Shown: positions 1 through 64,000 of the stretch, one piece after another
Layout: the number at the start of each line of letters is the position of its first letter
Position numbering within the stretch: the stretch's first letter is position 1
NCBI RefSeq assembly: GCF_003403075.1
Contig: NZ_CP031557.1
Location: 2,108,001-2,172,000, forward strand
From: Flavobacterium psychrotrophum
Lineage (GTDB): Bacteria; Bacteroidota; Bacteroidia; Flavobacteriales; Flavobacteriaceae
Length of the DNA: 64,000 nucleotides
Reading direction: 5' to 3'
Position numbers and translations under genes: made by a program
Notes under the pieces: generated by a model
What the model saw: the letters and a program-made list of their open reading frames with translations, nothing else
The model's database searches: none
Told to the model about the DNA's origin: nothing

Positions 1-2248
1 TGTCCGTTAGCCCCAGCATCGCCTGGATATCATCAAATTTGTTCATGTACTTGCGCTGGTCCAAAAGGATCTTGCAATCCGAATTATTGATGATGCTTTC
101 CTTCACAATGGGCGACTGGATGATATCATCTACCTCCTGGGTCACCACGATGGCCTCACCAAAGAATTTCCTGACGGTCTTGAACAGGTATTTGATGTAA
201 TCCGCCATGCCTTCCTTGGCAATCGCTTTCCAGGCTTCCTCAATAAGGATCAGCTTGCGCTGCCCTTTGAGCCTGCGCATCTTGTTGATGAACACTTCCA
301 TGATGATGATGGTCACGATCGGAAAGAGGATTTTATGGTCTTTAATCGCATCGATCTCAAAAACGATAAACCGCTTGTTGAGCAAATCCAGTCGTTTGTC
401 GGAATTGAGCAGGTAGTCGTATTCGCCACCCTTGTAATAGGGCTCCAGTACATTCAGGAAGTTCGCAAGGTCAAAGTCTTTCTCCCTGACCTTTTTATCT
501 TCCAGTACCTTGCGGTAATCTCCCTGCACATAGTCGTAAAACCCATTGAATGATGGCAGCACCCCTCCCCTAACCTGCTCAATATACCCGCTTACCGCAT
601 TGGAGAGCGCCACCTCCTCCGCCCGGGTCGGCGGCTCGTCATCCCGTTTCCACAGCGTCAGCACCAGCGTCTTGACGCTTTCCCTTTTCTCAATATCAAA
701 GACACCATCGTCCGTGTAGAAAGGATTAAAAGCGATGGGATTACTTTCGGTATACGTAAAATACACGCCGTCTTCGCCTTTGGTCTTCCCGTGGATGAGT
801 TCACACAATCCCTGGTAGCTGTTACCGGTATCCACAAGCAATACATGCGCGCCCTGTTCATAGTACTGGCGTACCATATGGTTGGTAAAGAACGACTTCC
901 CGCTGCCTGAAGGGCCTAAGATGAATTTGTTACGGTTCGTGATGACCCCGCGTTTCATCGGCAGGTCAGAGATATCCAGATGAATGGGATTGCCCGTCAG
1001 GCGGTCGGCCATCTTTAGGCCAAAGGGCGATGGCGAATCCCTGTAGTTGGTTTCCTGGCTGAAGAAGCACAATGCCGGTTCGATGAAGGTGTAGAAGCTC
1101 TCCTCACTGGGGAAGTCACCGCCATTACCGGGGATTCCCGCCCAGTACAGGGTGGCCACATCCGTCGTATTATGTCTGGGCTTGCATTCCATTAAGGCCA
1201 GTGCACTTCCCGTATCGTTCTTCAGCTGCTTAAGTTCTGCCGGGTCGTCCGACCAGGCAACCACATTGAAATGCGCGCGGATGGAAGACTGCCCAAACGA
1301 GTGCGCTTCGTTCAAATACCGCTCAATCCATTCCTTATTGATCTGGTTGCTGCGGCTGTAACGTGCCAGCGAATGCATGTTCTTTGCTGACTTCTCAAAT
1401 TTCCGGAGGTTGTCATCGCTGTTGTCCAGGAACAGGTACTGGTTGTAGATGTGGTTGCAGCTGAGCAGCAATCCCACCGGTGCGGCAAAAGAGAGCCTGC
1501 ATTCGCTGCGGTCGGTAGAGAGTTTTTCATAGCGGGTGTCGGCGGACACGGTTGCCGGTAGGTCATCGGTATCAGATAGTGTATGCAGGCACAGCCTTTT
1601 GTTCCCGATACGTACTTCTTCGCTACCAAGCGCGATATCCTGCAGTGGCTCATCATCGTTTGTCGACAAGGTCAGGTATTGTTCTAACAGCCCCTGCTTT
1701 TCATCCGTACCTACAATGTCCTCTTCGGTGAGGCGTACCATTTTGAGCAACCCGGAATCGTTCACAATACGCTCAAACTGGGCAACGGCTTCCATAAACT
1801 GGTGCACCGCTTCCTTGTCCCTCGATTCTTTCGGGATAAGCTTGCCACGGCAAAGCGACGAGAAGTTGCTCTGCATGCGCATGCGCTCCTTCGTCGTCTT
1901 GGTCAGGAAGAGGTAGCAGTAATGGTTCAGGAACGGGCGTTCGTTAAAATGCTGCTTGTAGGACTTGCCTAAAAAGCTCAGGCCTTCTTCGGTCAGGACG
2001 GGCGCATAGGTTTCTTTGATGAACCAGTCCTGTTTATGCACCACCGTATAATCCGGCAGCGTTTTAACCGCTTTGTGCCAGGCCGCATGGATGGCTTCAT
2101 ACTCTGCCGAGCCAACGGTAAACAGTTCCGGCAGGCCGACCGCAAAACAGGCGGTAATGTCGGCATCCTTGCTGAGGATGCAATTCTCTTCAACCGCCAG
2201 CAGTGGGAACTTTTTCTCTAAGGTGGTTGCTTTGGCTGTATTTCTCAT
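1..2248 (-). CDS. traG: TraG, VirB4-like conjugation ATPase (3' end outside the window)
   Basis: This is the ATPase that powers the type IV secretion channel of Bacteroidota conjugative transposons. The minus-strand frame stays open from an ATG at 2248 to the window edge, about 749 codons, so the C-terminus is missing. The family is usually somewhat over 800 residues. The protein begins MRNTAKATTLEKKFPLLAVE, the usual TraG start. A Walker A motif GPSGSGKSF sits near residue 445. The start overlaps the traF stop as ATGA, which fixes the start and indicates translational coupling. It is the last visible gene of the minus-strand tra operon. Identification rests on the motif, the N-terminus and the traE-traF-traG order. 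Confidence 0.93.
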   Translation of the reverse strand, partial: MRNTAKATTLEKKFPLLAVEENCILSKDADITACFAVGLPELFTVGSAEYEAIHAAWHKAVKTLPDYTVVHKQDWFIKETYAPVLTEEGLSFLGKSYKQHFNERPFLNHYCYLFLTKTTKERMRMQSNFSSLCRGKLIPKESRDKEAVHQFMEAVAQFERIVNDSGLLKMVRLTEEDIVGTDEKQGLLEQYLTLSTNDDEPLQDIALGSEEVRIGNKRLCLHTLSDTDDLPATVSADTRYEKLSTDRSECRLSFAAPVGLLLSCNHIYNQYLFLDNSDDNLRKFEKSAKNMHSLARYSRSNQINKEWIERYLNEAHSFGQSSIRAHFNVVAWSDDPAELKQLKNDTGSALALMECKPRHNTTDVATLYWAGIPGNGGDFPSEESFYTFIEPALCFFSQETNYRDSPSPFGLKMADRLTGNPIHLDISDLPMKRGVITNRNKFILGPSGSGKSFFTNHMVRQYYEQGAHVLLVDTGNSYQGLCELIHGKTKGEDGVYFTYTESNPIAFNPFYTDDGVFDIEKRESVKTLVLTLWKRDDEPPTRAEEVALSNAVSGYIEQVRGGVLPSFNGFYDYVQGDYRKVLEDKKVREKDFDLANFLNVLEPYYKGGEYDYLLNSDKRLDLLNKRFIVFEIDAIKDHKILFPIVTIIIMEVFINKMRRLKGQRKLILIEEAWKAIAKEGMADYIKYLFKTVRKFFGEAIVVTQEVDDIIQSPIVKESIINNSDCKILLDQRKYMNKFDDIQAMLGLTD

Positions 2249-2577
2249 GGCGTCTCCTTTTTAAGGTTCGACCTTACAAAGCGCCCAATACGCCTGCGGG
2301 AAAGTATGTACTTAGGATGGCGTTTACGCGCCGCAACCTTCATAAGCCCGTGCTCCCCGTACTTTTTGTTCATGGCAAAGGTTTGCCAGATAAGGAGCGA
2401 TGCACCGCCACCGCCGATACCGATACACACATACGACCCCATCCCTGCGATGTACAATACCATGACCAAAACCAGCACACCCAGTAAGCCGCCGGCGAAA
2501 ATGAACAGGTACTGGGCTTTAAGCCCCTTGAATTCGACCGTCCTGCCAATGCCCTTGTTGATGTTATAGCTATTCAT
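2245..2577 (-). CDS. traF: TraF, DUF4133 conjugation membrane protein
   Basis: This is a small inner-membrane component of the mating channel, comparable to VirB3. The protein has 110 residues and starts MNSYNINKGIGRTVEFKGLK. A hydrophobic stretch at about residues 24-60 can form two membrane segments, followed by a basic cytoplasmic tail (RKRHPKYILSRRRIGRF). A longer reading frame reaches 2652, but the ATG at 2577 gives the family N-terminus and lies just after traE, so it was chosen. Its stop overlaps the traG start by four bases. VirB3 likeness is from family knowledge; order and hydropathy are seen. Confidence 0.9.
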   Translation of the reverse strand: MNSYNINKGIGRTVEFKGLKAQYLFIFAGGLLGVLVLVMVLYIAGMGSYVCIGIGGGGASLLIWQTFAMNKKYGEHGLMKVAARKRHPKYILSRRRIGRFVRSNLKKETP

Positions 2578-2588
2578 AACATTCTGGA

Positions 2589-2894
2589 TTACAAGAAGAA
2601 GGACCTTAGGATGGTCGCAGCCACGATAAGGAAGATACAGGCACCGAACCAACTGGCCGCCGTCTTACTGGTATCAGGGTCGCCGCTGCTGAACTTGTTG
2701 TACACCTTTACACCGCCAATCAGCCCGACAACAGCCCCTATGGCGTAAATAAGCTGTGTGGCGGGATCGAAATACGAGGTCACCATCTGTGTGGCTTCCG
2801 TGATCCCCGCCGAACCGTCTCCCTGGGCAAAAGCCCCCGATACTGCCAGCAGCAAGGCTGCCGTAAACAGTACTTTTTTGCTTTGTTTTTTCAT
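2589..2894 (-). CDS. traE: TraE, DUF4134 conjugation protein
   Basis: This is a VirB2-like small membrane protein of the conjugation apparatus, 101 residues long. An N-terminal signal peptide (MKKQSKKVLFTAALLLAVSGAFAQ) is followed by a short mature region with two hydrophobic segments (AIGAVVGLIGGVKVYN and ASWFGACIFLIVAATIL), the DUF4134 layout. It lies 11 bases upstream of traF in the same operon. The expected upstream neighbour, the traD-position gene, is separated from it by an inserted plus-strand nuclease gene, so traE may need its own promoter in 2895-3157. The pilin-like role is family inference. Confidence 0.9.
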   Translation of the reverse strand: MKKQSKKVLFTAALLLAVSGAFAQGDGSAGITEATQMVTSYFDPATQLIYAIGAVVGLIGGVKVYNKFSSGDPDTSKTAASWFGACIFLIVAATILRSFFL

Positions 2895-3157
2895 AACATT
2901 TACCGAATTAAAGATTTTTAATTACCTGATAATAGCAGGATTACGGCAAATATGTAGATCAAAATGGCTCAATTAAGAAGAGGGCGTTTATTGGTATACC
3001 TTGTCTGCTAATGGTAGTGGGATTAGAGGAGGCTATGGATATTTCATCTGCATTTATGATTACTTTTGCATTGACATTACATGGGGAAACCATAAATTTG
3101 AATGGTCATTAACCCTAATGGCACCGCGAAGACCGGTAATCAATAAACTATCATGAA

Positions 3158-4177
3158 ATGGACATATACAGGCAACCCGACTATATCTCAGAAATAAAAC
3201 TAATACTCTCCCAGGCGCGTAAAAAGGCATATACAGCTATCAATGCAGCTATGGTGGAAGCGTATTGGCAGATAGGGAAACGTATCGTTGAAGAAGAACA
3301 AAACGGTACAGATCGTGCAGGTTACGGAGATGAAATCCTTAAAGTATTATCAGAAGCACTTATCCATGAATTTGGCAAAGGCTTCTCCCACACAAGCCTT
3401 AAAAATTTCAAGAAATTTTACCTTACTTTCAGGGAAGAACAAAAAGGGCAGACACTGTCTGCCCAATTGAGCTGGTCGCATTATGAGCGGCTGATGCGCG
3501 TGCCTGATACTGAGGCAAGGGCCTGGTACATTTCGGAAGCAGTTACACAGAACTGGTCTGTACGTGTCCTCGATAGAAACATATCTACCTTATACTATCA
3601 AAGGCTGCTATCGTCACAGAAAAAAGAGCTCACAAAAGATTCCGAAGTACCGGAAACCCACATGACCGATGAATTTATAAAAAATCCGGCGGTACTGGAA
3701 TTTTTAAAGCTGCCGGCCAATAAATCCTATACCGAACAGGAATTTGAGCAGGCACTGATTGACAACCTGCAACAGTTCTTACTGGAACTTGGCAAAGGTT
3801 TCTCGTTTGTAGCACGTCAAAAGCATATACGTACCGAAACGGCTGATTTTTATATTGACCTTGTCTTTTATAACTATATCCTGAAATGCTTCGTTATAGT
3901 AGAGCTTAAAACCAATAAAATCACCCATCAGGATATCGGGCAGCTGGACATGTACGTGCGCATGTACGACGACCTGGAGCGCACTGAAGGTGATAACCCG
4001 ACAGTTGGTATCTTGCTATGTACCGAAACCGATAGCACCATAGCACGGTATTCAGTGCTGCATGAGAATAAACAATTGTTCGCTAACAAATACTTGGCGT
4101 ACCTGCCTACAGAAGCAGAGCTGGCAGCAGAAATAGAGCGTGAAAAACTGGTTATTAAGCAGCAGTTGGGGCTGTAA
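3158..4177 (+). CDS. YhcG-family PD-(D/E)XK nuclease (DUF1016)
   Basis: This protein has 339 residues. The N-terminal part carries the DUF1016_N signature (AYWQIGKRIVEEEQ, then LSWSHYERLMRV and AWYISEAVTQNWSVRVLDRNI). The C-terminal part is a PD-(D/E)XK fold with an acidic residue in ADFYIDLVFYN and the ELK triplet in CFVIVELKTNK. Such proteins are thought to be DNA nucleases linked to restriction systems or mobile elements; the substrate is unknown. The gene lies on the plus strand inside the minus-strand tra operon, between the traD-position gene and traE. It is therefore an insertion into the transfer region. A role in defence or in protection of the element is inferred only from its class. 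Confidence 0.88.
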   Translation: MDIYRQPDYISEIKLILSQARKKAYTAINAAMVEAYWQIGKRIVEEEQNGTDRAGYGDEILKVLSEALIHEFGKGFSHTSLKNFKKFYLTFREEQKGQTLSAQLSWSHYERLMRVPDTEARAWYISEAVTQNWSVRVLDRNISTLYYQRLLSSQKKELTKDSEVPETHMTDEFIKNPAVLEFLKLPANKSYTEQEFEQALIDNLQQFLLELGKGFSFVARQKHIRTETADFYIDLVFYNYILKCFVIVELKTNKITHQDIGQLDMYVRMYDDLERTEGDNPTVGILLCTETDSTIARYSVLHENKQLFANKYLAYLPTEAELAAEIEREKLVIKQQLGL

Positions 4178-4239
4178 ATCATCAAAAGTAAATAGTACTC
4201 CGATCAACTTTATAATTTGTACTAATATGATATGGGGTA

Positions 4240-4869
4240 TTAAACATAATCCCTTATTTCAAAATTTTCCTGGCCGCCATCCCGCAAAGTGGAAGTACCA
4301 TCATCCGGCTGCTTAGCAATACCTCGGTCCAACAGCAAAGCTATCCTTTTTGAGGCATCGCCGATTTTACTTTCGAGCAATCCCAAAAGTTCGGTTCCGT
4401 CAATTTTTGAAACTAGGGTTATAGCCGTTTTTTCTTCTGTGGGATGAAGCGACTGGCGCGCCAGCATCTCTTGTGCGATAGCAAGTTCATCAAAGGTAAT
4501 CCCGGTAGCAAAATCTTCGTTTTTTTCGAAAGCCGCATACTCCTGCATTTCCTGCTCCTCTTCCTTCAAGTCCGGTTTCGTGTTAACGGCATCGGGCCCT
4601 TCTTGCAGCATTTCAGAAATTTTGGATGTTCCCTCATTTATTTTATCAAAGTTATCGGTTGCGCTGATACCACTTTCTCTTTTGCCTTGAATATTAGTAG
4701 TGGTAGAAGAATAGCTTGGAGTACTTTTTGGCCTCCCGATAATATCCGGCAATCCTGCCAACGGGTCTTCATTTTGCCGCACGTTATTTTTGTCCTTTTT
4801 TCCTTGCGCTATTACATACAGTAATAAGGCAACTGCCAGTACCAACAGGCCTATAATAATTGTTCCCAT
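4240..4869 (-). CDS. Membrane-anchored protein of the tra operon (traC/traD position)
   Basis: This is a 209-residue protein with one N-terminal membrane segment (GTIIIGLLVLAVALLLYVIA), a short basic stop-transfer region (QGKKDKNN) and a long hydrophilic, Glu- and Ser-rich tail. No catalytic motif was seen. It begins two bases after the traB stop, so it is part of the traA-traB operon. Its position matches the poorly conserved traC or traD genes of CTnDOT-like elements. The operon stops here, because the next gene is the convergent YhcG-type nuclease. The exact tra letter cannot be assigned from sequence alone. Confidence 0.7.
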   Translation of the reverse strand: MGTIIIGLLVLAVALLLYVIAQGKKDKNNVRQNEDPLAGLPDIIGRPKSTPSYSSTTTNIQGKRESGISATDNFDKINEGTSKISEMLQEGPDAVNTKPDLKEEEQEMQEYAAFEKNEDFATGITFDELAIAQEMLARQSLHPTEEKTAITLVSKIDGTELLGLLESKIGDASKRIALLLDRGIAKQPDDGTSTLRDGGQENFEIRDYV

Positions 4870-4871
4870 AG

Positions 4872-5291
4872 CTATAATATTGGTTTATATTTGTCATCAA
4901 AACTTTTTTTAATCTGGTCGCCAAACTCCCTGAAATGGTATTCCAGCACATTCTCCAAATAGGAATACAGGCTTACTTTGTCTTCGCCAATAACCTGCAC
5001 AATGCGTGTAAGCCGCTCATGGAAATCCTGGCGGATATAGACTGATTTTCCATTGCGGGCATTACCCTCCGTAATTCGTAAAAACAAAGTTTCGTAGTCC
5101 TCACTACTGTTTTTTCGCTGCTTTTTCTCTTTGTTTACAGAAGGCTCTTTCATGGGGTCTTGCTCACTGGCGGCAGCTTTCGGCTCAAACCCCTCTCTAC
5201 GCACACCGCCTGCCATCATGGACATCAGGTATTGTTCATCAATTTCGCCGCTGTTGCTGTTCTTTTTATCATCCTTTTCCATATCCGTCAT
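4872..5291 (-). CDS. traB: TraB-like DUF3408 protein
   Basis: This 139-residue protein has a charged, low-complexity N-terminal half and a conserved C-terminal half containing SVYIRQDFHERLTRIVQVIG and LENVLEYHFREFGDQIKKSF, the DUF3408 pattern. The C-terminal half resembles ribbon-helix-helix DNA-binding domains, so a role as ParB-like partner of TraA is plausible but inferred. Its start overlaps the traA stop by four bases. An alternative ATG three codons downstream (MEKDD) cannot be excluded. It reads in one operon with traA and the membrane-anchored gene at 4240-4869. Confidence 0.85.
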   Translation of the reverse strand: MTDMEKDDKKNSNSGEIDEQYLMSMMAGGVRREGFEPKAAASEQDPMKEPSVNKEKKQRKNSSEDYETLFLRITEGNARNGKSVYIRQDFHERLTRIVQVIGEDKVSLYSYLENVLEYHFREFGDQIKKSFDDKYKPIL

Positions 5292-6055
5292 AATTTGAGC
5301 ATTTGTAAAAACTCGTTGATAAAGGCATCAAGGTTACAGCCCTGCATCAGCCGTTCATCGGGTGGCAATAAAGTAGACCGAAATACTGCTTTTGCATCGG
5401 GCTCACTTTCTTTCCGGAATCGTACACTGCTTGCAATAGCCGATTCCATTAGTTCAAGCCCAAGCGAACGGATAAGTTCCCCATAGGACGCATACAAAGG
5501 GTTACGCTCCCTGCCATCCACCTGATTCCAAAACAGGTAAACATCCTTAATAGTTACACTCTGCTGTTTCATCAGTACATCGGTAATCAACTGGGTAAAA
5601 ACCAGGGTACTTTCCATAACCACCCGGTCAGCGATTATGGGTGTAAACACATAGTGCATTCCCGCCAATGCCTTTATAATACCCGCTGAGTTTACCGTAC
5701 CGGGCAGGTCAAAAAACAAGAGGTCTACAGGAACTTCTGAAGTGGCGATAAATTCCCGGGCAGCCTCAAGCACAGTATCCGCTTTTTGCTGCAGGACGGG
5801 ATAGGCTTTTTTATTCAGGGTTGTGAACTGCCGGTGCGCCATCTTCTTAAACGCTTCATTTTCCATTACGGTTTTCATATCCCTTGCCCGTATTTGTACA
5901 AGGCTGTACTGCGGGAAGTCGCAGTCGAATACCGCAACATTGTAACCCAGGCGATAGTGCATCGCACTGGCTACTAAACTTGTAAAAGTGCTTTTGCCAA
6001 CGCCGCCCTTTTGGGAAGCAAAGGCTACAAATAATGTGTTGTGCTGTGTTTCCAT
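5288..6055 (-). CDS. traA: TraA, ParA-family ATPase
   Basis: This is a ParA/MinD-type ATPase heading the tra operon, 255 residues from the ATG at 6055. The deviant Walker A motif QKGGVGKST is at about residues 15-23, followed by VAVFDCDFPQ (Walker A') and LLFFDLPGTVN (Walker B). The open frame extends 34 codons further upstream, but this upstream part is Tyr-rich, lies within the GTAC-repeat intergenic region and is unlike the family, so METQHNTLFVAF was taken as the start. In CTnDOT-like elements the traA gene is first in the transfer operon. A partition or relaxosome-positioning role is inferred from ParA homology. Confidence 0.9.
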   Translation of the reverse strand: METQHNTLFVAFASQKGGVGKSTFTSLVASAMHYRLGYNVAVFDCDFPQYSLVQIRARDMKTVMENEAFKKMAHRQFTTLNKKAYPVLQQKADTVLEAAREFIATSEVPVDLLFFDLPGTVNSAGIIKALAGMHYVFTPIIADRVVMESTLVFTQLITDVLMKQQSVTIKDVYLFWNQVDGRERNPLYASYGELIRSLGLELMESAIASSVRFRKESEPDAKAVFRSTLLPPDERLMQGCNLDAFINEFLQMLKL

Positions 6056-6061
6056 ATTGAT

Positions 6062-6373
6062 GTACTTAATTGTGTATGTGTATTTGTAATGCCGTGCCAT
6101 GCTATGTATACCGTTATAATTGTACGGTGATACGTAAACCCGTTTATACTTGCGCAACTATGTATTGAGCAGCATACAACAGTATGCCGGTACGGACGTA
6201 TGACTGTACTGCTGTTGGTACTTCGTGATCTATATCGGTACTTATTTACCCATGTTTGTATACACTTCCTGCGGTACGTTTATACCGCTTTACCTGCATT
6301 CGGGAGTACCGGTGTAGCTACGTACTGACGTATATACATAGCAACGTACTTACAGATGCAGGTACAATAGTAC
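6062..6373. repeat. Cluster of GTAC-containing sites upstream of traA
   Basis: The tetramer GTAC occurs 12 times here, at 6062, 6122, 6190, 6206, 6218, 6238, 6274, 6306, 6322, 6346, 6362 and 6370, where about one would be expected by chance. Many are extended to GGTAC, GTACG or GTACT, and several lie within longer TACGTA-like palindromes. The cluster lies between the traA start and the candidate oriT. It could be a ParA/ParB-type partition site or a multi-copy operator. This function is inferred; no family match is known to me. Confidence 0.55.
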
Positions 6374-6440
6374 GCTGCTACTTCGCCAATTTCCCATATT
6401 GGAAGGTATTGACACTATATGTCTTTTTATGTCACTGATT

Positions 6441-6660
6441 TCGTTGTCAACGATTTAAAAAACAAAACTTTACTTTGTAAACTACAAAGTGTAATGGCAA
6501 ATTTTGGATAAACGGCAGGGAGCCGTTTTCATCCACGCTAACCTTAATCCGTCCCACAGGGCGGATTTTCCTTTCGCAGGAAAGGAGCAAGTTGTGTTTT
6601 GAGGCACCCCAAACTACGCGGGTGCCCCAAAACAACTTGCCCCTGCAGGGGGCTGGAAAA
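6441..6660. other. Candidate origin of transfer (oriT) region
   Basis: This gene-free stretch lies just upstream of mobA-mobB, where Bacteroidota elements keep oriT. It holds TCGTT/AACGA at 6441-6453, a perfect ACTTTGTA/TACAAAGT repeat at 6472-6490 with a 3-nt spacer, a large hairpin at 6587-6640, and the 12-bp palindrome CCCCTGCAGGGG at 6640-6651. Such nested inverted repeats are typical of relaxase and RHH-accessory binding sites. The nick site itself cannot be placed from the sequence. Confidence 0.55.
6587..6640. repeat. Large inverted repeat in the candidate oriT
   Basis: The left arm at 6587-6609 (GCAAGTTGT, GT, TTTG, A, GGCACCC) pairs with the right arm at 6620-6640, whose reverse complement reads GCAAGTTGT, TTTG, G, GGCACCC. 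Only one mismatch and a 2-nt bulge break about 20 base pairs. The loop is 10 nt. A T-run terminator function is unlikely because no T-tract follows on either strand, so a relaxosome role fits better. Confidence 0.7.
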
Positions 6661-6704
6661 CACCCTCCGAAGTCGGGGTTTTGTACAACGTAAAATGGAC
6701 TGAT

Positions 6705-7133
6705 ATGGAAGGAGCAGATAAAAAAAGAGGTATTGGCGGAAGGAAGCCTAAGGCTGACCCGAGTACCCACCGGTACGTGTTCCGGTTAACCGATCAGGAA
6801 AATGCAAAATTCCTGTCACTTTTCGAGGCATCAGGCTTGGATAACAAAGCGAAATTTATCGTATCTGTACTATTTGAAAGGGAGATCAGGGCAGTGAAAA
6901 TAGATGGGGCTGCCATGGATTATTACATGCGGCTGACCACATTGTACGGGCAGTTCCGGTCCGTCGGGGTAAATTACAACCAGATCGTTAAGATACTATA
7001 CCGGAATTTTTCGGAGAAGAAGGCCGCTGCCTACCTCTTTAAACTGGAAAAGCAAACGGCAGAACTGGCTTATTTGTGCAAACAAATAATGGATTTGACA
7101 GACGAATTCGAAGTAAAATACCTGAAAAAGTAG
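6705..7133 (+). CDS. mobA: MobA, relaxosome accessory protein
   Basis: This is a 142-residue mobilization protein of the CTn MobA type. It starts MEGADKKRGIGGRKPKADPS, continues with RYVFRLTDQENAKFLSLF and ends in a region (GVNYNQIVKILYRNFSEKKA) typical of MobC-fold nicking accessory proteins that bind oriT and help the relaxase. The frame opens eight codons earlier at a TTG, but the ATG at 6705 gives the usual basic N-terminus. The stop lies five bases before mobB, so the two genes are surely cotranscribed. The candidate oriT lies directly upstream. Confidence 0.88.
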   Translation: MEGADKKRGIGGRKPKADPSTHRYVFRLTDQENAKFLSLFEASGLDNKAKFIVSVLFEREIRAVKIDGAAMDYYMRLTTLYGQFRSVGVNYNQIVKILYRNFSEKKAAAYLFKLEKQTAELAYLCKQIMDLTDEFEVKYLKK

Positions 7134-7138
7134 CGGTT

Positions 7139-8419
7139 ATGATTGCAAAAATTGGTCATGGGACAAATATTATGGGCGCACTTTCCTATAACCTGAGCAA
7201 GGTTAACCAGGAAAAAGGGCACGTTTTATTTACCCAAAAAATGCGTGAAAGCAGGGATGGTACCTTCAGCCTGGGTGATTGTTATAAGTCGTTTGAACCG
7301 TATTTAGCGGCCAACAGGAACACTGAAAAACCGGCATTACACATATCCCTTAATCCCGATCCGGGAGACAAGGTCGACGATAGCCGGTATATTGCCATGG
7401 CACAGGAATACATGAAGGAAATGGGATATGGGCAGCAGCCTTACATTGTATTTAAGCATACCGATATCGAGCGCACCCACATCCACATTGTTTCGACCAA
7501 CGTGGACCGCCTTGGGAAAAAAATACCGGACACTTTCGAGCACAGGCGCTCCATGCAGGCCTGCCGCGAACTCGAAAGAAAGTATGGACTTACTATTGCG
7601 CCGGGGGCAGAAAAAGACAGTGCACAGGAAACGTTGTTTAAACCGGTGGACTACAGTAAGGGAGATATAAAAAGCCAAATTGCGGCTGTGGTCCGTTATC
7701 TCCCCAAGTATTACAGTTACCAGAGTTTAGGGGCGTACAACGCGCTCTTATCCCTGTTCAATATTACCGCCCAGGAAGTGACCGGCGAGCAGTTAGGAAA
7801 ATCCCGCCAGGGTATCGTCTATTTTGCTTTGGATGCCTCCGGGCAAAAAGCGAGCAACCCTTTTAAAGCCTCGCTGTTTGGCAAAAATGCCGGCTTTACA
7901 GCATTAAAGGCGCATTATGAAAAATCGGGTGAAGTATTTAAAAATGGTACCTTAAAAGGTATACTTAAAAATACCCTTGAGGCTGCAATGCACATTGCCA
8001 GTGGCGAAGCCGATTTCACTACGATGCTGAAAGGACAGGGTATTAATACCGTGGTTCACCGAAACCCGGAAGGGCGCATTTACGGGATTACCTTTATTGA
8101 CCATACCTCAAGGGCCGTCTGGAACGGTTCCCAATTAGCGAAAGGCCTTTCTGCCAATGTATTTAACGAGTGGTGGACTAATGGGATCAACCCAAAGAGC
8201 ATGGATGTCGGCCGTGATCAAATACTGAAACAAAATTTCTCATCTCAGGAGACTGCAATGGAGGGGCCGTTTGGCTTTTTGGACAAGACAAACAACGATA
8301 GCCATAATGCCGGAAATGTACTGGCCGAAGTGATAGGTGGATTATTACCCACTGACCAGGGAGAAAATTATGAGGAACTGGCTTTCGCCAATAAGATGAA
8401 GAAGAAAAGAAAGCACTAA
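7139..8419 (+). CDS. mobB: MobB, HUH relaxase
   Basis: This is the relaxase that nicks oriT and leads the transferred strand, 426 residues from the ATG at 7139. The N-terminus MIAKIGHGTNIMGALSYNL is the usual MobB start. The relaxase domain (PF03432 type) shows PALHISLNP and the metal-binding motif HTDIERTHIHIVSTNVD, with the HxH pair in THIHIV. The C-terminal part (about residues 200-426) is less conserved. The frame is open 21 codons further upstream inside mobA, but that part has no family similarity. The next backbone gene, mobC, normally adjacent, is displaced by an 8.3-kb cargo block. Confidence 0.92.
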   Translation: MIAKIGHGTNIMGALSYNLSKVNQEKGHVLFTQKMRESRDGTFSLGDCYKSFEPYLAANRNTEKPALHISLNPDPGDKVDDSRYIAMAQEYMKEMGYGQQPYIVFKHTDIERTHIHIVSTNVDRLGKKIPDTFEHRRSMQACRELERKYGLTIAPGAEKDSAQETLFKPVDYSKGDIKSQIAAVVRYLPKYYSYQSLGAYNALLSLFNITAQEVTGEQLGKSRQGIVYFALDASGQKASNPFKASLFGKNAGFTALKAHYEKSGEVFKNGTLKGILKNTLEAAMHIASGEADFTTMLKGQGINTVVHRNPEGRIYGITFIDHTSRAVWNGSQLAKGLSANVFNEWWTNGINPKSMDVGRDQILKQNFSSQETAMEGPFGFLDKTNNDSHNAGNVLAEVIGGLLPTDQGENYEELAFANKMKKKRKH

Positions 8420-8471
8420 AGAGGCCAGAGAAAGTAGTTCATTATATTTTATACTCAGAGTTTTTCGGCCT

Positions 8472-8534
8472 TTTGAACAAAGTGAATTCGGACATTTGAA
8501 CAAAGCCGCCAAGTAAGATCCTATCTACTTTTGT
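8472..8534 (+). promoter_or_regulatory. Promoter region of the SDR gene with a tandem TTTGAACAAAG repeat
   Basis: The 11-mer TTTGAACAAAG occurs at 8472-8482 and again at 8495-8505, a 23-bp period that suits a dimeric regulator such as an AraC protein. A Bacteroidota -7 box, TACTTTTG (TAnnTTTG), lies at 8526-8533, about 20 bases before the ATG at 8555. Binding by the AraC gene downstream (9683-10495) is an inference. Confidence 0.5.
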
Positions 8535-8554
8535 CTTAAGTAAATTTTAAAATA

Positions 8555-9559
8555 ATGAGACAGACAAATTACAACGGGGCATTACAGAAACCTCTCAATT
8601 CAGGTTTCAACGCAAAATCAGTTTCAACAGAAGTAGCCAGAGGAATAGACCTTACAAGCAAAATTGCCATTGTAACAGGTGGAAATACGGGGATTGGGCT
8701 CGAAACAGTAAAAGTACTGGCAAATGCAGGTGCAGTAGTAATTGTCCCGGCAAGGGACATTGAAAAAGCAAAAAGGAACCTGCAGGGAATTGCCAATGTC
8801 GAAATAGAAGCGATGGACCTGATGGACCACAAATCCATCGACGCATTTGCAGAAAAATTTCTGGCTTCGGGCAGGCCTTTACACTTGCTTATCAACAATG
8901 CGGGAATTATGTGGGTTCCGCTTCGCAGGGACAATCGCGGGATTGAATCTCAATTGGCAGTGAATTATTTAGCACAGTTTCAACTAACTGCCAGGCTATG
9001 TACAGCATTAAAACGTGCAAATGGTGCAAGGGTTGTAAATGTTTCTTCGCAGGGACATCAATTTGCACCTTTCAATTTTGACGATCCGAATTTCATACAT
9101 CGTGAATATGAAACCCTGCAGGGTTATGGGCAGTCCAAGACAGCTGTCAATCTATTTTCGCTTGAACTGGACAACCGCATAAAGGAGTTCGGTGTCAGGG
9201 CATATTCACTGCATCCCGGTTCTATCGCAGGAACCGAATTAGGAAGGGAAGCATCTTTAGAGCTGTTTATAAAAATGGGCTTTTGCGATGACAAGGGAAA
9301 TATGCTTCCCGAGGTTAGCGCTTCTTTAAAAACAATTCCACAAGGAGCATCTACGACAATTTGGTGTGCTACAAGTCCACAACTAAATAACCTTGGCGGT
9401 GTATACTGTGAAGACAATGACATTGCCGAACTATATTGCGGGCAGGAATTTTCGTCAGGTGTTAAACCTTATTCGTTAGAGGAAGGCAACGCCAGAAAAT
9501 TGTGGAAATGGAGCGAGGAAATAACAGGCATACTATTTCCGGTTGATCGAATTTTGTAA
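8555..9559 (+). CDS. Short-chain dehydrogenase/reductase (SDR)
   Basis: This is a 334-residue NAD(P)-dependent oxidoreductase. The Rossmann nucleotide-binding motif TGGNTGIGLETV is at about residues 40-51, the NNAG motif appears in LLINNAGIMWVP, and the catalytic Tyr-x-x-x-Lys is in GYGQSKTAVN. Length and C-terminal region resemble the retinol-dehydrogenase-like SDR group often annotated simply as oxidoreductase. The substrate cannot be told. It is the first cargo gene after mobB and is followed by an AraC regulator on the same strand. It is not a close copy of the other two SDR genes in the block. Confidence 0.88.
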   Translation: MRQTNYNGALQKPLNSGFNAKSVSTEVARGIDLTSKIAIVTGGNTGIGLETVKVLANAGAVVIVPARDIEKAKRNLQGIANVEIEAMDLMDHKSIDAFAEKFLASGRPLHLLINNAGIMWVPLRRDNRGIESQLAVNYLAQFQLTARLCTALKRANGARVVNVSSQGHQFAPFNFDDPNFIHREYETLQGYGQSKTAVNLFSLELDNRIKEFGVRAYSLHPGSIAGTELGREASLELFIKMGFCDDKGNMLPEVSASLKTIPQGASTTIWCATSPQLNNLGGVYCEDNDIAELYCGQEFSSGVKPYSLEEGNARKLWKWSEEITGILFPVDRIL

Positions 9560-9682
9560 ATTTGAGGCAATGGGCGTTACAAGGGTTTCACCGTGCTATA
9601 TTGAAAAGGGAAGGAGTAAATACGAGATGGCCACCTGCATTTGAAAGTATTATTTTTGAACAGTATACATTACATAAGCTAT

Positions 9683-10495
9683 ATGGAATTTCATTTAAAA
9701 TATATAACAGACGATATTAAACTTTCCTGTTACGAAGACAAGTTGTTCAAAACTGAAGTCGTTTTTGATCATCATATGCTTGTGTGGTTTATTTCGGGTG
9801 AAACCAAAATTATTCAGGCAGATCAAAATTATGTATTTAAAGCTGGGGACATTTTTCTTATCCCAAGAAATCAATTAGCAACAATTATCAATTATCCGAA
9901 AGACGGACTGCCCCATAAATCAGTTGTAATGCACTTAACTATTGAACGGCTAAGGGAGTTTTACACAAACCTAAATGTAAAAACAAAAGTTTCTGCAACA
10001 CAAAAAGTTCGAAGTTTTGACAAACACCCTTTTTTGGAAAGCTGCCTTGCTTCGTTGATACCTTATTTTGACCTGCAGGAAGCTTTTCCCGAAAATATAG
10101 CTTCACTAAAGATTACTGAAGCAATCTCAGTCCTTAGAACGATTGACAAAAGCATCGACGACATATTGGCGAATTTTGAAGAACCGCATAAAATTGACTT
10201 ATCCGGTTTTATGGAAAAGAACTTTATGTTCAATATGCCTCTGGAAAAATTCTGCTACCTGACCGGACGAAGCATGACAACTTTTAAACGTGATTTTCAC
10301 AGGATTTACAATACAACGCCACAGCGTTGGCTCACACTAAAGCGGTTGGAGCTGGCCCATTACCAACTTTCAAAAAAAAATAAAAAACCTGTTGAAGTGT
10401 ATTTAGAAACAGGCTTTGAAAACCTGTCGCATTTCTCCTACTCTTTTAAAAAACATTTCGGTTACACCCCCACAGAATTGATTGGTCAGGATTAA
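9683..10495 (+). CDS. AraC-family transcriptional regulator
   Basis: This protein has 270 residues from the ATG at 9683 (MEFHLKYITDDIKLS); the frame is open 14 codons earlier only from a TTG. The N-terminal half is cupin-like (LVWFISGETKII, then GDIFLIPRNQ). The C-terminal half is the double HTH of AraC proteins, with MPLEKFCYLTGRSMTTFKRDF and the second helix pair in PVEVYLETGFENLSHFSYSF and KKHFGYTPTEL. It probably controls the SDR gene upstream. It is distant from the two AraC genes at 10803 and 12954. Confidence 0.88.
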   Translation: MEFHLKYITDDIKLSCYEDKLFKTEVVFDHHMLVWFISGETKIIQADQNYVFKAGDIFLIPRNQLATIINYPKDGLPHKSVVMHLTIERLREFYTNLNVKTKVSATQKVRSFDKHPFLESCLASLIPYFDLQEAFPENIASLKITEAISVLRTIDKSIDDILANFEEPHKIDLSGFMEKNFMFNMPLEKFCYLTGRSMTTFKRDFHRIYNTTPQRWLTLKRLELAHYQLSKKNKKPVEVYLETGFENLSHFSYSFKKHFGYTPTELIGQD

Positions 10496-10607
10496 AATGA
10501 GCGGTAAATTTTTGGAATCACTTGCTTTTCCAGCTATCAGAATTACAAAAGCCAAATCCAGTCAAGGTATTGAAATAGACTCCCACATTTCCCAGTCCGG
10601 TCTTTAA

Positions 10608-10721
10608 AGCCTTTAAATTCATGTCCGGACATTAAATATTAGTAAAATGCAGGGAGAAGATGATTTAAGGGGGTTGGCCAGGATAATGGCGTTCATGCGC
10701 GCGGTAAGTATGTTACTTTGA
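10608..10721 (+). pseudogene. Truncated copy A of the mobC 5' end and its leader
   Basis: About 108 bases match the DNA just upstream and at the start of intact mobC (16693-16802) at most positions. The ATG at 10647 gives MQGEDDLRGLARIMAFMRAV and runs into a TGA after 24 residues; intact mobC begins MQGEDDIRGLAKIMAFMRAV. Past GCGGTAAGTATGTTA the sequence departs from mobC and instead matches DNA downstream of copy B. It marks an old boundary between mobB-linked cargo and mobC. Confidence 0.85.
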
Positions 10722-10802
10722 AAACCAAATGAAAAGAAAGAGGAAATATCGAAGACGACAGTAGTAGGTTTAATACAATGAAAATAAATGCTGCCCGGGC
10801 AA

Positions 10803-11717
10803 TCAATTAAACAACTGCCTGAATTCTAACGGCGAAACGTTAGTTTTTGTCTTAAAAAGTTTACTGAAGGATTGCGGGTGTTCAAAACCCAATTGAAAAG
10901 CTATCTCACTTACGGTTAAATGGGTAGTGGATAATCTTTCTTTCGCTTTTTCTATAAGCTTCAGGTGAATGTATTGCTGCGCGCTTTGTCCTATCTGTGA
11001 CCGAAGCAAATCACTTAAATATCCCGGCGACAAATGCAATTGTTCTGACAGAAACTGTACGGTTGGCACACCCTGATTTACCGTCTTTTGGGTAGCAAAA
11101 TAGTCATCTAAAATGGCTTCCGTTTTTTGAAGGACATCGTTATTAACCCCTTTACGTGTAATGAACTGCCGTTTATAGAATCGGTTGACATAACTAAGCA
11201 ACAATTCTATCTGGGAAACAATCACTTCCTGGCTGAACTCGTCCACACGGGCATTGATTTCCTGTTCCATGATTTTATACACCGATAAAATGACCTCCCT
11301 TTCCTGGCTGGATAAATGCAATGCTTCATTCATCGAATACGAGAAATAACCGTACTGCTTAATTTTCTCTGCCAATGGATATCCTAACAAAAAATCAGGG
11401 TGTATAAGCAGCAGATAAGCATACGTATTCCTGTTGTATTCATTACTTCCTACCAGCTGGTTAGGCGCCGTAAACAACATACTGCCCTCATTAAAATCAT
11501 AATAATCCTGCCCGTATTTCAACCTGCCGCTATTTTGCGTAATGAAGGTTATTTTATAGAAATCCAGCACATCATAAATAGGTGCCATGTCCGTATTAAA
11601 AGGATTGCTTTCATTGAAATGGACCAAACTTATGAGCGGGTGCTGGGGTTTGGGTAAACCAAACGCCTCGTGGCTTTCCGATATGGAGCGAAACCGTACT
11701 ATGTTCTTATTTTTCAT
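10803..11717 (-). CDS. AraC-family regulator (paralogue 1)
   Basis: This is a 304-residue AraC/XylS regulator. The N-terminal part (residues 1-180) includes DFYKITFITQNSGRLKYGQDYYDFNEGSMLF, broken here to its key blocks FYKITF and YYDFNEG. The C-terminal HTH region ends with SEIAFQLGFEHPQSFSKLFK and NVSPLEFRQLFN. The gene at 12954-13868 has almost the same C-terminus, and the similarity extends past both stop codons into the mobC remnants, so the two are duplicates. It lies 69 bases downstream of an SDR gene on the same strand and is probably cotranscribed with it. Confidence 0.9.
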   Translation of the reverse strand: MKNKNIVRFRSISESHEAFGLPKPQHPLISLVHFNESNPFNTDMAPIYDVLDFYKITFITQNSGRLKYGQDYYDFNEGSMLFTAPNQLVGSNEYNRNTYAYLLLIHPDFLLGYPLAEKIKQYGYFSYSMNEALHLSSQEREVILSVYKIMEQEINARVDEFSQEVIVSQIELLLSYVNRFYKRQFITRKGVNNDVLQKTEAILDDYFATQKTVNQGVPTVQFLSEQLHLSPGYLSDLLRSQIGQSAQQYIHLKLIEKAKERLSTTHLTVSEIAFQLGFEHPQSFSKLFKTKTNVSPLEFRQLFN

Positions 11718-11786
11718 TATTCAAATCTAATCAAAAAACCTTTGGCGGATGTATTGGCATCGCCATAGGTTCTTTCTTTTTAAATA

Positions 11787-12560
11787 TTACCAGGGAAGTA
11801 CATTGTCAGCACCGGCAAAATCGGCCGGTCCTGTAAAGCTTCCATTGGGAAGGTCTTCTGCTAGTGCTACGCGTATGGGTTCCAACGAGCCGTGTTCCAC
11901 AGTATCGGTTCCCTGAAAGTTATTGAGTGCTGTCGCCGTGAAGCCTGGGCTTACCAAATGAATTTTGATGTTGGTGTTTTCCAATTCATTGGCTAAAGAC
12001 AGGAAAATTCCGTTAAGTGCCGTTTTAGATGCCCCATATACTGCGTCAAATGCTGCACGGTACGGATTTTGGGGATTCGCATTTAATGTAAGTGAACCCA
12101 AAGCACTGGATACGGTAACAATACGTGCAGCTGGTGCGTTTTGCAGCAGCGGTAATACTGCCTGTGTTACCGCAAGTGTGCTAAATACATTCGTGTCCCA
12201 AACCGTACGCAGCTCACTCATAGAAGCAATGCTGGGCTTTTGGGCACCTAATACCTCTTCCATGGTGCGCCCTTCTTTTCCGGCATGAGAAATGGCGGCA
12301 TTGTTAACCAATAAGGTAAGATACCCGGATTCGTCCTGAATTTTTGCTACTGCTCTATTGATGGTATCCGTATCGGTAATATCCAAATGGATGGCTTTGG
12401 CAGCATTGCCGATCGCAGAAGCCGCAGCTTCCCCTTTTTGCAGGTTTCTTGCCCCAACATACACCGTATACCCTTCAGTAGCTAACGCTTTAGCGACCTG
12501 AAATCCAACTCCGGTATTGGCACCTGTTACAAGTGCTACTTTTTTTTTGTTCGTCTCCAT
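11787..12560 (-). CDS. Short-chain dehydrogenase/reductase (SDR)
   Basis: This protein has 257 residues and starts METNKKKVALVTGANTGVGF. The nucleotide-binding TGANTGVG motif, the NNAA motif in LLVNNAAISHAG and the active-site YGASKTALNGIF are all present, so the enzyme should be functional. Length and motifs resemble carbonyl reductase-like classical SDRs using NADPH. The substrate is unknown. A tandem operator-like repeat lies 50-85 bases upstream of the start, shared with the promoters of both aldo-keto reductase genes. The AraC gene at 10803 follows. Confidence 0.88.
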   Translation of the reverse strand: METNKKKVALVTGANTGVGFQVAKALATEGYTVYVGARNLQKGEAAASAIGNAAKAIHLDITDTDTINRAVAKIQDESGYLTLLVNNAAISHAGKEGRTMEEVLGAQKPSIASMSELRTVWDTNVFSTLAVTQAVLPLLQNAPAARIVTVSSALGSLTLNANPQNPYRAAFDAVYGASKTALNGIFLSLANELENTNIKIHLVSPGFTATALNNFQGTDTVEHGSLEPIRVALAEDLPNGSFTGPADFAGADNVLPW

Positions 12561-12614
12561 AATTTTATCTTTAAAAATTTAATACCCCAAAATTCCAGTA
12601 TATTGATGCGGTAG

Positions 12615-12647
12615 TTGTAGTCAGATCAGGAATTATTGTAGCCTAAT
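12615..12647 (-). promoter_or_regulatory. Tandem half-site operator upstream of the SDR gene at 11787
   Basis: TTGTAG occurs at 12615-12620 and 12636-12641, a 21-bp period. The second half reads GGAATTATTGTAGCCTAA, which matches GGTAATTGTTGTAGTCTAA upstream of the aldo-keto reductase gene at 15728 with few changes. Direct repeats with a period of 21 bases are typical of AraC-family binding. The assignment to any one regulator is inference. Confidence 0.55.
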
Positions 12648-12798
12648 CGAGGATTGCACTTAGTAGGTGCCCGATGGTAAAAGTCCCTGAAAATAACAAT
12701 CAACACCAACAGTGCCATTTACTGCTATCCGCAGCCAAAATAAAAGGACTAAGTTCCACACTTTTTAAATTCAAACCTGCTTAGTTAAGATTTTTGTT

Positions 12799-12880
12799 GT
12801 GCAGGGAGAAGACGATTTAAGGGGCTCGCCAAGATTATGGCGTTTATGTGTGCAGTAAGTATATTACTTTGAAAACTAAA
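12799..12880 (+). pseudogene. Truncated copy B of the mobC 5' end
   Basis: From GTGCAGGGAGAAGACGAT at 12799 the DNA matches the start of intact mobC at 16732 and copy A at 10647. One G of the GGGGG run has been lost, which shifts the frame after eight codons, and the ATG is now GTG. After the GCAGTAAGTAT block it follows copy A, not mobC, through the gap and into the 3' end of the AraC gene at 12954. It is a decayed scar at a module boundary. Confidence 0.8.
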
Positions 12881-12953
12881 TGAAGAAAAAGAGAAAACAT
12901 CGAAGAGGATAGTAATATGTTTAATGGAATGAAAATAGATGATGCCCGGGCAA

Positions 12954-13868
12954 TCAATTAAACAACTGCCTGAATTCCAAAGGCGAAACGTTTGTTTTTG
13001 TCTTAAAAAGTTTGCTGAACGATTGCGAATGTTCAAAACCCAGTTCATAAGCTATTTCCGAAACGGAAAGATTTGTAGATGATAATTTTTCTTTCGCTTT
13101 TTCTATGATTGCACTCTGAATATATTGTTGTGTATTTAGCCCCGTCAAGGAACTCAACATATCACTAAGGTAACGTTGCGATAGCTTTAATGCTGTGCTG
13201 ATATATTTTACCGATGGCAGACCGTTTTTCAGGCTGTTTTCTTTTTCAAAATAGTCGTTTAACAGCCTGTCCAATGAAGTTACGATATCGTGATTGACTG
13301 CTTTTCGGGTAATAAATTGCCTGTTGTAAAAACGATTGCTGTAATTCAATAATAATTCTATTTGCGATACCAAAACATCCTGGCTGAAACCGTCAATATT
13401 GTTGTCCAGTTCATTGGCTATCGTAGCAAATAAATTGGCAATAATTTCTTTTTCCTTTGCCGATAAAAATAATGCTTCTGAAACATCGTACGAGAAAAAC
13501 CCATAGTGATGTATTGTTTTTCCTAAGGGGTAATTTCGTATAAAGTCCGAATGGAAATACAAGGCAATACCCTCATAGCTATCAATATCTTCTGGTGGAA
13601 AAACAACTTGTTTGGGCTTTAAAAATGCTAACCCGCCTTCTTCAAAATCGTAATATCCCTGCCCGTATTTTATTTGTCCTGTAAATGTAGGCTTAAAAGA
13701 AATTTTGTAAAAATCAAGGCTTACTTTTTCCCCTTTCGGAAACATGTCTATCGAAACATTATTGTAGTCAACCACTGCGATCAAAGGGTGCAATGGCGCA
13801 GGAACTCCCAAAACACGCACAAGTTGCGATATACTATTAATGTGGTTTATGTTAGGCTGTTGTTGCAT
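12954..13868 (-). CDS. AraC-family regulator (paralogue 2)
   Basis: This is a 304-residue AraC/XylS regulator of the same length as the gene at 10803. N-terminal blocks FYKISF, KYGQGYYDFEEGG and the HYGFFSYDVSEALFLSAKEKE region correspond to those of the first copy. The C-terminal HTH block SEIAYELGFEHSQSFSKLFK and the end NVSPLEFRQLFN are almost identical to it, while the N-terminal halves have diverged. That pattern fits either recent duplication followed by selection on ligand binding or gene conversion of the 3' part. It lies five bases downstream of an SDR gene and ends an SDR-AraC operon with the aldo-keto reductase gene. Confidence 0.9.
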   Translation of the reverse strand: MQQQPNINHINSISQLVRVLGVPAPLHPLIAVVDYNNVSIDMFPKGEKVSLDFYKISFKPTFTGQIKYGQGYYDFEEGGLAFLKPKQVVFPPEDIDSYEGIALYFHSDFIRNYPLGKTIHHYGFFSYDVSEALFLSAKEKEIIANLFATIANELDNNIDGFSQDVLVSQIELLLNYSNRFYNRQFITRKAVNHDIVTSLDRLLNDYFEKENSLKNGLPSVKYISTALKLSQRYLSDMLSSLTGLNTQQYIQSAIIEKAKEKLSSTNLSVSEIAYELGFEHSQSFSKLFKTKTNVSPLEFRQLFN

Positions 13869-13873
13869 TTTGT

Positions 13874-14623
13874 TTACGAATTTAATCTATTTTGTTTTGC
13901 CGGGCGAATAACAATGTCGCCAATTTCAACATCGTCAGGCTGGCTTATTGCATAAATTACAGCATTGGCAATGGCTACCGGATCTATAGCAATTTGTTCC
14001 ATTCCTTTTTGAACAGCTGTTTTCATTTCTTCGTTTTTTATGTTGTTCGCAAAGTCTGTTTTTACAAACCCGGGCGAAATGCCTGTAATGCGAATGTTTC
14101 CGTCGGACTCCTGACGAAATGCTTCTGCAATAGTGCGAATGGCATTTTTAGTTCCGGCATAAACGCCCTGCATTGGCACGATCTTTATACCTGAAGTTGA
14201 AATAATATTGACGATATGCCCCGATTGTTGTTGTTTAAAAACGGGAATTGCAGCAGCCATCCCATACAAGACACCTTTAAGGTTAATGTCGATCATTTCT
14301 TCCCAGCCATCAATATCCAATGCGTCAATGCGGCTTAACTGGCTGACGCCTGCGTTGTTTACAATGACATCTAATTTTCCGTAGTGTTCCACTGCTGTAT
14401 TTACCAACCGGGCCAGATCGGCTTTATCCTTTACATCAATTGTAGTACTGGCAGCTTCGCCACCTGTACTTTTAATTTCTTCAACAAGTTGTTGTAATGG
14501 CTCTGTTCGTCTTGCTCCCAAAACAACCTTTGCCCCGTTTTTTGCTAATTCTATAGCAATGGCCTTACCCATACCGCTGCTTGCACCAGTAATGGCTATA
14601 ACTTTATCTTTGATATTTTCCAT
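13874..14623 (-). CDS. Short-chain dehydrogenase/reductase (SDR)
   Basis: This protein has 249 residues, the classical SDR length. TGASSGMGKAIA is the nucleotide-binding loop, VIVNNAGVSQLS holds the NNAG motif, and YAGTKNAIRT supplies the active-site Tyr and Lys. The sequence is closest in style to YdfG/serine 3-dehydrogenase-like oxidoreductases of Bacteroidota, substrate unknown. It lies between an aldo-keto reductase gene (10 bases upstream) and an AraC gene (5 bases downstream) on one transcript. The three therefore probably act together, with the operator at 15684-15709 as the control point. Confidence 0.88.
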   Translation of the reverse strand: MENIKDKVIAITGASSGMGKAIAIELAKNGAKVVLGARRTEPLQQLVEEIKSTGGEAASTTIDVKDKADLARLVNTAVEHYGKLDVIVNNAGVSQLSRIDALDIDGWEEMIDINLKGVLYGMAAAIPVFKQQQSGHIVNIISTSGIKIVPMQGVYAGTKNAIRTIAEAFRQESDGNIRITGISPGFVKTDFANNIKNEEMKTAVQKGMEQIAIDPVAIANAVIYAISQPDDVEIGDIVIRPAKQNRLNS

Positions 14624-14633
14624 TATGTTCGTT

Positions 14634-15641
<1,008 letters not shown>

Positions 15642-15683
15642 TTAATTTCAGGTACAAAATTGCTGATTGTTGTGCTTTGAGAA

Positions 15684-15709
15684 GTAGTCAGGTTGGTAAT
15701 TGTTGTAGT
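15684..15709 (-). promoter_or_regulatory. Tandem half-site operator upstream of the AKR gene at 14634
   Basis: GTAG occurs at 15684 and 15705, a 21-bp period. The 17-mer TTGGTAATTGTTGTAGT at 15693-15709 is repeated without change at 16595-16611 upstream of the other aldo-keto reductase gene. The identical site in front of two separately transcribed genes argues for one shared regulator. An AraC protein from this block is the obvious candidate. Confidence 0.6.
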
Positions 15710-15727
15710 TAGATTTTCAAACGTTAT

Positions 15728-16531
15728 TTAAACACTGTAAATTAGTCCGCGACCTTTATCTAACGATTTTATCGTTGCCATATCATCAGCAGACAACTCA
15801 AAGTCAAATACATTGAAATTTTCCTCTATCCTTTTCACGTTCGTTGATTTCGGGATAACAACTACTTTCCTTTGAATTAACCATCGCAGAACCACTTGGG
15901 CAACACTCTTATTATACTTGCCTGCAAGCACTTTTAAAGGTTCATCATTAAAAAGATTATTTTTACCCTGGGCGAAGGGTGCCCAGGACTCCAACTGTAT
16001 GCCTTGAGATTTCAAAGCGTTCTGCATTGCTGTTTTTTGGGAAAATGGATGGGTTTCCACCTGGTTGACTGCGGGTACCACACTATGCTGTTTAATTAAA
16101 TCTGAAACCTGGCTTATTTTGAAATTACTTACACCTATAGCCCGTACTTTACCTTCCCTGTATAAATCTTCCATTGCGCTCCAGGAAGAATTTATGTCTC
16201 CCTGCGGTAGATGGATTAAGTAGAGATCCATATAATCAAGCCCCATTTTCTTTAGCGATGCTTCAAAAGCGCTTTTTGCATTTTCATATCCGTGATCCGC
16301 GGGTAAAAATTTTGTAGTCACAAAGATTTCTTCCCGTCTGATATTACTTTTCTTAATGGCTCTGCCCACCGATGCCTCATTGTGGTATGCCGCGGCGGTG
16401 TCTATGAGCCTGTAGCCGATATTTAATGCATGTAGCACCGACTGCTCACACTCAGAACCGTCCCGAAGCAGGTACGTACCAAAACCAAGAAGCGGGATTT
16501 TTACCCCATTATTTAATAGTATATGTTCCAT
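15728..16531 (-). CDS. Aldo-keto reductase (2,5-diketogluconate reductase-like)
   Basis: This is a 267-residue AKR of the AKR5 type. The sequence shows GFGTYLL, IDTAAAYHNEASVG with catalytic Asp and Tyr, VTTKFLP with catalytic Lys, and LYLIHLPQGD with catalytic His. The cofactor-binding segment VVVIPKSTNVKRIEENF is intact. It is related to DkgA/YvgN glyoxal and diketogluconate reductases, but the substrate cannot be assigned. It has its own upstream operator (16585-16611) and is the cargo gene nearest to intact mobC, which reads the other way. Confidence 0.9.
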   Translation of the reverse strand: MEHILLNNGVKIPLLGFGTYLLRDGSECEQSVLHALNIGYRLIDTAAAYHNEASVGRAIKKSNIRREEIFVTTKFLPADHGYENAKSAFEASLKKMGLDYMDLYLIHLPQGDINSSWSAMEDLYREGKVRAIGVSNFKISQVSDLIKQHSVVPAVNQVETHPFSQKTAMQNALKSQGIQLESWAPFAQGKNNLFNDEPLKVLAGKYNKSVAQVVLRWLIQRKVVVIPKSTNVKRIEENFNVFDFELSADDMATIKSLDKGRGLIYSV

Positions 16532-16584
16532 TTTACACTGACTTTAATTACAAGTGCAAAATTCTTAATAGCCGTCTGATGAAA

Positions 16585-16611
16585 TGTATCTGAATTGGTA
16601 ATTGTTGTAGT
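16585..16611 (-). promoter_or_regulatory. Tandem half-site operator upstream of the AKR gene at 15728
   Basis: TGTATC at 16585 and TGTAGT at 16606 form two half-sites 21 bases apart. The right half is the 17-mer TTGGTAATTGTTGTAGT (16595-16611), identical to the one at 15693-15709. The site lies 54-80 bases upstream of the reductase start, a fitting distance for an activator. Confidence 0.6.
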
Positions 16612-16731
16612 CTAAAATAAAATAATGACCTCCAAAACCAAACACTGTCAAGCACCGCCGGTGAGTGCCACATTCTTATAGACAAAATGTAGAGCCTTTA
16701 AATTCAAGTCCGAACATGAAAAATTAAAGTA

Positions 16732-18741
16732 ATGCAGGGAGAAGATGATATAAGGGGGCTCGCCAAGATAATGGCGTTCATGCGTGCGGTAAGCATTTTA
16801 TTGGTACTGATGCATTTTTACTGGTTCTGTTATGGCGTTTTTTTTGATAAAGGCTGGACGTTACAGCTAATTAATACCATACTGTCTGGTTTCCAGCAAA
16901 AGGCAGGCTTATTCTCCGAGTTGCTGTACACAAAGCTATTTGCTTTGGTGCTACTTGCGTTAAGCTGCCTGGGTACCAAGGGGGTTAAAAATGAAAAGGT
17001 AACCTGGCGCAAGATCAACAGTACACTTGTGTTTGGTTTTGCGTTATTTTTCTTCAATACGCCCTTATTGAGGGCTTTGGGTACTACCGGGGTATTCTTG
17101 TACATACTTACCACAAGCGCGGGATATATTGCATTAATGGTAGCCGGTGTCTGGATGTCCCGTTTACTGCGCAACAACCTCATGGATGATGTATTTAATA
17201 TGGAGAATGAAAGTTTCCAGCAGGAAACACAATTGATGCAAAACGAGTATTCGGTTAACCTTCCTACAAAATTCTATTACGAAGGGAAGTGGAACAAGGG
17301 CTGGATTAATATTGTGAACCCCTTCAGGGCGACCACCGTGCTGGGTACACCGGGTTCCGGTAAATCCTTCGCCATTATCAATAATTATATCCGGCAGCAT
17401 ATTGAGAAAGGGTTTGCCATGTACATCTATGATTTTAAATTTGACGACCTGTCTACAATTGCCTACAATCACCTGTTGCATAATACTCACGGCTACAAAG
17501 TAAAGCCGAAATTCTATGTGATCAATTTTGACGACCCGCGCCGCAGCCACCGCTGCAACCCCATTAACCCGGAGTTTATGAGTGATATTTCCGATGCCTA
17601 CGAATCGGCCTATACCATCATGCTGAACCTGAACCGGAGCTGGATACAAAAGCAGGGCGATTTCTTTGTGGAATCTCCGATTATCCTGTTGGCCGCTATA
17701 ATTTGGTTTTTAAAGATTTATGATAACGGAAGGTACTGTACATTTCCCCATGCCATTGAATTACTGAACAAAAAATATGCGGATGTGTTTACGATTCTCA
17801 CATCGTATCCTGATTTGGAAAACTACCTGTCACCCTTCATGGATGCCTGGCAGGGCGGCGCGCAGGACCAGCTACAGGGACAGATCGCCTCAGCAAAGAT
17901 TCCACTGTCAAGGATGATCTCGCCCCAGCTCTACTGGGTAATGACCGGCGATGATTTTTCATTGGACATTAATAATCCAAAGGAACCTAAAATACTTTGT
18001 GTGGGTAACAACCCGGATCGCCAGAATATTTATTCTGCAGCCCTTGGCCTGTACAATTCAAGGATTGTAAAGCTGATCAATAAGAAAGGGCAGCTTAAAA
18101 GTTCTGTAATTATTGATGAGCTACCCACGATTTATTTTCGTGGGCTGGACAACCTGATTGCAACTGCCCGGAGCAACAAAGTTGCCGTATGCCTGGGCTT
18201 CCAGGACTATTCGCAACTGACCAGGGATTACGGGGATAAGGAAAGTAAGGTGATCCAGAACACGGTCGGCAATATCTTTAGTGGGCAGGTCGTAGGGGAA
18301 ACGGCCAAAAGCCTTTCGGAACGCTTTGGGAAGGTCTTGCAGAAAAGGCAAAGCATGACCATCAACCGCAGCGATAAATCCACGTCTATCTCTACACAGC
18401 TGGACAGCCTTATACCGGCTTCCAAGATAGCGACACTTACCCAGGGGATGTTCGTGGGCGCAGTCTCAGACAATTTTGACGAGCGCATCGAGCAGAAGAT
18501 CTTCCATTCGGAAATTGTGGTAGATACAGAAAAAGTAGCAGCGGAAGAAAAACACTATCAAAAAATACCGAACATACGGTCATTTACCGGTAAGGATGGT
18601 AAAGATAACATGGTACGGGAAATTGATGATAATTACCGCCAGATCAAACTCGACATTGTAAATATTATTGATTTGGAGCTAACCCGGATAAAAAATGACC
18701 CCGATCTCGCACATCTTGTACCTACGCAAAACAAGAAATAG
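16732..18741 (+). CDS. mobC: MobC, VirD4-like coupling ATPase
   Basis: This is the coupling protein that delivers the relaxase-DNA complex to the mating channel, 669 residues. It has N-terminal membrane segments at about residues 16-36, 64-80, 98-112 and 118-142. A Walker A motif GTPGSGKS is at 205-212 and a Walker B-like stretch SSVIIDELPTIYF further on. Start MQGEDDIRGLAKIM is fixed by conservation with the two truncated copies. In related elements it follows mobB directly; here 8.3 kb of cargo separate them, so it must have its own promoter, probably in 16612-16731. Confidence 0.93.
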   Translation: MQGEDDIRGLAKIMAFMRAVSILLVLMHFYWFCYGVFFDKGWTLQLINTILSGFQQKAGLFSELLYTKLFALVLLALSCLGTKGVKNEKVTWRKINSTLVFGFALFFFNTPLLRALGTTGVFLYILTTSAGYIALMVAGVWMSRLLRNNLMDDVFNMENESFQQETQLMQNEYSVNLPTKFYYEGKWNKGWINIVNPFRATTVLGTPGSGKSFAIINNYIRQHIEKGFAMYIYDFKFDDLSTIAYNHLLHNTHGYKVKPKFYVINFDDPRRSHRCNPINPEFMSDISDAYESAYTIMLNLNRSWIQKQGDFFVESPIILLAAIIWFLKIYDNGRYCTFPHAIELLNKKYADVFTILTSYPDLENYLSPFMDAWQGGAQDQLQGQIASAKIPLSRMISPQLYWVMTGDDFSLDINNPKEPKILCVGNNPDRQNIYSAALGLYNSRIVKLINKKGQLKSSVIIDELPTIYFRGLDNLIATARSNKVAVCLGFQDYSQLTRDYGDKESKVIQNTVGNIFSGQVVGETAKSLSERFGKVLQKRQSMTINRSDKSTSISTQLDSLIPASKIATLTQGMFVGAVSDNFDERIEQKIFHSEIVVDTEKVAAEEKHYQKIPNIRSFTGKDGKDNMVREIDDNYRQIKLDIVNIIDLELTRIKNDPDLAHLVPTQNKK

Positions 18742-18753
18742 GTGTTAAAAAAA

Positions 18754-18788
18754 AAGCCTCTAACCGGGATAATTCCGATTAGAGGCTT
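18754..18788. terminator. Hairpin after mobC
   Basis: AAGCCTCTAA at 18754-18763 pairs perfectly with TTAGAGGCTT at 18779-18788, and CGG/CCG extend the stem inside the loop. A run of A before the hairpin becomes a T-run on the minus strand. It therefore looks best for minus-strand transcripts, with weaker use for mobC. Confidence 0.65.
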
Positions 18789-18872
18789 AAAATTGAACAT
18801 TTCATAGTGTATTGGTTATAAACAGAAAGTAACGTGGTATTATAGAACACTCTCGTGCACTGCAAGCAATAA

Positions 18873-18918
18873 TTGGCCTTATTAGACCCATTATGCGTAA
18901 GTGGTTTAATAAGGCCAA
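18873..18918. repeat. 12-bp perfect inverted repeat between mobC and topB
   Basis: TTGGCCTTATTA at 18873-18884 is matched exactly by TAATAAGGCCAA at 18907-18918, with a 22-nt spacer. No T-tract follows. It is the second of three hairpins in the 255-bp gap between the convergent mobC and topB genes. It may be a backup terminator or a protein site. Confidence 0.5.
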
Positions 18919-18964
18919 CTAAGAATTCCGTAAAGTTTCGCTGGAGGAATCTAAAAAATAGCAG

Positions 18965-18994
18965 AAAGGCTTGCCGTGGTTACGGCAAGCCTTT
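18965..18994. terminator. Bidirectional terminator at the end of topB
   Basis: The stem AAAGGCTTGCCGT/ACGGCAAGCCTTT has 13 base pairs and a 4-nt loop. It sits a few bases beyond the topB stop and is followed by a T-rich stretch on both strands. It should end topB transcription and also block readthrough from the mobC side. Confidence 0.8.
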
Positions 18995-18996
18995 TA

Positions 18997-21078
18997 TTAT
19001 TGGCCTATGGCTTTATCATTGCCAAAGTCGAATTGAACCTCACACTTTTCATTTAAAACAAGACGCGCCGTAAAACCCTTACCGGATTTGCTCTTCATCC
19101 CCTTCAAAAGGCTGGTTGCCTTTCCTGTAACGAGATTATCAATTTCGCCTATAGAAAGCACCAAGCCACATATTTTTCGGAACTGGAGCCAGCCACAGCA
19201 CGCATCAGGGCATTTGACAACCTTGTCGGTAATGAATAAATGTTGTGTGTTACACTTTGGGCATAAAAGTTCCGGCATACCTTCTGTCTTAAATTGGGCC
19301 TGCAATAACTCCTTGGTCACTTCCCGCGTATACGCTTCAATCTCACGTTGAAAATCCTGGCTGTCTAAAAGGCCATCCTCAATCGCTCCCAAAGCCATTT
19401 CCCATTCGCCTGTCAGCGCAACAGAGGAAATACTCATGGATGCGACCATGTCATAAACGGCTTCCCCCTTCGCCGTAGGTACCAGTGCTTTCCCTCTTCG
19501 TTCAATATAGTGCCGCCCGAGCAACGTCTCTATGATTCCCGCCCGCGTGGCGGGTGTGCCCAAACCCACACCTCTGAAAGTTTGCTTTGTATCGGGGTCA
19601 TAGGTGTTACTGGTGACATGTTCCATACGCGTTAAAAGGGTAGCTTCTGTAAAAAGCTGCGGCCCCCGGTGCTGCTTTTCTAAAATGGCACTCCCTGTAA
19701 TGGATAGCGGATCACCCACAGTCAGTTCAGGGACATCGTTTTCCAGTGCTTCATCGTCGTCAAATTCATTTTGAATCCCGCGCCATCCCGGCTCCAGCAC
19801 ATTTACCGCCTTTATTTTAAAATCATAGTGCAACACCTGTAGCCCGGTAGCGACAATTTCCCTCACACAGATTCCTGAAACGGCTTCCAACAAACGCAAT
19901 GCGATCATCTGGTACAGGGTATTTTCTTTGGCCGATAAGGCGGAAGGTACCTTTTCAGTGACCAGCAAACCGTGGTGGTCGGTAACCTTGCCCTCATTTA
20001 CAATGTGCTTGTTAAGCTGTCCAAATTTGATCTTGGGTAGGTGTTTGCCCAGCGCAGCATCCTGCCCAAGCCCCCTGATAAGCCCCGGGAGCACTGCCCA
20101 AAGGTCTTCGGTAATATAGTTGCTGCCGGTACGCGGGTAGGTAATAAATTGTTTCTCGTACAATGCCTGGGCGACCTCCAGTGTCTCGGCAGCAGTAAAC
20201 CCGAACTTCCGGTTGGCGGCCTTCTGCAACCCTGTCAGGTCGTAAAGCAGCGGCACCGGGTCCTGTATGATCTCCGAGTTGACACGGGTAACTACAGCCT
20301 GGTTTTTACGCAGTATGGATTTCAGCGCTTCTTCGGCTTTCTCCCTGCTCTCGAAAGACAAAGAAGAAAGGCTGTTAAAATCGGTAAATGACTTTGTATG
20401 CGTGAGTTGCAGCTGCCAGTATTTTTCGGGCATAAAATCGCGGTACTCCTTATACTTTTCACAGATCAGTGCCAGTGTTGGGGTCTGTACGCGGCCAAGG
20501 GAATACACACCGGAACCTGCCACCAGGCTGAGCGCCTGTGACGCATTGATACCCAACAACCAGTCGGCGCGGCTGCGCGCACGGGCGGAAAGGTACAGGT
20601 TATCGAAATCACCGCCCGGCAGCAGGTTGTCCAGGCCATGGCGCAGCGCCTTTTCGGTCAATGAGCTTACCCAAAGCCTGCTAAAAGGTTTGGTACAATT
20701 GAGGTATTCATAGATGTAACGGAAGATGAGTTCACCTTCACGGCCCGCATCCGTCGCAACGATGATTTTTTCACTCTTTTTAAATAGCTCCCCAATTACA
20801 ACAAGTTGCTTTAGGATCCTTTTGTCAGGCAACAGGCGCTCAGTTCCAGTACCTTTCCTGGGGGTCAGCAAAAAGGGCGAAGGCAAAATCGGGAGGCTTT
20901 CTTTCCGGAATCCCCTGATACCATAATCTTCCGGCAGCCCAAGGGCAATGAGGTGGCCGAGCGCCCAGGTTACCAAGTAGCCGTTGCCTTCCATATAACC
21001 TTCTTTTTTTGCCGTCGCGCCCAACAGCGTAGCCAGTTCACGGGCTACGCTGGGTTTTTCTGCTACTACTGTTATCAT
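18997..21078 (-). CDS. topB: DNA topoisomerase III (type IA)
   Basis: This is a 693-residue type IA topoisomerase. It starts MITVVAEKPSVARELATLLG, with the TOPRIM acidic motif in IIVATDAGREGELIFRYIYEY. The active-site region is YPRTGSNYITEDL, in which Tyr and Arg are the catalytic pair. A C-terminal zinc-type element shows LLCPKCNTQHLF and VKCPDACCGW. TopB is a usual backbone gene of CTnDOT-like elements, where it probably helps resolve DNA during transfer or excision. It lies 16 bases downstream of the DUF3945 gene in one operon and ends in a strong hairpin. Confidence 0.95.
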   Translation of the reverse strand: MITVVAEKPSVARELATLLGATAKKEGYMEGNGYLVTWALGHLIALGLPEDYGIRGFRKESLPILPSPFLLTPRKGTGTERLLPDKRILKQLVVIGELFKKSEKIIVATDAGREGELIFRYIYEYLNCTKPFSRLWVSSLTEKALRHGLDNLLPGGDFDNLYLSARARSRADWLLGINASQALSLVAGSGVYSLGRVQTPTLALICEKYKEYRDFMPEKYWQLQLTHTKSFTDFNSLSSLSFESREKAEEALKSILRKNQAVVTRVNSEIIQDPVPLLYDLTGLQKAANRKFGFTAAETLEVAQALYEKQFITYPRTGSNYITEDLWAVLPGLIRGLGQDAALGKHLPKIKFGQLNKHIVNEGKVTDHHGLLVTEKVPSALSAKENTLYQMIALRLLEAVSGICVREIVATGLQVLHYDFKIKAVNVLEPGWRGIQNEFDDDEALENDVPELTVGDPLSITGSAILEKQHRGPQLFTEATLLTRMEHVTSNTYDPDTKQTFRGVGLGTPATRAGIIETLLGRHYIERRGKALVPTAKGEAVYDMVASMSISSVALTGEWEMALGAIEDGLLDSQDFQREIEAYTREVTKELLQAQFKTEGMPELLCPKCNTQHLFITDKVVKCPDACCGWLQFRKICGLVLSIGEIDNLVTGKATSLLKGMKSKSGKGFTARLVLNEKCEVQFDFGNDKAIGQ

Positions 21079-21094
21079 GGTACATAATTATTTG

Positions 21095-22501
21095 TTACAT
21101 TTTTCTTCCCCTGCTTTTTGCCGGGGCATCCTGTGGTTCCTGCTCCTGCTTAGCGGTAGTTTCCTTTTGGTTCTTTTGGTCCTCTTTTGCAGCATTTCCT
21201 GCCTGTGCCGTTTTGTTCTCTGTAGCTGCGCCCTGCGAAGCCCCGGCAGGCAGGGATTCCTCTTTTGATTTGGCAGGGTTGTTAAAGGAAAAGCCCACCT
21301 TGCCGCTTTCACTGTTGTAGGTGATATAGCCATGGTATTCCTTTTGGTTTTTGTCTACTAGGCCGCTCACATAGACCGTTAACCCGTCCTTCAGTTTATT
21401 GTACTGGTCATCGGTAAGTTCCTTGCCCCTGAACTCCCTCGGTGCCTCGTCGTACGTCCTGCCTTGTGACTGGCCTTGGGCGGGCTTGTTGTCGAACAGG
21501 AATTCCACGTAACGCTTATCGGCATTGAACTGTACCGTGGCATCAAAGGATTCACCTTTCTTCGAGGTCATCCCTTCAAGCTGTAACGGTTTACCTTCCT
21601 GTAAAACTTGTTTTTGGGCATCGTCCAGTTTAACGCCTTTAATTTCGTCGGGTATCTTGATCCATTCTGCCTTGTAGGCTACCAGCTCGTTGGTTTTACG
21701 GTCGACACTGATCACGGAAGGGATATTTTCACTGGTTTTCTGATTAAATAGATCGACGACCCTGCCCATATTCCCGGTGTTCAAAAGGTTATCCTTGTCT
21801 TCCTTCGTAAACTCATGCCCGAAAAACGGGTAGTTCAGGTTAGGCTCTTTTCGTATGCCGTGCATGGCCACGACGACCTGGCCCGCATCATTGGTTTGTA
21901 ACGACAGCCGGGCATCCAATTTTGCGACCGCATCACCCATGGTAAGGGTAAGTGGTACGGTATCGTTGGTCTTAAACCCTTTTAGCAAGGGCTCCATCAG
22001 GTTCATTTTTTCAAGGCGCTCCTTGTTGATTCCTAAATTGGCGAGTGATTCCCAATTCACCTGTTCCGGTTTGAATTTGTACTCGCTTGTCTCCTGTGTT
22101 GACGGTGTTGTTTCCATAGTATTATGATTTTTAAATTGATATTCAGAATTGAGTGCATACTTAGACATGAGCTTTTGGGCATCTTTTCCAAGGTTGTCCA
22201 AATGCGACTGGAGCTCGGCGGCTATCTCTTTCCCTAATGCGTAGGGTACGCGGAAGAAGTCAAAACGGGTGGGCTCTTTGAGCTGGCGCATGAAATTGGC
22301 GAAGAAGTTGGAAAAGAAGTCGCCATTGCGCTCGACACGCATGAAATCCTGCTGCTTTTTTTCATCAATGCCCTCCGCCTTTACGATGCCGTCCTTCGAA
22401 AGCCCCTTGACACCCTTGACCTTGTTTTCTTTTTTATCCAGGACAAGGAGCATTTCATTGAGCTCGTCAGGACTCTTCTGGATTTTTGGCTGGTCTGGCA
22501 T
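21095..22501 (-). CDS. DUF3945/DUF4099 mobile-element protein
   Basis: This protein has 468 residues from the ATG at 22501 (MPDQPKIQKSPDELNEMLLV); the frame extends 12 codons upstream without likely coding. The middle contains VNWESLANLGINKERLEKMN (DUF4099) and two DUF3945 units, seen as GVKLDDAQKQVLQEGKPLQL with MTSKKGESFDATVQFNADKR and the later GKELTDDQYNKLKDGLTVYV. The C-terminal 50 residues are Lys-, Glu- and Gln-rich and probably unstructured. The family is restricted to Bacteroidota conjugative elements and has no established biochemical role. Confidence 0.88.
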   Translation of the reverse strand: MPDQPKIQKSPDELNEMLLVLDKKENKVKGVKGLSKDGIVKAEGIDEKKQQDFMRVERNGDFFSNFFANFMRQLKEPTRFDFFRVPYALGKEIAAELQSHLDNLGKDAQKLMSKYALNSEYQFKNHNTMETTPSTQETSEYKFKPEQVNWESLANLGINKERLEKMNLMEPLLKGFKTNDTVPLTLTMGDAVAKLDARLSLQTNDAGQVVVAMHGIRKEPNLNYPFFGHEFTKEDKDNLLNTGNMGRVVDLFNQKTSENIPSVISVDRKTNELVAYKAEWIKIPDEIKGVKLDDAQKQVLQEGKPLQLEGMTSKKGESFDATVQFNADKRYVEFLFDNKPAQGQSQGRTYDEAPREFRGKELTDDQYNKLKDGLTVYVSGLVDKNQKEYHGYITYNSESGKVGFSFNNPAKSKEESLPAGASQGAATENKTAQAGNAAKEDQKNQKETTAKQEQEPQDAPAKSRGRKM

Positions 22502-22577
22502 AACAAAATATTTAGGGATTAAAACTATAATAGCCATTCCTTAGGGAGGGAGTTAAAGGCGCGGCAGGGATTGTTTG

Positions 22578-22886
22578 TCATCCGGTGGCCTTGCGCTGCG
22601 GTTCCGGGCGGTGGAAGCTTTCCCTGATAAACTGGTGCACGTCGGAAAGTTTATAGTACAGCTTCCCACTTATGGTATAGTAGGGAAGCTTTCCGTCAGA
22701 ACGGTAGCGTTGCAGGGAGCGCGAACTGATTTTGAGCATCTGGAGCACGTCCTGGTTGTCCAGTAATTCTTCGCCATCAATACTGTTATGGCGCTGTTCC
22801 ACCTTATGGATCTTCTCGGCAAGCAGGTCAAAGCGCTGCATTACACGTTCCATCCAGGCGTGAAATTCGGTTCTGTCTATATTCAT
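22578..22886 (-). CDS. Excisionase-like HTH protein
   Basis: This is a 102-residue DNA-binding protein from the ATG at 22886 (MNIDRTEFHAWMERVMQRFD). The MerR/excisionase-type HTH is at about residues 38-90: ELLDNQDVLQMLKISSRSLQRYRSDGKLPYY, read in blocks as DVLQML, SSRSLQRYR and GKLPYY, followed by the beta-wing KLYYKLSDVHQFI. Such proteins in CTnDOT-like elements control excision or transfer genes. It is the first gene of the HTH-DUF3945-topB operon. A perfect CTACAAC/GTTGTAG repeat lies about 90 bases upstream. Confidence 0.85.
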   Translation of the reverse strand: MNIDRTEFHAWMERVMQRFDLLAEKIHKVEQRHNSIDGEELLDNQDVLQMLKISSRSLQRYRSDGKLPYYTISGKLYYKLSDVHQFIRESFHRPEPQRKATG

Positions 22887-22977
22887 GGTGTTGGATTTAT
22901 GGTGATACTTTGCTTCCCAATGTTGGCCGGTTATCCAGGCACACATCAAAGTAAGCGAACAGCTAAAAAGTGCACAA

Positions 22978-22995
22978 CTACAACTTTTGTTGTAG
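22978..22995. promoter_or_regulatory. Palindromic site upstream of the excisionase-like gene
   Basis: CTACAAC and GTTGTAG form a perfect 7-bp inverted repeat around TTTT. It lies 92 bases upstream of the HTH gene start, within a 285-bp gap. An operator role, perhaps autoregulation, is inferred from position. No other structure except the terminator at 23085 was seen in this gap. Confidence 0.4.
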
Positions 22996-23084
22996 CCTTT
23001 TGTGTACCGGGTATCCCTTTAAAATTTGTTATGGGCAGCCATCATTTGTATAGGAAGCAGTTGTGGGGTATCTAAAAATAAAAA

Positions 23085-23114
23085 AGCGGATGGGAAGAGA
23101 ACTTCCGACCCGCT
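23085..23114 (-). terminator. Terminator after the unknown gene at 23172
   Basis: AGCGG/CCGCT and GGAAG/CTTCC make a two-part stem interrupted by a few unpaired bases. On the minus strand it is followed by TTTTTTA. It is placed 58 bases beyond the stop of the 395-residue gene, so it should end that transcript. Confidence 0.7.
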
Positions 23115-23171
23115 GGTACTAAGACGATGTATGTAATTGGGTTAATGGCAATATCCATCCCGATTATAAGT

Positions 23172-24359
23172 TCAGTAAGTTTTTATTTTTCGGATGATCT
23201 TCTCCAACGCAGCAATTGCGATTTCTTTATCCTTATCCTCGGCCTTATAGGAATTGATGCGCACAGCATTGTAGGAGAGGTCCTGTTTATGGGCCGTAGC
23301 AAGAAAAGGTATGATACTTTTAAATACTTTGCTCATTGATTTTGCCTTGAGTATGCGCAGCTCATCTGCTGCCCGCAATATGATGCCGATCTGGTCGGAA
23401 GATAGGTCACATAAAACTTTTTCATTATTATTAAATTCCGGGGCATGCCCCTCCCCTGTCGATTGCACAGGCATTGGCATTGTTTTCTCCAGATAAGCAA
23501 TCTCGTTACTAAACCAATTCGCTAAACTGACCTTGAGGTTTTGATGGTGGGGATACAGCACGGTATTCTGGTTGCAATGCATCTGCTTAAATTCTTTAAA
23601 ATGGAAATGGAGGCTGTCTGCACGTTCCGCTTTATGCTCCAACATGTTTATTTTATCAGCGATACACCGGGTAAAATAATTGATATAGCTCCTGCTATTA
23701 AAGTTCATGTAGATCAGCAGTTCATTAAGGGCGGTGTAGATACTGGTTTTATTTTTGGCTCTGCCCAGGAGTTCCAGTTCTTTTACAAGTTCTTTACGGT
23801 AAAGCAATTCCCTAAAACTTGTCGGCGGGTCTTTTTTTGAATTTATAAAATTATAGAGATTGCCCAGGACAATGTCTGTAAAACGCACGTCGGCCACTTC
23901 CGTGATCAGGCGTTTACGTATACGGTCTAATTTCATACGCATCTCCATCTTTGAAACTTCAAGGTAGGTGGACGGCACCCGTTCATCCAGGCTGAGGAAA
24001 TTTGCAAAGCGTGTTTCAATAAATGACAGTATCTCATCCAGGCAGGAAGTGAGTGTCTTTGTAATGTTGACAAGTTCCGATTTTTTGAACAGCTCGTTCT
24101 TTTGATAGTCAATGACACTATCCAGGAGAATGATCAGCGCTGAATGGTATTTGCGCACCAGTAACCTGATTTGGTTCTCCTTTGGAAGTGAAAATACTTT
24201 ATTTTTTAGTTCCGATTGTATATGGAGCGTTTCGATGATTGCCTTCTCCGATAATGCCTGTGCTTCCTCCTTCGTAATGTCCTGAAAATACATTTTTTTT
24301 GGGTTCAGCGTTAAGGTGATTAGCGAATCCAGCCACTCCAGGGGATAGTTCTGTATCAT
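23172..24359 (-). CDS. Unknown protein of the conjugative element, possibly RteC-like
   Basis: This is a 395-residue soluble protein. It is rich in Leu, Ile and Lys, with predicted long helices, and has no signal peptide or membrane segment. Blocks such as VSKMEMRMKLDRIRKRLITE, VLGNLYNFINSKKDPPTSF and KELVKELELLGRAKN recall the helical RteC-type regulators of CTnDOT, but the protein is about twice as long and I see no decisive motif. The C-terminus (SSDQIGIILRAADELRILKAKSMSK) may be a small helical domain. Its place beside the excisionase-like gene fits an element-control role. This is a guess from context. Confidence 0.6.
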   Translation of the reverse strand: MIQNYPLEWLDSLITLTLNPKKMYFQDITKEEAQALSEKAIIETLHIQSELKNKVFSLPKENQIRLLVRKYHSALIILLDSVIDYQKNELFKKSELVNITKTLTSCLDEILSFIETRFANFLSLDERVPSTYLEVSKMEMRMKLDRIRKRLITEVADVRFTDIVLGNLYNFINSKKDPPTSFRELLYRKELVKELELLGRAKNKTSIYTALNELLIYMNFNSRSYINYFTRCIADKINMLEHKAERADSLHFHFKEFKQMHCNQNTVLYPHHQNLKVSLANWFSNEIAYLEKTMPMPVQSTGEGHAPEFNNNEKVLCDLSSDQIGIILRAADELRILKAKSMSKVFKSIIPFLATAHKQDLSYNAVRINSYKAEDKDKEIAIAALEKIIRKIKTY

Positions 24360-24377
24360 AATCCACGGGGATAATTA

Positions 24378-25139
24378 TTATCGTCGAAAAGAGTTGGGGG
24401 GTACTCCTCTGTTATGCTTAAAAAATGCGGTAAAAGACGCGCTGTTCTGAAATCCCAGCTGTTCTGAAATTTGCATGACAGTGTCATCTGTAGTGCATAG
24501 CAATTTCTCTGCCTGCTCCATAAGGATAGCGACAATAAACTGCTTTGCAGACATATTTAGGGTAACATGTACACAACGCGTGAGGTAGCTGGCTCCAATA
24601 CATAAGATATCCGCATAATAGTGCACATCATGGTGCCGGGTAGCCTCGCGCTGTACCAGGACTATAAATCGGTAGGCGATTCCCAAACGCCTCCCATAAG
24701 GCCCAATATCCGGCACTACGTTAAGATCTGACGGCGCAAGTAAAAGTTCCAAAAACGAAAGAAATTGGCCTTTCTTTTCCTCCCGGCTTAATAATACCTC
24801 TCCAAGAACCGTTTCAATACAGGAGGATTGCGCTACCGATAGGGATATAAAAGGAGAAGTGCTGCTTACCGCATCACCATCTTCAGGTAAAGATTGTGAA
24901 AAGCCTGAATAAACGAGCAGGTAAGCGGCACTTCCACCTTGTAGAAAAGTTCCATCAATGGGCATGTACCGGGCAGTAAAAAGGAAAACTTCCGCGCCAC
25001 TTTTTGTATATCCATCGACCACTAATCTTTTTGGGAAATCCTTGCAATAGATATAGCAATCCATAGCTTTAGTATATGCTTCCCTGAAGTCCAGCAGGGA
25101 CTTCAGGTCGGCAAAACGATGGAGCGATTGCATAGCCAT
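24378..25139 (-). CDS. AraC-family transcriptional regulator
   Basis: The protein has 253 residues from ATG 25139 (MAMQSLHRFADLKSLLDFRE). The frame continues 56 codons upstream, but that would overlap the lipoprotein gene, so the later start was preferred. The C-terminal HTH is clear: MSAKQFIVAILMEQAEKLLC, then DDTVMQISEQLGFQNSASFTAFFKHNRGVPPNSFRR, seen here as ISEQLGF and SFTAFFKHNRG. The N-terminal part shows no recognisable ligand-binding domain. It ends 18 bases before the start of the unknown gene at 23172 and may be cotranscribed with it. Confidence 0.75.
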   Translation of the reverse strand: MAMQSLHRFADLKSLLDFREAYTKAMDCYIYCKDFPKRLVVDGYTKSGAEVFLFTARYMPIDGTFLQGGSAAYLLVYSGFSQSLPEDGDAVSSTSPFISLSVAQSSCIETVLGEVLLSREEKKGQFLSFLELLLAPSDLNVVPDIGPYGRRLGIAYRFIVLVQREATRHHDVHYYADILCIGASYLTRCVHVTLNMSAKQFIVAILMEQAEKLLCTTDDTVMQISEQLGFQNSASFTAFFKHNRGVPPNSFRR

Positions 25140-25167
25140 AGTGTTGGGATAAATAGTTGTCGTGGAA

Positions 25168-25872
25168 TTATTCAAAGGTGGCACCCAGCCCGTACAGGAC
25201 TGCTGAAACATCACTTTCCGATGCGCCATAGGCAGTAGCCGCAACATGCCCGATAGAAAATTCCCAGTCACGGTCTTTGCGCTTTCTTGGTTTACGCCCG
25301 GTGGCATCCTGCCGCACTACGGCCATAGTCGTCAGTAGTATATTCCGATCTGTGGTTGATAATTGTGGGTCAGAAACTACTTCCCCTTCATAGGAAACGA
25401 TTACATCATAAACCTGCTGGTACGGGGCATCCGATTCATACATTTGGGAAAGGATGGTGGTTATTCCCAGCAGCGAAGCCAGGCCATTAGGGGTCAGTGC
25501 GGAATAGGAGAACGCCAGTTCAGGATTTGAAGCGGCTGTGGTAATGATGGTTTCTAAAATAGCACTATCCGGTGGCAGATTGTTATTTGCATCGAGTTGT
25601 CCAAAAGGCTCCTCCCCCGAGGCGTAATCGGTTATATCTGGTAATGTCCCATACAGGACACGCGTAGAATCCGGAAAATATCCTTCGTACAAGACACTAT
25701 AGATTGTACCCACCTGATCCTGGGGGTTCGCGGGGTTTGTAGTGGTAACCGTTTTCGTTTTGGCAGCGTATAAGGATGTAGTACTGCTTTGGATGGCGGC
25801 ACTCCCATCCCCGTCGTTGGTACATGATAAAAACAGGCAGGCACCAAGCCCGCAATAAAAGATAATTTTCAT
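25168..25872 (-). CDS. Unknown predicted lipoprotein
   Basis: This is a 234-residue protein with a lipoprotein signal: MKIIFYCGLGACLFLSCTND gives a hydrophobic core and an LFLSC lipobox ending at Cys17. After it comes a Ser/Thr-rich linker and a region with many Asp, Leu and Ala. No catalytic motif was recognised. It should be anchored in the outer or inner membrane facing the periplasm. It is divergent from the TPR-AraC gene, which may sense or regulate it through the shared promoter region at 25873-26151. The family is unknown to me. Confidence 0.7.
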   Translation of the reverse strand: MKIIFYCGLGACLFLSCTNDGDGSAAIQSSTTSLYAAKTKTVTTTNPANPQDQVGTIYSVLYEGYFPDSTRVLYGTLPDITDYASGEEPFGQLDANNNLPPDSAILETIITTAASNPELAFSYSALTPNGLASLLGITTILSQMYESDAPYQQVYDVIVSYEGEVVSDPQLSTTDRNILLTTMAVVRQDATGRKPRKRKDRDWEFSIGHVAATAYGASESDVSAVLYGLGATFE

Positions 25873-25924
25873 AAGTGCAAATGTTTAAGTTGATGATTCC
25901 CTTATCATTTGCCCGGGCATAAAA

Positions 25925-26037
25925 TGTTCTGTGTAGAACACTTTATTGAATTCATTTCAAAACTACATTGCGCCCCAACTATTTGCAAATGGTTGCTGTT
26001 TTGGTTCGGGAATCATTTGCATACCATTCGCGAATGG
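25925..26037. promoter_or_regulatory. Palindrome cluster between the lipoprotein and TPR-AraC genes
   Basis: Three perfect palindromes lie here: TGTTCT/AGAACA around GTGT (25925-25940), ATTTGCAAAT (25981-25990) and CCATTCGCGAATGG (26024-26037). CATTTGC-type half-sites also recur at 25909 and 26014. The region serves two divergent genes, so these are good operator candidates. No regulator is identified. Confidence 0.45.
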
Positions 26038-26151
26038 CGTAATTTTATTCTTATAATTTCGCAACTTTTACGCTGTTTATACTACATTGGAATGGACTGT
26101 TTCCCTGCCATACAGCACGGTTCAGCTAGGTTTAACCTTAATCAGCCAGCC

Positions 26152-27828
26152 ATGAAAACACTATACGCTGCGATCACCTTACTATTGTTTACATTCATTA
26201 CCGATCCACGTCCTATCCTTGACACCTATCCCGAACTGGAAGAGCAGATTAATCGGTTAAATGGGAGCCCGAAGGTATGGGCGGCCATCAATGCTTACCG
26301 GAATAAAGCTTGGAAAGAGCGTGACTGGGTAAAGCTTATGGATGCCTACCATTACGCAGTCTATGAAAGTACCGGCACAGACAAGCTGGTGTATTCTGAC
26401 AGCATGATATATGCTGCAACCAGGTCTAAGGAAACTGCATTAATCGGTGAGGCTTACCTTGCCAAAGGGATAATATACTATTATAGGAAGGACCACATGA
26501 GGGCATTTGAGAACTACACTGTGGCGAACAGGTATATAGCAACTACGGATGACCAGTACTTGAAGCATAAGGTAAAATACCACATGGCCCTCATAAAATC
26601 CTATTTGGGATATTACCACGAAGCAATTGCACTTCTAAAGGAATGTACGGCGTACTATGAGCGCGAAGACCCATTCGCCTATGCCAATTCACTGCACAGC
26701 CTCGCCCTGTGCTACAGCCGTACCGGCGCACTGAAATTGTCGGTAAAAACGAACGCTGAAGCAGCCCAGGTTAGCCGTGAGGCGGGTTATGATAAGATCA
26801 TGCCGCACATCCAGCAGCTTGAGGGTGTTAATTTATACCACAATGCCGATTACAGTAGGGCTATAAAAGTGCTGGAGCATACAATGGCGCCTATCCGGAA
26901 GGAAGATGATTTTGCGACCGAGGCGGTATCGTATTTTTATATCGGTAAATCGTATAAGTCATTAAAGATGGATGAAACAGCGCTAACCTATTTCAGGAAA
27001 GTGGATTCGATCTATTGCAAACGAAAATATATCAGGCCTGAATTGCGGGAGAATTACGAACTGTTGATTGCCTATTACAGGGACAGGGATACAATGAAAA
27101 AAGCACTACCCTACATCGAACGGTTGTTGGTGATTGACAAAGAGATCGACAACAATTTCAGGTACCTGAGCCAGAAAATACACCGGGAATACGATACCCG
27201 TGCCCTACAGGCATTCAAGGACGACGCGGAGCGGAAGTCCGTAAGCCGCAATCGGTACCACATGGTTGCCGTGGTCTTCAGCGTGGCTTTGCTGTGCTTT
27301 TTGCCCTACTTTGTATACCGCAACCTTACAGCACAGAGGCGCTATCGTAAAAAATATGCAGAATTGCTGGCCAACGGACTATCTACCGCCACGAAAAAAG
27401 CGAGCCGGAAGATCCCGAAAATCCCGGTTACCGATACCATTACCGAAAGGATACTGAAATGCCTGGAGGATTTTGAGAAAGAGGATGCATTCCGCGAACC
27501 GGAGTTGACAGCAAGCGCTCTCGCCGAGCGCTTTAAGACCAACAACAAATACCTTGCTAGTGTGATCCTGGCACACAGGGGCAAAAGTTTTACGGATTAC
27601 ATTAACGGGCTGCGCATAAATTATATCCTGCAGCGCCTGCGCAATGAATCGCGTATCAGGCAATACAACACGGCAGGCCTCGCGCAGGAAGCAGGCTTTG
27701 TTTCTACCCAGCATTTCACAGGGTGCTTTAAAAAAGAGACAGGGATGACGCCCAAGTTCTTCATACAGGAAACAGAATGGGAATTAAAAGCAAAAACAGC
27801 CGACGGATATGAAAAATCGGGAGATTAG
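26152..27828 (+). CDS. TPR-repeat membrane regulator with AraC-type HTH
   Basis: The protein has 558 residues from the ATG at 26152 (MKTLYAAITLLLFTFITDPR); the frame is open 81 codons further upstream, but those residues lie in the regulatory region and lack family character. An N-terminal signal sequence is followed by tetratricopeptide helices to about residue 360 (ALIGEAYLAKGIIYYYRKDH, YANSLHSLALCYSRTGALKL). A single membrane segment (MVAVVFSVALLCFLPYFVY) leads to a cytoplasmic AraC HTH (LTASALAERFKTNNKYLASV, then GLAQEAGFVSTQHFTGCFKK). This design is common in Flavobacteriia and probably links a periplasmic signal to transcription. Confidence 0.9.
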   Translation: MKTLYAAITLLLFTFITDPRPILDTYPELEEQINRLNGSPKVWAAINAYRNKAWKERDWVKLMDAYHYAVYESTGTDKLVYSDSMIYAATRSKETALIGEAYLAKGIIYYYRKDHMRAFENYTVANRYIATTDDQYLKHKVKYHMALIKSYLGYYHEAIALLKECTAYYEREDPFAYANSLHSLALCYSRTGALKLSVKTNAEAAQVSREAGYDKIMPHIQQLEGVNLYHNADYSRAIKVLEHTMAPIRKEDDFATEAVSYFYIGKSYKSLKMDETALTYFRKVDSIYCKRKYIRPELRENYELLIAYYRDRDTMKKALPYIERLLVIDKEIDNNFRYLSQKIHREYDTRALQAFKDDAERKSVSRNRYHMVAVVFSVALLCFLPYFVYRNLTAQRRYRKKYAELLANGLSTATKKASRKIPKIPVTDTITERILKCLEDFEKEDAFREPELTASALAERFKTNNKYLASVILAHRGKSFTDYINGLRINYILQRLRNESRIRQYNTAGLAQEAGFVSTQHFTGCFKKETGMTPKFFIQETEWELKAKTADGYEKSGD

Positions 27829-27864
27829 TGTAATTTTGGTGCCTAATTTTAAAAATAGCATTCC

Positions 27865-28038
27865 ATGAACGAGTTAAACGAAAAGATCAGCGCAGGTATT
27901 GAGGTATTCCAGAAAGAATCAGAAGCCTTTGCACAGGGGAACAAAGCGGCAGGTGCACGTGCGCGTAAAGCGACGTTAGAGCTGGAAAAATTGTTCAAGG
28001 AGTACCGTAAGGTTTCTATCGAGGAAGGAAAGAAATAG
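27865..28038 (+). CDS. Histone H1-like (Hc1-type) DNA-binding protein
   Basis: This is a small protein of 57 residues (MNELNEKISAGIEVFQKESE, then AFAQGNKAAGARARKATLEL, ending EKLFKEYRKVSIEEGKK). The NKAAGxRARKAxLELEKLxKEFRK block is the signature of the Bacteroidota histone H1-like family, which binds DNA without strong sequence preference. It is 36 bases downstream of the TPR-AraC gene and is followed by a terminator. On a mobile element it may act as a nucleoid-type or silencing protein; this is inference. Confidence 0.85.
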   Translation: MNELNEKISAGIEVFQKESEAFAQGNKAAGARARKATLELEKLFKEYRKVSIEEGKK

Positions 28039-28045
28039 CCTTTTT

Positions 28046-28080
28046 AAAGCCCTTTGTTGATCCAAGGGGCTTTGTTGTTT
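28046..28080 (+). terminator. Terminator after the histone-like gene
   Basis: AAAGCCCTTTG at 28046-28056 pairs with CCAAGGGGCTTT at 28062-28073, with a bulge. It is followed by GTTGTTTTTGGGA and then TTTTTTT. It lies eight bases beyond the stop at 28038. Confidence 0.7.
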
Positions 28081-28110
28081 TTGGGATTTTTTTAGTACAT
28101 CTGTTTAGGG

Positions 28111-28185
28111 CGACTTCTCGGGCACTCCGCTGTATCTTTTTCTGCGAAAAAGGATGCCGTTGCGGTCCCGGTCGCGGGAGTGAAC
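28111..28185. repeat. Palindromic REP-like element
   Basis: An outer pair CACTCCGC (28123-28130) and GCGGGAGTG (28174-28182) encloses an inner hairpin CTTTTTC-TGC-GAAAAAG (28136-28152). The style, a GGGCxCTCCGCT entry, a CTTTTT...AAAAAGG hairpin and a GTTGCGGTCCC exit, matches intergenic palindromic repeats I recall from Flavobacteriales. It lies exactly between the conjugative backbone and the defence island. No second copy was seen in the window. Confidence 0.5.
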
Positions 28186-28229
28186 ATGAAAAGCTATATC
28201 AGAAATATGTTTAAATATTAACTATTTAA

Positions 28230-29630
28230 TTAGATATAAGGCAACTTTACGCCGAGCTTATATACTTTGTAATAGGCAGGTATTTCCTTCATATTATCTC
28301 TGATATTTTCTAATGAAAAATCTTCAATCCCGTTTTCCATGTCAGGATAAATAATTAAACAAGATATATTTATATCTCCAGTCACTTTCAATTTTTCCCG
28401 GACCTTTTTCAAACGTGCATATCCGGCTACTTGACGAATATCATCGTGTACCTGTCCGTGTTGATAATGGAGTTTGTATTTAGCATCGATAACCACTTGA
28501 AAATCAGGTTTTGAAACTAAAATATCTAGTGCATTGCCATAGGTTTTAAATTGAAAATGGATTTCTTTTTTACCAGCTGGATTGGCTTCTATCATTTTAC
28601 TATAAACATACAATTCGAATAACCGGGGCATGTCTATCCAGAATGGCGGTGTTGCAATTTCTTTGGAACTCGTCTGTGTAATGTTATAAGCAAAACGCTT
28701 CAGTATATGCTGACCCGTCTGCAAAGCTTCTTCATACGCTTTGTAAAATGGATTGTGCTTGATGTGCTTAAGTTCATATTCGTTGACTACATTCGAAATC
28801 AATTCAAAAGCGGGACGACAATAGTTTATAGTATGTTGTATATCCGAATAAATGGTTCCAAAAAGAGATTTATTGTTTTCCAAATAGGCCGTGGCAAATT
28901 GCAACACCTTTTTTAAAAAACGGTTTTCAGGATGGTCGTAGCCGAATTGCTGGTACTCACAGTATGTAGTTGTGAATCGATTCTTAAAAACATTCTGCTT
29001 AATATGTTGTCCAACCAATATTTTGCCTTTAACCCTGTTGTTAAGGTTTTCCTGCACTTTGTAGTAATTTTTCTTTAACCCTTTACGGACAATGTTTTTC
29101 AATATCTGTAAAAAACGTACAATCAGGAAAGGGGTTAGCCTATCGTCTTTTTGTTCAATTTTAATGGGCTGGGCAAGCCAGTCAATTTTAACCAAGTTTA
29201 TGATTTCTCTGTTACTCTCATCAACTGACGCTACCTGCAACAGCATACTTAGGTAATCCAGTTCAAATATAGACCCATCAACTTCTTTCGACCTTTTCTG
29301 CTTTGTGTTATCATCGGAATCATGTTCGCTTTTTTTATCAAACAATTTAGCATACTTACTGTTTATTTTTGGTTCAACATACAAGTACCTACCTGTCTTT
29401 CCAATCCAGTCAAGCCCAATACAGTAATCTGCCTTCAGTTCAAAATCTAAATCTTTTCTATTAAATATAAAACAATGACTGCTATCATTGAACGGCTTAG
29501 ACACTACCGATTCAAACAGTTCAAATTTTGACCGATGAATTTTTACGATGCCTTCTTGTTCTGGCTGTTGCTCTTCATCATTCACGAAGCGGATTAGAAG
29601 GCTTTTATGTTCGGATAAACAAATACCCAT
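28230..29630 (-). CDS. mcrC: McrC, nuclease subunit of a type IV restriction system
   Basis: This protein has 466 residues. The C-terminal half carries the PD-(D/E)XK nuclease signature, with NALDILVSKPDFQVVIDAKY (key Asp, then Asp-Ala-Lys at about 382-384). In this system McrC joins the McrB hexamer and cuts DNA carrying modified cytosines. Its start overlaps the McrB stop by one base, so the two are translationally coupled. It is the last gene of the defence island. The sequence is AT-rich like the rest of the island, in contrast to the tra genes, which suggests a separate origin. Confidence 0.9.
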   Translation of the reverse strand: MGICLSEHKSLLIRFVNDEEQQPEQEGIVKIHRSKFELFESVVSKPFNDSSHCFIFNRKDLDFELKADYCIGLDWIGKTGRYLYVEPKINSKYAKLFDKKSEHDSDDNTKQKRSKEVDGSIFELDYLSMLLQVASVDESNREIINLVKIDWLAQPIKIEQKDDRLTPFLIVRFLQILKNIVRKGLKKNYYKVQENLNNRVKGKILVGQHIKQNVFKNRFTTTYCEYQQFGYDHPENRFLKKVLQFATAYLENNKSLFGTIYSDIQHTINYCRPAFELISNVVNEYELKHIKHNPFYKAYEEALQTGQHILKRFAYNITQTSSKEIATPPFWIDMPRLFELYVYSKMIEANPAGKKEIHFQFKTYGNALDILVSKPDFQVVIDAKYKLHYQHGQVHDDIRQVAGYARLKKVREKLKVTGDINISCLIIYPDMENGIEDFSLENIRDNMKEIPAYYKVYKLGVKLPYI

Positions 29631-31654
29631 TATATAGAAGGAGCTAAAGCTTCAATTTTTTCCTTGATTTTTTCGCCCGTTAAAACGCCATCTCTTACAT
29701 ATTCCCGTAAAATCGGCTTGATTTCGTATTCAAGTCGAATTTCGGTCGAAGCGCCATCTGTTTCTGCTGATTTATCGATAAAATAGGAATGACCTAATTG
29801 GACGTCTTTCTTCTCAAATTCAGGTGATAAATTGGTATCGAACAAAGCCGCTACTGTATCAAATAAAACGCCGTCAAATGTTTCCAAACCTTGTGTCTCT
29901 TTAAGATTTTCTGATGGAACATCTACAAATGCAAAACGCCTGCGGATGGCGTAATCAATATGCCCCACCGAACGATCGGCAGTATTCATAGTGCCAATGA
30001 TGTAAAGATTTGGAGGTAAAATCAATTTATTATCGTCTTCGACGGCATACATACTTTCTACGGCCTCTCCCCGGTATTCTAGGGCATAAATGAGTTCGCC
30101 TAAAACAGATGAAAGGTTAGCCCGATTAATTTCGTCTATAATGAGCACGTAATTTCTGGGAGCTTCTGAATAAGACTCTCCTTGATACTTATACTCATCA
30201 AAGAAAATTTTGAGCAGGGCATTATAATAGGTATAGCGATAATGTGCATGGATAAATTTCTCTTTATCTAATTGCTTATTTGTCAATTCAAGCTCTCCCG
30301 AAACTATAGCCTTAACCAGACTCTTGAACTCGCTAAATTTTATATATCCGGGTGTTTGCCAGGATTGGGCATACTTAAAATAAGAATCCGTTACTTCATA
30401 AATCTTAATATCCCCTGAAAGTGTTACTTGCTCTTCAGGCAATTTTGCTTCAACATTACTCTTAAACTCTTCAAACTTGGAATCTACCCATTGCTCAATG
30501 TTTGATTCAGAAGAATTGTTATGGCTTGCTATATAATTCCTTAACGCTTTTTCAGCAAACAAACCAAGTGTTTTATTTACATTTTTATACTCGATTTTCT
30601 CACCTTTTGATTCGGCTACGATACCACGTACAAAGTCTTCATAAGTGTAGCTGGGATGGAATTGAATTAGTTTGACTTGTTCTGAGTCCTTTTTATTAAC
30701 ATTTACATTTTCCGTTATATATTTAGCCAATGACATTTCATACGCTTCAACATTTTTTAAAGTTGAGGTTTTCCAATCTAAATTATCTTTATAATATTTT
30801 ATTATCCCAGAGATTGTTGGAAGACGATTTTCTCCAGATGTAGTAATTTCAATATTGTCTTGATTAATCGAAATTATCTCAAATTTTTTCGTCCCACCGA
30901 CACTATCAAATTTTAAACCCAAATTAAGGTTATTCTTTACAAACTCTTTATCAATTTGGTTTAATCCTAGTAATTGTTGAGCTATCTCTTTTGCCAATTT
31001 AGTTTTACCTGTACCTGGAGGACCTTGGAGGATAATTTGCCTTTTGTATTTAAGCAAGTTTATCTTTTTAGTGATTTCCTTCAATTGTATTTCCTGATGC
31101 GAAAGAGTTTCATTTTTCCTATTGTTTAATTCAAAAACCATACAGTATACCTCAAATTGTTTTTTTAGATCCGAAATCACAGTTTGATAATCCGAATCAT
31201 CTAATTTGTTGTCATTCAAATAAGGAATAGAATTTCCAAAAAGTAAAAACTCTTCTTCCTTCATTTTACCTAATTGGTCTTCTGAACCTATCTTAAAAGA
31301 ATAATTTGGAACAACATTTTTTATTTTAAAATATAAATCTTTAAAAGAAATGCCTAAGGAATTTGCAATTTTTGCGGGATCATCATTATTAAAAGATCCT
31401 CTTTGGCTGTTAATTCCAAGTCCGTAACCTAATTCTCCATTCCGTAAATATAAATGATACTGGATTTCTTTTTTTCCTCCTCTATTGTAAACCCATTCTG
31501 ATTTATCTTTATCATATTCCGAAAAAAGTATTCTATTAGGTAGGTTATTTAATCCGGAAAGTTTTTTCCTAGCCTCTCTAAACTTTTGATTAAAGTTATC
31601 TCCTAGATCTGTTTCAATCTGCCTTATTAACGTTTCAAAATTCTGAAAATCCAT
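29630..31654 (-). CDS. mcrB: McrB, AAA+ GTPase of a type IV restriction system
   Basis: This is a 674-residue motor protein. An N-terminal DNA-recognition region (about 1-190, unlike E. coli McrB) precedes the Walker A motif GPPGTGKT at 211-218. A long insertion follows, then Walker B-like VLIIDEINRANLSSVLGEL and the McrB signature MNTADRS at 556-562, with the sensor Arg in IRRRFAFVDV. GTP use is a family property. The target modification depends on the N-terminal domain and cannot be predicted. The gene lies directly downstream of hsdS, 48 bases apart. Confidence 0.92.
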   Translation of the reverse strand: MDFQNFETLIRQIETDLGDNFNQKFREARKKLSGLNNLPNRILFSEYDKDKSEWVYNRGGKKEIQYHLYLRNGELGYGLGINSQRGSFNNDDPAKIANSLGISFKDLYFKIKNVVPNYSFKIGSEDQLGKMKEEEFLLFGNSIPYLNDNKLDDSDYQTVISDLKKQFEVYCMVFELNNRKNETLSHQEIQLKEITKKINLLKYKRQIILQGPPGTGKTKLAKEIAQQLLGLNQIDKEFVKNNLNLGLKFDSVGGTKKFEIISINQDNIEITTSGENRLPTISGIIKYYKDNLDWKTSTLKNVEAYEMSLAKYITENVNVNKKDSEQVKLIQFHPSYTYEDFVRGIVAESKGEKIEYKNVNKTLGLFAEKALRNYIASHNNSSESNIEQWVDSKFEEFKSNVEAKLPEEQVTLSGDIKIYEVTDSYFKYAQSWQTPGYIKFSEFKSLVKAIVSGELELTNKQLDKEKFIHAHYRYTYYNALLKIFFDEYKYQGESYSEAPRNYVLIIDEINRANLSSVLGELIYALEYRGEAVESMYAVEDDNKLILPPNLYIIGTMNTADRSVGHIDYAIRRRFAFVDVPSENLKETQGLETFDGVLFDTVAALFDTNLSPEFEKKDVQLGHSYFIDKSAETDGASTEIRLEYEIKPILREYVRDGVLTGEKIKEKIEALAPSI

Positions 31655-31702
31655 ATTTATTATTTAAAAAGCTTCGATGTGATAATTTCTAACATCTAAA
31701 TA

Positions 31703-32920
31703 TTATTTATACGATACACTCCCCTCAGCCACCATACCCACTTTCTCCTTAGCCTCAGCGACAGTTACCTGCCCGTTCATCAACATAGGCAATAACCAAT
31801 CGCGAAGCGAAGCAAGTTCATGGTTTTGTTTTTTATTTAAATCAATTTTTTTTATAATTTGATTAGTTTGAGTGAAAAAACTATTCAGAACCGCTGACGC
31901 AGGATTGAGTATCCTTAGTTTAGAAACATGAGGAACAGTCAATTGCTGCTGTACAGAACCTGAGTTTTCAAAAACTAAGTTTTTAATTTCGTAGTAAAAA
32001 AACAGTGCTCTATATTTTACTTTAGGAATAATAGATATTAAACGTATAATCGGAAAATACGATTCATTTCTTAACACTGTATAACCAATAGTCCCTCTAG
32101 CCGAAATTGTTATACTTGGTTCACTTATCTTAGCCAACTTCGTATAGCCATAAAGGCCTTCATTAGTTGACCCATTTGAAAATATAGGTATTCTATAATC
32201 TTCGGTTTTTACTTTCGATATTAAATCAGGTTTATCACCACCGGCATTAATAGCAGCGATATCTCCGAGCTCTTTTACCTCCCATCTTTCTGGAATCTCC
32301 CTCTTCAACGCATCATTCCAGACCATTTTACCGCCTGACGATTTATAAGGCTTGCCATGAGCATTCGGAAAATCAAATTGTATAAACCAATAGTCATACA
32401 GCGTTTTGACCATTGCCTCCAGCTCTGCGTTGATTTTGCTGTTTAATTCTATTTTATCGTCTAAAGTTGAAAGGACAGAGGCGATTTTCTGCTGGGTTGG
32501 AAGATTTAAATTTGGGATTTCAAATTCAAGTATCTGATTTTTATCACCACGAGGCATTTTAGTTCCCTTTGAGCCAGCCATCGTATGATCAAAAAACATA
32601 TCCTGAAATAAGTTATAATAAACAAATCTCGAGTCAAAATCATTCCTAACGACAAAAGTCAAAACATCGCTGGAAACTCCTCCATCATTCTTAGCATACC
32701 AAATCTTTTTTAAGTATGGACGTATATTCGAAATCAATATATTTCCAGCAGAATACTTAGTAGTATTATTAATTGATGCAGGAAGAGCATCAATTCTAGT
32801 AACACCTTGTTTATTCTGAAGTAAATTTTCAGTTGAGACGTATGACTCAAGTTTTAGTTCCCCATATGGTATTCTTTCTTTAGAATAAAATACAACATCC
32901 TTCAACTTTATTTTACTCAT
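31703..32920 (-). CDS. hsdS: HsdS, type I restriction specificity subunit
   Basis: The protein has 405 residues, two target-recognition domains and the usual conserved helical spacers. The first spacer is IASVLSTLDDKIELNSKINA with ELEAMVKTLYDYWFIQFDFP; the second is ELASLRDWLLPMLMNGQVTV near the end. Each domain would recognise one half of a bipartite DNA target. It overlaps hsdM by eight bases. No second hsdS copy or partial domain was seen nearby, so there is no sign of phase variation by inversion. Confidence 0.92.
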   Translation of the reverse strand: MSKIKLKDVVFYSKERIPYGELKLESYVSTENLLQNKQGVTRIDALPASINNTTKYSAGNILISNIRPYLKKIWYAKNDGGVSSDVLTFVVRNDFDSRFVYYNLFQDMFFDHTMAGSKGTKMPRGDKNQILEFEIPNLNLPTQQKIASVLSTLDDKIELNSKINAELEAMVKTLYDYWFIQFDFPNAHGKPYKSSGGKMVWNDALKREIPERWEVKELGDIAAINAGGDKPDLISKVKTEDYRIPIFSNGSTNEGLYGYTKLAKISEPSITISARGTIGYTVLRNESYFPIIRLISIIPKVKYRALFFYYEIKNLVFENSGSVQQQLTVPHVSKLRILNPASAVLNSFFTQTNQIIKKIDLNKKQNHELASLRDWLLPMLMNGQVTVAEAKEKVGMVAEGSVSYK

Positions 32921-34529
32921 ACCTTAAACCCTTTAATTGTTCCTGAATTTCTTGGTCTAAGGCATTACCTTCTGCAAAAAGGCTTTGCAGTCGATTTTGA
33001 AAACCGTCCATTTTTTCTGCAAATTCTTCTGCTGTAATATCCACATACTCAATTTTTACCTCAAAATACTGCCCGGCACTAAAGCTGTAGTTTTTTTCTA
33101 TTACCTGTGCTCTGCTAACCACTACAGAGAGGTCGCGTACGGCCTGTATGGCATTAAAGGTATCAATAATAAGGTTTTCCTCGACAGGGGTTAATACGGT
33201 GCGCTGGTTTTTACCCTCCTTAACCGTTTCTCCCAGTTTAGAGGCATCCATCAATACCATCTGGTCGCTATCGGCTTTCTTATCCAAAAACAACACCGAA
33301 ACGTTGGTACCCGTACTGGCAAAAATATTACTGGGCATACTTACCACGCCACGCAGCCAGCCGTTAGTTATAATGCGCTCACGGATTTTCTTTTCAATGC
33401 CGCTTTGCGCAGTAATAAAACCGGTGGGCACTACAATAGCCGCTTTTCCGGTATCATTCAATGAGTACATAATATGCTGTATGAATAGCAGATAGATGGC
33501 CATTGATTCTTTCTTACTTTTCGGTATATTAGGAATCCCGGCAAAAAAACGTTTTTTAAAAGCGTCTTTATCTAAATCAGCATGAAAATCGGAAAAATCC
33601 AGCTTAAATGGCGGATTAGAAACGATGTAGTCGAACTCTTTGTCCAAATAGTTCGGTTGCGCTATCGTATTGGTCTTGATAATGTTCGGTATAGAATGCG
33701 TCAGGTTATTCAATACCAAATTCAGACGCAGCATATTGCTCGATTTCTGCGAAATATCCTCGGAGTAAATCGTACAGTTCTCTTCGCCAATCTCGTGGGC
33801 GATACTCATTAATAACGTGCCCGACCCCGCCGAAGGGTCATACACTTTTGCCCCCTTTACCGGTCCGGGTACCATAATTTGTGCCATAATGCGAGCAACT
33901 GCATGGGGTGTGTAATACTCTGCATATTTCCCGCCACTATCGGTATTGTAATCCTTAATAAGATATTCAAAAATGGTAGCGAAAAAATCGTATTTCTGCT
34001 CAAACATCTCCTCAAAACTAAACTCAAACAGCTTGTTGACTAAGGCTTTTGCAAACGCATCACGCTGCGAGGAATCTGAAATAAACTGCGTTAAATCGTC
34101 AAACAAGCTATCTTTAGCGCCGGTAAAAGATTTTACCGAAAATACTTCGGCGTTTTCAACCGAAACCTGTCTTAGAGTGTCGTCAAAAGTTTTACCGAAA
34201 TCGGGATCATTCTGGATGGTAAACAAATGCGAGATAAGGTGCTGTGGCCTTAATCGCGGAATATTAGGGTCTAATGAAGCTACCAAAAAACTGTAGTCCT
34301 CATCACTTAGGTTACGTAAGGCTTCCGAAAAATTCTCAGCTTCACTTATAGCGGGCATTTCCTGCTTTACGGCGTACCTAAATTTATCGTTTAGAAATTT
34401 ATACAGGAATACCTGGGTAATTATTTTAAATTCGTTTCCGTCATTTCCCAAACCATAGTTGGCGCAGACACTTTTTAGATTGTCAATAAGTGCCTTGGTT
34501 TTGGTCATGAAGTTAATGTCCTGGGTCAT
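32913..34529 (-). CDS. hsdM: HsdM, type I N6-adenine methyltransferase
   Basis: This is a 538-residue methyltransferase subunit. An N-terminal HsdM_N helical domain spans about residues 1-150. The SAM-binding motif DPSAGSGTLL is at 231-240 and the catalytic NPPF motif at 305-308, which marks N6-adenine methylation. With HsdS it methylates host DNA, and with HsdR it cuts unmodified DNA. It starts three bases after the hsdR stop, and its end overlaps hsdS. An ATG seven codons later (MTKTKALI) is a possible start. Confidence 0.94.
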   Translation of the reverse strand: MTQDINFMTKTKALIDNLKSVCANYGLGNDGNEFKIITQVFLYKFLNDKFRYAVKQEMPAISEAENFSEALRNLSDEDYSFLVASLDPNIPRLRPQHLISHLFTIQNDPDFGKTFDDTLRQVSVENAEVFSVKSFTGAKDSLFDDLTQFISDSSQRDAFAKALVNKLFEFSFEEMFEQKYDFFATIFEYLIKDYNTDSGGKYAEYYTPHAVARIMAQIMVPGPVKGAKVYDPSAGSGTLLMSIAHEIGEENCTIYSEDISQKSSNMLRLNLVLNNLTHSIPNIIKTNTIAQPNYLDKEFDYIVSNPPFKLDFSDFHADLDKDAFKKRFFAGIPNIPKSKKESMAIYLLFIQHIMYSLNDTGKAAIVVPTGFITAQSGIEKKIRERIITNGWLRGVVSMPSNIFASTGTNVSVLFLDKKADSDQMVLMDASKLGETVKEGKNQRTVLTPVEENLIIDTFNAIQAVRDLSVVVSRAQVIEKNYSFSAGQYFEVKIEYVDITAEEFAEKMDGFQNRLQSLFAEGNALDQEIQEQLKGLRYE

Positions 34530-34532
34530 GTA

Positions 34533-37500
34533 TTATCTGTATTGATATTGGTGTAAATACTCGTTTACAATTAAATTATTAATAGATTCGGTAGTGGGGA
34601 AATCTAGCGGTATGTTCTCATTTTTCTTGAATTCCTGTACCACCAGTTGCAGCAAATACCGTTTAAAAAAGGCTTCGTTTTTCAACACATCTTCCTGGCC
34701 TTCCAGTTTACTATCCACGTGTTGCTTCACCTGCATTAACGCCTTATGCAATTGAATTTCTTTAGCATTGAGCGTTCCTTTTTCACTAAGCCGCTTATGC
34801 ACGCGGACATACTTGTCATCGTTTTCATACTTGGCTTTCAGCAAAGCATTTTTACGGTTTAGCTCTTTTGCCCGGTCGTAAATTTTTTGCAGCAAATGCA
34901 TGTTCTCTACCATATCGGCCTGAGAAATTTCGCTTAGGTTCCTGTTCTTAAAAATGCGTTCCAGTTCTTCGCGCAAACTTACAAATTGTGGATCAATTTG
35001 GTCGAAATTATGCTGCAGCGATTCCCTGGTTTTACGTAAAATATTTTTAAACTCATCTGCTAATACAAGTTCGCTCTCGTCTACTTTAATAAACTGGAAA
35101 ATAATATCTTCTAAAGCCGTGTTTAGCAAATTGGCAGAAGCCTCTTCATTACCTATGCTTTCAAGGAAATTAAGGTTATCCAGACGGTGTTGCGCTTCAA
35201 GCAGCAGGCGGTTCCATACCTCAAAATCGGCTATGCCATCAAGCGCATCATAACCGTTTACGGCAATAATATTTTTAAGTTCTTTGGCAGTACGCAAAGC
35301 CCTTATCAATCGCAGCAGCTCATTTTTATCGGTAAGCCGGGCAATTTGCTGCGAAAATAGCTCCATGTTCTGCGTATCGTAATGAAATAACGTTTCCCTG
35401 ATTTCCTGTATTTCCTTCCGGATTTCCTCCTCTGTTTTAAACAGGTGGGAATACATTTCCATTTCGTCGCCCAACTGTTCCTGCAACTCGTCAAAATACA
35501 GCTTGTTGGTACGATCAAACGCTTTGGAGATGTCGGCAAAATCCACTACATAGCCATACTGGTATTTCTTATACGGGCGGTTCACACGGGTCAGGGTCTG
35601 TAATAAGTTATGATCCTGGATTATGCGCGTCAGGTATAATTTCTTCAACCGTTTGGCATCGAAACCCGTCAGCAGCATGTTGTAGACAAATAATATATCA
35701 ACTTTGCCTTTTTTATATGCATTAATTAACTCTTTACGAACGGCTTTGTCGTTAACATCATGTAAAATCAGCGCCGCGCTCAGGGTTGGCTCATCATGTA
35801 ATCCGTATTTCGCCTTTGGCTCAGCTGCCATTAAAAGGCTGGCATCGGTTTCCTGCACGCCATATTTTTCCTGAAACAACAGGAAGAGCTCCTTTGCCTG
35901 GTCGGCAGAATCACAAACCACCAAACCGCCTAACGATGTATCCTGGTTGTCTCGACGGAATTTGATTAAATCTTTAGTAATATAATCGAGTAAAGGCGCG
36001 GCAAACTTAGGATGCGCATATATTTGTCTTGTAGTTATGTCGCCTTGCAACACCTTGATTTCGTCCATGACCTCCTTCATTTCCATTTTGAAGTTGCCCT
36101 CAATCTGTTCGCGAATAAGGCGAAGCGTATAGCCATCGGCAATGGACATGTTGTAGTAGTACTTGTGGATGTAATTGCCAAACAACAATTTTGAATCGTA
36201 GTCCTTTGCAACTTCTTTTAATAATGGTGTGCCGGTCAAGGCAATCATTACCGCTGAGCGGTCAGAATTAAACAGGTGGCCCAAATAACTTCCTTTCGGG
36301 TTGTAACTACGGTGGGCTTCATCTAAAAAGTAAACCCTTTGCACATTGATATCGTACATAAGATCTTTAGCTGAAACGGCATCTTCTGAGAATTTCTGAA
36401 TGTTGACTACTGTAATTTCAGGCTCTCCGGAATCGTTATGCAAAGCGCCGACTACCTGCAAGTCTTTAACAAATTCATCTTTAGAATTTACCTGCTTTAC
36501 CCTCAGGCCTCGATTGGCAAATTCGCCAGAAGCCTGGATTAACAAATCCAAACGGTCTACGATAAAGTAGAACTTGGGTATAATTTGTTGCTTAGCATAA
36601 TAATCGGTTAGATACTTCACGTTATAATAGGCCAGGGCCGTTTTACCCGAACCCTGGGTATGCCAGATAATTCCTTTGTTTTGACCTGCCTGTAGCTTTG
36701 CCTCAATTGCCTGCGTGGCAAATAACTGAGGATAGCGCATAATGTGTTTTTGGTACGAAATTTTACCCTGAGTATCTTCCTTTACATAAGCAATGGCATA
36801 TTTCAGCAAAAATTGTAAGCGCTCTTTACCGAATAAAGAAGTTAAAATTCGGTTTGTTGGTGTCCTTTCCTCTTTATTGATAAGGTATTCCGGACTGTTT
36901 TTAATAACAATCAGGTTGTTATCTTTAAGCAGCTCAATTTCGGTTTTCTCGTCAATTGTAAGCAACTTTTGCTTTACAGGATACTCCTCATCTTCCCTGA
37001 AGAAATTGAAATGAACCTGATCGTAAGACGGAGTTCCATAGAATGCCCCAAAGACAGGGTCTACAATTCCGTCTTCATATTCCATATTGTTAGAGAACAC
37101 CAATAACTGTGTTAGATTAGCAAAACGCCGGAAGTGTTTATTAGCGAAGCGTTTATTGATACGATTCCGTTCAGCGATAACCCCCTCTTTATTGTGTGGT
37201 TTCTTAACCTCAATAAATGCCAAAGGCATCCCATTAATTAAAACGGTAATATCAGGGCGAAACTCTTCATCACCCGTTTTGCAGGTTAACTCTGTAGTGA
37301 CATGGAATTCGTTATTGGAAAAATCTGCAAAATCTATCAGTTTCAGCCCTGATGTAGCCACCAACCGCTCATAGAATTTTTTACCTAAATCTTCATAGTC
37401 GAGCTCTAAATTAATTTCATCGAGTAAACGCTGGGCATCTTGCTCAGAAATATTATTTATGGCAGCTATCTTTGGAATAAAAATAGAGGGGAAGATATTG

Positions 37501-37607
37501 TTTTCTTCTATCCTTATCTGCTGATTAGAAGGAATATATCTATAACCCAGGCGCATTAAGTGCAGTAAAGCAGGAATTTTTACCCGGGAATCTTCATTAA
37601 ACGTCAT
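34533..37607 (-). CDS. hsdR: HsdR, type I restriction translocase-nuclease
   Basis: This is a 1024-residue restriction subunit. The N-terminal nuclease shows Asp119 in PDITVLING and the ExK pair in AFIEVKKP (Glu133, Lys135). The SF2 motor follows: HTQGSGKTAL at 316-325, the DEAH box in FLDEAHRSY (429-432) and MIALTGTPLL. A long helical C-terminal part should bind HsdM. It is the first gene of the R-M-S order and begins about 125 bases after the AbiC-like gene, so it probably has its own promoter in 37608-37733. Confidence 0.94.
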   Translation of the reverse strand: MTFNEDSRVKIPALLHLMRLGYRYIPSNQQIRIEENNIFPSIFIPKIAAINNISEQDAQRLLDEINLELDYEDLGKKFYERLVATSGLKLIDFADFSNNEFHVTTELTCKTGDEEFRPDITVLINGMPLAFIEVKKPHNKEGVIAERNRINKRFANKHFRRFANLTQLLVFSNNMEYEDGIVDPVFGAFYGTPSYDQVHFNFFREDEEYPVKQKLLTIDEKTEIELLKDNNLIVIKNSPEYLINKEERTPTNRILTSLFGKERLQFLLKYAIAYVKEDTQGKISYQKHIMRYPQLFATQAIEAKLQAGQNKGIIWHTQGSGKTALAYYNVKYLTDYYAKQQIIPKFYFIVDRLDLLIQASGEFANRGLRVKQVNSKDEFVKDLQVVGALHNDSGEPEITVVNIQKFSEDAVSAKDLMYDINVQRVYFLDEAHRSYNPKGSYLGHLFNSDRSAVMIALTGTPLLKEVAKDYDSKLLFGNYIHKYYYNMSIADGYTLRLIREQIEGNFKMEMKEVMDEIKVLQGDITTRQIYAHPKFAAPLLDYITKDLIKFRRDNQDTSLGGLVVCDSADQAKELFLLFQEKYGVQETDASLLMAAEPKAKYGLHDEPTLSAALILHDVNDKAVRKELINAYKKGKVDILFVYNMLLTGFDAKRLKKLYLTRIIQDHNLLQTLTRVNRPYKKYQYGYVVDFADISKAFDRTNKLYFDELQEQLGDEMEMYSHLFKTEEEIRKEIQEIRETLFHYDTQNMELFSQQIARLTDKNELLRLIRALRTAKELKNIIAVNGYDALDGIADFEVWNRLLLEAQHRLDNLNFLESIGNEEASANLLNTALEDIIFQFIKVDESELVLADEFKNILRKTRESLQHNFDQIDPQFVSLREELERIFKNRNLSEISQADMVENMHLLQKIYDRAKELNRKNALLKAKYENDDKYVRVHKRLSEKGTLNAKEIQLHKALMQVKQHVDSKLEGQEDVLKNEAFFKRYLLQLVVQEFKKNENIPLDFPTTESINNLIVNEYLHQYQYR

Positions 37608-37733
37608 ATAGAAGGAGTTGATTTCCTGTAAAAATACGGTTTTATTAGTTTAGTCCATTAACACAAAATTGGGAGAATTTAAAATCTCAATGAAATTCAA
37701 TCAATAATATAGCCGTCATACACGATTACTTGA

Positions 37734-38984
37734 CTATACACGATTTGAAAATATGTCTATATTTTCAAATAAAGAATCTGAGCTTCTTCTTCCACTTTCA
37801 AACTTAAAGCTTCTGTTTGAAAAAATATCATCAAGTTTAAGATCTTCAATCAAGAAGTCTAGCGGAATGTTATGAATCATTCTAAAATCGGTTAAAAATT
37901 TATTGTCCTTATCTTCCCACTTAGTTGCTGTATCAGAATACCAATTATAAAAAATTTGAAGTTGATCGTAGTTTGAAAGTAATCCTCTCAATGTTCTTAA
38001 ATAACCACGTTTCTGCTCATAGGTGAAATAATCTACATTATTAACAAACTTTACAATATTAAATATTTGCCTAAAAAAAAGTGATAGTTTAGTTTCATGT
38101 CCCTTAAAAGGAAAGTGGTGTAGGTTATAATTAAAAATGTCAGAAAATAAGTAATATACAATCTTATAATCAGCAAATTCGTCGAACAAATCTCCTATTT
38201 TAAATTCATCTTTTAAAGCTTTTTTAAGTAATGAAATTTGATCAAGTGTATTTTCTTCATTACTGACATCCTTTAATATATTCTTAGTATCAAATTTGAA
38301 TGTGGTATATATTTTAGATATAACTTGTTCAATATCTAAAAGCTGCTTTCTAGATACATTATATCTTAAAGAAAGATGGTTAATGTTTTTCAAAAAAAGC
38401 AAACGCCCTTTAAAAAAAATATAATATGACAATGATAGTATCTTTTGGCTATCAGTTATAGAACTAGTGTTTTTTACAATAAAATATATAAATTTCAGTT
38501 CTTTATCTAACTGATACATTACCTCTCTACCCGAATAATCTTTTTTATTTATTGCAGGTAGACTTATCTCGGTTATTTCCTGTCTTAATATTGTAATTTT
38601 TAAGTTAAGTTCAGTCTCAAATTTCTGAACATCAAATTGTTTTCTAACTTCATCATTAGCTTTATACTGCACCCAGAATGCCAAAAAAGTTAATAATGTA
38701 GCAGGAATCGCAATAGCAGGATTCACTAAGCCTCCAACTAAATCTCCTAGGGTACCCAGATATTCAATTTTTCCATCATCATTAAAATCTGGATTTTCTA
38801 TAAAGTGATTTACAGTCACAAGACTGTAAATAATAGTCGCTGACGAAGCTGTTACAATGCCTAATATTAAAAAATCGGTTCTTTTATGGTAAGCTCGAAA
38901 AATATATTTTGATACCGCTTTATTGAATGTCGAAAATATTGATAGTATAAAAATTATTGAACAGATAAGAATTAAAATTTTCAT
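37734..38984 (-). CDS. AbiC-like predicted phage abortive-infection membrane protein
   Basis: The protein has 416 residues. Three hydrophobic segments are at about residues 2-22, 38-58 and 85-108, followed by a cytoplasmic, helix-rich region. The block GDLVGGLVNPAIAIPATLLT, then FLAFWVQYKANDEVRKQFD, is the pattern of the putative phage abortive-infection family (putAbiC). No catalytic motif was seen. It starts 12 bases after the SIR2-domain gene on the same strand, so the two are surely one operon and may be one system. Membrane disruption or sensing at the membrane are possible roles, both inferred. Confidence 0.7.
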   Translation of the reverse strand: MKILILICSIIFILSIFSTFNKAVSKYIFRAYHKRTDFLILGIVTASSATIIYSLVTVNHFIENPDFNDDGKIEYLGTLGDLVGGLVNPAIAIPATLLTFLAFWVQYKANDEVRKQFDVQKFETELNLKITILRQEITEISLPAINKKDYSGREVMYQLDKELKFIYFIVKNTSSITDSQKILSLSYYIFFKGRLLFLKNINHLSLRYNVSRKQLLDIEQVISKIYTTFKFDTKNILKDVSNEENTLDQISLLKKALKDEFKIGDLFDEFADYKIVYYLFSDIFNYNLHHFPFKGHETKLSLFFRQIFNIVKFVNNVDYFTYEQKRGYLRTLRGLLSNYDQLQIFYNWYSDTATKWEDKDNKFLTDFRMIHNIPLDFLIEDLKLDDIFSNRSFKFESGRRSSDSLFENIDIFSNRV

Positions 38985-38996
38985 TAATAGAATGTA

Positions 38997-40550
38997 TTAT
39001 TTATATCTTTTGTAATCATATAACGTAATTAATCTTCTATATTTAGAGTCTCCTTTGTCTTCGTCATAGTTTCTTAAAAATAATTCTAAATTTTCGAGTG
39101 GAATATTATCGTTCCATACATTAAATACGAGGGTCGAATGTTTATTGGATGTTGCGATAGTTGAATCCTTAAACACATCTTCAATTGACATATGTTTTGT
39201 AAAATGCTTTGGTGTCTTTTTAACGAATTTGTCCAAAATATCCTTCTGAATCTGTTCGATTTTTGATGAAAATTTCAATTTAGAATAAATCTTTTGAAAA
39301 CCTAAAATTGGAAAGTATACATTCTTTGCAATAGTTAAGCGATCAATAACTTTTATTCTTTCTTTGTTTTTTTCATCTATTATTTCAAAGTAATTATTTA
39401 TAAAATCATTTACAGACATATGCTCTGGTATCAACTTCTCTTTAAAAACGGTCTGTTTAATTGTATTTGCCGTTTCTCTATTACCGTATGTTATCACGAG
39501 TACACGATCTTCATTATTTATTTCTTCTTGAGAATCGACAACTATAACTTCACGAACCGATTTTTTATCAGATGATTTTGCAGTTATTATGTCAGACATA
39601 ATATTTTGAACTTTCCGTATATCGACAGCAGATATAGGATATTTGGCTTCTACAAGTTCTTTATAAAGTGAAGAGTATTTGTCTGTCTGCAGCTTTTTAA
39701 TTTGTATTGGAATATCCTCAATTTTTAAGTGGTAATCGGATATTTCTTCATTTTCAGAATTAGGTGCGTATTCAACTATTAGAAAATTTTCTTTAATTTT
39801 TCTAAAAGCTTCCGTATTATATTCTGTATATTTAAAAACTGTCTTTAAAATATTATTTACATTTTCATCCTGAGCTCCATATCCCAGAAAAATAACTGGA
39901 TTATGTATAAATAGAGAAAGTAACTGAGCTCTAATAAGTTCATCCTGACTTTTTGACCGATCATAATCTTCACTGGAGATAATTATCTTTGACGGATCTG
40001 ATACACAACCATGAATTTTATATAATGCTCCATAAGGATTTGATAATAAAATATCGTTACCTATTAATGGTTTGAATCCTATTATGTTTTCTAGAAGAGT
40101 ATCATAATTAGTTGTAATTATTGATGAAATATTGTTTTTTAACTGCTTTAAAAGTTCAATTTCTTCTTTTTGTATTGATTTAAGTTCAAGGTTCTTTAAA
40201 ACTGAAGCTACATATAACTTAAATCTACTTATGGGTTTACCGTTTTCTATGGACTTATAATATTCATCATTGATATCTTTCAAAGCACCATTTCTATTCT
40301 CAGTAAGAAACTGATTGAAAAGCTTTTCTACATCAGACCCTATGCTAGGGAAGTTAAAAACTCCGTTATCTATGATGTGTTTAGCTTTTATATCTAAATA
40401 ATTTTCCTCATTCTTGTCAACAATTTTACATGTGCTTTTTAATAACTCATCCCAATTGAAAGCGTTATTTAAGTACCTTAAGCTTAAACCTGTTCCAACG
40501 AAGAGAACGGGATGGCTTTTAAACCCACTTACAAATTCTTTGATGTTCAC
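38997..40550 (-). CDS. SIR2-domain protein, candidate NADase defence effector
   Basis: This is a 517-residue protein with a GTG start. The SIR2 NAD-binding fold shows GTGLSLRYL near residue 19, IITTNYDTLLENI with the NAD-contacting Asn and Asp, LYKIHGCVSDP with the catalytic His, and VIFLGYGAQDENV. The C-terminal half (about 270-517) has no domain I can name and may sense the trigger. SIR2 proteins in several phage-defence systems deplete NAD when activated. The next gene, 12 bases on, encodes an AbiC-like membrane protein. I do not recall this exact pairing as a characterised system. Confidence 0.82.
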   Translation of the reverse strand: MNIKEFVSGFKSHPVLFVGTGLSLRYLNNAFNWDELLKSTCKIVDKNEENYLDIKAKHIIDNGVFNFPSIGSDVEKLFNQFLTENRNGALKDINDEYYKSIENGKPISRFKLYVASVLKNLELKSIQKEEIELLKQLKNNISSIITTNYDTLLENIIGFKPLIGNDILLSNPYGALYKIHGCVSDPSKIIISSEDYDRSKSQDELIRAQLLSLFIHNPVIFLGYGAQDENVNNILKTVFKYTEYNTEAFRKIKENFLIVEYAPNSENEEISDYHLKIEDIPIQIKKLQTDKYSSLYKELVEAKYPISAVDIRKVQNIMSDIITAKSSDKKSVREVIVVDSQEEINNEDRVLVITYGNRETANTIKQTVFKEKLIPEHMSVNDFINNYFEIIDEKNKERIKVIDRLTIAKNVYFPILGFQKIYSKLKFSSKIEQIQKDILDKFVKKTPKHFTKHMSIEDVFKDSTIATSNKHSTLVFNVWNDNIPLENLELFLRNYDEDKGDSKYRRLITLYDYKRYK

Positions 40551-40669
40551 AATTATTAATAATTAAGATTGATAAATATATAGGAATTTTTACTGTAGAG
40601 AAGTTGATATACCTCAACAATTCTAAAGTAATTTATTAACAAGATAATTTTGTCTAAATTATAAATTTA

Positions 40670-40712
40670 GGGCGATAATGAGTACAGGTAAAAATACCTG
40701 TTTTTATCGCCC
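40670..40712. terminator. Nested hairpin between the HTH regulator and the SIR2 gene
   Basis: GGGCGATAA at 40670-40678 pairs with TTATCGCCC at 40704-40712, and ACAGGTA (40684-40690) with TACCTGT (40695-40701) inside. Both pairs are perfect. No long T-run follows on either strand, so it could be a terminator for the HTH gene or a site for its product upstream of SIR2. Confidence 0.55.
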
Positions 40713-40757
40713 AAGTAGTTTTTTAAAAAAATATGCTCTTGCGTATTTATAGTAAAG

Positions 40758-41138
40758 TTATTTTTCTCTACTTTTTTTGAATTCATTGACTTCAAAATCT
40801 GTAAGTGATTCGTATACTTTAGCAAAATCAGAGAGTGAATATCCCATTGCTTTTATTATCATAAATAAAGTAGAGGAACTAGGCTTGGAGTTTGCATTAA
40901 AGGCATCAGATACTGTCCCTTTGCGCATACCAATAGCTAAAGCAATTTGATTGTAGCTATCAGACAATAATTCGATGTCTTCACAATTGATAAGCTTACG
41001 TAAACTTGCAGCAGTCTTTAATTTAATATTTTCTTCTAACTCTTCTTTCACAACTGCAATTAACAATTTCTGAATAATTTTATCGGTACGCTTTGCCGTA
41101 CCGATAAAAATTAATATATTTGGCTCTGTGCTATGCAA
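40758..41138 (-). CDS. HTH (XRE-like) regulator of the defence island
   Basis: The frame gives up to 126 residues, but its first codon is TTG, so the true start is uncertain; a TTG at 41066 or a GTG at 41051 are alternatives. The HTH is in the C-terminal half: DSYNQIALAIGMRKGTVSDA, then FNANSKPSSSTLFMIIKAMG, the layout of Cro/XRE-type domains (addiction-module-like). It lies upstream of and reads with the SIR2-AbiC pair. It probably represses them or itself. A perfect 13-bp inverted repeat overlaps its 5' end. Confidence 0.65.
   Translation of the reverse strand: MHSTEPNILIFIGTAKRTDKIIQKLLIAVVKEELEENIKLKTAASLRKLINCEDIELLSDSYNQIALAIGMRKGTVSDAFNANSKPSSSTLFMIIKAMGYSLSDFAKVYESLTDFEVNEFKKSREK
41078..41109. 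promoter_or_regulatory. 13-bp inverted repeat at the 5' end of the HTH gene
   Basis: TTTTATCGGTACG at 41078-41090 is matched exactly by CGTACCGATAAAA at 41097-41109, with a 6-nt loop. It is the best operator candidate for autoregulation of the HTH gene. If so, translation starts downstream of it, at 41066 or 41051, and not at the TTG at 41138. Confidence 0.55.
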
Positions 41139-41233
41139 ATAGTATCATTTTTGTTAAATTTGCGATTCTTCAATATTTAGTATTAGAAGCATTCGCTTTG
41201 AATCTCGTCTTAGAAAACTGGTAATTTTAAATA

Positions 41234-41350
41234 GGAACGAGGAGATAAGTGTAAATGCTCACGCCATACGGCGTGGGCTCACTTATTGTTCCATGGTATA
41301 CCAGTACCTCTAAGGCAGTAAGCTGAGTTTAAACCCACGCCTCCTTTTTT
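41234..41350 (+). ncRNA. Leader or small RNA with two competing hairpins
   Basis: Structure 1 is a long hairpin: GGAAC (41234-41238) and ATAAGTG (41245-41251) pair with CACTTAT (41280-41286) and GTTCC (41288-41292), with CACGCC/GGCGTG inside (41260-41275). Structure 2 uses the same GGCGTGGG-CTCA (41270-41281) to pair with TGAG and CCCACGCC (41324-41341), and is followed by TCCTTTTTT. The two exclude each other, the second is terminator-like, and the layout resembles an attenuator or riboswitch. It lies 300 bases before susC. No known riboswitch class was recognised. Confidence 0.45.
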
Positions 41351-41558
41351 AGGGGACAACCACTCAACTTCAATTCTTAGCGCACTTCAATGATTTCATA
41401 GTCTCGCACATACGTAATTGTTGAACTAATAGTTGCTGCCTATGATATAAAAAAATCTTTATTACGCTTTAAAGGCCTGGGAGGTACTGATTTTCTTTTG
41501 AGTTAGTGATTGGGAGTCTCAGGCTGTTTTTTCAACTAACCATTTATTGCCTTTGCTC

Positions 41559-41575
41559 ATGTAATAAGATTACAT
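41559..41575. promoter_or_regulatory. Perfect 7-bp inverted repeat upstream of susC
   Basis: ATGTAAT and ATTACAT flank the spacer AAG. The site is about 85 bases before the susC start and may be an operator. The rest of the gap 41351-41558 holds nothing else that I recognise. Confidence 0.35.
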
Positions 41576-41581
41576 AAAAAA

Positions 41582-41617
41582 GCCCTCGTACTCGATCTTG
41601 GCGGACTAGTAGAGGGC
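41582..41617. terminator. Hairpin before susC with a minus-strand T-run
   Basis: GCCCTC-G-TACT (41582-41592) pairs with AGTA-GAGGGC (41608-41617). On the minus strand the hairpin is followed by TTTTTTATG, so it reads as a terminator in that direction. On the plus strand it would sit in the susC 5' leader, 43 bases before the ATG. Confidence 0.45.
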
Positions 41618-41660
41618 CATAGCCAACAAAACGCATCGTTTCATTTAACTTAACCAATGT

Positions 41661-44600
41661 ATGAATTATTTTTTATTCTGCAAGGGTAGGATGGCTTTTG
41701 GGTACCCAATACTTATTGGGTGCTGCCTCCTTCTTTGCCCTGCCCCTGCCAATGCCTCGTACTCCGCTGGGTATTCAGGTCACACCTGGCAGCAACACAC
41801 CATATCAGGAAACCTCCGTGATGCTTCCGGCCCTTTGCCGGGTGTCAGTATTTCTGTTAAAGGTAAGAACATGCATGCCGTTTCCACTGCTGACGGCACC
41901 TACTCCATCAATGCCGGATTACAGGATATTCTGGTCTTTGAAAGCATTGGCTATAAGACAGTGGAAATCTCAGTAGACGGACGGACAACGATTGACCTTG
42001 TACTCGAAGAAGATTCGGCCACCCTTGAGGAAGTTACTATTAACGCGGGGTATTATTCCGTAAAGCAAAAAGAAAGCACGGGCAGCATAGCCCGGATTAC
42101 CTCCCGTGACATTGAGACCCAGCCGGTAACCAATGTGCTGGCCACCCTACAGGGGCGTATGGCTGGTGTTAATGTAGTACAGACCACCGGCACGCCGGGT
42201 GGGGGCTTCGATATCCAGATACGGGGGCTCAACAGCCTGCGCAGTGGCGGGAACAGCCCGCTATACATTATCGATGGTGTCCCCTATTCTTCCGAACCCA
42301 TCGGCAGTGCGTCCACCGCAACGGTCCTTCCCACCCAGCCCTCGCCCCTGAACAGCATCAATCCCGAGCAGATTGCGAGCATTGAGGTGCTTAAGGATGC
42401 GGATGCCACCGCGATCTACGGCTCACGGGGCGCGAATGGCGTAGTGCTCATCACTACTAAAAAGGGTAAGGTTGGGAAGATGAAATTCACAGGCACCATG
42501 TACCAGGGGGCGGGTACCATAACCCGGAAAATGGACCTGATGGATACGCGCCAGTACCTTGAAATGCGCCGCGAAGCTTTGGCCAACGATGGCATTACGG
42601 AGTATCCCGCCGCAGCGTATGATGTCAACGGGACATGGGATCAGAGCCGTTACACCGACTGGCAGGAAGAATTACTGGGAGGCACCGCGGCGATTACCAA
42701 TGCACAGGTTGCCTTATCCGGGGGCTCCGGGCAAACCCAGTTCTTGCTAAGCGGTACGTTTAACAGGCAGGCTACCGTATTTCCCAGCGACTTCAATTAC
42801 AAAAAGGGGAATGTATACCTGAACCTGAACCACGTATCGGACAATAAAAGGTTTAAGGTAAACTTCTCGGCAGGCTACACAGCCCAATACAACAACCAGC
42901 CCCGCATCGACCTGATGCAGGAAGCGCTTTCCCTAGCCCCCAATGCGCCCGCACTATACGACCAGCAGGGAAAACTGAACTGGGAGAACAGCACTTTTAA
43001 CAACCCGCTCCGTAACCTCGAAGGCAGTTACGAGTCCAGGACGTACGACCTGATCGCCAACGCCCAGCTCTCCTATGACCTGGGCAGCGGGCTGGAACTA
43101 AAGTCCAGCTTTGGCTATTCATCGGTAAACAATGGGGAAGATAACGCTTCGCCATCCACCCAGTACGACCCCGCTTATGGCCTCGGGAGTGACTTCTCCA
43201 CCCTGATCCGATCGTCATCCGACAGGAAGTCGTGGATCATAGAGCCACAGTTACACTGGACGAAAACTATGGGCGCGCTGAACCTTGACGCGCTTGCAGG
43301 GAGTACCTTCCAGTCGCAGCAGGGGCAGCAAAACGTGCTGTATGCCTCCGGGTTCTCCAGCAACAGCCTTATCTACAACCTGGCAGCGGCCTCCCAGCTT
43401 TTCGTCTTGCAGGACCAGGGTACCGAATACCGTTACATGGCTTTTTTTAGCAGGGTGAACGCCAACTGGAAAGGCAGGTACCTCTTGAACCTGACCGGCA
43501 GGAGGGACGGTTCCAGCCGTTTTGGGCCCGGAAAACGCTTCGCCAGTTTTGGGGCAGTTGGCGCGGCATGGATTTTTTCCGAAGAAGGTTTCTTTGATAA
43601 GGACAGCTTTTGGAGTTTCGGAAAGCTTCGGGGTTCGTACGGCATCACAGGGAACGACCAGATTGGCGATTATCAGTTCCTCGACACCTACTCCACCTCG
43701 GGTGTGTCTTATGGAGGCGTTATCGGGCTTCAGCCCTCCCGACTGTACAACCCAGAATTCGGATGGGAAACCAGTAAAAAACTGGAAGCGGCACTGGAGG
43801 CCGGGTTCTTCAACGACCGGCTGTTCCTGACCCTGGGATGGTACCGCAACCGTTCCTCCAGCCAGCTGACGGGTATCCCGCTTCCGGGGACGACCGGCTT
43901 TTCATCGGTACAGGCCAACCTGGATGCCACCGTGCAGAATACGGGAGTGGAGGTAACCCTGCGCAGCGTCAATTTTGATACCAAAGATTTTAACTGGACA
44001 ACCAGTTTTAATATTTCCGCAGGCAGGAACAAACTCCTGGCGTTCCCCGGGCTCGGGGGCTCCACGTATGCCAACCAGTATGTGATCGGCCAGCCTTTGA
44101 ACATCCGTAAAGTGTATCACGTAGTGGGGGTAGATCCCCAGACAGGCATTTACCGCTTTGAAGATGCCAATGGCGACGGTACGGTTTCCAGCGCTGACCG
44201 CCAGACCGTAAAAGACCTGAACCCGGAGTACTTCGGGGGATTACAGAACTCCATAAGGTTCAGGCGCTGGCAGCTTGATTTTCTGTTCCAGTTCTCCAAA
44301 CAACAGAATTTTAATGAGGTGGCATTCTTCGGTGTGCCGGGTACAGCCTCCAACCAGCCTGCAAGCATGCTGGACCGTTGGCAGCAACCGGGTGCTACCG
44401 CTACCCACCAGCTGTATACCGATGGGACGAACAGTGCCGCTGTAGATGCGTATTACCGCTACATGGAAAGCGATGCGGCCATAAGCGATGCCTCTTACAT
44501 CCGCCTTAAAAACCTGTCGCTGTCCTACCAGCTGCCCCTCGATGGGATCAGTTGCAAAATCTTTGCGCAGGCACAGAACCTGCTGACGTTCACCTCCTAC

Positions 44601-44684
44601 AAAGGCGCCGACCCCGAATTCAGGGCTACAGGGTTTCTTCCCCCCCTCCGGGTAATCAGTGCCGGGATACAATGTACCTTTTAA
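41661..44684 (+). CDS. SusC/RagA-type TonB-dependent outer-membrane transporter
   Basis: This is a 1007-residue outer-membrane importer. A signal peptide (GYPILIGCCLLLCPAPANA) is followed by the carboxypeptidase-like domain (HTISGNLRDASGPLPGVSIS, then VFESIGYKTVEI). The plug domain includes NVLATLQGRMAGVNVV, IQIRGLNSLRSGGNSPLYII and IEVLKDADATAIYGSRGANG. The barrel fills the rest to a final aromatic-rich strand (VISAGIQCTF). It pairs with SusD, and the S9 peptidase beside it points to peptide rather than glycan uptake; this is inferred. The frame is intact. Confidence 0.94.
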   Translation: MNYFLFCKGRMAFGYPILIGCCLLLCPAPANASYSAGYSGHTWQQHTISGNLRDASGPLPGVSISVKGKNMHAVSTADGTYSINAGLQDILVFESIGYKTVEISVDGRTTIDLVLEEDSATLEEVTINAGYYSVKQKESTGSIARITSRDIETQPVTNVLATLQGRMAGVNVVQTTGTPGGGFDIQIRGLNSLRSGGNSPLYIIDGVPYSSEPIGSASTATVLPTQPSPLNSINPEQIASIEVLKDADATAIYGSRGANGVVLITTKKGKVGKMKFTGTMYQGAGTITRKMDLMDTRQYLEMRREALANDGITEYPAAAYDVNGTWDQSRYTDWQEELLGGTAAITNAQVALSGGSGQTQFLLSGTFNRQATVFPSDFNYKKGNVYLNLNHVSDNKRFKVNFSAGYTAQYNNQPRIDLMQEALSLAPNAPALYDQQGKLNWENSTFNNPLRNLEGSYESRTYDLIANAQLSYDLGSGLELKSSFGYSSVNNGEDNASPSTQYDPAYGLGSDFSTLIRSSSDRKSWIIEPQLHWTKTMGALNLDALAGSTFQSQQGQQNVLYASGFSSNSLIYNLAAASQLFVLQDQGTEYRYMAFFSRVNANWKGRYLLNLTGRRDGSSRFGPGKRFASFGAVGAAWIFSEEGFFDKDSFWSFGKLRGSYGITGNDQIGDYQFLDTYSTSGVSYGGVIGLQPSRLYNPEFGWETSKKLEAALEAGFFNDRLFLTLGWYRNRSSSQLTGIPLPGTTGFSSVQANLDATVQNTGVEVTLRSVNFDTKDFNWTTSFNISAGRNKLLAFPGLGGSTYANQYVIGQPLNIRKVYHVVGVDPQTGIYRFEDANGDGTVSSADRQTVKDLNPEYFGGLQNSIRFRRWQLDFLFQFSKQQNFNEVAFFGVPGTASNQPASMLDRWQQPGATATHQLYTDGTNSAAVDAYYRYMESDAAISDASYIRLKNLSLSYQLPLDGISCKIFAQAQNLLTFTSYKGADPEFRATGFLPPLRVISAGIQCTF

Positions 44685-44695
44685 ACATTACGATT

Positions 44696-46119
44696 ATGAA
44701 AATATTGATAGAATATACTACTGCGTATACCATGCGCCTGCGCCGGTTTACTGCTTCACATATAGCATACGCCCTTTTTATAGCAATCGTCACTTCAGGA
44801 TGCGATTTTACGGAAGTGGGCCTGCCCGATTCCCAATTGGCAGCGCAAGCTGTATTTGAAGATAAAGCAACAGCGGACGCTGCAATGGCGGATGTATATG
44901 CCAGGATGCGTGACAATGGCATGTTGTCCGGAAATGCTGAAGGGCTGTCGTTCCTTTTGGGGAATTATACCGATGAGCTTGACTTTTATGGCAGCCCACA
45001 AAACAGCGCAGTACCGTTTTATAACAATGCACTGGTGGTAACCAACAGCACGGTAAAGACACTCTGGGACAATGCCTACGGGCAGGTATACGCCGCTAAT
45101 GCGGTACTGGAAGGCGCTACGGCCTCACAATCTTTATTGGAAGCGGACCGCCGCCGCCTCCAGGGGGAAGCGCTTTTTGTAAGGGGCCTGCTGCACCTTT
45201 ACCTTACCTCGGTTTTTGGCGATGTACCTTACGTAACCACGACCGATTACCAGCAGAACCGTAACGTATCAAAACTGATTCAGGCCAATGTGTACCTGAA
45301 GATTAAAGAGGACCTGTACAGTGCTATTGAAAGCCTGCCGGAAGAATATACCACACCCGACCGTACGCGCCCCAACAAATACGCCGCCTATGCGCTACTG
45401 GCACGTGTTGCATTATACGCGGGTGATGATGCCGGGGCTTCCGATGCTGCTTCCGCAGTGCTCAACAATACAGGGCTATACAATTACGGGCAGGATGTGG
45501 CTGGTATGTTCTTATTAGGGAACCCTGCAAACATCTGGCAATTTAGCCCTTCGGGCGGTGGCGGCAACAGCCTTGAGGCAATAACCTTCAGTTTTACCAG
45601 CGGCCCTCCTCCCCTTTCGGCAGTAACCGCCTCCCTTGCCAATAGTTTTGAGCCCGGCGACCTCCGCAGGCAGGAATGGGTCGCTGAAGTTTCTGATGGC
45701 ATGACTACCTGGTACCGCCCTTATAAATACCGCGAGGAATCCAATACCGGGGCTTCACAGGAATACTCCATAGTACTGCGCCTGGGGAAATGTACCTTAT
45801 CAGGGCCGAAGCACGCCTGCGTGCCGGCGACCTTATCGGGGGTAAGGAAGACCTGGACATCATCAGGGCAAAAGCAGGATTGCCACCGACTACAGCGATC
45901 ACGCAGGAAGGCTTACTCGCAGCGGTACTCAACGAGAGGCGTGCGGAATTATTTACCGAATTCGGCCATCGTTTTTTTGACCTCAGGCGTTTCGGGCAAC
46001 TGGATGCCGTGCTTGCACCGGCAAAGAACGGCTGGACCGCGAATGATGCGCTCTTCCCCTTGCCGGATGCCGAGCTGAACCTGAATCCCAACCTTCTGCC
46101 GCAAAACACCGGGTACTGA
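44696..46119 (+). pseudogene. SusD/RagB outer-membrane lipoprotein, one frameshift
   Basis: The start is ATG 44696 or 44732 (MRLRRFTASHIA). A lipoprotein signal ends at AIVTSGCDF. The SusD helical repeats are recognisable in AALLARVALYAG-like blocks (YALLARVALYAGDDAGASDA). The frame breaks near 45785: the conserved RLGEMYLIRAEARLRAG needs one more G in CTGGGGAAATG, and the correct C-terminus continues to 46119 (FFDLRRFGQLDAVL, LFPLPDAELNLNP). The full protein would have about 474 residues. The break is a single missing G, so a sequencing error is as likely as real decay. It precedes the S9 peptidase with a TGATG overlap. Confidence 0.85.
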
Positions 46120-48726
46120 TGAAACTAGTAAAGATCAAAAAAATACGGCACGTGGTCATTGCAGGCCTGATTTCCGCCTGCCCTTTAATGGGGCAGGTAC
46201 CAAAAAAGGCAGTAACCACGGCCGATTATCCGCTTTGGGGTACGCTGGCCGGCACGGCACTTTCACCTAACGGTCGCTTTGCCAGCTACTCCATGGAGTA
46301 CAAACAGGGTCCCGATACCCTCTTTGTAAAAGCAGTAGATAATGGGCGCACTTTCACATTTGCCGGCGGCAGGGAGGGCCATTTTGTGGGTGAACAGCAT
46401 TTTGCCTGCATCGTTAATGACAGCATTTTTGTAGTACAGGACCTTAAAAAGGACACGCGCAGCACCGTTAAGGGCGTTTCGGAATATCAGGTCGGGAACG
46501 GCACGACCCTGTTACTGTTTGGCAGGGACAATGGGAATGGCAGCCTGTTGAACGTGCTTCACGCTGATGGTACGGTACTGAAAACACTGCCCGGCATTAC
46601 CTCGTGGAATTTTAATCCCCAAGCCGCATCCCTTTTGTATTGCAGCCTTGGGAAAGAAAATACTGTCGGGATAATAAAGCTTGATAACGGCTTTACAGAA
46701 GAACTACTTATGCACAGCGACAGCCTGCAGTTCCTGAACCCGGTGTGGCATGGGGCGGGAAAAGCGGTCGCCTTTGTCGGGAGGCCCAAAGGGAAGGCTG
46801 AAGGAACAGGCGACCGACTGTATTACCGTGCGATGGATGACAGGCAACTTCATTGCCTTGACCCTACCCTGCATCCTGGCTGGCCGAAGGGACATATCCT
46901 GGCAAGCCTGTTTCGGGACAACCTGGTTATTGCCGGGGATGGCAGGAGGGTATTCTTCTACACAAGGGATCACAGTACCGACAGTACAACTGGACAAATT
47001 CCGGCTGTGCGCGTTTGGAACACGGCTGATAAATTCTTACAGGCACACGCTGAGCGCTATGGAAGTTACCAAACTTGGCCGAGGCTGGCAATGTGGACAC
47101 CGGGTTCGGATAAATTTCAAAACATTGCTACGCCTACTGAACAAAATGCGCAACTTAACGGTACGCAATCCCATGCCATTACTTTCAACCCTATTGATAA
47201 CGCCCCCGGTAGCAAACAGCAGCCTGACAGGGATTGCTGTATTACAGACCTGTCCACAGGAAAAAAAGGACTTTTCCTGAAAAACCTGCCCGATTATAAC
47301 GCCCTGTACATGTCCCCCGATGGCAAACATATTGCCTATTTCCTCGGGCAGGATTGGTGGGTGTATAGTATTCCGGAAAACCAACACCGCAACCTGACGA
47401 AAAACATAGCTACTCATTTCGCGGACGCTTCAGAGAGCCGGCCGGGGATATTCCCCCATATGGCTTTGCGGGTTGGATAGATGGGAAGGAAGGCGTATTG
47501 CTGTATGACCGGTTCGATGTATGGCAGGTGGCCGCTGACGGCGCAGCAGCAGCCCGGCTTACCAACGGGAAGGAATACAATAGAGTGTACCGGTTCAACC
47601 GTTGGGAATTCAGCCAGGGACAGGGCTTTAGTGGAAGTGGGCCTGTGATTGATACCGCTCGGACATTACTATTGGAAGCAAGGGATATCGATTACCAGGC
47701 TTCAGGTTTTTTTAGCTGGCACAATAATAAGCTTCAGGAAATTGTCTATGGATCCTTCCACGCTGCTGCTCTTATAAAAGCGTCAAACAAAGAAACCTAT
47801 GGGTATACGGTTGAAGATTACGACCGACCGCCTGCGTTACATATAAAGAAAGACAATAAAGAAGAAAGGGTAATCGTACAGGGTAATCCACAACAGGACC
47901 GTTTTTTATGGGGAAGGTCAGAATTGGTAAGCTATACTGGCCGCCATGGTGAAAAACTAAAGGGAATTCTTTTTTACCCTGCCGGTTATGATCCTGGGAA
48001 ACAATACCCCATGGTCGTACACATTTATGAAAGGCAGTTAGCGCAGCAGCATAGGTATACAAATCCCTCCCTTTTGAATGCATCCGGTTTCAATAAAACA
48101 AATTTTACCACAAGTGGCTATTTTGTACTGTATCCTGATATCGCATATACAATATGGGAGCCGGGAATCTCAGCGCTTGACTGCGTAACAGCAGCTGTGT
48201 ATGCCGCAGAACAAAACGCTTCTATAGACGAGGGGCGTATCGGGCTGATCGGTCATTCCTTTGGGGGTACGAAACCAATTTCATCATTACCCAAACCGAT
48301 ATTTTCCACGCAGCGGTATCCGGAAATGGGGTTTCAGACCTAAGCTCATCCTACCTTTCTGTCGGATGGAGTTATGCCCTGCCCAACTATTGGCGCTTTG
48401 AGCACGACCAGTGCCGTATGGGTTACATCTTCAACAACTGGGAACACTACGACCGGAATTCAGCGGTTCGTTTTGCGGATAAGGTAACGACGCCCTTGCT
48501 TAGCTGGATCGGCGAGAATGATGACCAGGTCAACCCGTTCCAAAGCTACGAGTTCCACATCGCGTTACGGCGGTTGGGTAAAAGGGGGTTACTAATAACA
48601 TATCCCGGCGAAGGCCATGTTATCATTGATCCTTATAAGCAAAAGGATTTGTCAATTAAGGTTATGGAGTGGTTTGACCATTACCTTAAGGACAAGCCGG
48701 AACCGGGATGGTGCAAACCAAATTAA
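46119..48726 (+). pseudogene. S9 family peptidase (prolyl oligopeptidase-like), two frameshifts
   Basis: A signal peptide (HVVIAGLISACPLMGQ) is followed by a beta-propeller (NFNPQAASLLYCSLG, YNALYMSPDGKHIAYF) and a C-terminal alpha/beta hydrolase with Ser in IGHSFGG, Asp in IGENDDQVNP and His in PGEGHVII. The frame breaks near 47450 (GDIPPYGFAGWIDGKEG needs one more G after CCGGGG) and near 48267 (SFGGYETNFII needs one more G in TTTGGGGG). The joined product would be about 869 residues, normal for the family. Both breaks are missing Gs in G-runs, like that in susD. It should cleave peptides in the periplasm. Confidence 0.85.
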
Positions 48727-48730
48727 AAAA

Positions 48731-48758
48731 GTGCAGCCCGTAAACCTACGGGCTGCAC
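48731..48758. terminator. Bidirectional terminator after the S9 peptidase
   Basis: GTGCAGCCCGTA at 48731-48742 pairs perfectly with TACGGGCTGCAC at 48747-48758 around AACC. It has A6 before and ATTTTTAT after, so it serves both the peptidase and the convergent DUF6520 gene. Confidence 0.9.
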
Positions 48759-48776
48759 CATTTTTATACCTGCGCC

Positions 48777-49049
48777 TTAATTTATTTTATAAAGCGGTAC
48801 GCTACACGTTGTAGCTGCAGGGGTTGCTTTACCCCATAGCCTTACGGAACCTAACGTACAGATATCACCCTCTTCGGTACGGCACATGATCTCACTGTGA
48901 CAGGGGTCCGCAGCTGACACGAAACGATAGCCCTGCTGGTTAGCGAACGCATCTGCCTTACCCATTGAGGTGGTCACAAAAGCTCCGGCAGAGCCTAAGA
49001 CTGCAACTGCAAGCGGCAGCATCAGTCGTTTAAACGGGTTTGTTTTCAT
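48777..49049 (-). CDS. DUF6520 secreted Cys-rich peptide
   Basis: This 90-residue protein starts MKTNPFKRLMLPLAVAVLGS and has a clear signal region. The mature part contains DPCHSEIMCRTEEGDICTLG and TTCSVPLYKIN, with four Cys. This is the pattern of the DUF6520 family of short exported proteins in Flavobacteriia, function unknown. It lies near a MauE-like membrane protein, which in other systems takes part in thiol or redox chemistry. A link to disulfide formation is inferred. It is on the strand opposite the SusCD-peptidase genes. Confidence 0.8.
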   Translation of the reverse strand: MKTNPFKRLMLPLAVAVLGSAGAFVTTSMGKADAFANQQGYRFVSAADPCHSEIMCRTEEGDICTLGSVRLWGKATPAATTCSVPLYKIN

Positions 49050-49124
49050 AATAAAAAAATTTAAGTGTTGTTGATCTACTCTGTTACAGGTTTTCGATCG
49101 TACCCTGGTACCGGCCGGTATATT

Positions 49125-50210
49125 TTAAGGCTGGCTTGCCGAGGCGGCGCGGCTTTGGGCCAAGTGCTCGCGAAGCCTATAGCAATCCAGCTGGTTATTG
49201 ATCAATGCATACAGTTTTCCTTCCACAACAAACATGGAGCGCATCTTTTTCCCACCGGCATCCGCCACGGTAAAACTGGAGCGGTACGTGCGGCTGGCCA
49301 CATCATAAACGTCAACGATGCTGGAGGTTTTCCAGAGGTCATCATCTTCATAGCGACCCGGAAGCAGGGAGTTGACGAACAGTAAGCCATTGAAGTAGGC
49401 ACTGCTTTTATTTACGATCAGGGGTGGCTTCGAAAATGTTTTTTTCTTATGTCCGGACACTTCAATGATTTCAATTTGTGCCGTACTGATGGTATCGATA
49501 GTGTTGCCCCTGTAAAGGACTTTTGCCTGGTCGTTGGCAAGGATGTACTGGTTACGGTACCGATAGACATACAACAGCCGTTTCTTCTCTGTATCGGTAT
49601 GAAGGCTGCCATCGGTATCGAAAATACCGTCAAATTGCTTTTGCAATACCGCTGGCCCATAGGTAACATCGGTAGTATCAGAAAGGTTTACTATCCCGAT
49701 AAGGCTTTCGCCATTATCTTTTACATACCGTAAGGCAAGATGTTCGGGGTCAAGGGGCTCCAGCTGGGAAAAATAATGCCCCCCTTGAAGGATTCGCTTC
49801 GCTTTCCATACCTTGGTGGTGCCCCGGTAAATATAGGGGGCACTTCCTTCATAAACATAGAACTGGTTACCATCAACACGGATCCGGGGTGACTGGAACG
49901 GCAGGTCCTTTTCAATCAATTCAATATGATGGACAGTCCTTTTTTTAAGGCCGGCATCCCATGCCATGACCTGCAGTGGCGCTGTAGTATTGCCTAAATA
50001 GAGTTGGCCGTTGCTATAGCCTGCAAAGTAGTACGAATTGAATTCCAGGTTTGCCTGGGCTATTTTTTCAGCAACATGTTGGGGAAATCTTCGCACAAAA
50101 CGATTGTGATAATGAGTGGTATCTTCGGAAATACGGAACATTACAATTATGGCCCCGACCCCTGTAAGGGAGCACAAGCACAGCCAAAGGAATTTATACT
50201 TAAGAGGCAT
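49125..50210 (-). CDS. Membrane-anchored protein with predicted beta-rich exported domain
   Basis: The protein has 361 residues from the ATG at 50210 (MPLKYKFLWLCLCSLTGVGA), giving a single N-terminal membrane segment. The rest is rich in beta-strand-forming sequence with repeated motifs such as NGQLYLGN, GNQFYVYEG and KLYALINNQ, which suggest a propeller-like fold. The start overlaps the end of the MauE-like gene by 11 bases, so they are cotranscribed. No catalytic residues were found. Proteins of this type often occur beside MauE and DUF6520 genes; a receptor or quality-control role is speculation. Confidence 0.7.
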   Translation of the reverse strand: MPLKYKFLWLCLCSLTGVGAIIVMFRISEDTTHYHNRFVRRFPQHVAEKIAQANLEFNSYYFAGYSNGQLYLGNTTAPLQVMAWDAGLKKRTVHHIELIEKDLPFQSPRIRVDGNQFYVYEGSAPYIYRGTTKVWKAKRILQGGHYFSQLEPLDPEHLALRYVKDNGESLIGIVNLSDTTDVTYGPAVLQKQFDGIFDTDGSLHTDTEKKRLLYVYRYRNQYILANDQAKVLYRGNTIDTISTAQIEIIEVSGHKKKTFSKPPLIVNKSSAYFNGLLFVNSLLPGRYEDDDLWKTSSIVDVYDVASRTYRSSFTVADAGGKKMRSMFVVEGKLYALINNQLDCYRLREHLAQSRAASASQP

Positions 50211-50652
50211 GTCCGGAACTTTTAAAGTGAGCATTCCCTGACGGCATGATAAAGATACCGGCCCCAGCAAGAAAAATAAAAAAAAGATTAAAAATAAGAT
50301 GCTGGTTCCATGTCATTTTCTCTAAGATGCCGCCGCACGAGCAGGGTATGTACGGGCTGTAGTGCAGCAGGATGAAGATATACGCGGTAAACAGTACCAT
50401 CAACGTATAGGACGCAAAAAGACCAGCTAGCCGGAGGTATTTTACTGAAAGTGTAATTATTATTAAAAGTTCAGTTAAAGGCACGAGGATCGATAGTTCA
50501 GTAGCAAAAGAACTGAGTAAAGGAGATTGTCCAAGCTGTATCCTGAAATTTTGAAAGTCTATAAGTTTGCTTACTCCGGCATAAGTAAACAATAAGATGA
50601 ATAAGCAACTGATGATTGTTGCAATCCGCTCGGATAGATATAATTGTCTCAT
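50200..50652 (-). CDS. MauE/DoxX-like membrane protein
   Basis: The protein has 150 residues from the ATG at 50652 (MRQLYLSERIATIISCLFIL); the frame begins 14 codons earlier only with a TTG. Four hydrophobic segments are visible (IATIISCLFILLFTYAG, LSILVPLTELLIIITLSV, LAGLFASYTLMVLFTAYIFI and LIFNLFFIFLAGAGIFIM). The block YIPCSCGGILEKMTWNQHLI is the MauE signature, with two Cys that could relay electrons. It probably supports thiol-disulfide chemistry for exported proteins, such as the DUF6520 peptide. The exact substrate is unknown. Confidence 0.82.
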   Translation of the reverse strand: MRQLYLSERIATIISCLFILLFTYAGVSKLIDFQNFRIQLGQSPLLSSFATELSILVPLTELLIIITLSVKYLRLAGLFASYTLMVLFTAYIFILLHYSPYIPCSCGGILEKMTWNQHLIFNLFFIFLAGAGIFIMPSGNAHFKSSGHAS

Positions 50653-50795
50653 TTGGTTTCGCTTAGGTAGTGTATAATCTTTTACATGTACCAAATTAAG
50701 AAACCATTACTGAATATGAGATGAGAAAACCGTACCAAAAAATATAAAAACCCAACCAATAAATACCCTTTAATCGAACATCAAATTAGTATGGT

Positions 50796-51164
50796 TTAAA
50801 TTATCATTATTGGTAAAATAGCGTTCCCTTTACTTGGAAAATAGTAGCCTGAAAAATATAGACATTTAAATCGATACCAATGAAATTTAGGGGATTCCAT
50901 TGATCTATCATTAAAAAATGCTTTACACAAATAACAGGACCAGGCCATATTCAAATCGAGTGATTTTGAAATGCGATTAATGTAATTACAATGGATAACA
51001 GCTATATTACGTAGTACCGATGACGCTTCGGCACGGTGCGCAGGGCTCAGTACAACGACGTATGTGTGGCTCTTTAAATGCCGCACTACCCTTTCAACTT
51101 TATTGTTCAGTGCCAAAATCAGGAATAAAATGGCTTGAAGTGACTTATTGGCATAAAATATCAA
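50796..51164 (-). CDS. Doubtful small protein
   Basis: The frame has 122 codons with ATG start (MIFYANKSLQAILFLILALN). The N-terminus is hydrophobic. The middle (HLKSHTYVVVLSPAHRAEAS) looks protein-like, but no family is recognised and Cys and Tyr are frequent, as in accidental frames. It has no close neighbour on the strand. It may be real or chance; the gap is otherwise empty. Confidence 0.3.
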   Translation of the reverse strand: MIFYANKSLQAILFLILALNNKVERVVRHLKSHTYVVVLSPAHRAEASSVLRNIAVIHCNYINRISKSLDLNMAWSCYLCKAFFNDRSMESPKFHWYRFKCLYFSGYYFPSKGNAILPIMII

Positions 51165-51188
51165 TGCGTTTGTTTTCCAAAAGGATAT

Positions 51189-51374
51189 TCACATAATGGC
51201 CTTGTCGTTCTGCTTATAATAATGGCAGCAAATATAGTACATAGCAGTTCCATTGATTGGATAGGCTCCCAATGAAGCAATCTTTATTTTATGGGTGCCT
51301 GACTGGTGCTCCATCTCTGACCCAATCAGGTAGTGGCGGTCTTTAATTTCTTTTTCGCAATCTTGAAGCTTCAT
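51189..51374 (-). CDS. Small unknown protein
   Basis: This 61-residue protein starts MKLQDCEKEIKDRHYLIGSE and has charged N- and aromatic C-terminal parts. No family or motif was recognised, but the amino-acid mix is normal for a real gene. It lies alone in an AT-rich stretch upstream of 50.8 kb. The DNA from 51375 to 51580 holds nothing I recognise. Confidence 0.42.
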   Translation of the reverse strand: MKLQDCEKEIKDRHYLIGSEMEHQSGTHKIKIASLGAYPINGTAMYYICCHYYKQNDKAIM

Positions 51375-51580
51375 ATAGTAAAAATAAAAAATGCCTTAGT
51401 ACCTTCTGCCCTGTAAAATCAATACTAATTATAAATTTAAATATACCTGTTTTTTTAAGGTAGATAATTTGATAACTGGCAGCACTTTGAAAGAATCAAC
51501 TATCCAGGCATGTTGTAAAACAAAAGAATATGTAAACTAAACTCATTATTGTTTTCAGGCGCTATAGTAATAAAACTAAA

Positions 51581-51826
51581 TTACTGCATGGTAATTGTTG
51601 AATCAAGGCTGTTTTCTCTAATATAAAGGCTCACGTACTCCAATATCGCTGCTTTGTGTTCCGGCAGCACAGAAAAAGAATTGATATGGAATTCTTCCCC
51701 TTCATCACTGATATGGATGATATCGGTAAAACCCTTAGCGATGATGCTCCCCTTTAACCGAAGCAGGCTTTGATACTGTTTATTATCAAGGTCTTTTTTT
51801 ACTTTAAAGCGTATGACTGTGTCCAT
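51581..51826 (-). CDS. Small unknown protein beside the LexA-like repressor
   Basis: This is an 81-residue protein starting MDTVIRFKVKKDLDNKQYQS. Alternating charged and hydrophobic residues suggest a small alpha/beta domain (IAKGFTDIIHISDEGEEFHI, then SVLPEHKAAILEYVSLYIRE). No membrane segment is present. It lies 21 bases downstream of the repressor gene on the same strand, so it is probably cotranscribed and under the same SOS-type control. The family is not known to me. Confidence 0.6.
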   Translation of the reverse strand: MDTVIRFKVKKDLDNKQYQSLLRLKGSIIAKGFTDIIHISDEGEEFHINSFSVLPEHKAAILEYVSLYIRENSLDSTITMQ

Positions 51827-51847
51827 CGTGTATAATATCTTCGTGTT

Positions 51848-52615
51848 CTATTGTTTATTGATCGTTCGTAAAGCTGCCATCTCTTTACGCATACCCTGTA
51901 ATACATCCCGTATCATCTCAGGGCTGTCATCAGGTTCAAATTCCTTGGTGGCAATACTACAGGCATATTCCCATATTTCCAAGACATCGGAGGCCTTTAC
52001 GGTATACGGCGCATAAAAGGTATTGTCGGATTGCAGTACAAGGGTATTCTTGCCATTCTTATTCAGCCTTTTGTAAACAATACCCTGGTCTTTGGTCAGC
52101 AGTATATAGGTCCTGCCATCGGTAACATGGCCCAACTGCTCTATATAACGCCCAATAATAAAAGAGCCGTCCTTATGGGGTGGCATCGAATCGCCTTCTA
52201 CCGGAAAAGCCCTGAATTTTCCACTGCCCAAAAAAGGCAACGAAACATGTTGCAGCCCTTCTATGAATTCGGGGTCGCTATAGCCGTTCAGGTATCCCGC
52301 CCTGGCTTTATGGGGAATGATCTCAATAACATTCTCCCCTTTATGGTCTACTGTAATGGGAAGCACGATACGGTTATCATCCAGTTGTATAAGCCCGTCC
52401 ATATCGATTTTACGGATGTCCACGGTCAGCAACAGGTCAATGCTGACGTGGTAATACCGTGACAGTTTGATGAGGTTTTCATACGGGGCCTGCGACTTTC
52501 CCTGCTCGTATTTAGCAAGGATATCGCGTGAAATAGAGAGGCGCTCGGCAACGATTTCCTGCGAGACTTCTTTTTTCATCCGGAGATGCCTGATATTGTC
52601 AGAGAATAAAGACAT
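51848..52615 (-). CDS. LexA-like repressor (XRE HTH plus S24 peptidase)
   Basis: This is a 255-residue, self-cleaving repressor. An XRE HTH covers residues 1-65 (SQEIVAERLSISRDILAKYE). The S24 domain has the cleavage site Ala-Gly at 106-107 (KARAGYLN), the catalytic Ser at about 143 (PVEGDSMPP) and the catalytic Lys at about 182 (GIVYKRLNK). DNA damage should trigger cleavage and derepress the genes it controls. It is divergent from dinB and separated by 87 bases holding two matching operators. It is closer to phage-type C2 repressors than to chromosomal LexA, because the HTH is XRE-like. Confidence 0.9.
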   Translation of the reverse strand: MSLFSDNIRHLRMKKEVSQEIVAERLSISRDILAKYEQGKSQAPYENLIKLSRYYHVSIDLLLTVDIRKIDMDGLIQLDDNRIVLPITVDHKGENVIEIIPHKARAGYLNGYSDPEFIEGLQHVSLPFLGSGKFRAFPVEGDSMPPHKDGSFIIGRYIEQLGHVTDGRTYILLTKDQGIVYKRLNKNGKNTLVLQSDNTFYAPYTVKASDVLEIWEYACSIATKEFEPDDSPEMIRDVLQGMRKEMAALRTINKQ

Positions 52616-52620
52616 AAGCG

Positions 52621-52680
52621 TTTTGGGATTATTTATCCCGACAAATATAAGCTATTTTGGGAATATCTATCCTAATTTTG
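52621..52680. promoter_or_regulatory. Two LexA-type operators and a dinB promoter
   Basis: Box 1, TTTTGGGATTATTTATCCC (52621-52639), and box 2, TTTTGGGAATATCTATCCT (52655-52673), share the pattern TTTTGGGAWTATYTATCCY and lie 34 bases apart. Box 1 has a perfect GGGAT/ATCCC core. A -7 box TAATTTTG (TAnnTTTG) at 52673-52680 overlaps the end of box 2, so a bound repressor would block dinB transcription. Confidence 0.75.
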
Positions 52681-52702
52681 TGGGGTACAAAATGGATTGA
52701 TT

Positions 52703-53860
52703 ATGGAACGCTCGATTGTGCATATGGACCTGGATACCTTTTTCGTATCCTGCGTAAGGCTTCAAAACTCTGATTTGGAAGGGATTCCCCTTATTGTGGG
52801 CGGTGGTGACCGTGGTGTGGTGGCTTCCTGCTCCTATGAGGCACGCCGGTTTGGCGTGCGCTCGGCCATGCCGATTAAAATGGCGCTAAAGCTTTGCCCG
52901 GAAGCAAAAATCGTAAAGGGCGATATGGAATTATTTTCCCGTTATTCCACTACAGTTACTCAAATCATAGAAGAAAAGGCACCCGTCGTAGAAAAGGCAT
53001 CCATTGACGAGCACTACCTGGATATTACCGGGATGGACAAGTTCCATGGTGCCTATAAATGGACGAATGAGCTGGCAGCAAAAGTCACCCGTGAGACCGG
53101 CCTGCCGATAAGCTTTGCCTTATCGGTGAACAAAACCGTTTCCAAGATCGCCACCGGTGAGGGCAAGCCAAAGGGCAACCTTGAAATCGCTGCCTCACAG
53201 GTGCAGCACTTCCTTAACCCGCTTTCCATCCGTAAGATCCCCATGGTCGGTAACGCGACTTTTACGTTGTTATCCCGTATTGGTATCCGTAACATACAAA
53301 CCCTTGCCGAAATGCCGGGACAGGTGTTGCAGGAGATGATCGGCAAGAACGGCCTTGAACTATGGAAAAAAGCCAACGGCATTGACAACACACCGGTGGA
53401 ACCGCACCGTTACCGCAAATCTTTGTCTACAGAAGACACGTTCCATCAGGACACTACCGATCTGCATTTTTTACGGGCAGTATTCTGTGGTATGGTCGAA
53501 AAACTCGCCTACCAGCTCCGGCAGGAGAACTGGCTAACATCGACGGTTACGGTCAAGATCCGGTATTCCAATTTTGATACAGAAACCCGTCAGGTCGCCC
53601 TTGATTATACCTCCGCCGACCATACCCTGACCAAGGCGGTGCTGGAGCTTTTTGAAAAGCTGTACCAGCGCCGTATGAGCCTGCGCCTTATCGGCGTGCG
53701 CTTTAGCGGGCTGGTGCGCGGTACCTACCAGATCAATATGTTTGAAGACACCGTAGAACTCATGTCGCTTTACCAGGCAATGGACAAGATCAAGAACCGT
53801 TTCGGAGCCAATGCCGTGATGCGCTGCAACGGCGCGTTCCTGAAACCTAAAGCCCTTTAA
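52703..53860 (+). CDS. dinB: DinB/UmuC-type Y-family DNA polymerase
   Basis: This is a 385-residue translesion polymerase from the ATG at 52703 (MERSIVHMDLDTFFVSC). The two TTG/ATT codons upstream are not used here. Catalytic acidic residues appear in HMDLDTFF and KASIDEHYLDIT. The little-finger domain is in the C-terminal third (TVTVKIRYSNFDTETRQVAL). Its expression should be repressed by the S24 protein. One base separates its stop from the DnaE-like start, so they are translationally linked. Confidence 0.93.
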   Translation: MERSIVHMDLDTFFVSCVRLQNSDLEGIPLIVGGGDRGVVASCSYEARRFGVRSAMPIKMALKLCPEAKIVKGDMELFSRYSTTVTQIIEEKAPVVEKASIDEHYLDITGMDKFHGAYKWTNELAAKVTRETGLPISFALSVNKTVSKIATGEGKPKGNLEIAASQVQHFLNPLSIRKIPMVGNATFTLLSRIGIRNIQTLAEMPGQVLQEMIGKNGLELWKKANGIDNTPVEPHRYRKSLSTEDTFHQDTTDLHFLRAVFCGMVEKLAYQLRQENWLTSTVTVKIRYSNFDTETRQVALDYTSADHTLTKAVLELFEKLYQRRMSLRLIGVRFSGLVRGTYQINMFEDTVELMSLYQAMDKIKNRFGANAVMRCNGAFLKPKAL

Positions 53861-53861
53861 G

Positions 53862-56800
53862 ATGTACCTCAATTGCCATTCCTTTCACTCCTTGCGCTAC
53901 GGCACCATTCCGGTGGCAGACCTTATACCGCTTGCGGCCGCCTGTGGGGTGACGGCTATGGCACTTACCGATATCAATACGGTAACGGGCATTTATGAAT
54001 TTTACAGGCTTTGTAACGAAGCAGGGATCAAGGCAATCGTGGGGATGGAACTACGCCACGACAACAGGCTGCATTATATCGCACTGGCAAAAAACCGTTC
54101 AGGCCTTGGAGAGATCAACCGCCTGCGCACCCAGCATAACCTTGCGGGGACGGCGTTGCCACTTGTCGCCCCGGGTTTTGAAAATGTCCTTGTAATTTAT
54201 CCCATTGATAACATTCCTGAAGTGCTTCAGGATTTTGAATACATTGGCATCCGCCCTGAAAACCTCTCCATGCTCATACGCCCGGAATGGCAGTCAAAGC
54301 TGGATAAAATGGTAGTACTGCATCCTGTCACTTTTCGCGACAAGCCGGAATACAACTTGCACCGTATCCTGCGGGCGATTGACCTAAATACTCTTGGGAG
54401 CAAGCTGACCCCTTCGGATTATTGTTCCCCGGGCGAATGTATGGTACCTGAAAGCGAGCTGCTTGAAACGTACAGCCAGTATCCTTCCATTATTGAAAAC
54501 ACCAATATCCTGATGGCAGATTGTCATTTTGAATACGAATTCAAAGTGCCACGCAATAAAAAGCATTATACCGCAAACCGGGATACTGACTTACAGCTCC
54601 TAACCCGCCTGGCACAGCAGGGCCTGATCAAAAGGTATGGTAAAGGGAATATTGATGCGGAACAGCGTATCGAAAAAGAACTTAAAGTAATCCACGAGCT
54701 CGAATTTAGCGGGTACTTCCTGATCACCTGGGACATTATCCGCTATAGTAATTCCATGGGTTTCCTTCATATCGGGCGCGGCAGCGGGGCCAACAGCATT
54801 ATTGCCTATTGCCTCGGCATTACCGATATCTGCCCGTTGGAACTTGACCTGTATTTTGAGCGTTTCCTGAACCTGAACCGTAAAAGCCCACCCGATTTTG
54901 ATATTGACTGGTCCTGGAAAGAGCGCGATACCATACTCGAATACATCTTTACCCGCTATGGACGTGAACACGTGGCTTTTTGCGGCACCAACGTGGAATT
55001 CAAATACAAGTCCATATTCCGTGAGGTGGGTAAGGTCTTTGGCCGTCCAAAGGAAGAACTTGACAAGCTCTCGGGGACTTCAATGGACCAGCACGATAAA
55101 AACGAGATCGTTAGGCAGATACACAAATACGGGATGATGATGGAGAAATATCCAAACCAGCGTTCCATGCACTCCTGTGGGATCATCATTTCGGAAGACC
55201 CCATTACCGATTTTACGGCACTGGAAATGCCCCCGAAAGGTTTTCCCATTGTACAATTTGATATGCATGTTGCTGAAGAAATAGGCTTTGAGAAATTCGA
55301 TATCCTTTCCCAAAGGGGAATCGGCCATATCGATGATGCCGCCAAGCTGGTTAAAAAAAACCGTGGCATCGATGTCAATATCCGGGACACTTCCATTTCA
55401 AAGGATGAGGCCAGCTGCAATGAGTACTTAGGGCGTGGCAACACCATTGGCTGTTTTTATATTGAAAGCCCTGCCATGCGGGGGCTGTTGCGTCGCCTGA
55501 AATGCAACAATTACAAAGTATTGGTAGCTGCCTCTTCAATCATCCGCCCCGGAGTGGCCCAATCAGGAATGATGAAGGAATACATTTTCCGTCATAACTA
55601 TCCCGATAAGTTTGAATATTTCCACCCGGTATTTGAAGAACAGCTGGGCGAAACGTATGGTATTATGGTGTACCAGGAAGACGTGATCAAGATTGCCCTG
55701 CATTATGGGGGGCTTCCTGCGGCCGACGGGGATATATTGCGGCGTGCCATGAGCGGAAAGGGGCGATCCAAAGAAGCGCTTCAAAGGGTGAAAGACCATT
55801 TCTTCGAATGCTGTGCCCGGCAGGGACATCCAGAACAGTTGAGCCAGGAAATTTACCGCCAGATCGAATCCTTTGCCGGATATTCTTTTTGCAAGGCGCA
55901 CTCGGCATCATATGCCGTGGAAAGCTACCAAAGCCTGTACCTAAAAGTGCATTACCCTATTGAATTTATGGTAGCCGTGATCAACAACCAGGGAGGTTTT
56001 TACCGTACTGAAGTGTATGTACATGAGGCACGTATGTCGGGAGCCCGGATACACAATCCCTGCGTGAACAAAAGTGAGTTTGAAACGACATTGTATGGCA
56101 AAAATGTGTACCTCGGCTTCATGCATTTACAGGGCCTGCAAAGGGAAGTGGCACAAAACATTGTTACGGAGCGTGAGCAGCACGGTGAGTATGCGTCATT
56201 GGAGGAGTTTATCTACCGGATACCCATCGGTATTGAAGGGGTGCAACTGCTGATCTACATTGGTGCATTCCGTTTTACAGGAAAGACAAAGAATGAATTG
56301 CTGGTGACTGCCCGCAGGATAATGTTGCGGTTCACCCCCAAAAGTATTGGGCCAATGCTGTTCCCTTATGCCGTCCAGCAGTATGAACTCCCGATGCTCT
56401 TGCGCTCGCCCTATGAGGATGCCTTCGATGAGATTGAACTGCTGGGCTTTCCGGTATCGGTGACACCCTTTAACCTGCTTAGGACTTCCTACCGTGGAGA
56501 CGTTAAGGCATGCGATCTTGTACAGTACCATAAAAAGCAGGTGAAGATGTTGGCCTACCTGGTATCGCGAAAGCATGTACCCACAAAAATGGGTGCCATG
56601 TATTTTGGTACCTGGATCGATGCCAATGGCGAGTTTTTTGATACGGCGCACTTTACCGGCAGCCTCAAAGAATATCCTTTTAAAGGCGGGGGTTGCTACC
56701 TGCTTTTAGGTACCGTAGAGGTGGATTATCATTTCCCGACCATCACGATATCCAAAATGGAAAAAATGCCATTCATTTCGGACCCGCGCTACAGGGAAAG

Positions 56801-56924
56801 CGATGCCGAGAGTTCCCAAACCCAGGAAAAGCTGCGCGAAGACGTCTCGATGACCCATCGTGAACCGTATCCACAGGAACAGGAGATCAACCTGCCAAGG
56901 CATAAAATGGTCCAATCAAAATAG
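53862..56924 (+). CDS. DnaE-type DNA polymerase III alpha, damage-inducible
   Basis: This is a 1020-residue C-family polymerase. An N-terminal PHP domain begins NCHSFHSLRYGTIPVADLIP and lacks part of the usual HxH metal set. The catalytic motifs are GRGSGANSIIAYCLGITDIC and PDFDIDW at 344-350, with the later IRPGVAQSGMMKEYI and the TYGIMVYQEDV loop. It is shorter than the replicative DnaE (about 1150 residues or more). With DinB it matches ImuB-DnaE2-like damage-tolerance cassettes, although the neighbour is a DinB-type and not an ImuB-type protein. Confidence 0.92.
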   Translation: MYLNCHSFHSLRYGTIPVADLIPLAAACGVTAMALTDINTVTGIYEFYRLCNEAGIKAIVGMELRHDNRLHYIALAKNRSGLGEINRLRTQHNLAGTALPLVAPGFENVLVIYPIDNIPEVLQDFEYIGIRPENLSMLIRPEWQSKLDKMVVLHPVTFRDKPEYNLHRILRAIDLNTLGSKLTPSDYCSPGECMVPESELLETYSQYPSIIENTNILMADCHFEYEFKVPRNKKHYTANRDTDLQLLTRLAQQGLIKRYGKGNIDAEQRIEKELKVIHELEFSGYFLITWDIIRYSNSMGFLHIGRGSGANSIIAYCLGITDICPLELDLYFERFLNLNRKSPPDFDIDWSWKERDTILEYIFTRYGREHVAFCGTNVEFKYKSIFREVGKVFGRPKEELDKLSGTSMDQHDKNEIVRQIHKYGMMMEKYPNQRSMHSCGIIISEDPITDFTALEMPPKGFPIVQFDMHVAEEIGFEKFDILSQRGIGHIDDAAKLVKKNRGIDVNIRDTSISKDEASCNEYLGRGNTIGCFYIESPAMRGLLRRLKCNNYKVLVAASSIIRPGVAQSGMMKEYIFRHNYPDKFEYFHPVFEEQLGETYGIMVYQEDVIKIALHYGGLPAADGDILRRAMSGKGRSKEALQRVKDHFFECCARQGHPEQLSQEIYRQIESFAGYSFCKAHSASYAVESYQSLYLKVHYPIEFMVAVINNQGGFYRTEVYVHEARMSGARIHNPCVNKSEFETTLYGKNVYLGFMHLQGLQREVAQNIVTEREQHGEYASLEEFIYRIPIGIEGVQLLIYIGAFRFTGKTKNELLVTARRIMLRFTPKSIGPMLFPYAVQQYELPMLLRSPYEDAFDEIELLGFPVSVTPFNLLRTSYRGDVKACDLVQYHKKQVKMLAYLVSRKHVPTKMGAMYFGTWIDANGEFFDTAHFTGSLKEYPFKGGGCYLLLGTVEVDYHFPTITISKMEKMPFISDPRYRESDAESSQTQEKLREDVSMTHREPYPQEQEINLPRHKMVQSK

Positions 56925-56933
56925 AAGCGTAAG

Positions 56934-58322
56934 ATGAAGAAAACGGAATATGCTATAGTGGATATTGAGACCACAGGCGGTAATGCCAGTGGCAGCCGCA
57001 TTACCGAAATCGCTATTATAATTCATGACGGGACGAACGTACTGGACCGCTTCGAGACCCTCGTAAACCCACAAAAAGAAATACCGCTGCCCATATTTGC
57101 ACTGACGGGGATCAATAATGAAATGGTACGTGATGCACCCCTCTTTGAAGAGGTTGCTGAAAAAGTCATGGAGTTGCTTGAAGGCCGCATTTTTGTGGCG
57201 CATAATGTGAACTTCGACCACTCTTTTGTCCGCCACGAACTGGGCAGGGCCGGCCTTAAATGGACAGCTAAGCAAAAATTATGCACGGTCCGTGCGGCAA
57301 GGAAAATACGGCCCGGATTGCCCTCCTATAGCCTTGGGAACCTGTGCCGCTCGCTCGATATCCTCTTAGAGAACAGGCACCGTGCCGGGGGTGATGCCGA
57401 TGCTACCGCCATCCTGCTATCCCTTTTACTACAATGGGACAGTGACGATGTGATTATAAAAATGGTCAGGAAGAATGCTCAGGACCAGCGCCTGCCGCCC
57501 AACCTGCCACCGGAAGACTTTGAGCAGCTGCCCGAAAAGCCCGGTGTGTATTATTTTTACAGCCAGCAGCGGCAGGTGGTATATGTCGGCAAGGCAAAAA
57601 ATGTAAAGAAACGCGTTGCGCAGCATTTCAGCGGCCATAAGATCACCCCGCAACGGCAAAATTTCCTAAAGGACATTTACTCCATTTCTTTCGAAGTTTG
57701 TGCTACCGAATTCATGGCGCTGCTTCTGGAATGTTGCGAGATCAAGAAGCTTTGGCCGGTACACAACAGGGCGTTAAAGAGGTTTGACCCAAAATTTGGA
57801 TTATATGAATACGAGGCGCGTAATGGCTACCGGTATTTAGCGATTGGAAAATTGGCGAAGCACCAATCCTATATTGAAATGTTCCATTCCCAATATGATG
57901 GTGTGAACCTGCTGCTCAAACTTACGCAGCAGTTTGGAATTGACCACAGGTTTTGCCATTATGGAACTATCGAAGGGGAAGCATCGGCAATACGGGACCT
58001 GAATGATTTGCCTGAGGTATCAGCACACAATAGTTCCATTGACCATGCCCTTGATTTTATTGCCGAAAGCAGGCCCAGTTTCGGTATTATTGATAAAGGG
58101 CGTACTGCCGACGAACGCAGTTGTATTTGGATAGAAAAAGGCCACTTCTATGGGATGGGTTACATAGCTTCCGATATTAGCATTACGGAGGCATCCGAAA
58201 TAAAAGGCTATGTGACACCCCATAAAAGCAACAATTATATCATGCAGCTGATCACAACATTTGCGGCAAAATACCCCGGCAAGGTTGTCCGGCAGGCTAC
58301 TTTAATGGAACTCCACCAATAA
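56934..58322 (+). CDS. DnaQ-like exonuclease fused to a GIY-YIG nuclease
   Basis: This is a 462-residue fusion. Residues 1-165 form a DEDDh exonuclease: DIETTG at 10-15, HNVNFDHSF at 90-98, and HRAGGDADAT near 149-158. Residues 200-290 carry a GIY-YIG domain: GVYYFYSQQRQVVYVGKAKN and VKKRVAQHF. The rest is a UvrC-like Cho-type C-terminal region without RNase-H catalytic residues. The exonuclease could proofread the neighbouring DnaE polymerase, and the second domain could incise damaged DNA. It is nine bases downstream of the polymerase gene. Confidence 0.9.
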   Translation: MKKTEYAIVDIETTGGNASGSRITEIAIIIHDGTNVLDRFETLVNPQKEIPLPIFALTGINNEMVRDAPLFEEVAEKVMELLEGRIFVAHNVNFDHSFVRHELGRAGLKWTAKQKLCTVRAARKIRPGLPSYSLGNLCRSLDILLENRHRAGGDADATAILLSLLLQWDSDDVIIKMVRKNAQDQRLPPNLPPEDFEQLPEKPGVYYFYSQQRQVVYVGKAKNVKKRVAQHFSGHKITPQRQNFLKDIYSISFEVCATEFMALLLECCEIKKLWPVHNRALKRFDPKFGLYEYEARNGYRYLAIGKLAKHQSYIEMFHSQYDGVNLLLKLTQQFGIDHRFCHYGTIEGEASAIRDLNDLPEVSAHNSSIDHALDFIAESRPSFGIIDKGRTADERSCIWIEKGHFYGMGYIASDISITEASEIKGYVTPHKSNNYIMQLITTFAAKYPGKVVRQATLMELHQ

Positions 58323-58331
58323 AAAAAAGGA

Positions 58332-58952
58332 ATGATGACACTTTTTGACGACAAAGAACTGTTTACGGTCGGCACTTCATCTAAAAAATATATTGACCTG
58401 CCGGATCTGGAATTAATGCATTATGATGGTTTCATTGCAAAAGACGCCGCTGATGCATATTATAATTCACTATTGCACAATACACCATGGCGTGAATACC
58501 AAATGCCGATGTATGATAGAATAGTCACGGCACCACGTATGGTTGCCTGGTACGGCGCGCAGGAAGAAGCCGGCGAAAATGCGCTGCCCTGGACACCGGA
58601 GCTTTCAGAACTGCGGTTACGGGTTGAGAAAGAAACGGGATTGCAATTTAATGCCGTTCTTTTAAACCTGTACCGTAATGGCAACGACAGTGTGGCGTGG
58701 CATTCCGATAAGGAACACCGGATTGGCAGCAATCCCAATATCGCATCGGTAACCTTCGGGCAGACAAGGCCCTTTAAGTTCCGGCACAAGACAAATAAAA
58801 AAGCCGGGCAGGTTGAGATACCGCTGCACCATGGTACTTTATTGCTAATGTCAGGCACTACCAACACTTTCTGGGAGCACCATATACCTAAGTCGGCCAA
58901 AGAAATGGCGCCAAGGATCAACCTCACTTTTAGGCAGGTAAAGAAATGGTAA
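58332..58952 (+). CDS. AlkB-family 2-oxoglutarate/Fe(II) dioxygenase
   Basis: This 206-residue enzyme repairs alkylated DNA by oxidative demethylation. A double ATG starts MMTLFDDKELF. The iron ligands appear as His and Asp in VAWHSDKEHRIG and His in FWEHHIPKSAKEMAPRINLT, with Arg contacting 2-oxoglutarate. LNLYRNGNDSVAWHSD is the usual AlkB approach. It is the last gene of the damage cassette, nine bases after the fusion nuclease gene. No terminator was recognised before the DUF1810 gene. Confidence 0.9.
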   Translation: MMTLFDDKELFTVGTSSKKYIDLPDLELMHYDGFIAKDAADAYYNSLLHNTPWREYQMPMYDRIVTAPRMVAWYGAQEEAGENALPWTPELSELRLRVEKETGLQFNAVLLNLYRNGNDSVAWHSDKEHRIGSNPNIASVTFGQTRPFKFRHKTNKKAGQVEIPLHHGTLLLMSGTTNTFWEHHIPKSAKEMAPRINLTFRQVKKW

Positions 58953-59013
58953 TTAATTTAACAAACTTTAACAAATTTCTTTATTCCAAAAAAATTAATT
59001 TAGCCCGCTAATT

Positions 59014-59442
59014 ATGGAAGACAACTACAAATTAATACGTTTTTTAGAAGCCCAAAATCAGGTGTATCTGAAGGCTCTGTCCGAAATCAAAGGGGGGCAT
59101 AAACACAGCCACTGGATGTGGTACATATTTCCGCAGCTTTTGGGTTTGGGTTCCAGCGAAAATGCACGTTACTTCGGTATCACGGGTTTGCCGGAAGCAA
59201 CAGCGTATCTGCAACACCCCACATTAGGCAAACACCTTATCGAAGTTACTAAAGCACTACTAGCGATAAAAGGCAAATCAGCTTCTGATATTTTCGGGTA
59301 TCCCGACGATTTAAAACTGCATTCTTCCATGACGCTGTTTAGCCTGGTAGAAAATACAGATCCCGTATTTAATGAAGTGATCAATATATATTTTGGAGGC
59401 CTACTGGACAGCCGCACATTGGAGCTGCTGGAAAATAGTTAG
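59014..59442 (+). CDS. DUF1810 family protein
   Basis: This is a 142-residue protein with the DUF1810 pattern: RFLEAQNQVYLKALSEIKGG, HSHWMWYIFPQLLGLGSSEN and ARYFGITGLPEATAYLQHPT. The family is calpastatin-like in name, widespread in bacteria and not assigned to a reaction. It lies 61 bases after alkB on the same strand and may be part of the same transcript. No operator was seen upstream. Confidence 0.88.
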   Translation: MEDNYKLIRFLEAQNQVYLKALSEIKGGHKHSHWMWYIFPQLLGLGSSENARYFGITGLPEATAYLQHPTLGKHLIEVTKALLAIKGKSASDIFGYPDDLKLHSSMTLFSLVENTDPVFNEVINIYFGGLLDSRTLELLENS

Positions 59443-59467
59443 GATTTGTATTGTTTATTGAGTGCAA

Positions 59468-59935
59468 CTAAAGGTACGGTTCAATTTTAGAAATAGGGTC
59501 ATACCTGAATATGCGGAAAGCAATAACAACTGCAACGGCGAAAAGGATATGTCCAAAGAACAACTGTATGTAGTACGATCTTCGTGATACATCGTCATGA
59601 ATGGAAGTTAAGTAGATGGCCCTCCAGCATAGGATACCTACTAAACCACTGATGACACCAAATATTATTCCCGTTATAAATCCAAATTTTACACTAGTAT
59701 ACCGCCATACCGCCTCGTAGGTTATCACCAAAGCAAAGCCAATAATGTAGTGTGCGATCCAGCCGCCTGCTTTATGCCATCTACCTTTAAGCTCTATGCC
59801 AATACCTTCCAGTATAAAATTCATCATTACAGGCTCCTTAAAAAGCTTTTTAAAATTGGCCGATAGCAGGTAGCTAAAGGTGGTCATTATATTGGTTGCT
59901 GAAAATGCTGCAATAGCTATTTTAAGTAAATTCAT
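59468..59935 (-). CDS. Unknown membrane protein with four segments
   Basis: This protein has 155 residues and hydrophobic segments at about 3-25, 58-80, 86-110 and 125-146. Between the first two lies LKEPVMMNFILEGIGIELKG-type sequence; a family of integral membrane proteins is likely but I cannot name it. It ends 26 bases from the convergent DUF1810 gene. It lies downstream of the DUF3606 gene, but a terminator separates them. Confidence 0.65.
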   Translation of the reverse strand: MNLLKIAIAAFSATNIMTTFSYLLSANFKKLFKEPVMMNFILEGIGIELKGRWHKAGGWIAHYIIGFALVITYEAVWRYTSVKFGFITGIIFGVISGLVGILCWRAIYLTSIHDDVSRRSYYIQLFFGHILFAVAVVIAFRIFRYDPISKIEPYL

Positions 59936-59956
59936 TACTGAATCTTTTGGTTAATC

Positions 59957-59984
59957 AAAAGGACTGCCTTACGGCAATCCTTTT
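59957..59984 (-). terminator. Terminator after the DUF3606 gene
   Basis: AAAAGGACTGCC at 59957-59968 pairs with GGCAATCCTTTT at 59973-59984 through one wobble pair, around TTAC. On the minus strand it follows the DUF3606 stop directly and ends in a short T-run. Confidence 0.75.
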
Positions 59985-59985
59985 G

Positions 59986-60171
59986 TTACTTTCTTTCCTT
60001 TAGGTACGCTTCAACTTTGTCCGGGCTATTGCTTCCTGACGCCTTAACAGCGTCAATAAGCTCCTGCTTGCTGACCCCGAATTTTTCAGACCAGTAACGC
60101 ACTTCGTAGTCTTCAGATGTACTGATGCGGTCACGGTCCGGGCTTCCTGTGTTTGATGTATTGTCACTCAT
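59986..60171 (-). CDS. DUF3606 small protein
   Basis: This is a 61-residue protein, MSDNTSNTGSPDRDRISTSE, then DYEVRYWSEKFGVSKQELID and a short C-terminal helix. The DYEVRYWSEKFGVSxxELxxAV pattern is the DUF3606 signature. Members are small, often stress-related and of unknown function. It is followed by a strong hairpin and preceded by the remains of a histidine kinase on the other strand. Confidence 0.88.
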   Translation of the reverse strand: MSDNTSNTGSPDRDRISTSEDYEVRYWSEKFGVSKQELIDAVKASGSNSPDKVEAYLKERK

Positions 60172-60284
60172 GGCAGTTTGTTTTTAGTTTACACTAAGTT
60201 AGCCATATTACGCTGTCGAAGGCAAGGTTTAACGTTACATTATAATACCCGAAACTTCATTGCAATCCTGCCTTAATGTCAAAT

Positions 60285-60504
60285 GTATTGTTCCAAACAG
60301 ATTTTTAATGCCTGAATAATAAAAGCCTGTACGAAGGCACTGGGCTTGGGCTCTCATTGTGCAAAAAAAATTGTTGAGCGCCACCACGGCACCATTACCG
60401 GTAACGGCACTGAAGGTGAAGGCGCCCGGTTTACAATTGTATTGTCTCAAAACAACCCCTCAAAAAAGGAAATCCCAATTAAACTTTGTACGCAAAGGCA
60501 TTGA
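60285..60504 (+). pseudogene. Remnant of a histidine kinase C-terminus
   Basis: The plus strand encodes LYEGTGLGLSLCKK and then, after a one-base shift, IVERHHGTITGNGTEGEGAR and FTIVLSQNN, the G-box region of a HATPase domain. The shift is in a run of eight A (seven would keep the frame). QIFNA upstream and LNNKSLYEG also fit the family but in a different frame. The rest of the kinase is absent. The end overlaps the stop of the KAS III gene. Confidence 0.8.
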
Positions 60505-61534
60505 TATTCATACCGGCACCTACCGATGCGAAAAGTAGTATATCCCCTTCCCTAAATTCATGCCCTTCTTTTTCGCCCCTCGCGATCAGGTCATATACCG
60601 TGGGTATTGTTGCAACACTGCTATTTCCCAGTTCATGAATGGTCATTGGCATAATGCCTGCCGGAGGGAGCCTGTTGTACAGCTTGTAAAACCTGTGGAC
60701 TATGGCCTCGTCCATCTTTTCGTTAGCCTGGTGGATAAGGATTTTTTTTATTTGGCTGATGTCGATGCCTGCCTGGTCGATACAGCTTTTCATTGCAGCC
60801 GGTACCTGGCTTAAGGCAAATTCATATATTTTACGGCCCAGCATCTTGATATAGCGCACATCTGGGTCATTTTCTAGGTTGTAGGAACTGCCGAAATGGA
60901 GATAATTAAATTCATCATACGTGTAGCTGCGGCTTTTGTGCGAAAGCATGCCTACAAATTCGGAGGCTTCCACAATAGTGGCTCCGGCACCATCCGAGTA
61001 GATCATGGAGTCCCTGTCATGTACATCCACAACACGTGAAAGGGTTTCCGCCCCAATGACAAGGCATCGTCTTGCCATGCCGGAACGGATGTAGGCGTTG
61101 GCCTGTATCATGCCTTCGATCCAGCCGGGGCATCCAAACAATATATCGTACGCCACACAATCCGGATTTTTGATCCCTAGCTTATTTTTTACCCGCGAGG
61201 CCAGGCTGGGAAGGATGTCTGACTGGATGGTGTTATGCTGCACATCGCCAAAATTATGTGCCACGATGATATAATCCAGGGTTTCCCAGTCGATACCGGC
61301 ATTTTCAATGGCATTCTCGGAAGCTGTAAATGCAAGGTCGGAAGCTACAAAATGAGACGGTGCATAACGGCGTCCTTCAATACCCGTTATAGCGGCAAAT
61401 TTGCCGATAATAGTGTCTGTGCTGTGGTGTAAGGTACCGCCGTTAACATCCAGAAAATTATGGTTCTCAAAATCCTTGTTGGAGACTTTGATTTCGGGAA
61501 TACAACTGCCAGAACCTATGATTCTCATATTCAT
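60479..61534 (-). CDS. Ketoacyl-ACP synthase III family protein
   Basis: This is a 351-residue thiolase-fold condensing enzyme. The active-site Cys lies in LFGCPGWIEG, the His in ILIHQANEKM and the Asn in LGNSSVATIP. The start is ATG 61534 or 61528 (MNMRIIGSGSCIPEI). It resembles FabH-like enzymes but differs from the housekeeping FabH in the N-terminal half, so the acyl substrate is not certain. It stands alone with no other fatty acid gene nearby. Its end overlaps the kinase remnant. Confidence 0.85.
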   Translation of the reverse strand: MNMRIIGSGSCIPEIKVSNKDFENHNFLDVNGGTLHHSTDTIIGKFAAITGIEGRRYAPSHFVASDLAFTASENAIENAGIDWETLDYIIVAHNFGDVQHNTIQSDILPSLASRVKNKLGIKNPDCVAYDILFGCPGWIEGMIQANAYIRSGMARRCLVIGAETLSRVVDVHDRDSMIYSDGAGATIVEASEFVGMLSHKSRSYTYDEFNYLHFGSSYNLENDPDVRYIKMLGRKIYEFALSQVPAAMKSCIDQAGIDISQIKKILIHQANEKMDEAIVHRFYKLYNRLPPAGIMPMTIHELGNSSVATIPTVYDLIARGEKEGHEFREGDILLFASVGAGMNINAFAYKV

Positions 61535-61684
61535 ATCGCCAAAATTTTGAGGGCGAATTTATTAAATTACAAATAACACAACCAATCATTTTTCATAAAA
61601 TTTTCTAAAAAATCAGCATGGGATACAAGCATAGCCTTTACAACATTTCCGCCGGAAATAAGGCGTATCGCTTTCAGGCAGGGT

Positions 61685-62851
61685 TCAGGACTTATCTGCG
61701 GGTAACCGGTATATCAGCTTTTGGATCGTAGTGAGCCAGATACTTGTAAGCAGCATGGTAAGGGTAATCACAGACAAGGTTACCTGGTACACGTAATTCC
61801 CGACCAGGCCTAAAGCAGATGCCTGTGTCATTAAGACAAAACTGAACTCCCCGATCTGTGCTAAGAGTGCACCGCCGTATAAGCTGTCCCTCCAGCTGTT
61901 TCCCGTAACTTTAAAGAGCACCGTATTGATCAGGCTGTTGATCAATAGCACGGACAGGGCTATAAGTACGATCGTAATTGCGTTATCAATGAAAAAATGA
62001 ATATCGAGTTGCAGGCCCACTGCAACAAAGAAAAACGCCATAAGGAAAACCCTGAAAGGTACGAGTGCCTTTCCAAGCCAGTGGGTCGATTTGTCCCCAC
62101 CTATTATAATCCCTGCAATAAATGCCCCAAAGGCCGGAGACAGGCCAAACCAGTTACTTATTCCTGCCATCCCGAAACATATGCTCAGGCCCACAAAGAC
62201 CTGAAGGTCATGGTCTGCAATAATCTCTTTCCGCATAGGCATTACAAAAAGTTTCCTGGTGACAGCCGCCCTCAAAAAGAGCAGCATGAGCAAGCCTCCA
62301 ATGCAGACCTTGCCCAGTTCCAGCGTAGAGATACGGGTTCCGGACATGAAACTCAGCGTCAGGATCATGGGGATAACCAGGATATCCTGTATTAGCAGGA
62401 CACCCCCGGTAATAAGGCCTAACTGGCTCTTAATCTCACCGGTGCGCGATAAGTATTGGAATACTATTGCTGAACTGCGCAGGCTGATTATAAAAGAGGT
62501 GAGGATAATGGTTGGAATAGTCCACCCTCCATACTGGCCTATGGCAAACATACAGGCAAAACTCAATACAACCTGGACTATGCCGATAACCAAAGGTTTG
62601 GAAATACTGCGTTTCAGGCTATTCAAATCGATTTCATTACCTATGGTGAATAGTAACAGCACAATGCCTATTTCTCCCAATTCCGATATGACCTCCGCTT
62701 TATTGATCACATTAAAAGCCTGTGGGCCTAAGAGTATCCCCGAAGCGATATAAGCAATAAAATAGGGTTGCTTCAACTTACGAAGAAGCAGTATCAGTAA
62801 AAGGATGATGCAGGACAGTACAGCTATACCGGAGAATAAGTGCGATGACAT
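61685..62851 (-). CDS. Cation:proton antiporter (Kef/CPA2-type)
   Basis: This is a 388-residue membrane transporter with about 12 hydrophobic segments. Family blocks are LLILLLRKLKQPYFIAYIAS, GILLGPQAFNVI, LLLFTIGNEIDLNSLKRS and GAFIAGIIIGGDKSTHWLGK. There is no C-terminal RCK/KTN regulatory domain, which makes it shorter than KefB/KefC. It probably exchanges K+ or Na+ for H+. It is alone between KAS III and Hsp20, without operon partners. Confidence 0.88.
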   Translation of the reverse strand: MSSHLFSGIAVLSCIILLLILLLRKLKQPYFIAYIASGILLGPQAFNVINKAEVISELGEIGIVLLLFTIGNEIDLNSLKRSISKPLVIGIVQVVLSFACMFAIGQYGGWTIPTIILTSFIISLRSSAIVFQYLSRTGEIKSQLGLITGGVLLIQDILVIPMILTLSFMSGTRISTLELGKVCIGGLLMLLFLRAAVTRKLFVMPMRKEIIADHDLQVFVGLSICFGMAGISNWFGLSPAFGAFIAGIIIGGDKSTHWLGKALVPFRVFLMAFFFVAVGLQLDIHFFIDNAITIVLIALSVLLINSLINTVLFKVTGNSWRDSLYGGALLAQIGEFSFVLMTQASALGLVGNYVYQVTLSVITLTMLLTSIWLTTIQKLIYRLPADKS

Positions 62852-62917
62852 GGCTATAGGTTTAATACGTAGAAAGCTGCCTTTTATGGGCAGCTTCCAA
62901 CTAATTACAATGATACC

Positions 62918-63370
62918 TTAGGAGATCGTAATCATCCTTGGTGGTTTTTGTTTTACCTCTTCGCGCTTAGGGATGGTAAGCATCAAAAGGCCATTTTCAT
63001 AACGGGCACTGATCTTATCCTCGTCCACCACATTTTTGGGCAGTTCAAAACTTCGCTGGAAGGATTGGTAGCTAAATTCCTTACGCGTGAAAGATTCCTC
63101 GCGGGAGGCCTGCTGGTGTTCTTTTACCGATGAAATCGTAAGCAGGTTACCGTCTAAAGTAATTTTAAAATCACTTTTTTCCATTCCGGGTGCGGCGACT
63201 TCAACCTCATAGTTGTCTGAGGTTTCCTTAATGTTTACCGATGGCAGCGTAGTGCTTGTGTTTGAAAAATTGTTGTTTTCCCAATTGAAAAGCTCGCGGC
63301 CAGGGATGTCGTCAAAAAACAAACGTTGGAAACCCGGGATCTGGTTTCCGTTTCTTTTCATAAGATTCAT
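62918..63370 (-). CDS. Small heat-shock protein (Hsp20/alpha-crystallin)
   Basis: The protein has 150 residues. The alpha-crystallin domain is clear: NIKETSDNYEVEVAAPGMEK, then FKITLDGNLLTISSVKEH and ISARYENGLLMLTIPKREEV. The start is ATG 63370 or 63361 (MKRNGNQIPGF). It prevents protein aggregation under heat or stress. A perfect 15-bp inverted repeat lies 93-134 bases upstream of the start and may carry its control. The gap 63371-63734 otherwise holds nothing that I recognise. Confidence 0.93.
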   Translation of the reverse strand: MNLMKRNGNQIPGFQRLFFDDIPGRELFNWENNNFSNTSTTLPSVNIKETSDNYEVEVAAPGMEKSDFKITLDGNLLTISSVKEHQQASREESFTRKEFSYQSFQRSFELPKNVVDEDKISARYENGLLMLTIPKREEVKQKPPRMITIS

Positions 63371-63462
63371 AACAGTTTACTTTAAATTGTTAAACAATAA
63401 ATTTAGATCGTACACTCAAATAGTGTCAGAGAGCGAAAAACCAAAAGTATGCCAGCACAAAA

Positions 63463-63504
63463 AAATGACATTTTTTCAGAAACAGATATGAAAAAATGTC
63501 ATTT
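63463..63504. promoter_or_regulatory. 15-bp perfect inverted repeat upstream of hsp20
   Basis: AAATGACATTTTTTC at 63463-63477 is repeated inverted as GAAAAAATGTCATTT at 63490-63504, with a 12-nt loop. It is placed between the hsp20 start and the PAS gene start. Its role could be an operator or a terminator; it has no T-run outside the arms. Confidence 0.5.
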
Positions 63505-63734
63505 GAGGTAAGCAGTTTCATATTTGCCTTCTAACCTTACGTTTCCGGTTTAAATTGTATCATATGTAACTTTCAATAGGATAAATGGATCTCACATTTG
63601 TAACGAAACATACAATTTTAAACTGCGCCATTAGCACCGTACGATGGGTGGTAGCCGATTCAATATGGCTATCTAGTCGTAATTTATTACCTTAGCTAAG
63701 AATTGCTGTATTACTTATTATACCCGAAACAAAA

Positions 63735-64000
63735 ATGGATATCACTCACAATAAAGCTTTATTCAAAACCGTCTTTGACTCTGCATTTAACGGCATTGCT
63801 GTGTTACAAATCCCAAATAACGAAAAGGGTGATATTGAAGATTTTACAATACTGCTCTTCAATTCCTATACCCTTAAGTGGATCGGTGATGTCGACTACC
63901 TCGGCAAACGCTATAGCGAAGTCTTTCCAATGGTAAGGGAAGCAGGAATTCTTCAAAAATTTATTGAAGTAGCCAAGACGGGCAATACCGCCAGTTTTGA
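63735..64000 (+). CDS. PAS-domain sensor protein (3' end outside the window)
   Basis: An open frame begins at ATG 63735 and runs to the window edge, 88 codons. It starts MDITHNKALFKTVFDSAFNG, then IAVLQIPNNEKGDIEDFTIL and YTLKWIGDVDYLGKRYSEVF, the PAS fold with its N-terminal helix and beta-strands. In Bacteroidota this usually precedes more PAS domains and a histidine kinase. A kinase remnant lies 3.4 kb to the left, but nothing links the two. The kinase part is inferred. Confidence 0.75.
   Translation, partial: MDITHNKALFKTVFDSAFNGIAVLQIPNNEKGDIEDFTILLFNSYTLKWIGDVDYLGKRYSEVFPMVREAGILQKFIEVAKTGNTASF

Follow-up and report, generated by a model that had tools for sequence, protein, structure and literature searches.

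Three oxidoreductase gene sets between the relaxase and coupling protein genes of a conjugative element of Flavobacterium psychrotrophum

Organisation of the locus and its two scars

The DNA analysed, hereafter the window, is a stretch of 64,000 nucleotides of Flavobacterium psychrotrophum (contig NZ_CP031557.1, positions 2,108,001 to 2,172,000). It contains a conjugative element in which three oxidoreductase gene sets sit between the genes of the relaxase (mobB) and the coupling protein (mobC). The interval between mobB and mobC measures 8312 bases and holds eight open genes in the order SDR1(+), AraC1(+), AraC2(−), SDR2(−), AraC3(−), SDR3(−), AKR1(−) and AKR2(−). The complete array reads mobB, SDR1-AraC1, mobC'-mobB', AraC2-SDR2, mobC'-mobB', AraC3-SDR3-AKR1-AKR2, mobC, in which the primed symbols are gene pieces forming two scars (A and B); the features are collected in Table 1. 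The usual tail of mobB persists as an untranslated remnant directly 3' of the mobB stop. None of the eight cargo genes has a broken frame and they are probably maintained for the sake of a function; from their gene families a role in the detoxification of aldehydes, ketones or quinones might be guessed. The modules, which comprise two to four genes, are likely to carry their own promoters. No tRNA gene was found in the window and no Rfam family matched positions 5000-19500 at the gathering score, and a tRNA or RNA target for the insertion was rejected on these grounds.

Table 1. Features of the mob region in the window (positions counted from the first letter of the window)
Feature	Position	Strand	Remarks
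mobA	6681..7133	+	Pfam MobC_2 ('MobC-like'), E 9.3e-60; small mob protein encoded ahead of the relaxase gene
mobB, relaxase	7076..8419	+	Pfam Relaxase, E 4.6e-29
SDR1, short-chain dehydrogenase (module 1)	8555..9559	+	Pfam adh_short
AraC1 regulator (module 1)	9641..10495	+	Pfam HTH_18, ExsA_N
Leader A (mobC type), closing module 1	10547..10646	+	nearest L030, 78%; own mobC leader 66%
Scar A, mobC' half	10647..10716	+	about 23 codons of the mobC start
Scar A, mobB' half	10717..10764	+	last 15 mobB codons and stop; tail profile 14.2 bits, E 0.0016
AraC2 regulator (module 2)	10803..11717	−	Pfam HTH_18; 91% aa to F. zepuense interval
SDR2 (module 2)	11787..12560	−	Pfam adh_short; 91% aa to F. zepuense interval
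Leader B (mobC type), closing module 2	12699..12798	+	F. zepuense leader 82%; next best 70%
Scar B, mobC' half	12799..12867	+	GTG start; one base missing
Scar B, mobB' half	12868..12915	+	tail profile 18.2 bits, E 8.7e-5
AraC3 regulator (module 3)	12954..13868	−	Pfam HTH_18
SDR3 (module 3)	13874..14623	−	Pfam adh_short
AKR1, aldo/keto reductase (module 3)	14634..15611	−	Pfam Aldo_ket_red, E 1.2e-75
AKR2, aldo/keto reductase (module 3)	15728..16531	−	Pfam Aldo_ket_red, E 1.8e-54
Intact mobC leader	16632..16731	+	type found in many empty intervals
mobC, coupling protein, intact	16732..18741	+	669 aa; Pfam YWFCY, TraG-D_C

The original prediction, made from the letters of the window, was that two truncated copies of the mobC 5' end accompany the intact gene, that both are stopped or shifted, and that they agree with each other into the AraC 3' ends, and this was borne out in all three respects. 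Copy A (10605-10715) is 86% identical over 111 nt to the start of the intact mobC (16690-16800), the BLAST E value of the A stretch against that start being 2.6e-30, and a profile of the mobC leader and start recovered A with E 3.6e-30 and B with E 1.8e-25. The frame is stopped in copy A by a TGA at the joint, and in copy B, which begins with GTG, it is shifted by the loss of one base. The two copies are 84% identical over 291 nt (10665-10955 and 12816-13106), a stretch which reaches into the 3' ends of the AraC genes.

The bases adjoining the mobC pieces proved to be the 3' end of mobB, and a reading of the fragments as mobC pieces borne by each module alone was therefore rejected. Each scar is composed of mobC' followed by mobB', in the reverse of the native order, and the fusion point is identical in A and B. 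The mobB protein of L008, a second element of the same genome (1.25 Mb, opposite strand, with the order mobB, AraC−, SDR−, mobC), ends in ..FENRMKKKRKYRRGQS, and scar A reads ..FENQMKRKRKYRRRQ-stop. With a mobB-tail profile built from 137 tails, from which the window, 24 repeat loci and eight loci with odd tails had been left out, the native tail ranked first over the 64-kb window (51.7 bits), scar B second and scar A third, and the top score in 40 dinucleotide shuffles of positions 4001-21500 (17.5 kb) was 10.5 bits. A narrower, earlier tail profile gave E 0.0035 for B and missed A at the cut-off of E 0.01. The combined mobC'..mobB' pattern matched twice in the window, with a mean of 0 matches across 100 shuffles.

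Cargo in the mobB-mobC intervals of relatives

The interval between mobB and mobC was compared in a sample consisting of 80 named loci (the best 80 of 298), 14 loci and 78 further loci of the genus. Loci L102, L119 and L173 (no mobB in the stretch), L043 (distant mobC) and the G229:C33 place (contig edge) were not counted, nor were three very short matches (E about 1e-3) or a further 24 loci in which both ends repeat those of loci already included. The resulting 146 interval records, the window included, comprised 82 empty (12-155 bp) and 64 loaded intervals (536-8312 bp). Since the collections overlap (e.g. L033 and L106), distinct sequences were taken as the main count: 72 of the 128 distinct intervals are empty (12-155 bp) and 56 are loaded (536-8312 bp), that of the window being the longest. 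The loaded share of 44% does not extend to the phylum as a whole, because the sample was picked for near relatives of the mobC of the window and of the genus.

The cargo of the loaded records lies between the mobB stop and the mobC leader. Its edges and the leaders vary from one loaded interval to another, and constant ends are absent. Besides the window, the 63 loaded records contain 117 ORFs (at least 90 codons, from ATG) which fall into 53 clusters, and representatives of 50 of these were scanned with Pfam, two clusters of L218 and one of L228 being omitted. The cargo so identified includes ArsR with MerT, a small multidrug transporter with acetyltransferases, cation efflux, an ion channel with a Na/H antiporter, a lincosamide nucleotidyltransferase-like protein, oxidoreductases and others; six of the 50 clusters had no Pfam match. 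An insertion enzyme was likewise sought, as had been proposed, and no transposase or integrase family was found among the eight cargo proteins of the window or the 50 of 53 clusters scanned. A transposon in the gap was rejected on this ground.

The same intergenic site is therefore empty in some elements and differently loaded in others, and the mobB-mobC gap is a common cargo hotspot, tolerated and widely used. The hotspot had been foreseen in the original prediction, which had also held that mobB and mobC stay adjacent in related elements; with 56 of 128 distinct intervals loaded, the latter statement was too strong. The relaxase-coupling protein gap thus appears as a common cargo site of conjugative elements in Bacteroidota, occupied by metal, drug, redox and other genes.

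Origin of the modules and stray mobB tails

Module 2, measured from mobB' to mobC' of scar B, aligns with the whole mobB-mobC interval of F. zepuense (L044) at 1829 of 2131 positions (85.8%), the latter being a single cargo collinear with the module. Because each scar is a mobC' fused to a mobB', and because the F. zepuense interval matches module 2, it is whole mobB-to-mobC intervals that appear to have been stacked. Of the addition proposed originally, the repetition at one spot was retained, and the simple dropping of modules before mobC, each with a mobC 5' piece, was not, the scars being mobC'-mobB'. The fragments do not lie within unrelated genes of the relatives, nor is the array a single long insertion with the repeats inside one gene. 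A plain triplication of one module was also rejected, since the gene contents and the AraC bodies differ.

The AraC-SDR pair of module 2 occurs as single cargo in L205, L123 and L008 (79-90% aa). Outside the window, an AraC of this group adjoins mobB in seven loaded intervals (L044, L205, L123, L008, L176, L066 and L159), and its partners change. The relatives of the outer modules were found in other surroundings. The SDR3-AraC3 pair of module 3 is present in four relatives (L233-L236, 65-72%) with no mob gene in the stretch examined. AraC1 adjoins SDR1 in nine of the 11 relatives' loci examined and in a tenth stands one gene apart, the stretches examined being likewise free of mob genes, and the relatives of SDR1 away from mob genes reach 82% identity.

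The identity between A and B is 60% in the 100-nt leader, 84% in mobC', 83% in mobB' and 87% in the spacer; it is 90% in the last 93 nt of AraC and falls to 72% in the next 93 nt and 66% in the following 300 nt. Over codons 1-240 the nearest relative of AraC3 is L233 (67/78/67%), over codons 241-273 the nearest are L236 (77%) and L234 (73%), and its last 31 codons are nearest to AraC2 (89%, versus 80% to L233), the remainder being unlike AraC2. In the last 31 codons AraC2 itself matches AraC3 at 89% and F. zepuense at 84%. Shared residues use the same codon in 21 of 28 cases within these 31 codons and in 61 of 128 elsewhere (Fisher P 0.007); with the cut placed at 25, 50 or 60 codons P was 0.014, 0.006 and 0.008, respectively, and a cut at 40 codons was weaker (0.057). 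The switch in AraC3 is read as recombination near the AraC 3' end, and because codons 241-273 are nearest to L236 and L234, AraC3 is mixed in more than one way.

The mobC' half of scar A is 89% identical to the window's own mobC and 93% to that of F. zepuense over 72 nt. That of scar B is 86% identical to the own mobC, and its best relative is L105 (93%); together with a leader A nearest to L030, this would argue against descent from one F. zepuense-like parent. No parent can be assigned to the mobB' halves, given their shortness. As judged from sequence divergence, the difference of about 16% between A and B suggests that the joint is old; the lack of a match elsewhere in spite of this divergence would speak against such an age.

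The search for the mobC'-mobB' joint pattern in genome and viral collections, a scan which may omit the source genome of the window and those very close to it, gave no match; both halves of the pattern fit 89 of 145 known intervals, so that about four in ten variants would escape. The description of the loading as unusual is accordingly fair for the joints, none having been found elsewhere, and a recurrent site-specific joint was rejected for the same reason. No mobC' fragment was seen in the other measured interval records at the thresholds used, one of the fragment searches scoring two candidates per genome and being insufficient alone to exclude fragments. Intermediates, either with two modules or with a tandem pair of one module, were not found, and both this and the absence of a match to the joint elsewhere weigh against the course of assembly favoured below.

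Beyond the window, only L066 (80 nt, E 2e-19) and L049 of F. daejeonense (47 nt, E 4.7e-7) were found to keep a further mobB tail, placed between the cargo and the leader of mobC. In both, a mobB with a new tail is followed by the cargo, the old mobB tail and then the mobC leader, and the duplicated tails of the two loci differ in kind. L155 represents the same element as L049. A mobB-tail match in L037 was discarded as the end of its own mobB in another frame.

Assembly of the array and comparison with known systems

The three gap contents were probably stacked by end-joining or illegitimate recombination that made one joint, followed by homologous copying and mixing, a course in which a dedicated insertion enzyme would be unnecessary. 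A piece of DNA with one end within mobC, at about codon 23, and the other close to the 3' end of mobB would have been circularised or tandemly duplicated via end-joining or illegitimate recombination, giving one mobC'-mobB' joint, perhaps in an F. zepuense-like element bearing AraC2-SDR2. A single crossover or an unequal exchange within the shared stretches could then have produced two joints. Homologous exchange with other DNA, the step for which the array offers partial evidence, would have replaced the outer contents by SDR1-AraC1 to the left of module 2 and by AraC3-SDR3-AKR1-AKR2 to its right, and the scars would have decayed afterwards. Two routes to such joints that need no dedicated enzyme have been described, namely end ligation of a linear piece with a single crossover, and homology-facilitated illegitimate recombination, HFIR (accessible parts of PMC3240628 and PMC5361080).

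HFIR could also have acted at each gain, the incoming element pairing in the resident mobB and its other end, which lies within mobC, being joined illegitimately just within the 3' end of that mobB, so that the resident mobB tail and the old cargo stay downstream of the new cargo. This course differs from the preferred one in the first step alone, has been proposed for the immunity gene arrays of the Vibrio T6SS (PMC5361080, accessible part), and L066 and L049 show the form expected of it; for these two loci HFIR is preferred because their mobB tails differ in kind. For the window it is rather unlikely: the fusion point is common to the two scars, a coincidence seldom to be expected of independent illegitimate events, and it is for this shared point that the ligation or tandem-duplication route is preferred there. 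The accessible part of PMC3240628 reports HFIR in E. coli conjugation as very rare (3e-10 per recipient), three of its four junctions being without homology, and ligation of linear ends followed by a single crossover as about ten times commoner.

A common fusion point would also be expected if a site-specific recombinase or transposon inserted cargo at the 5' end of mobC or the 3' end of mobB, its attachment sites being the scars, and the cargo of L066 and L049 is flanked on both sides by mobB tails. This is nevertheless very improbable, as transposase and integrase families are absent from the cargo scanned within the gap (six of the 50 proteins being without a Pfam match), the joint was not found elsewhere in the genome and viral collections, module edges and leaders are variable, and the duplicated tails of L066 and L049 are of different kinds. 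An assembly error, for which only the general risk posed by repeats speaks, or a chance similarity is scarcely credible: the genome forms a single contig of 4,843,008 bases, the divergence between the copies is about 16%, gene content differs from module to module, and the pattern was not reproduced by shuffles.

It is tempting to speculate, although we consider it improbable, that the mobC'-mobB' scar could be a reusable docking site, cargo with two scars leaving as a circle and entering other elements via mobB, mobC or a scar. Such a site would amount to an integrase-free cassette system by which traits are stacked between the relaxase and coupling protein genes in elements of Bacteroidota. 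On the stepwise reading preferred above, the window would hold a rare fossil showing how one gap could reach three modules with no evident insertion enzyme. The joints together with the stray mobB tails render the route testable.

Hotspots between transfer genes are known, and the use of the mobB-mobC gap in Bacteroidota seems to be without a description in the titles and abstracts covered: a word search of open-access titles and abstract beginnings, which is not proof of absence, returned none, and the accessible part of PMC8694125 does not mention such a cargo site. According to the accessible part of PMC5122569, ICEs of the SXT/R391 family have cargo hotspots between transfer genes which, as in the window, hold variable genes between conserved ones, some being empty, and their contents are altered through homologous recombination. 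The window differs from them in belonging to another phylum, in the use of the relaxase-coupling protein gap and in the stacking of whole gaps with fused mobC'-mobB' scars. The effector-immunity arrays of the Vibrio cholerae T6SS resemble the window in serial addition at one place with the old module displaced downstream, in the persistence of remnant 3' ends and in the homologous and illegitimate recombination proposed, old effectors being lost and immunity genes kept (PMC5361080, accessible part). In the window, unlike these arrays, the modules stay whole and the remnants are those of the flanking transfer genes.

The gene cassette arrays of integrons are likewise gene modules stacked at one place; the cargo of the window is without an integrase and its modules consist of two to four genes. 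CTnDOT has the gene order mobA, mobB, mobC, and the window contains homologues of the three genes in that order; unlike in CTnDOT, mobB is parted from mobC by 8.3 kb of cargo. A topoisomerase gene lies near in L008, in L038 and in the window.

Cargo between mobB and mobC

The most frequent cargo of the gap between the relaxase gene (mobB) and the coupling protein gene (mobC) was a lone membrane-protein-like gene (19 cluster members), whose product of about 185 aa gave no match in a Pfam scan. A lincosamide nucleotidyltransferase-like gene was also found among the gap cargo, in loci L222 and L228.

Directly 5' of the mobC leader, loci L055, L083, L088, L093 and L096 had in common a terminator-like stretch, GGTAGC..GCTACC followed by a T run, although their cargo differed. 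The same stretch preceding the leader in elements with different cargo reads as if the right end had been retained while the cargo was exchanged.

Other elements and genes of the same genome

In the second element (L008), both cargo genes, AraC and SDR, gave full-length matches in the sequence comparison. Their open frames were short (225 and 199 aa, respectively), and this copy of the module may therefore be decaying. A relaxase-like gene was present upstream of the distant mobC-like gene.

The defence-like run of the window included a McrBC component, an AAA protein, the S and R subunits of a type I restriction system, a putative abortive infection protein and a SIR2-like protein.

Location of the features discussed
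Feature	Position or loci	Strand
Run of defence-like genes	window 28230-40550	minus
AraC + SDR cargo genes, second element of the window's genome	L008:9244-10982	
Third, distant mobC-like gene (52%), same genome as the window	G000:C1:3447615-3449564 (L011, L043)	
Membrane-protein-like cargo	L036, L038, L039, L041, L050, L071, L073 and others
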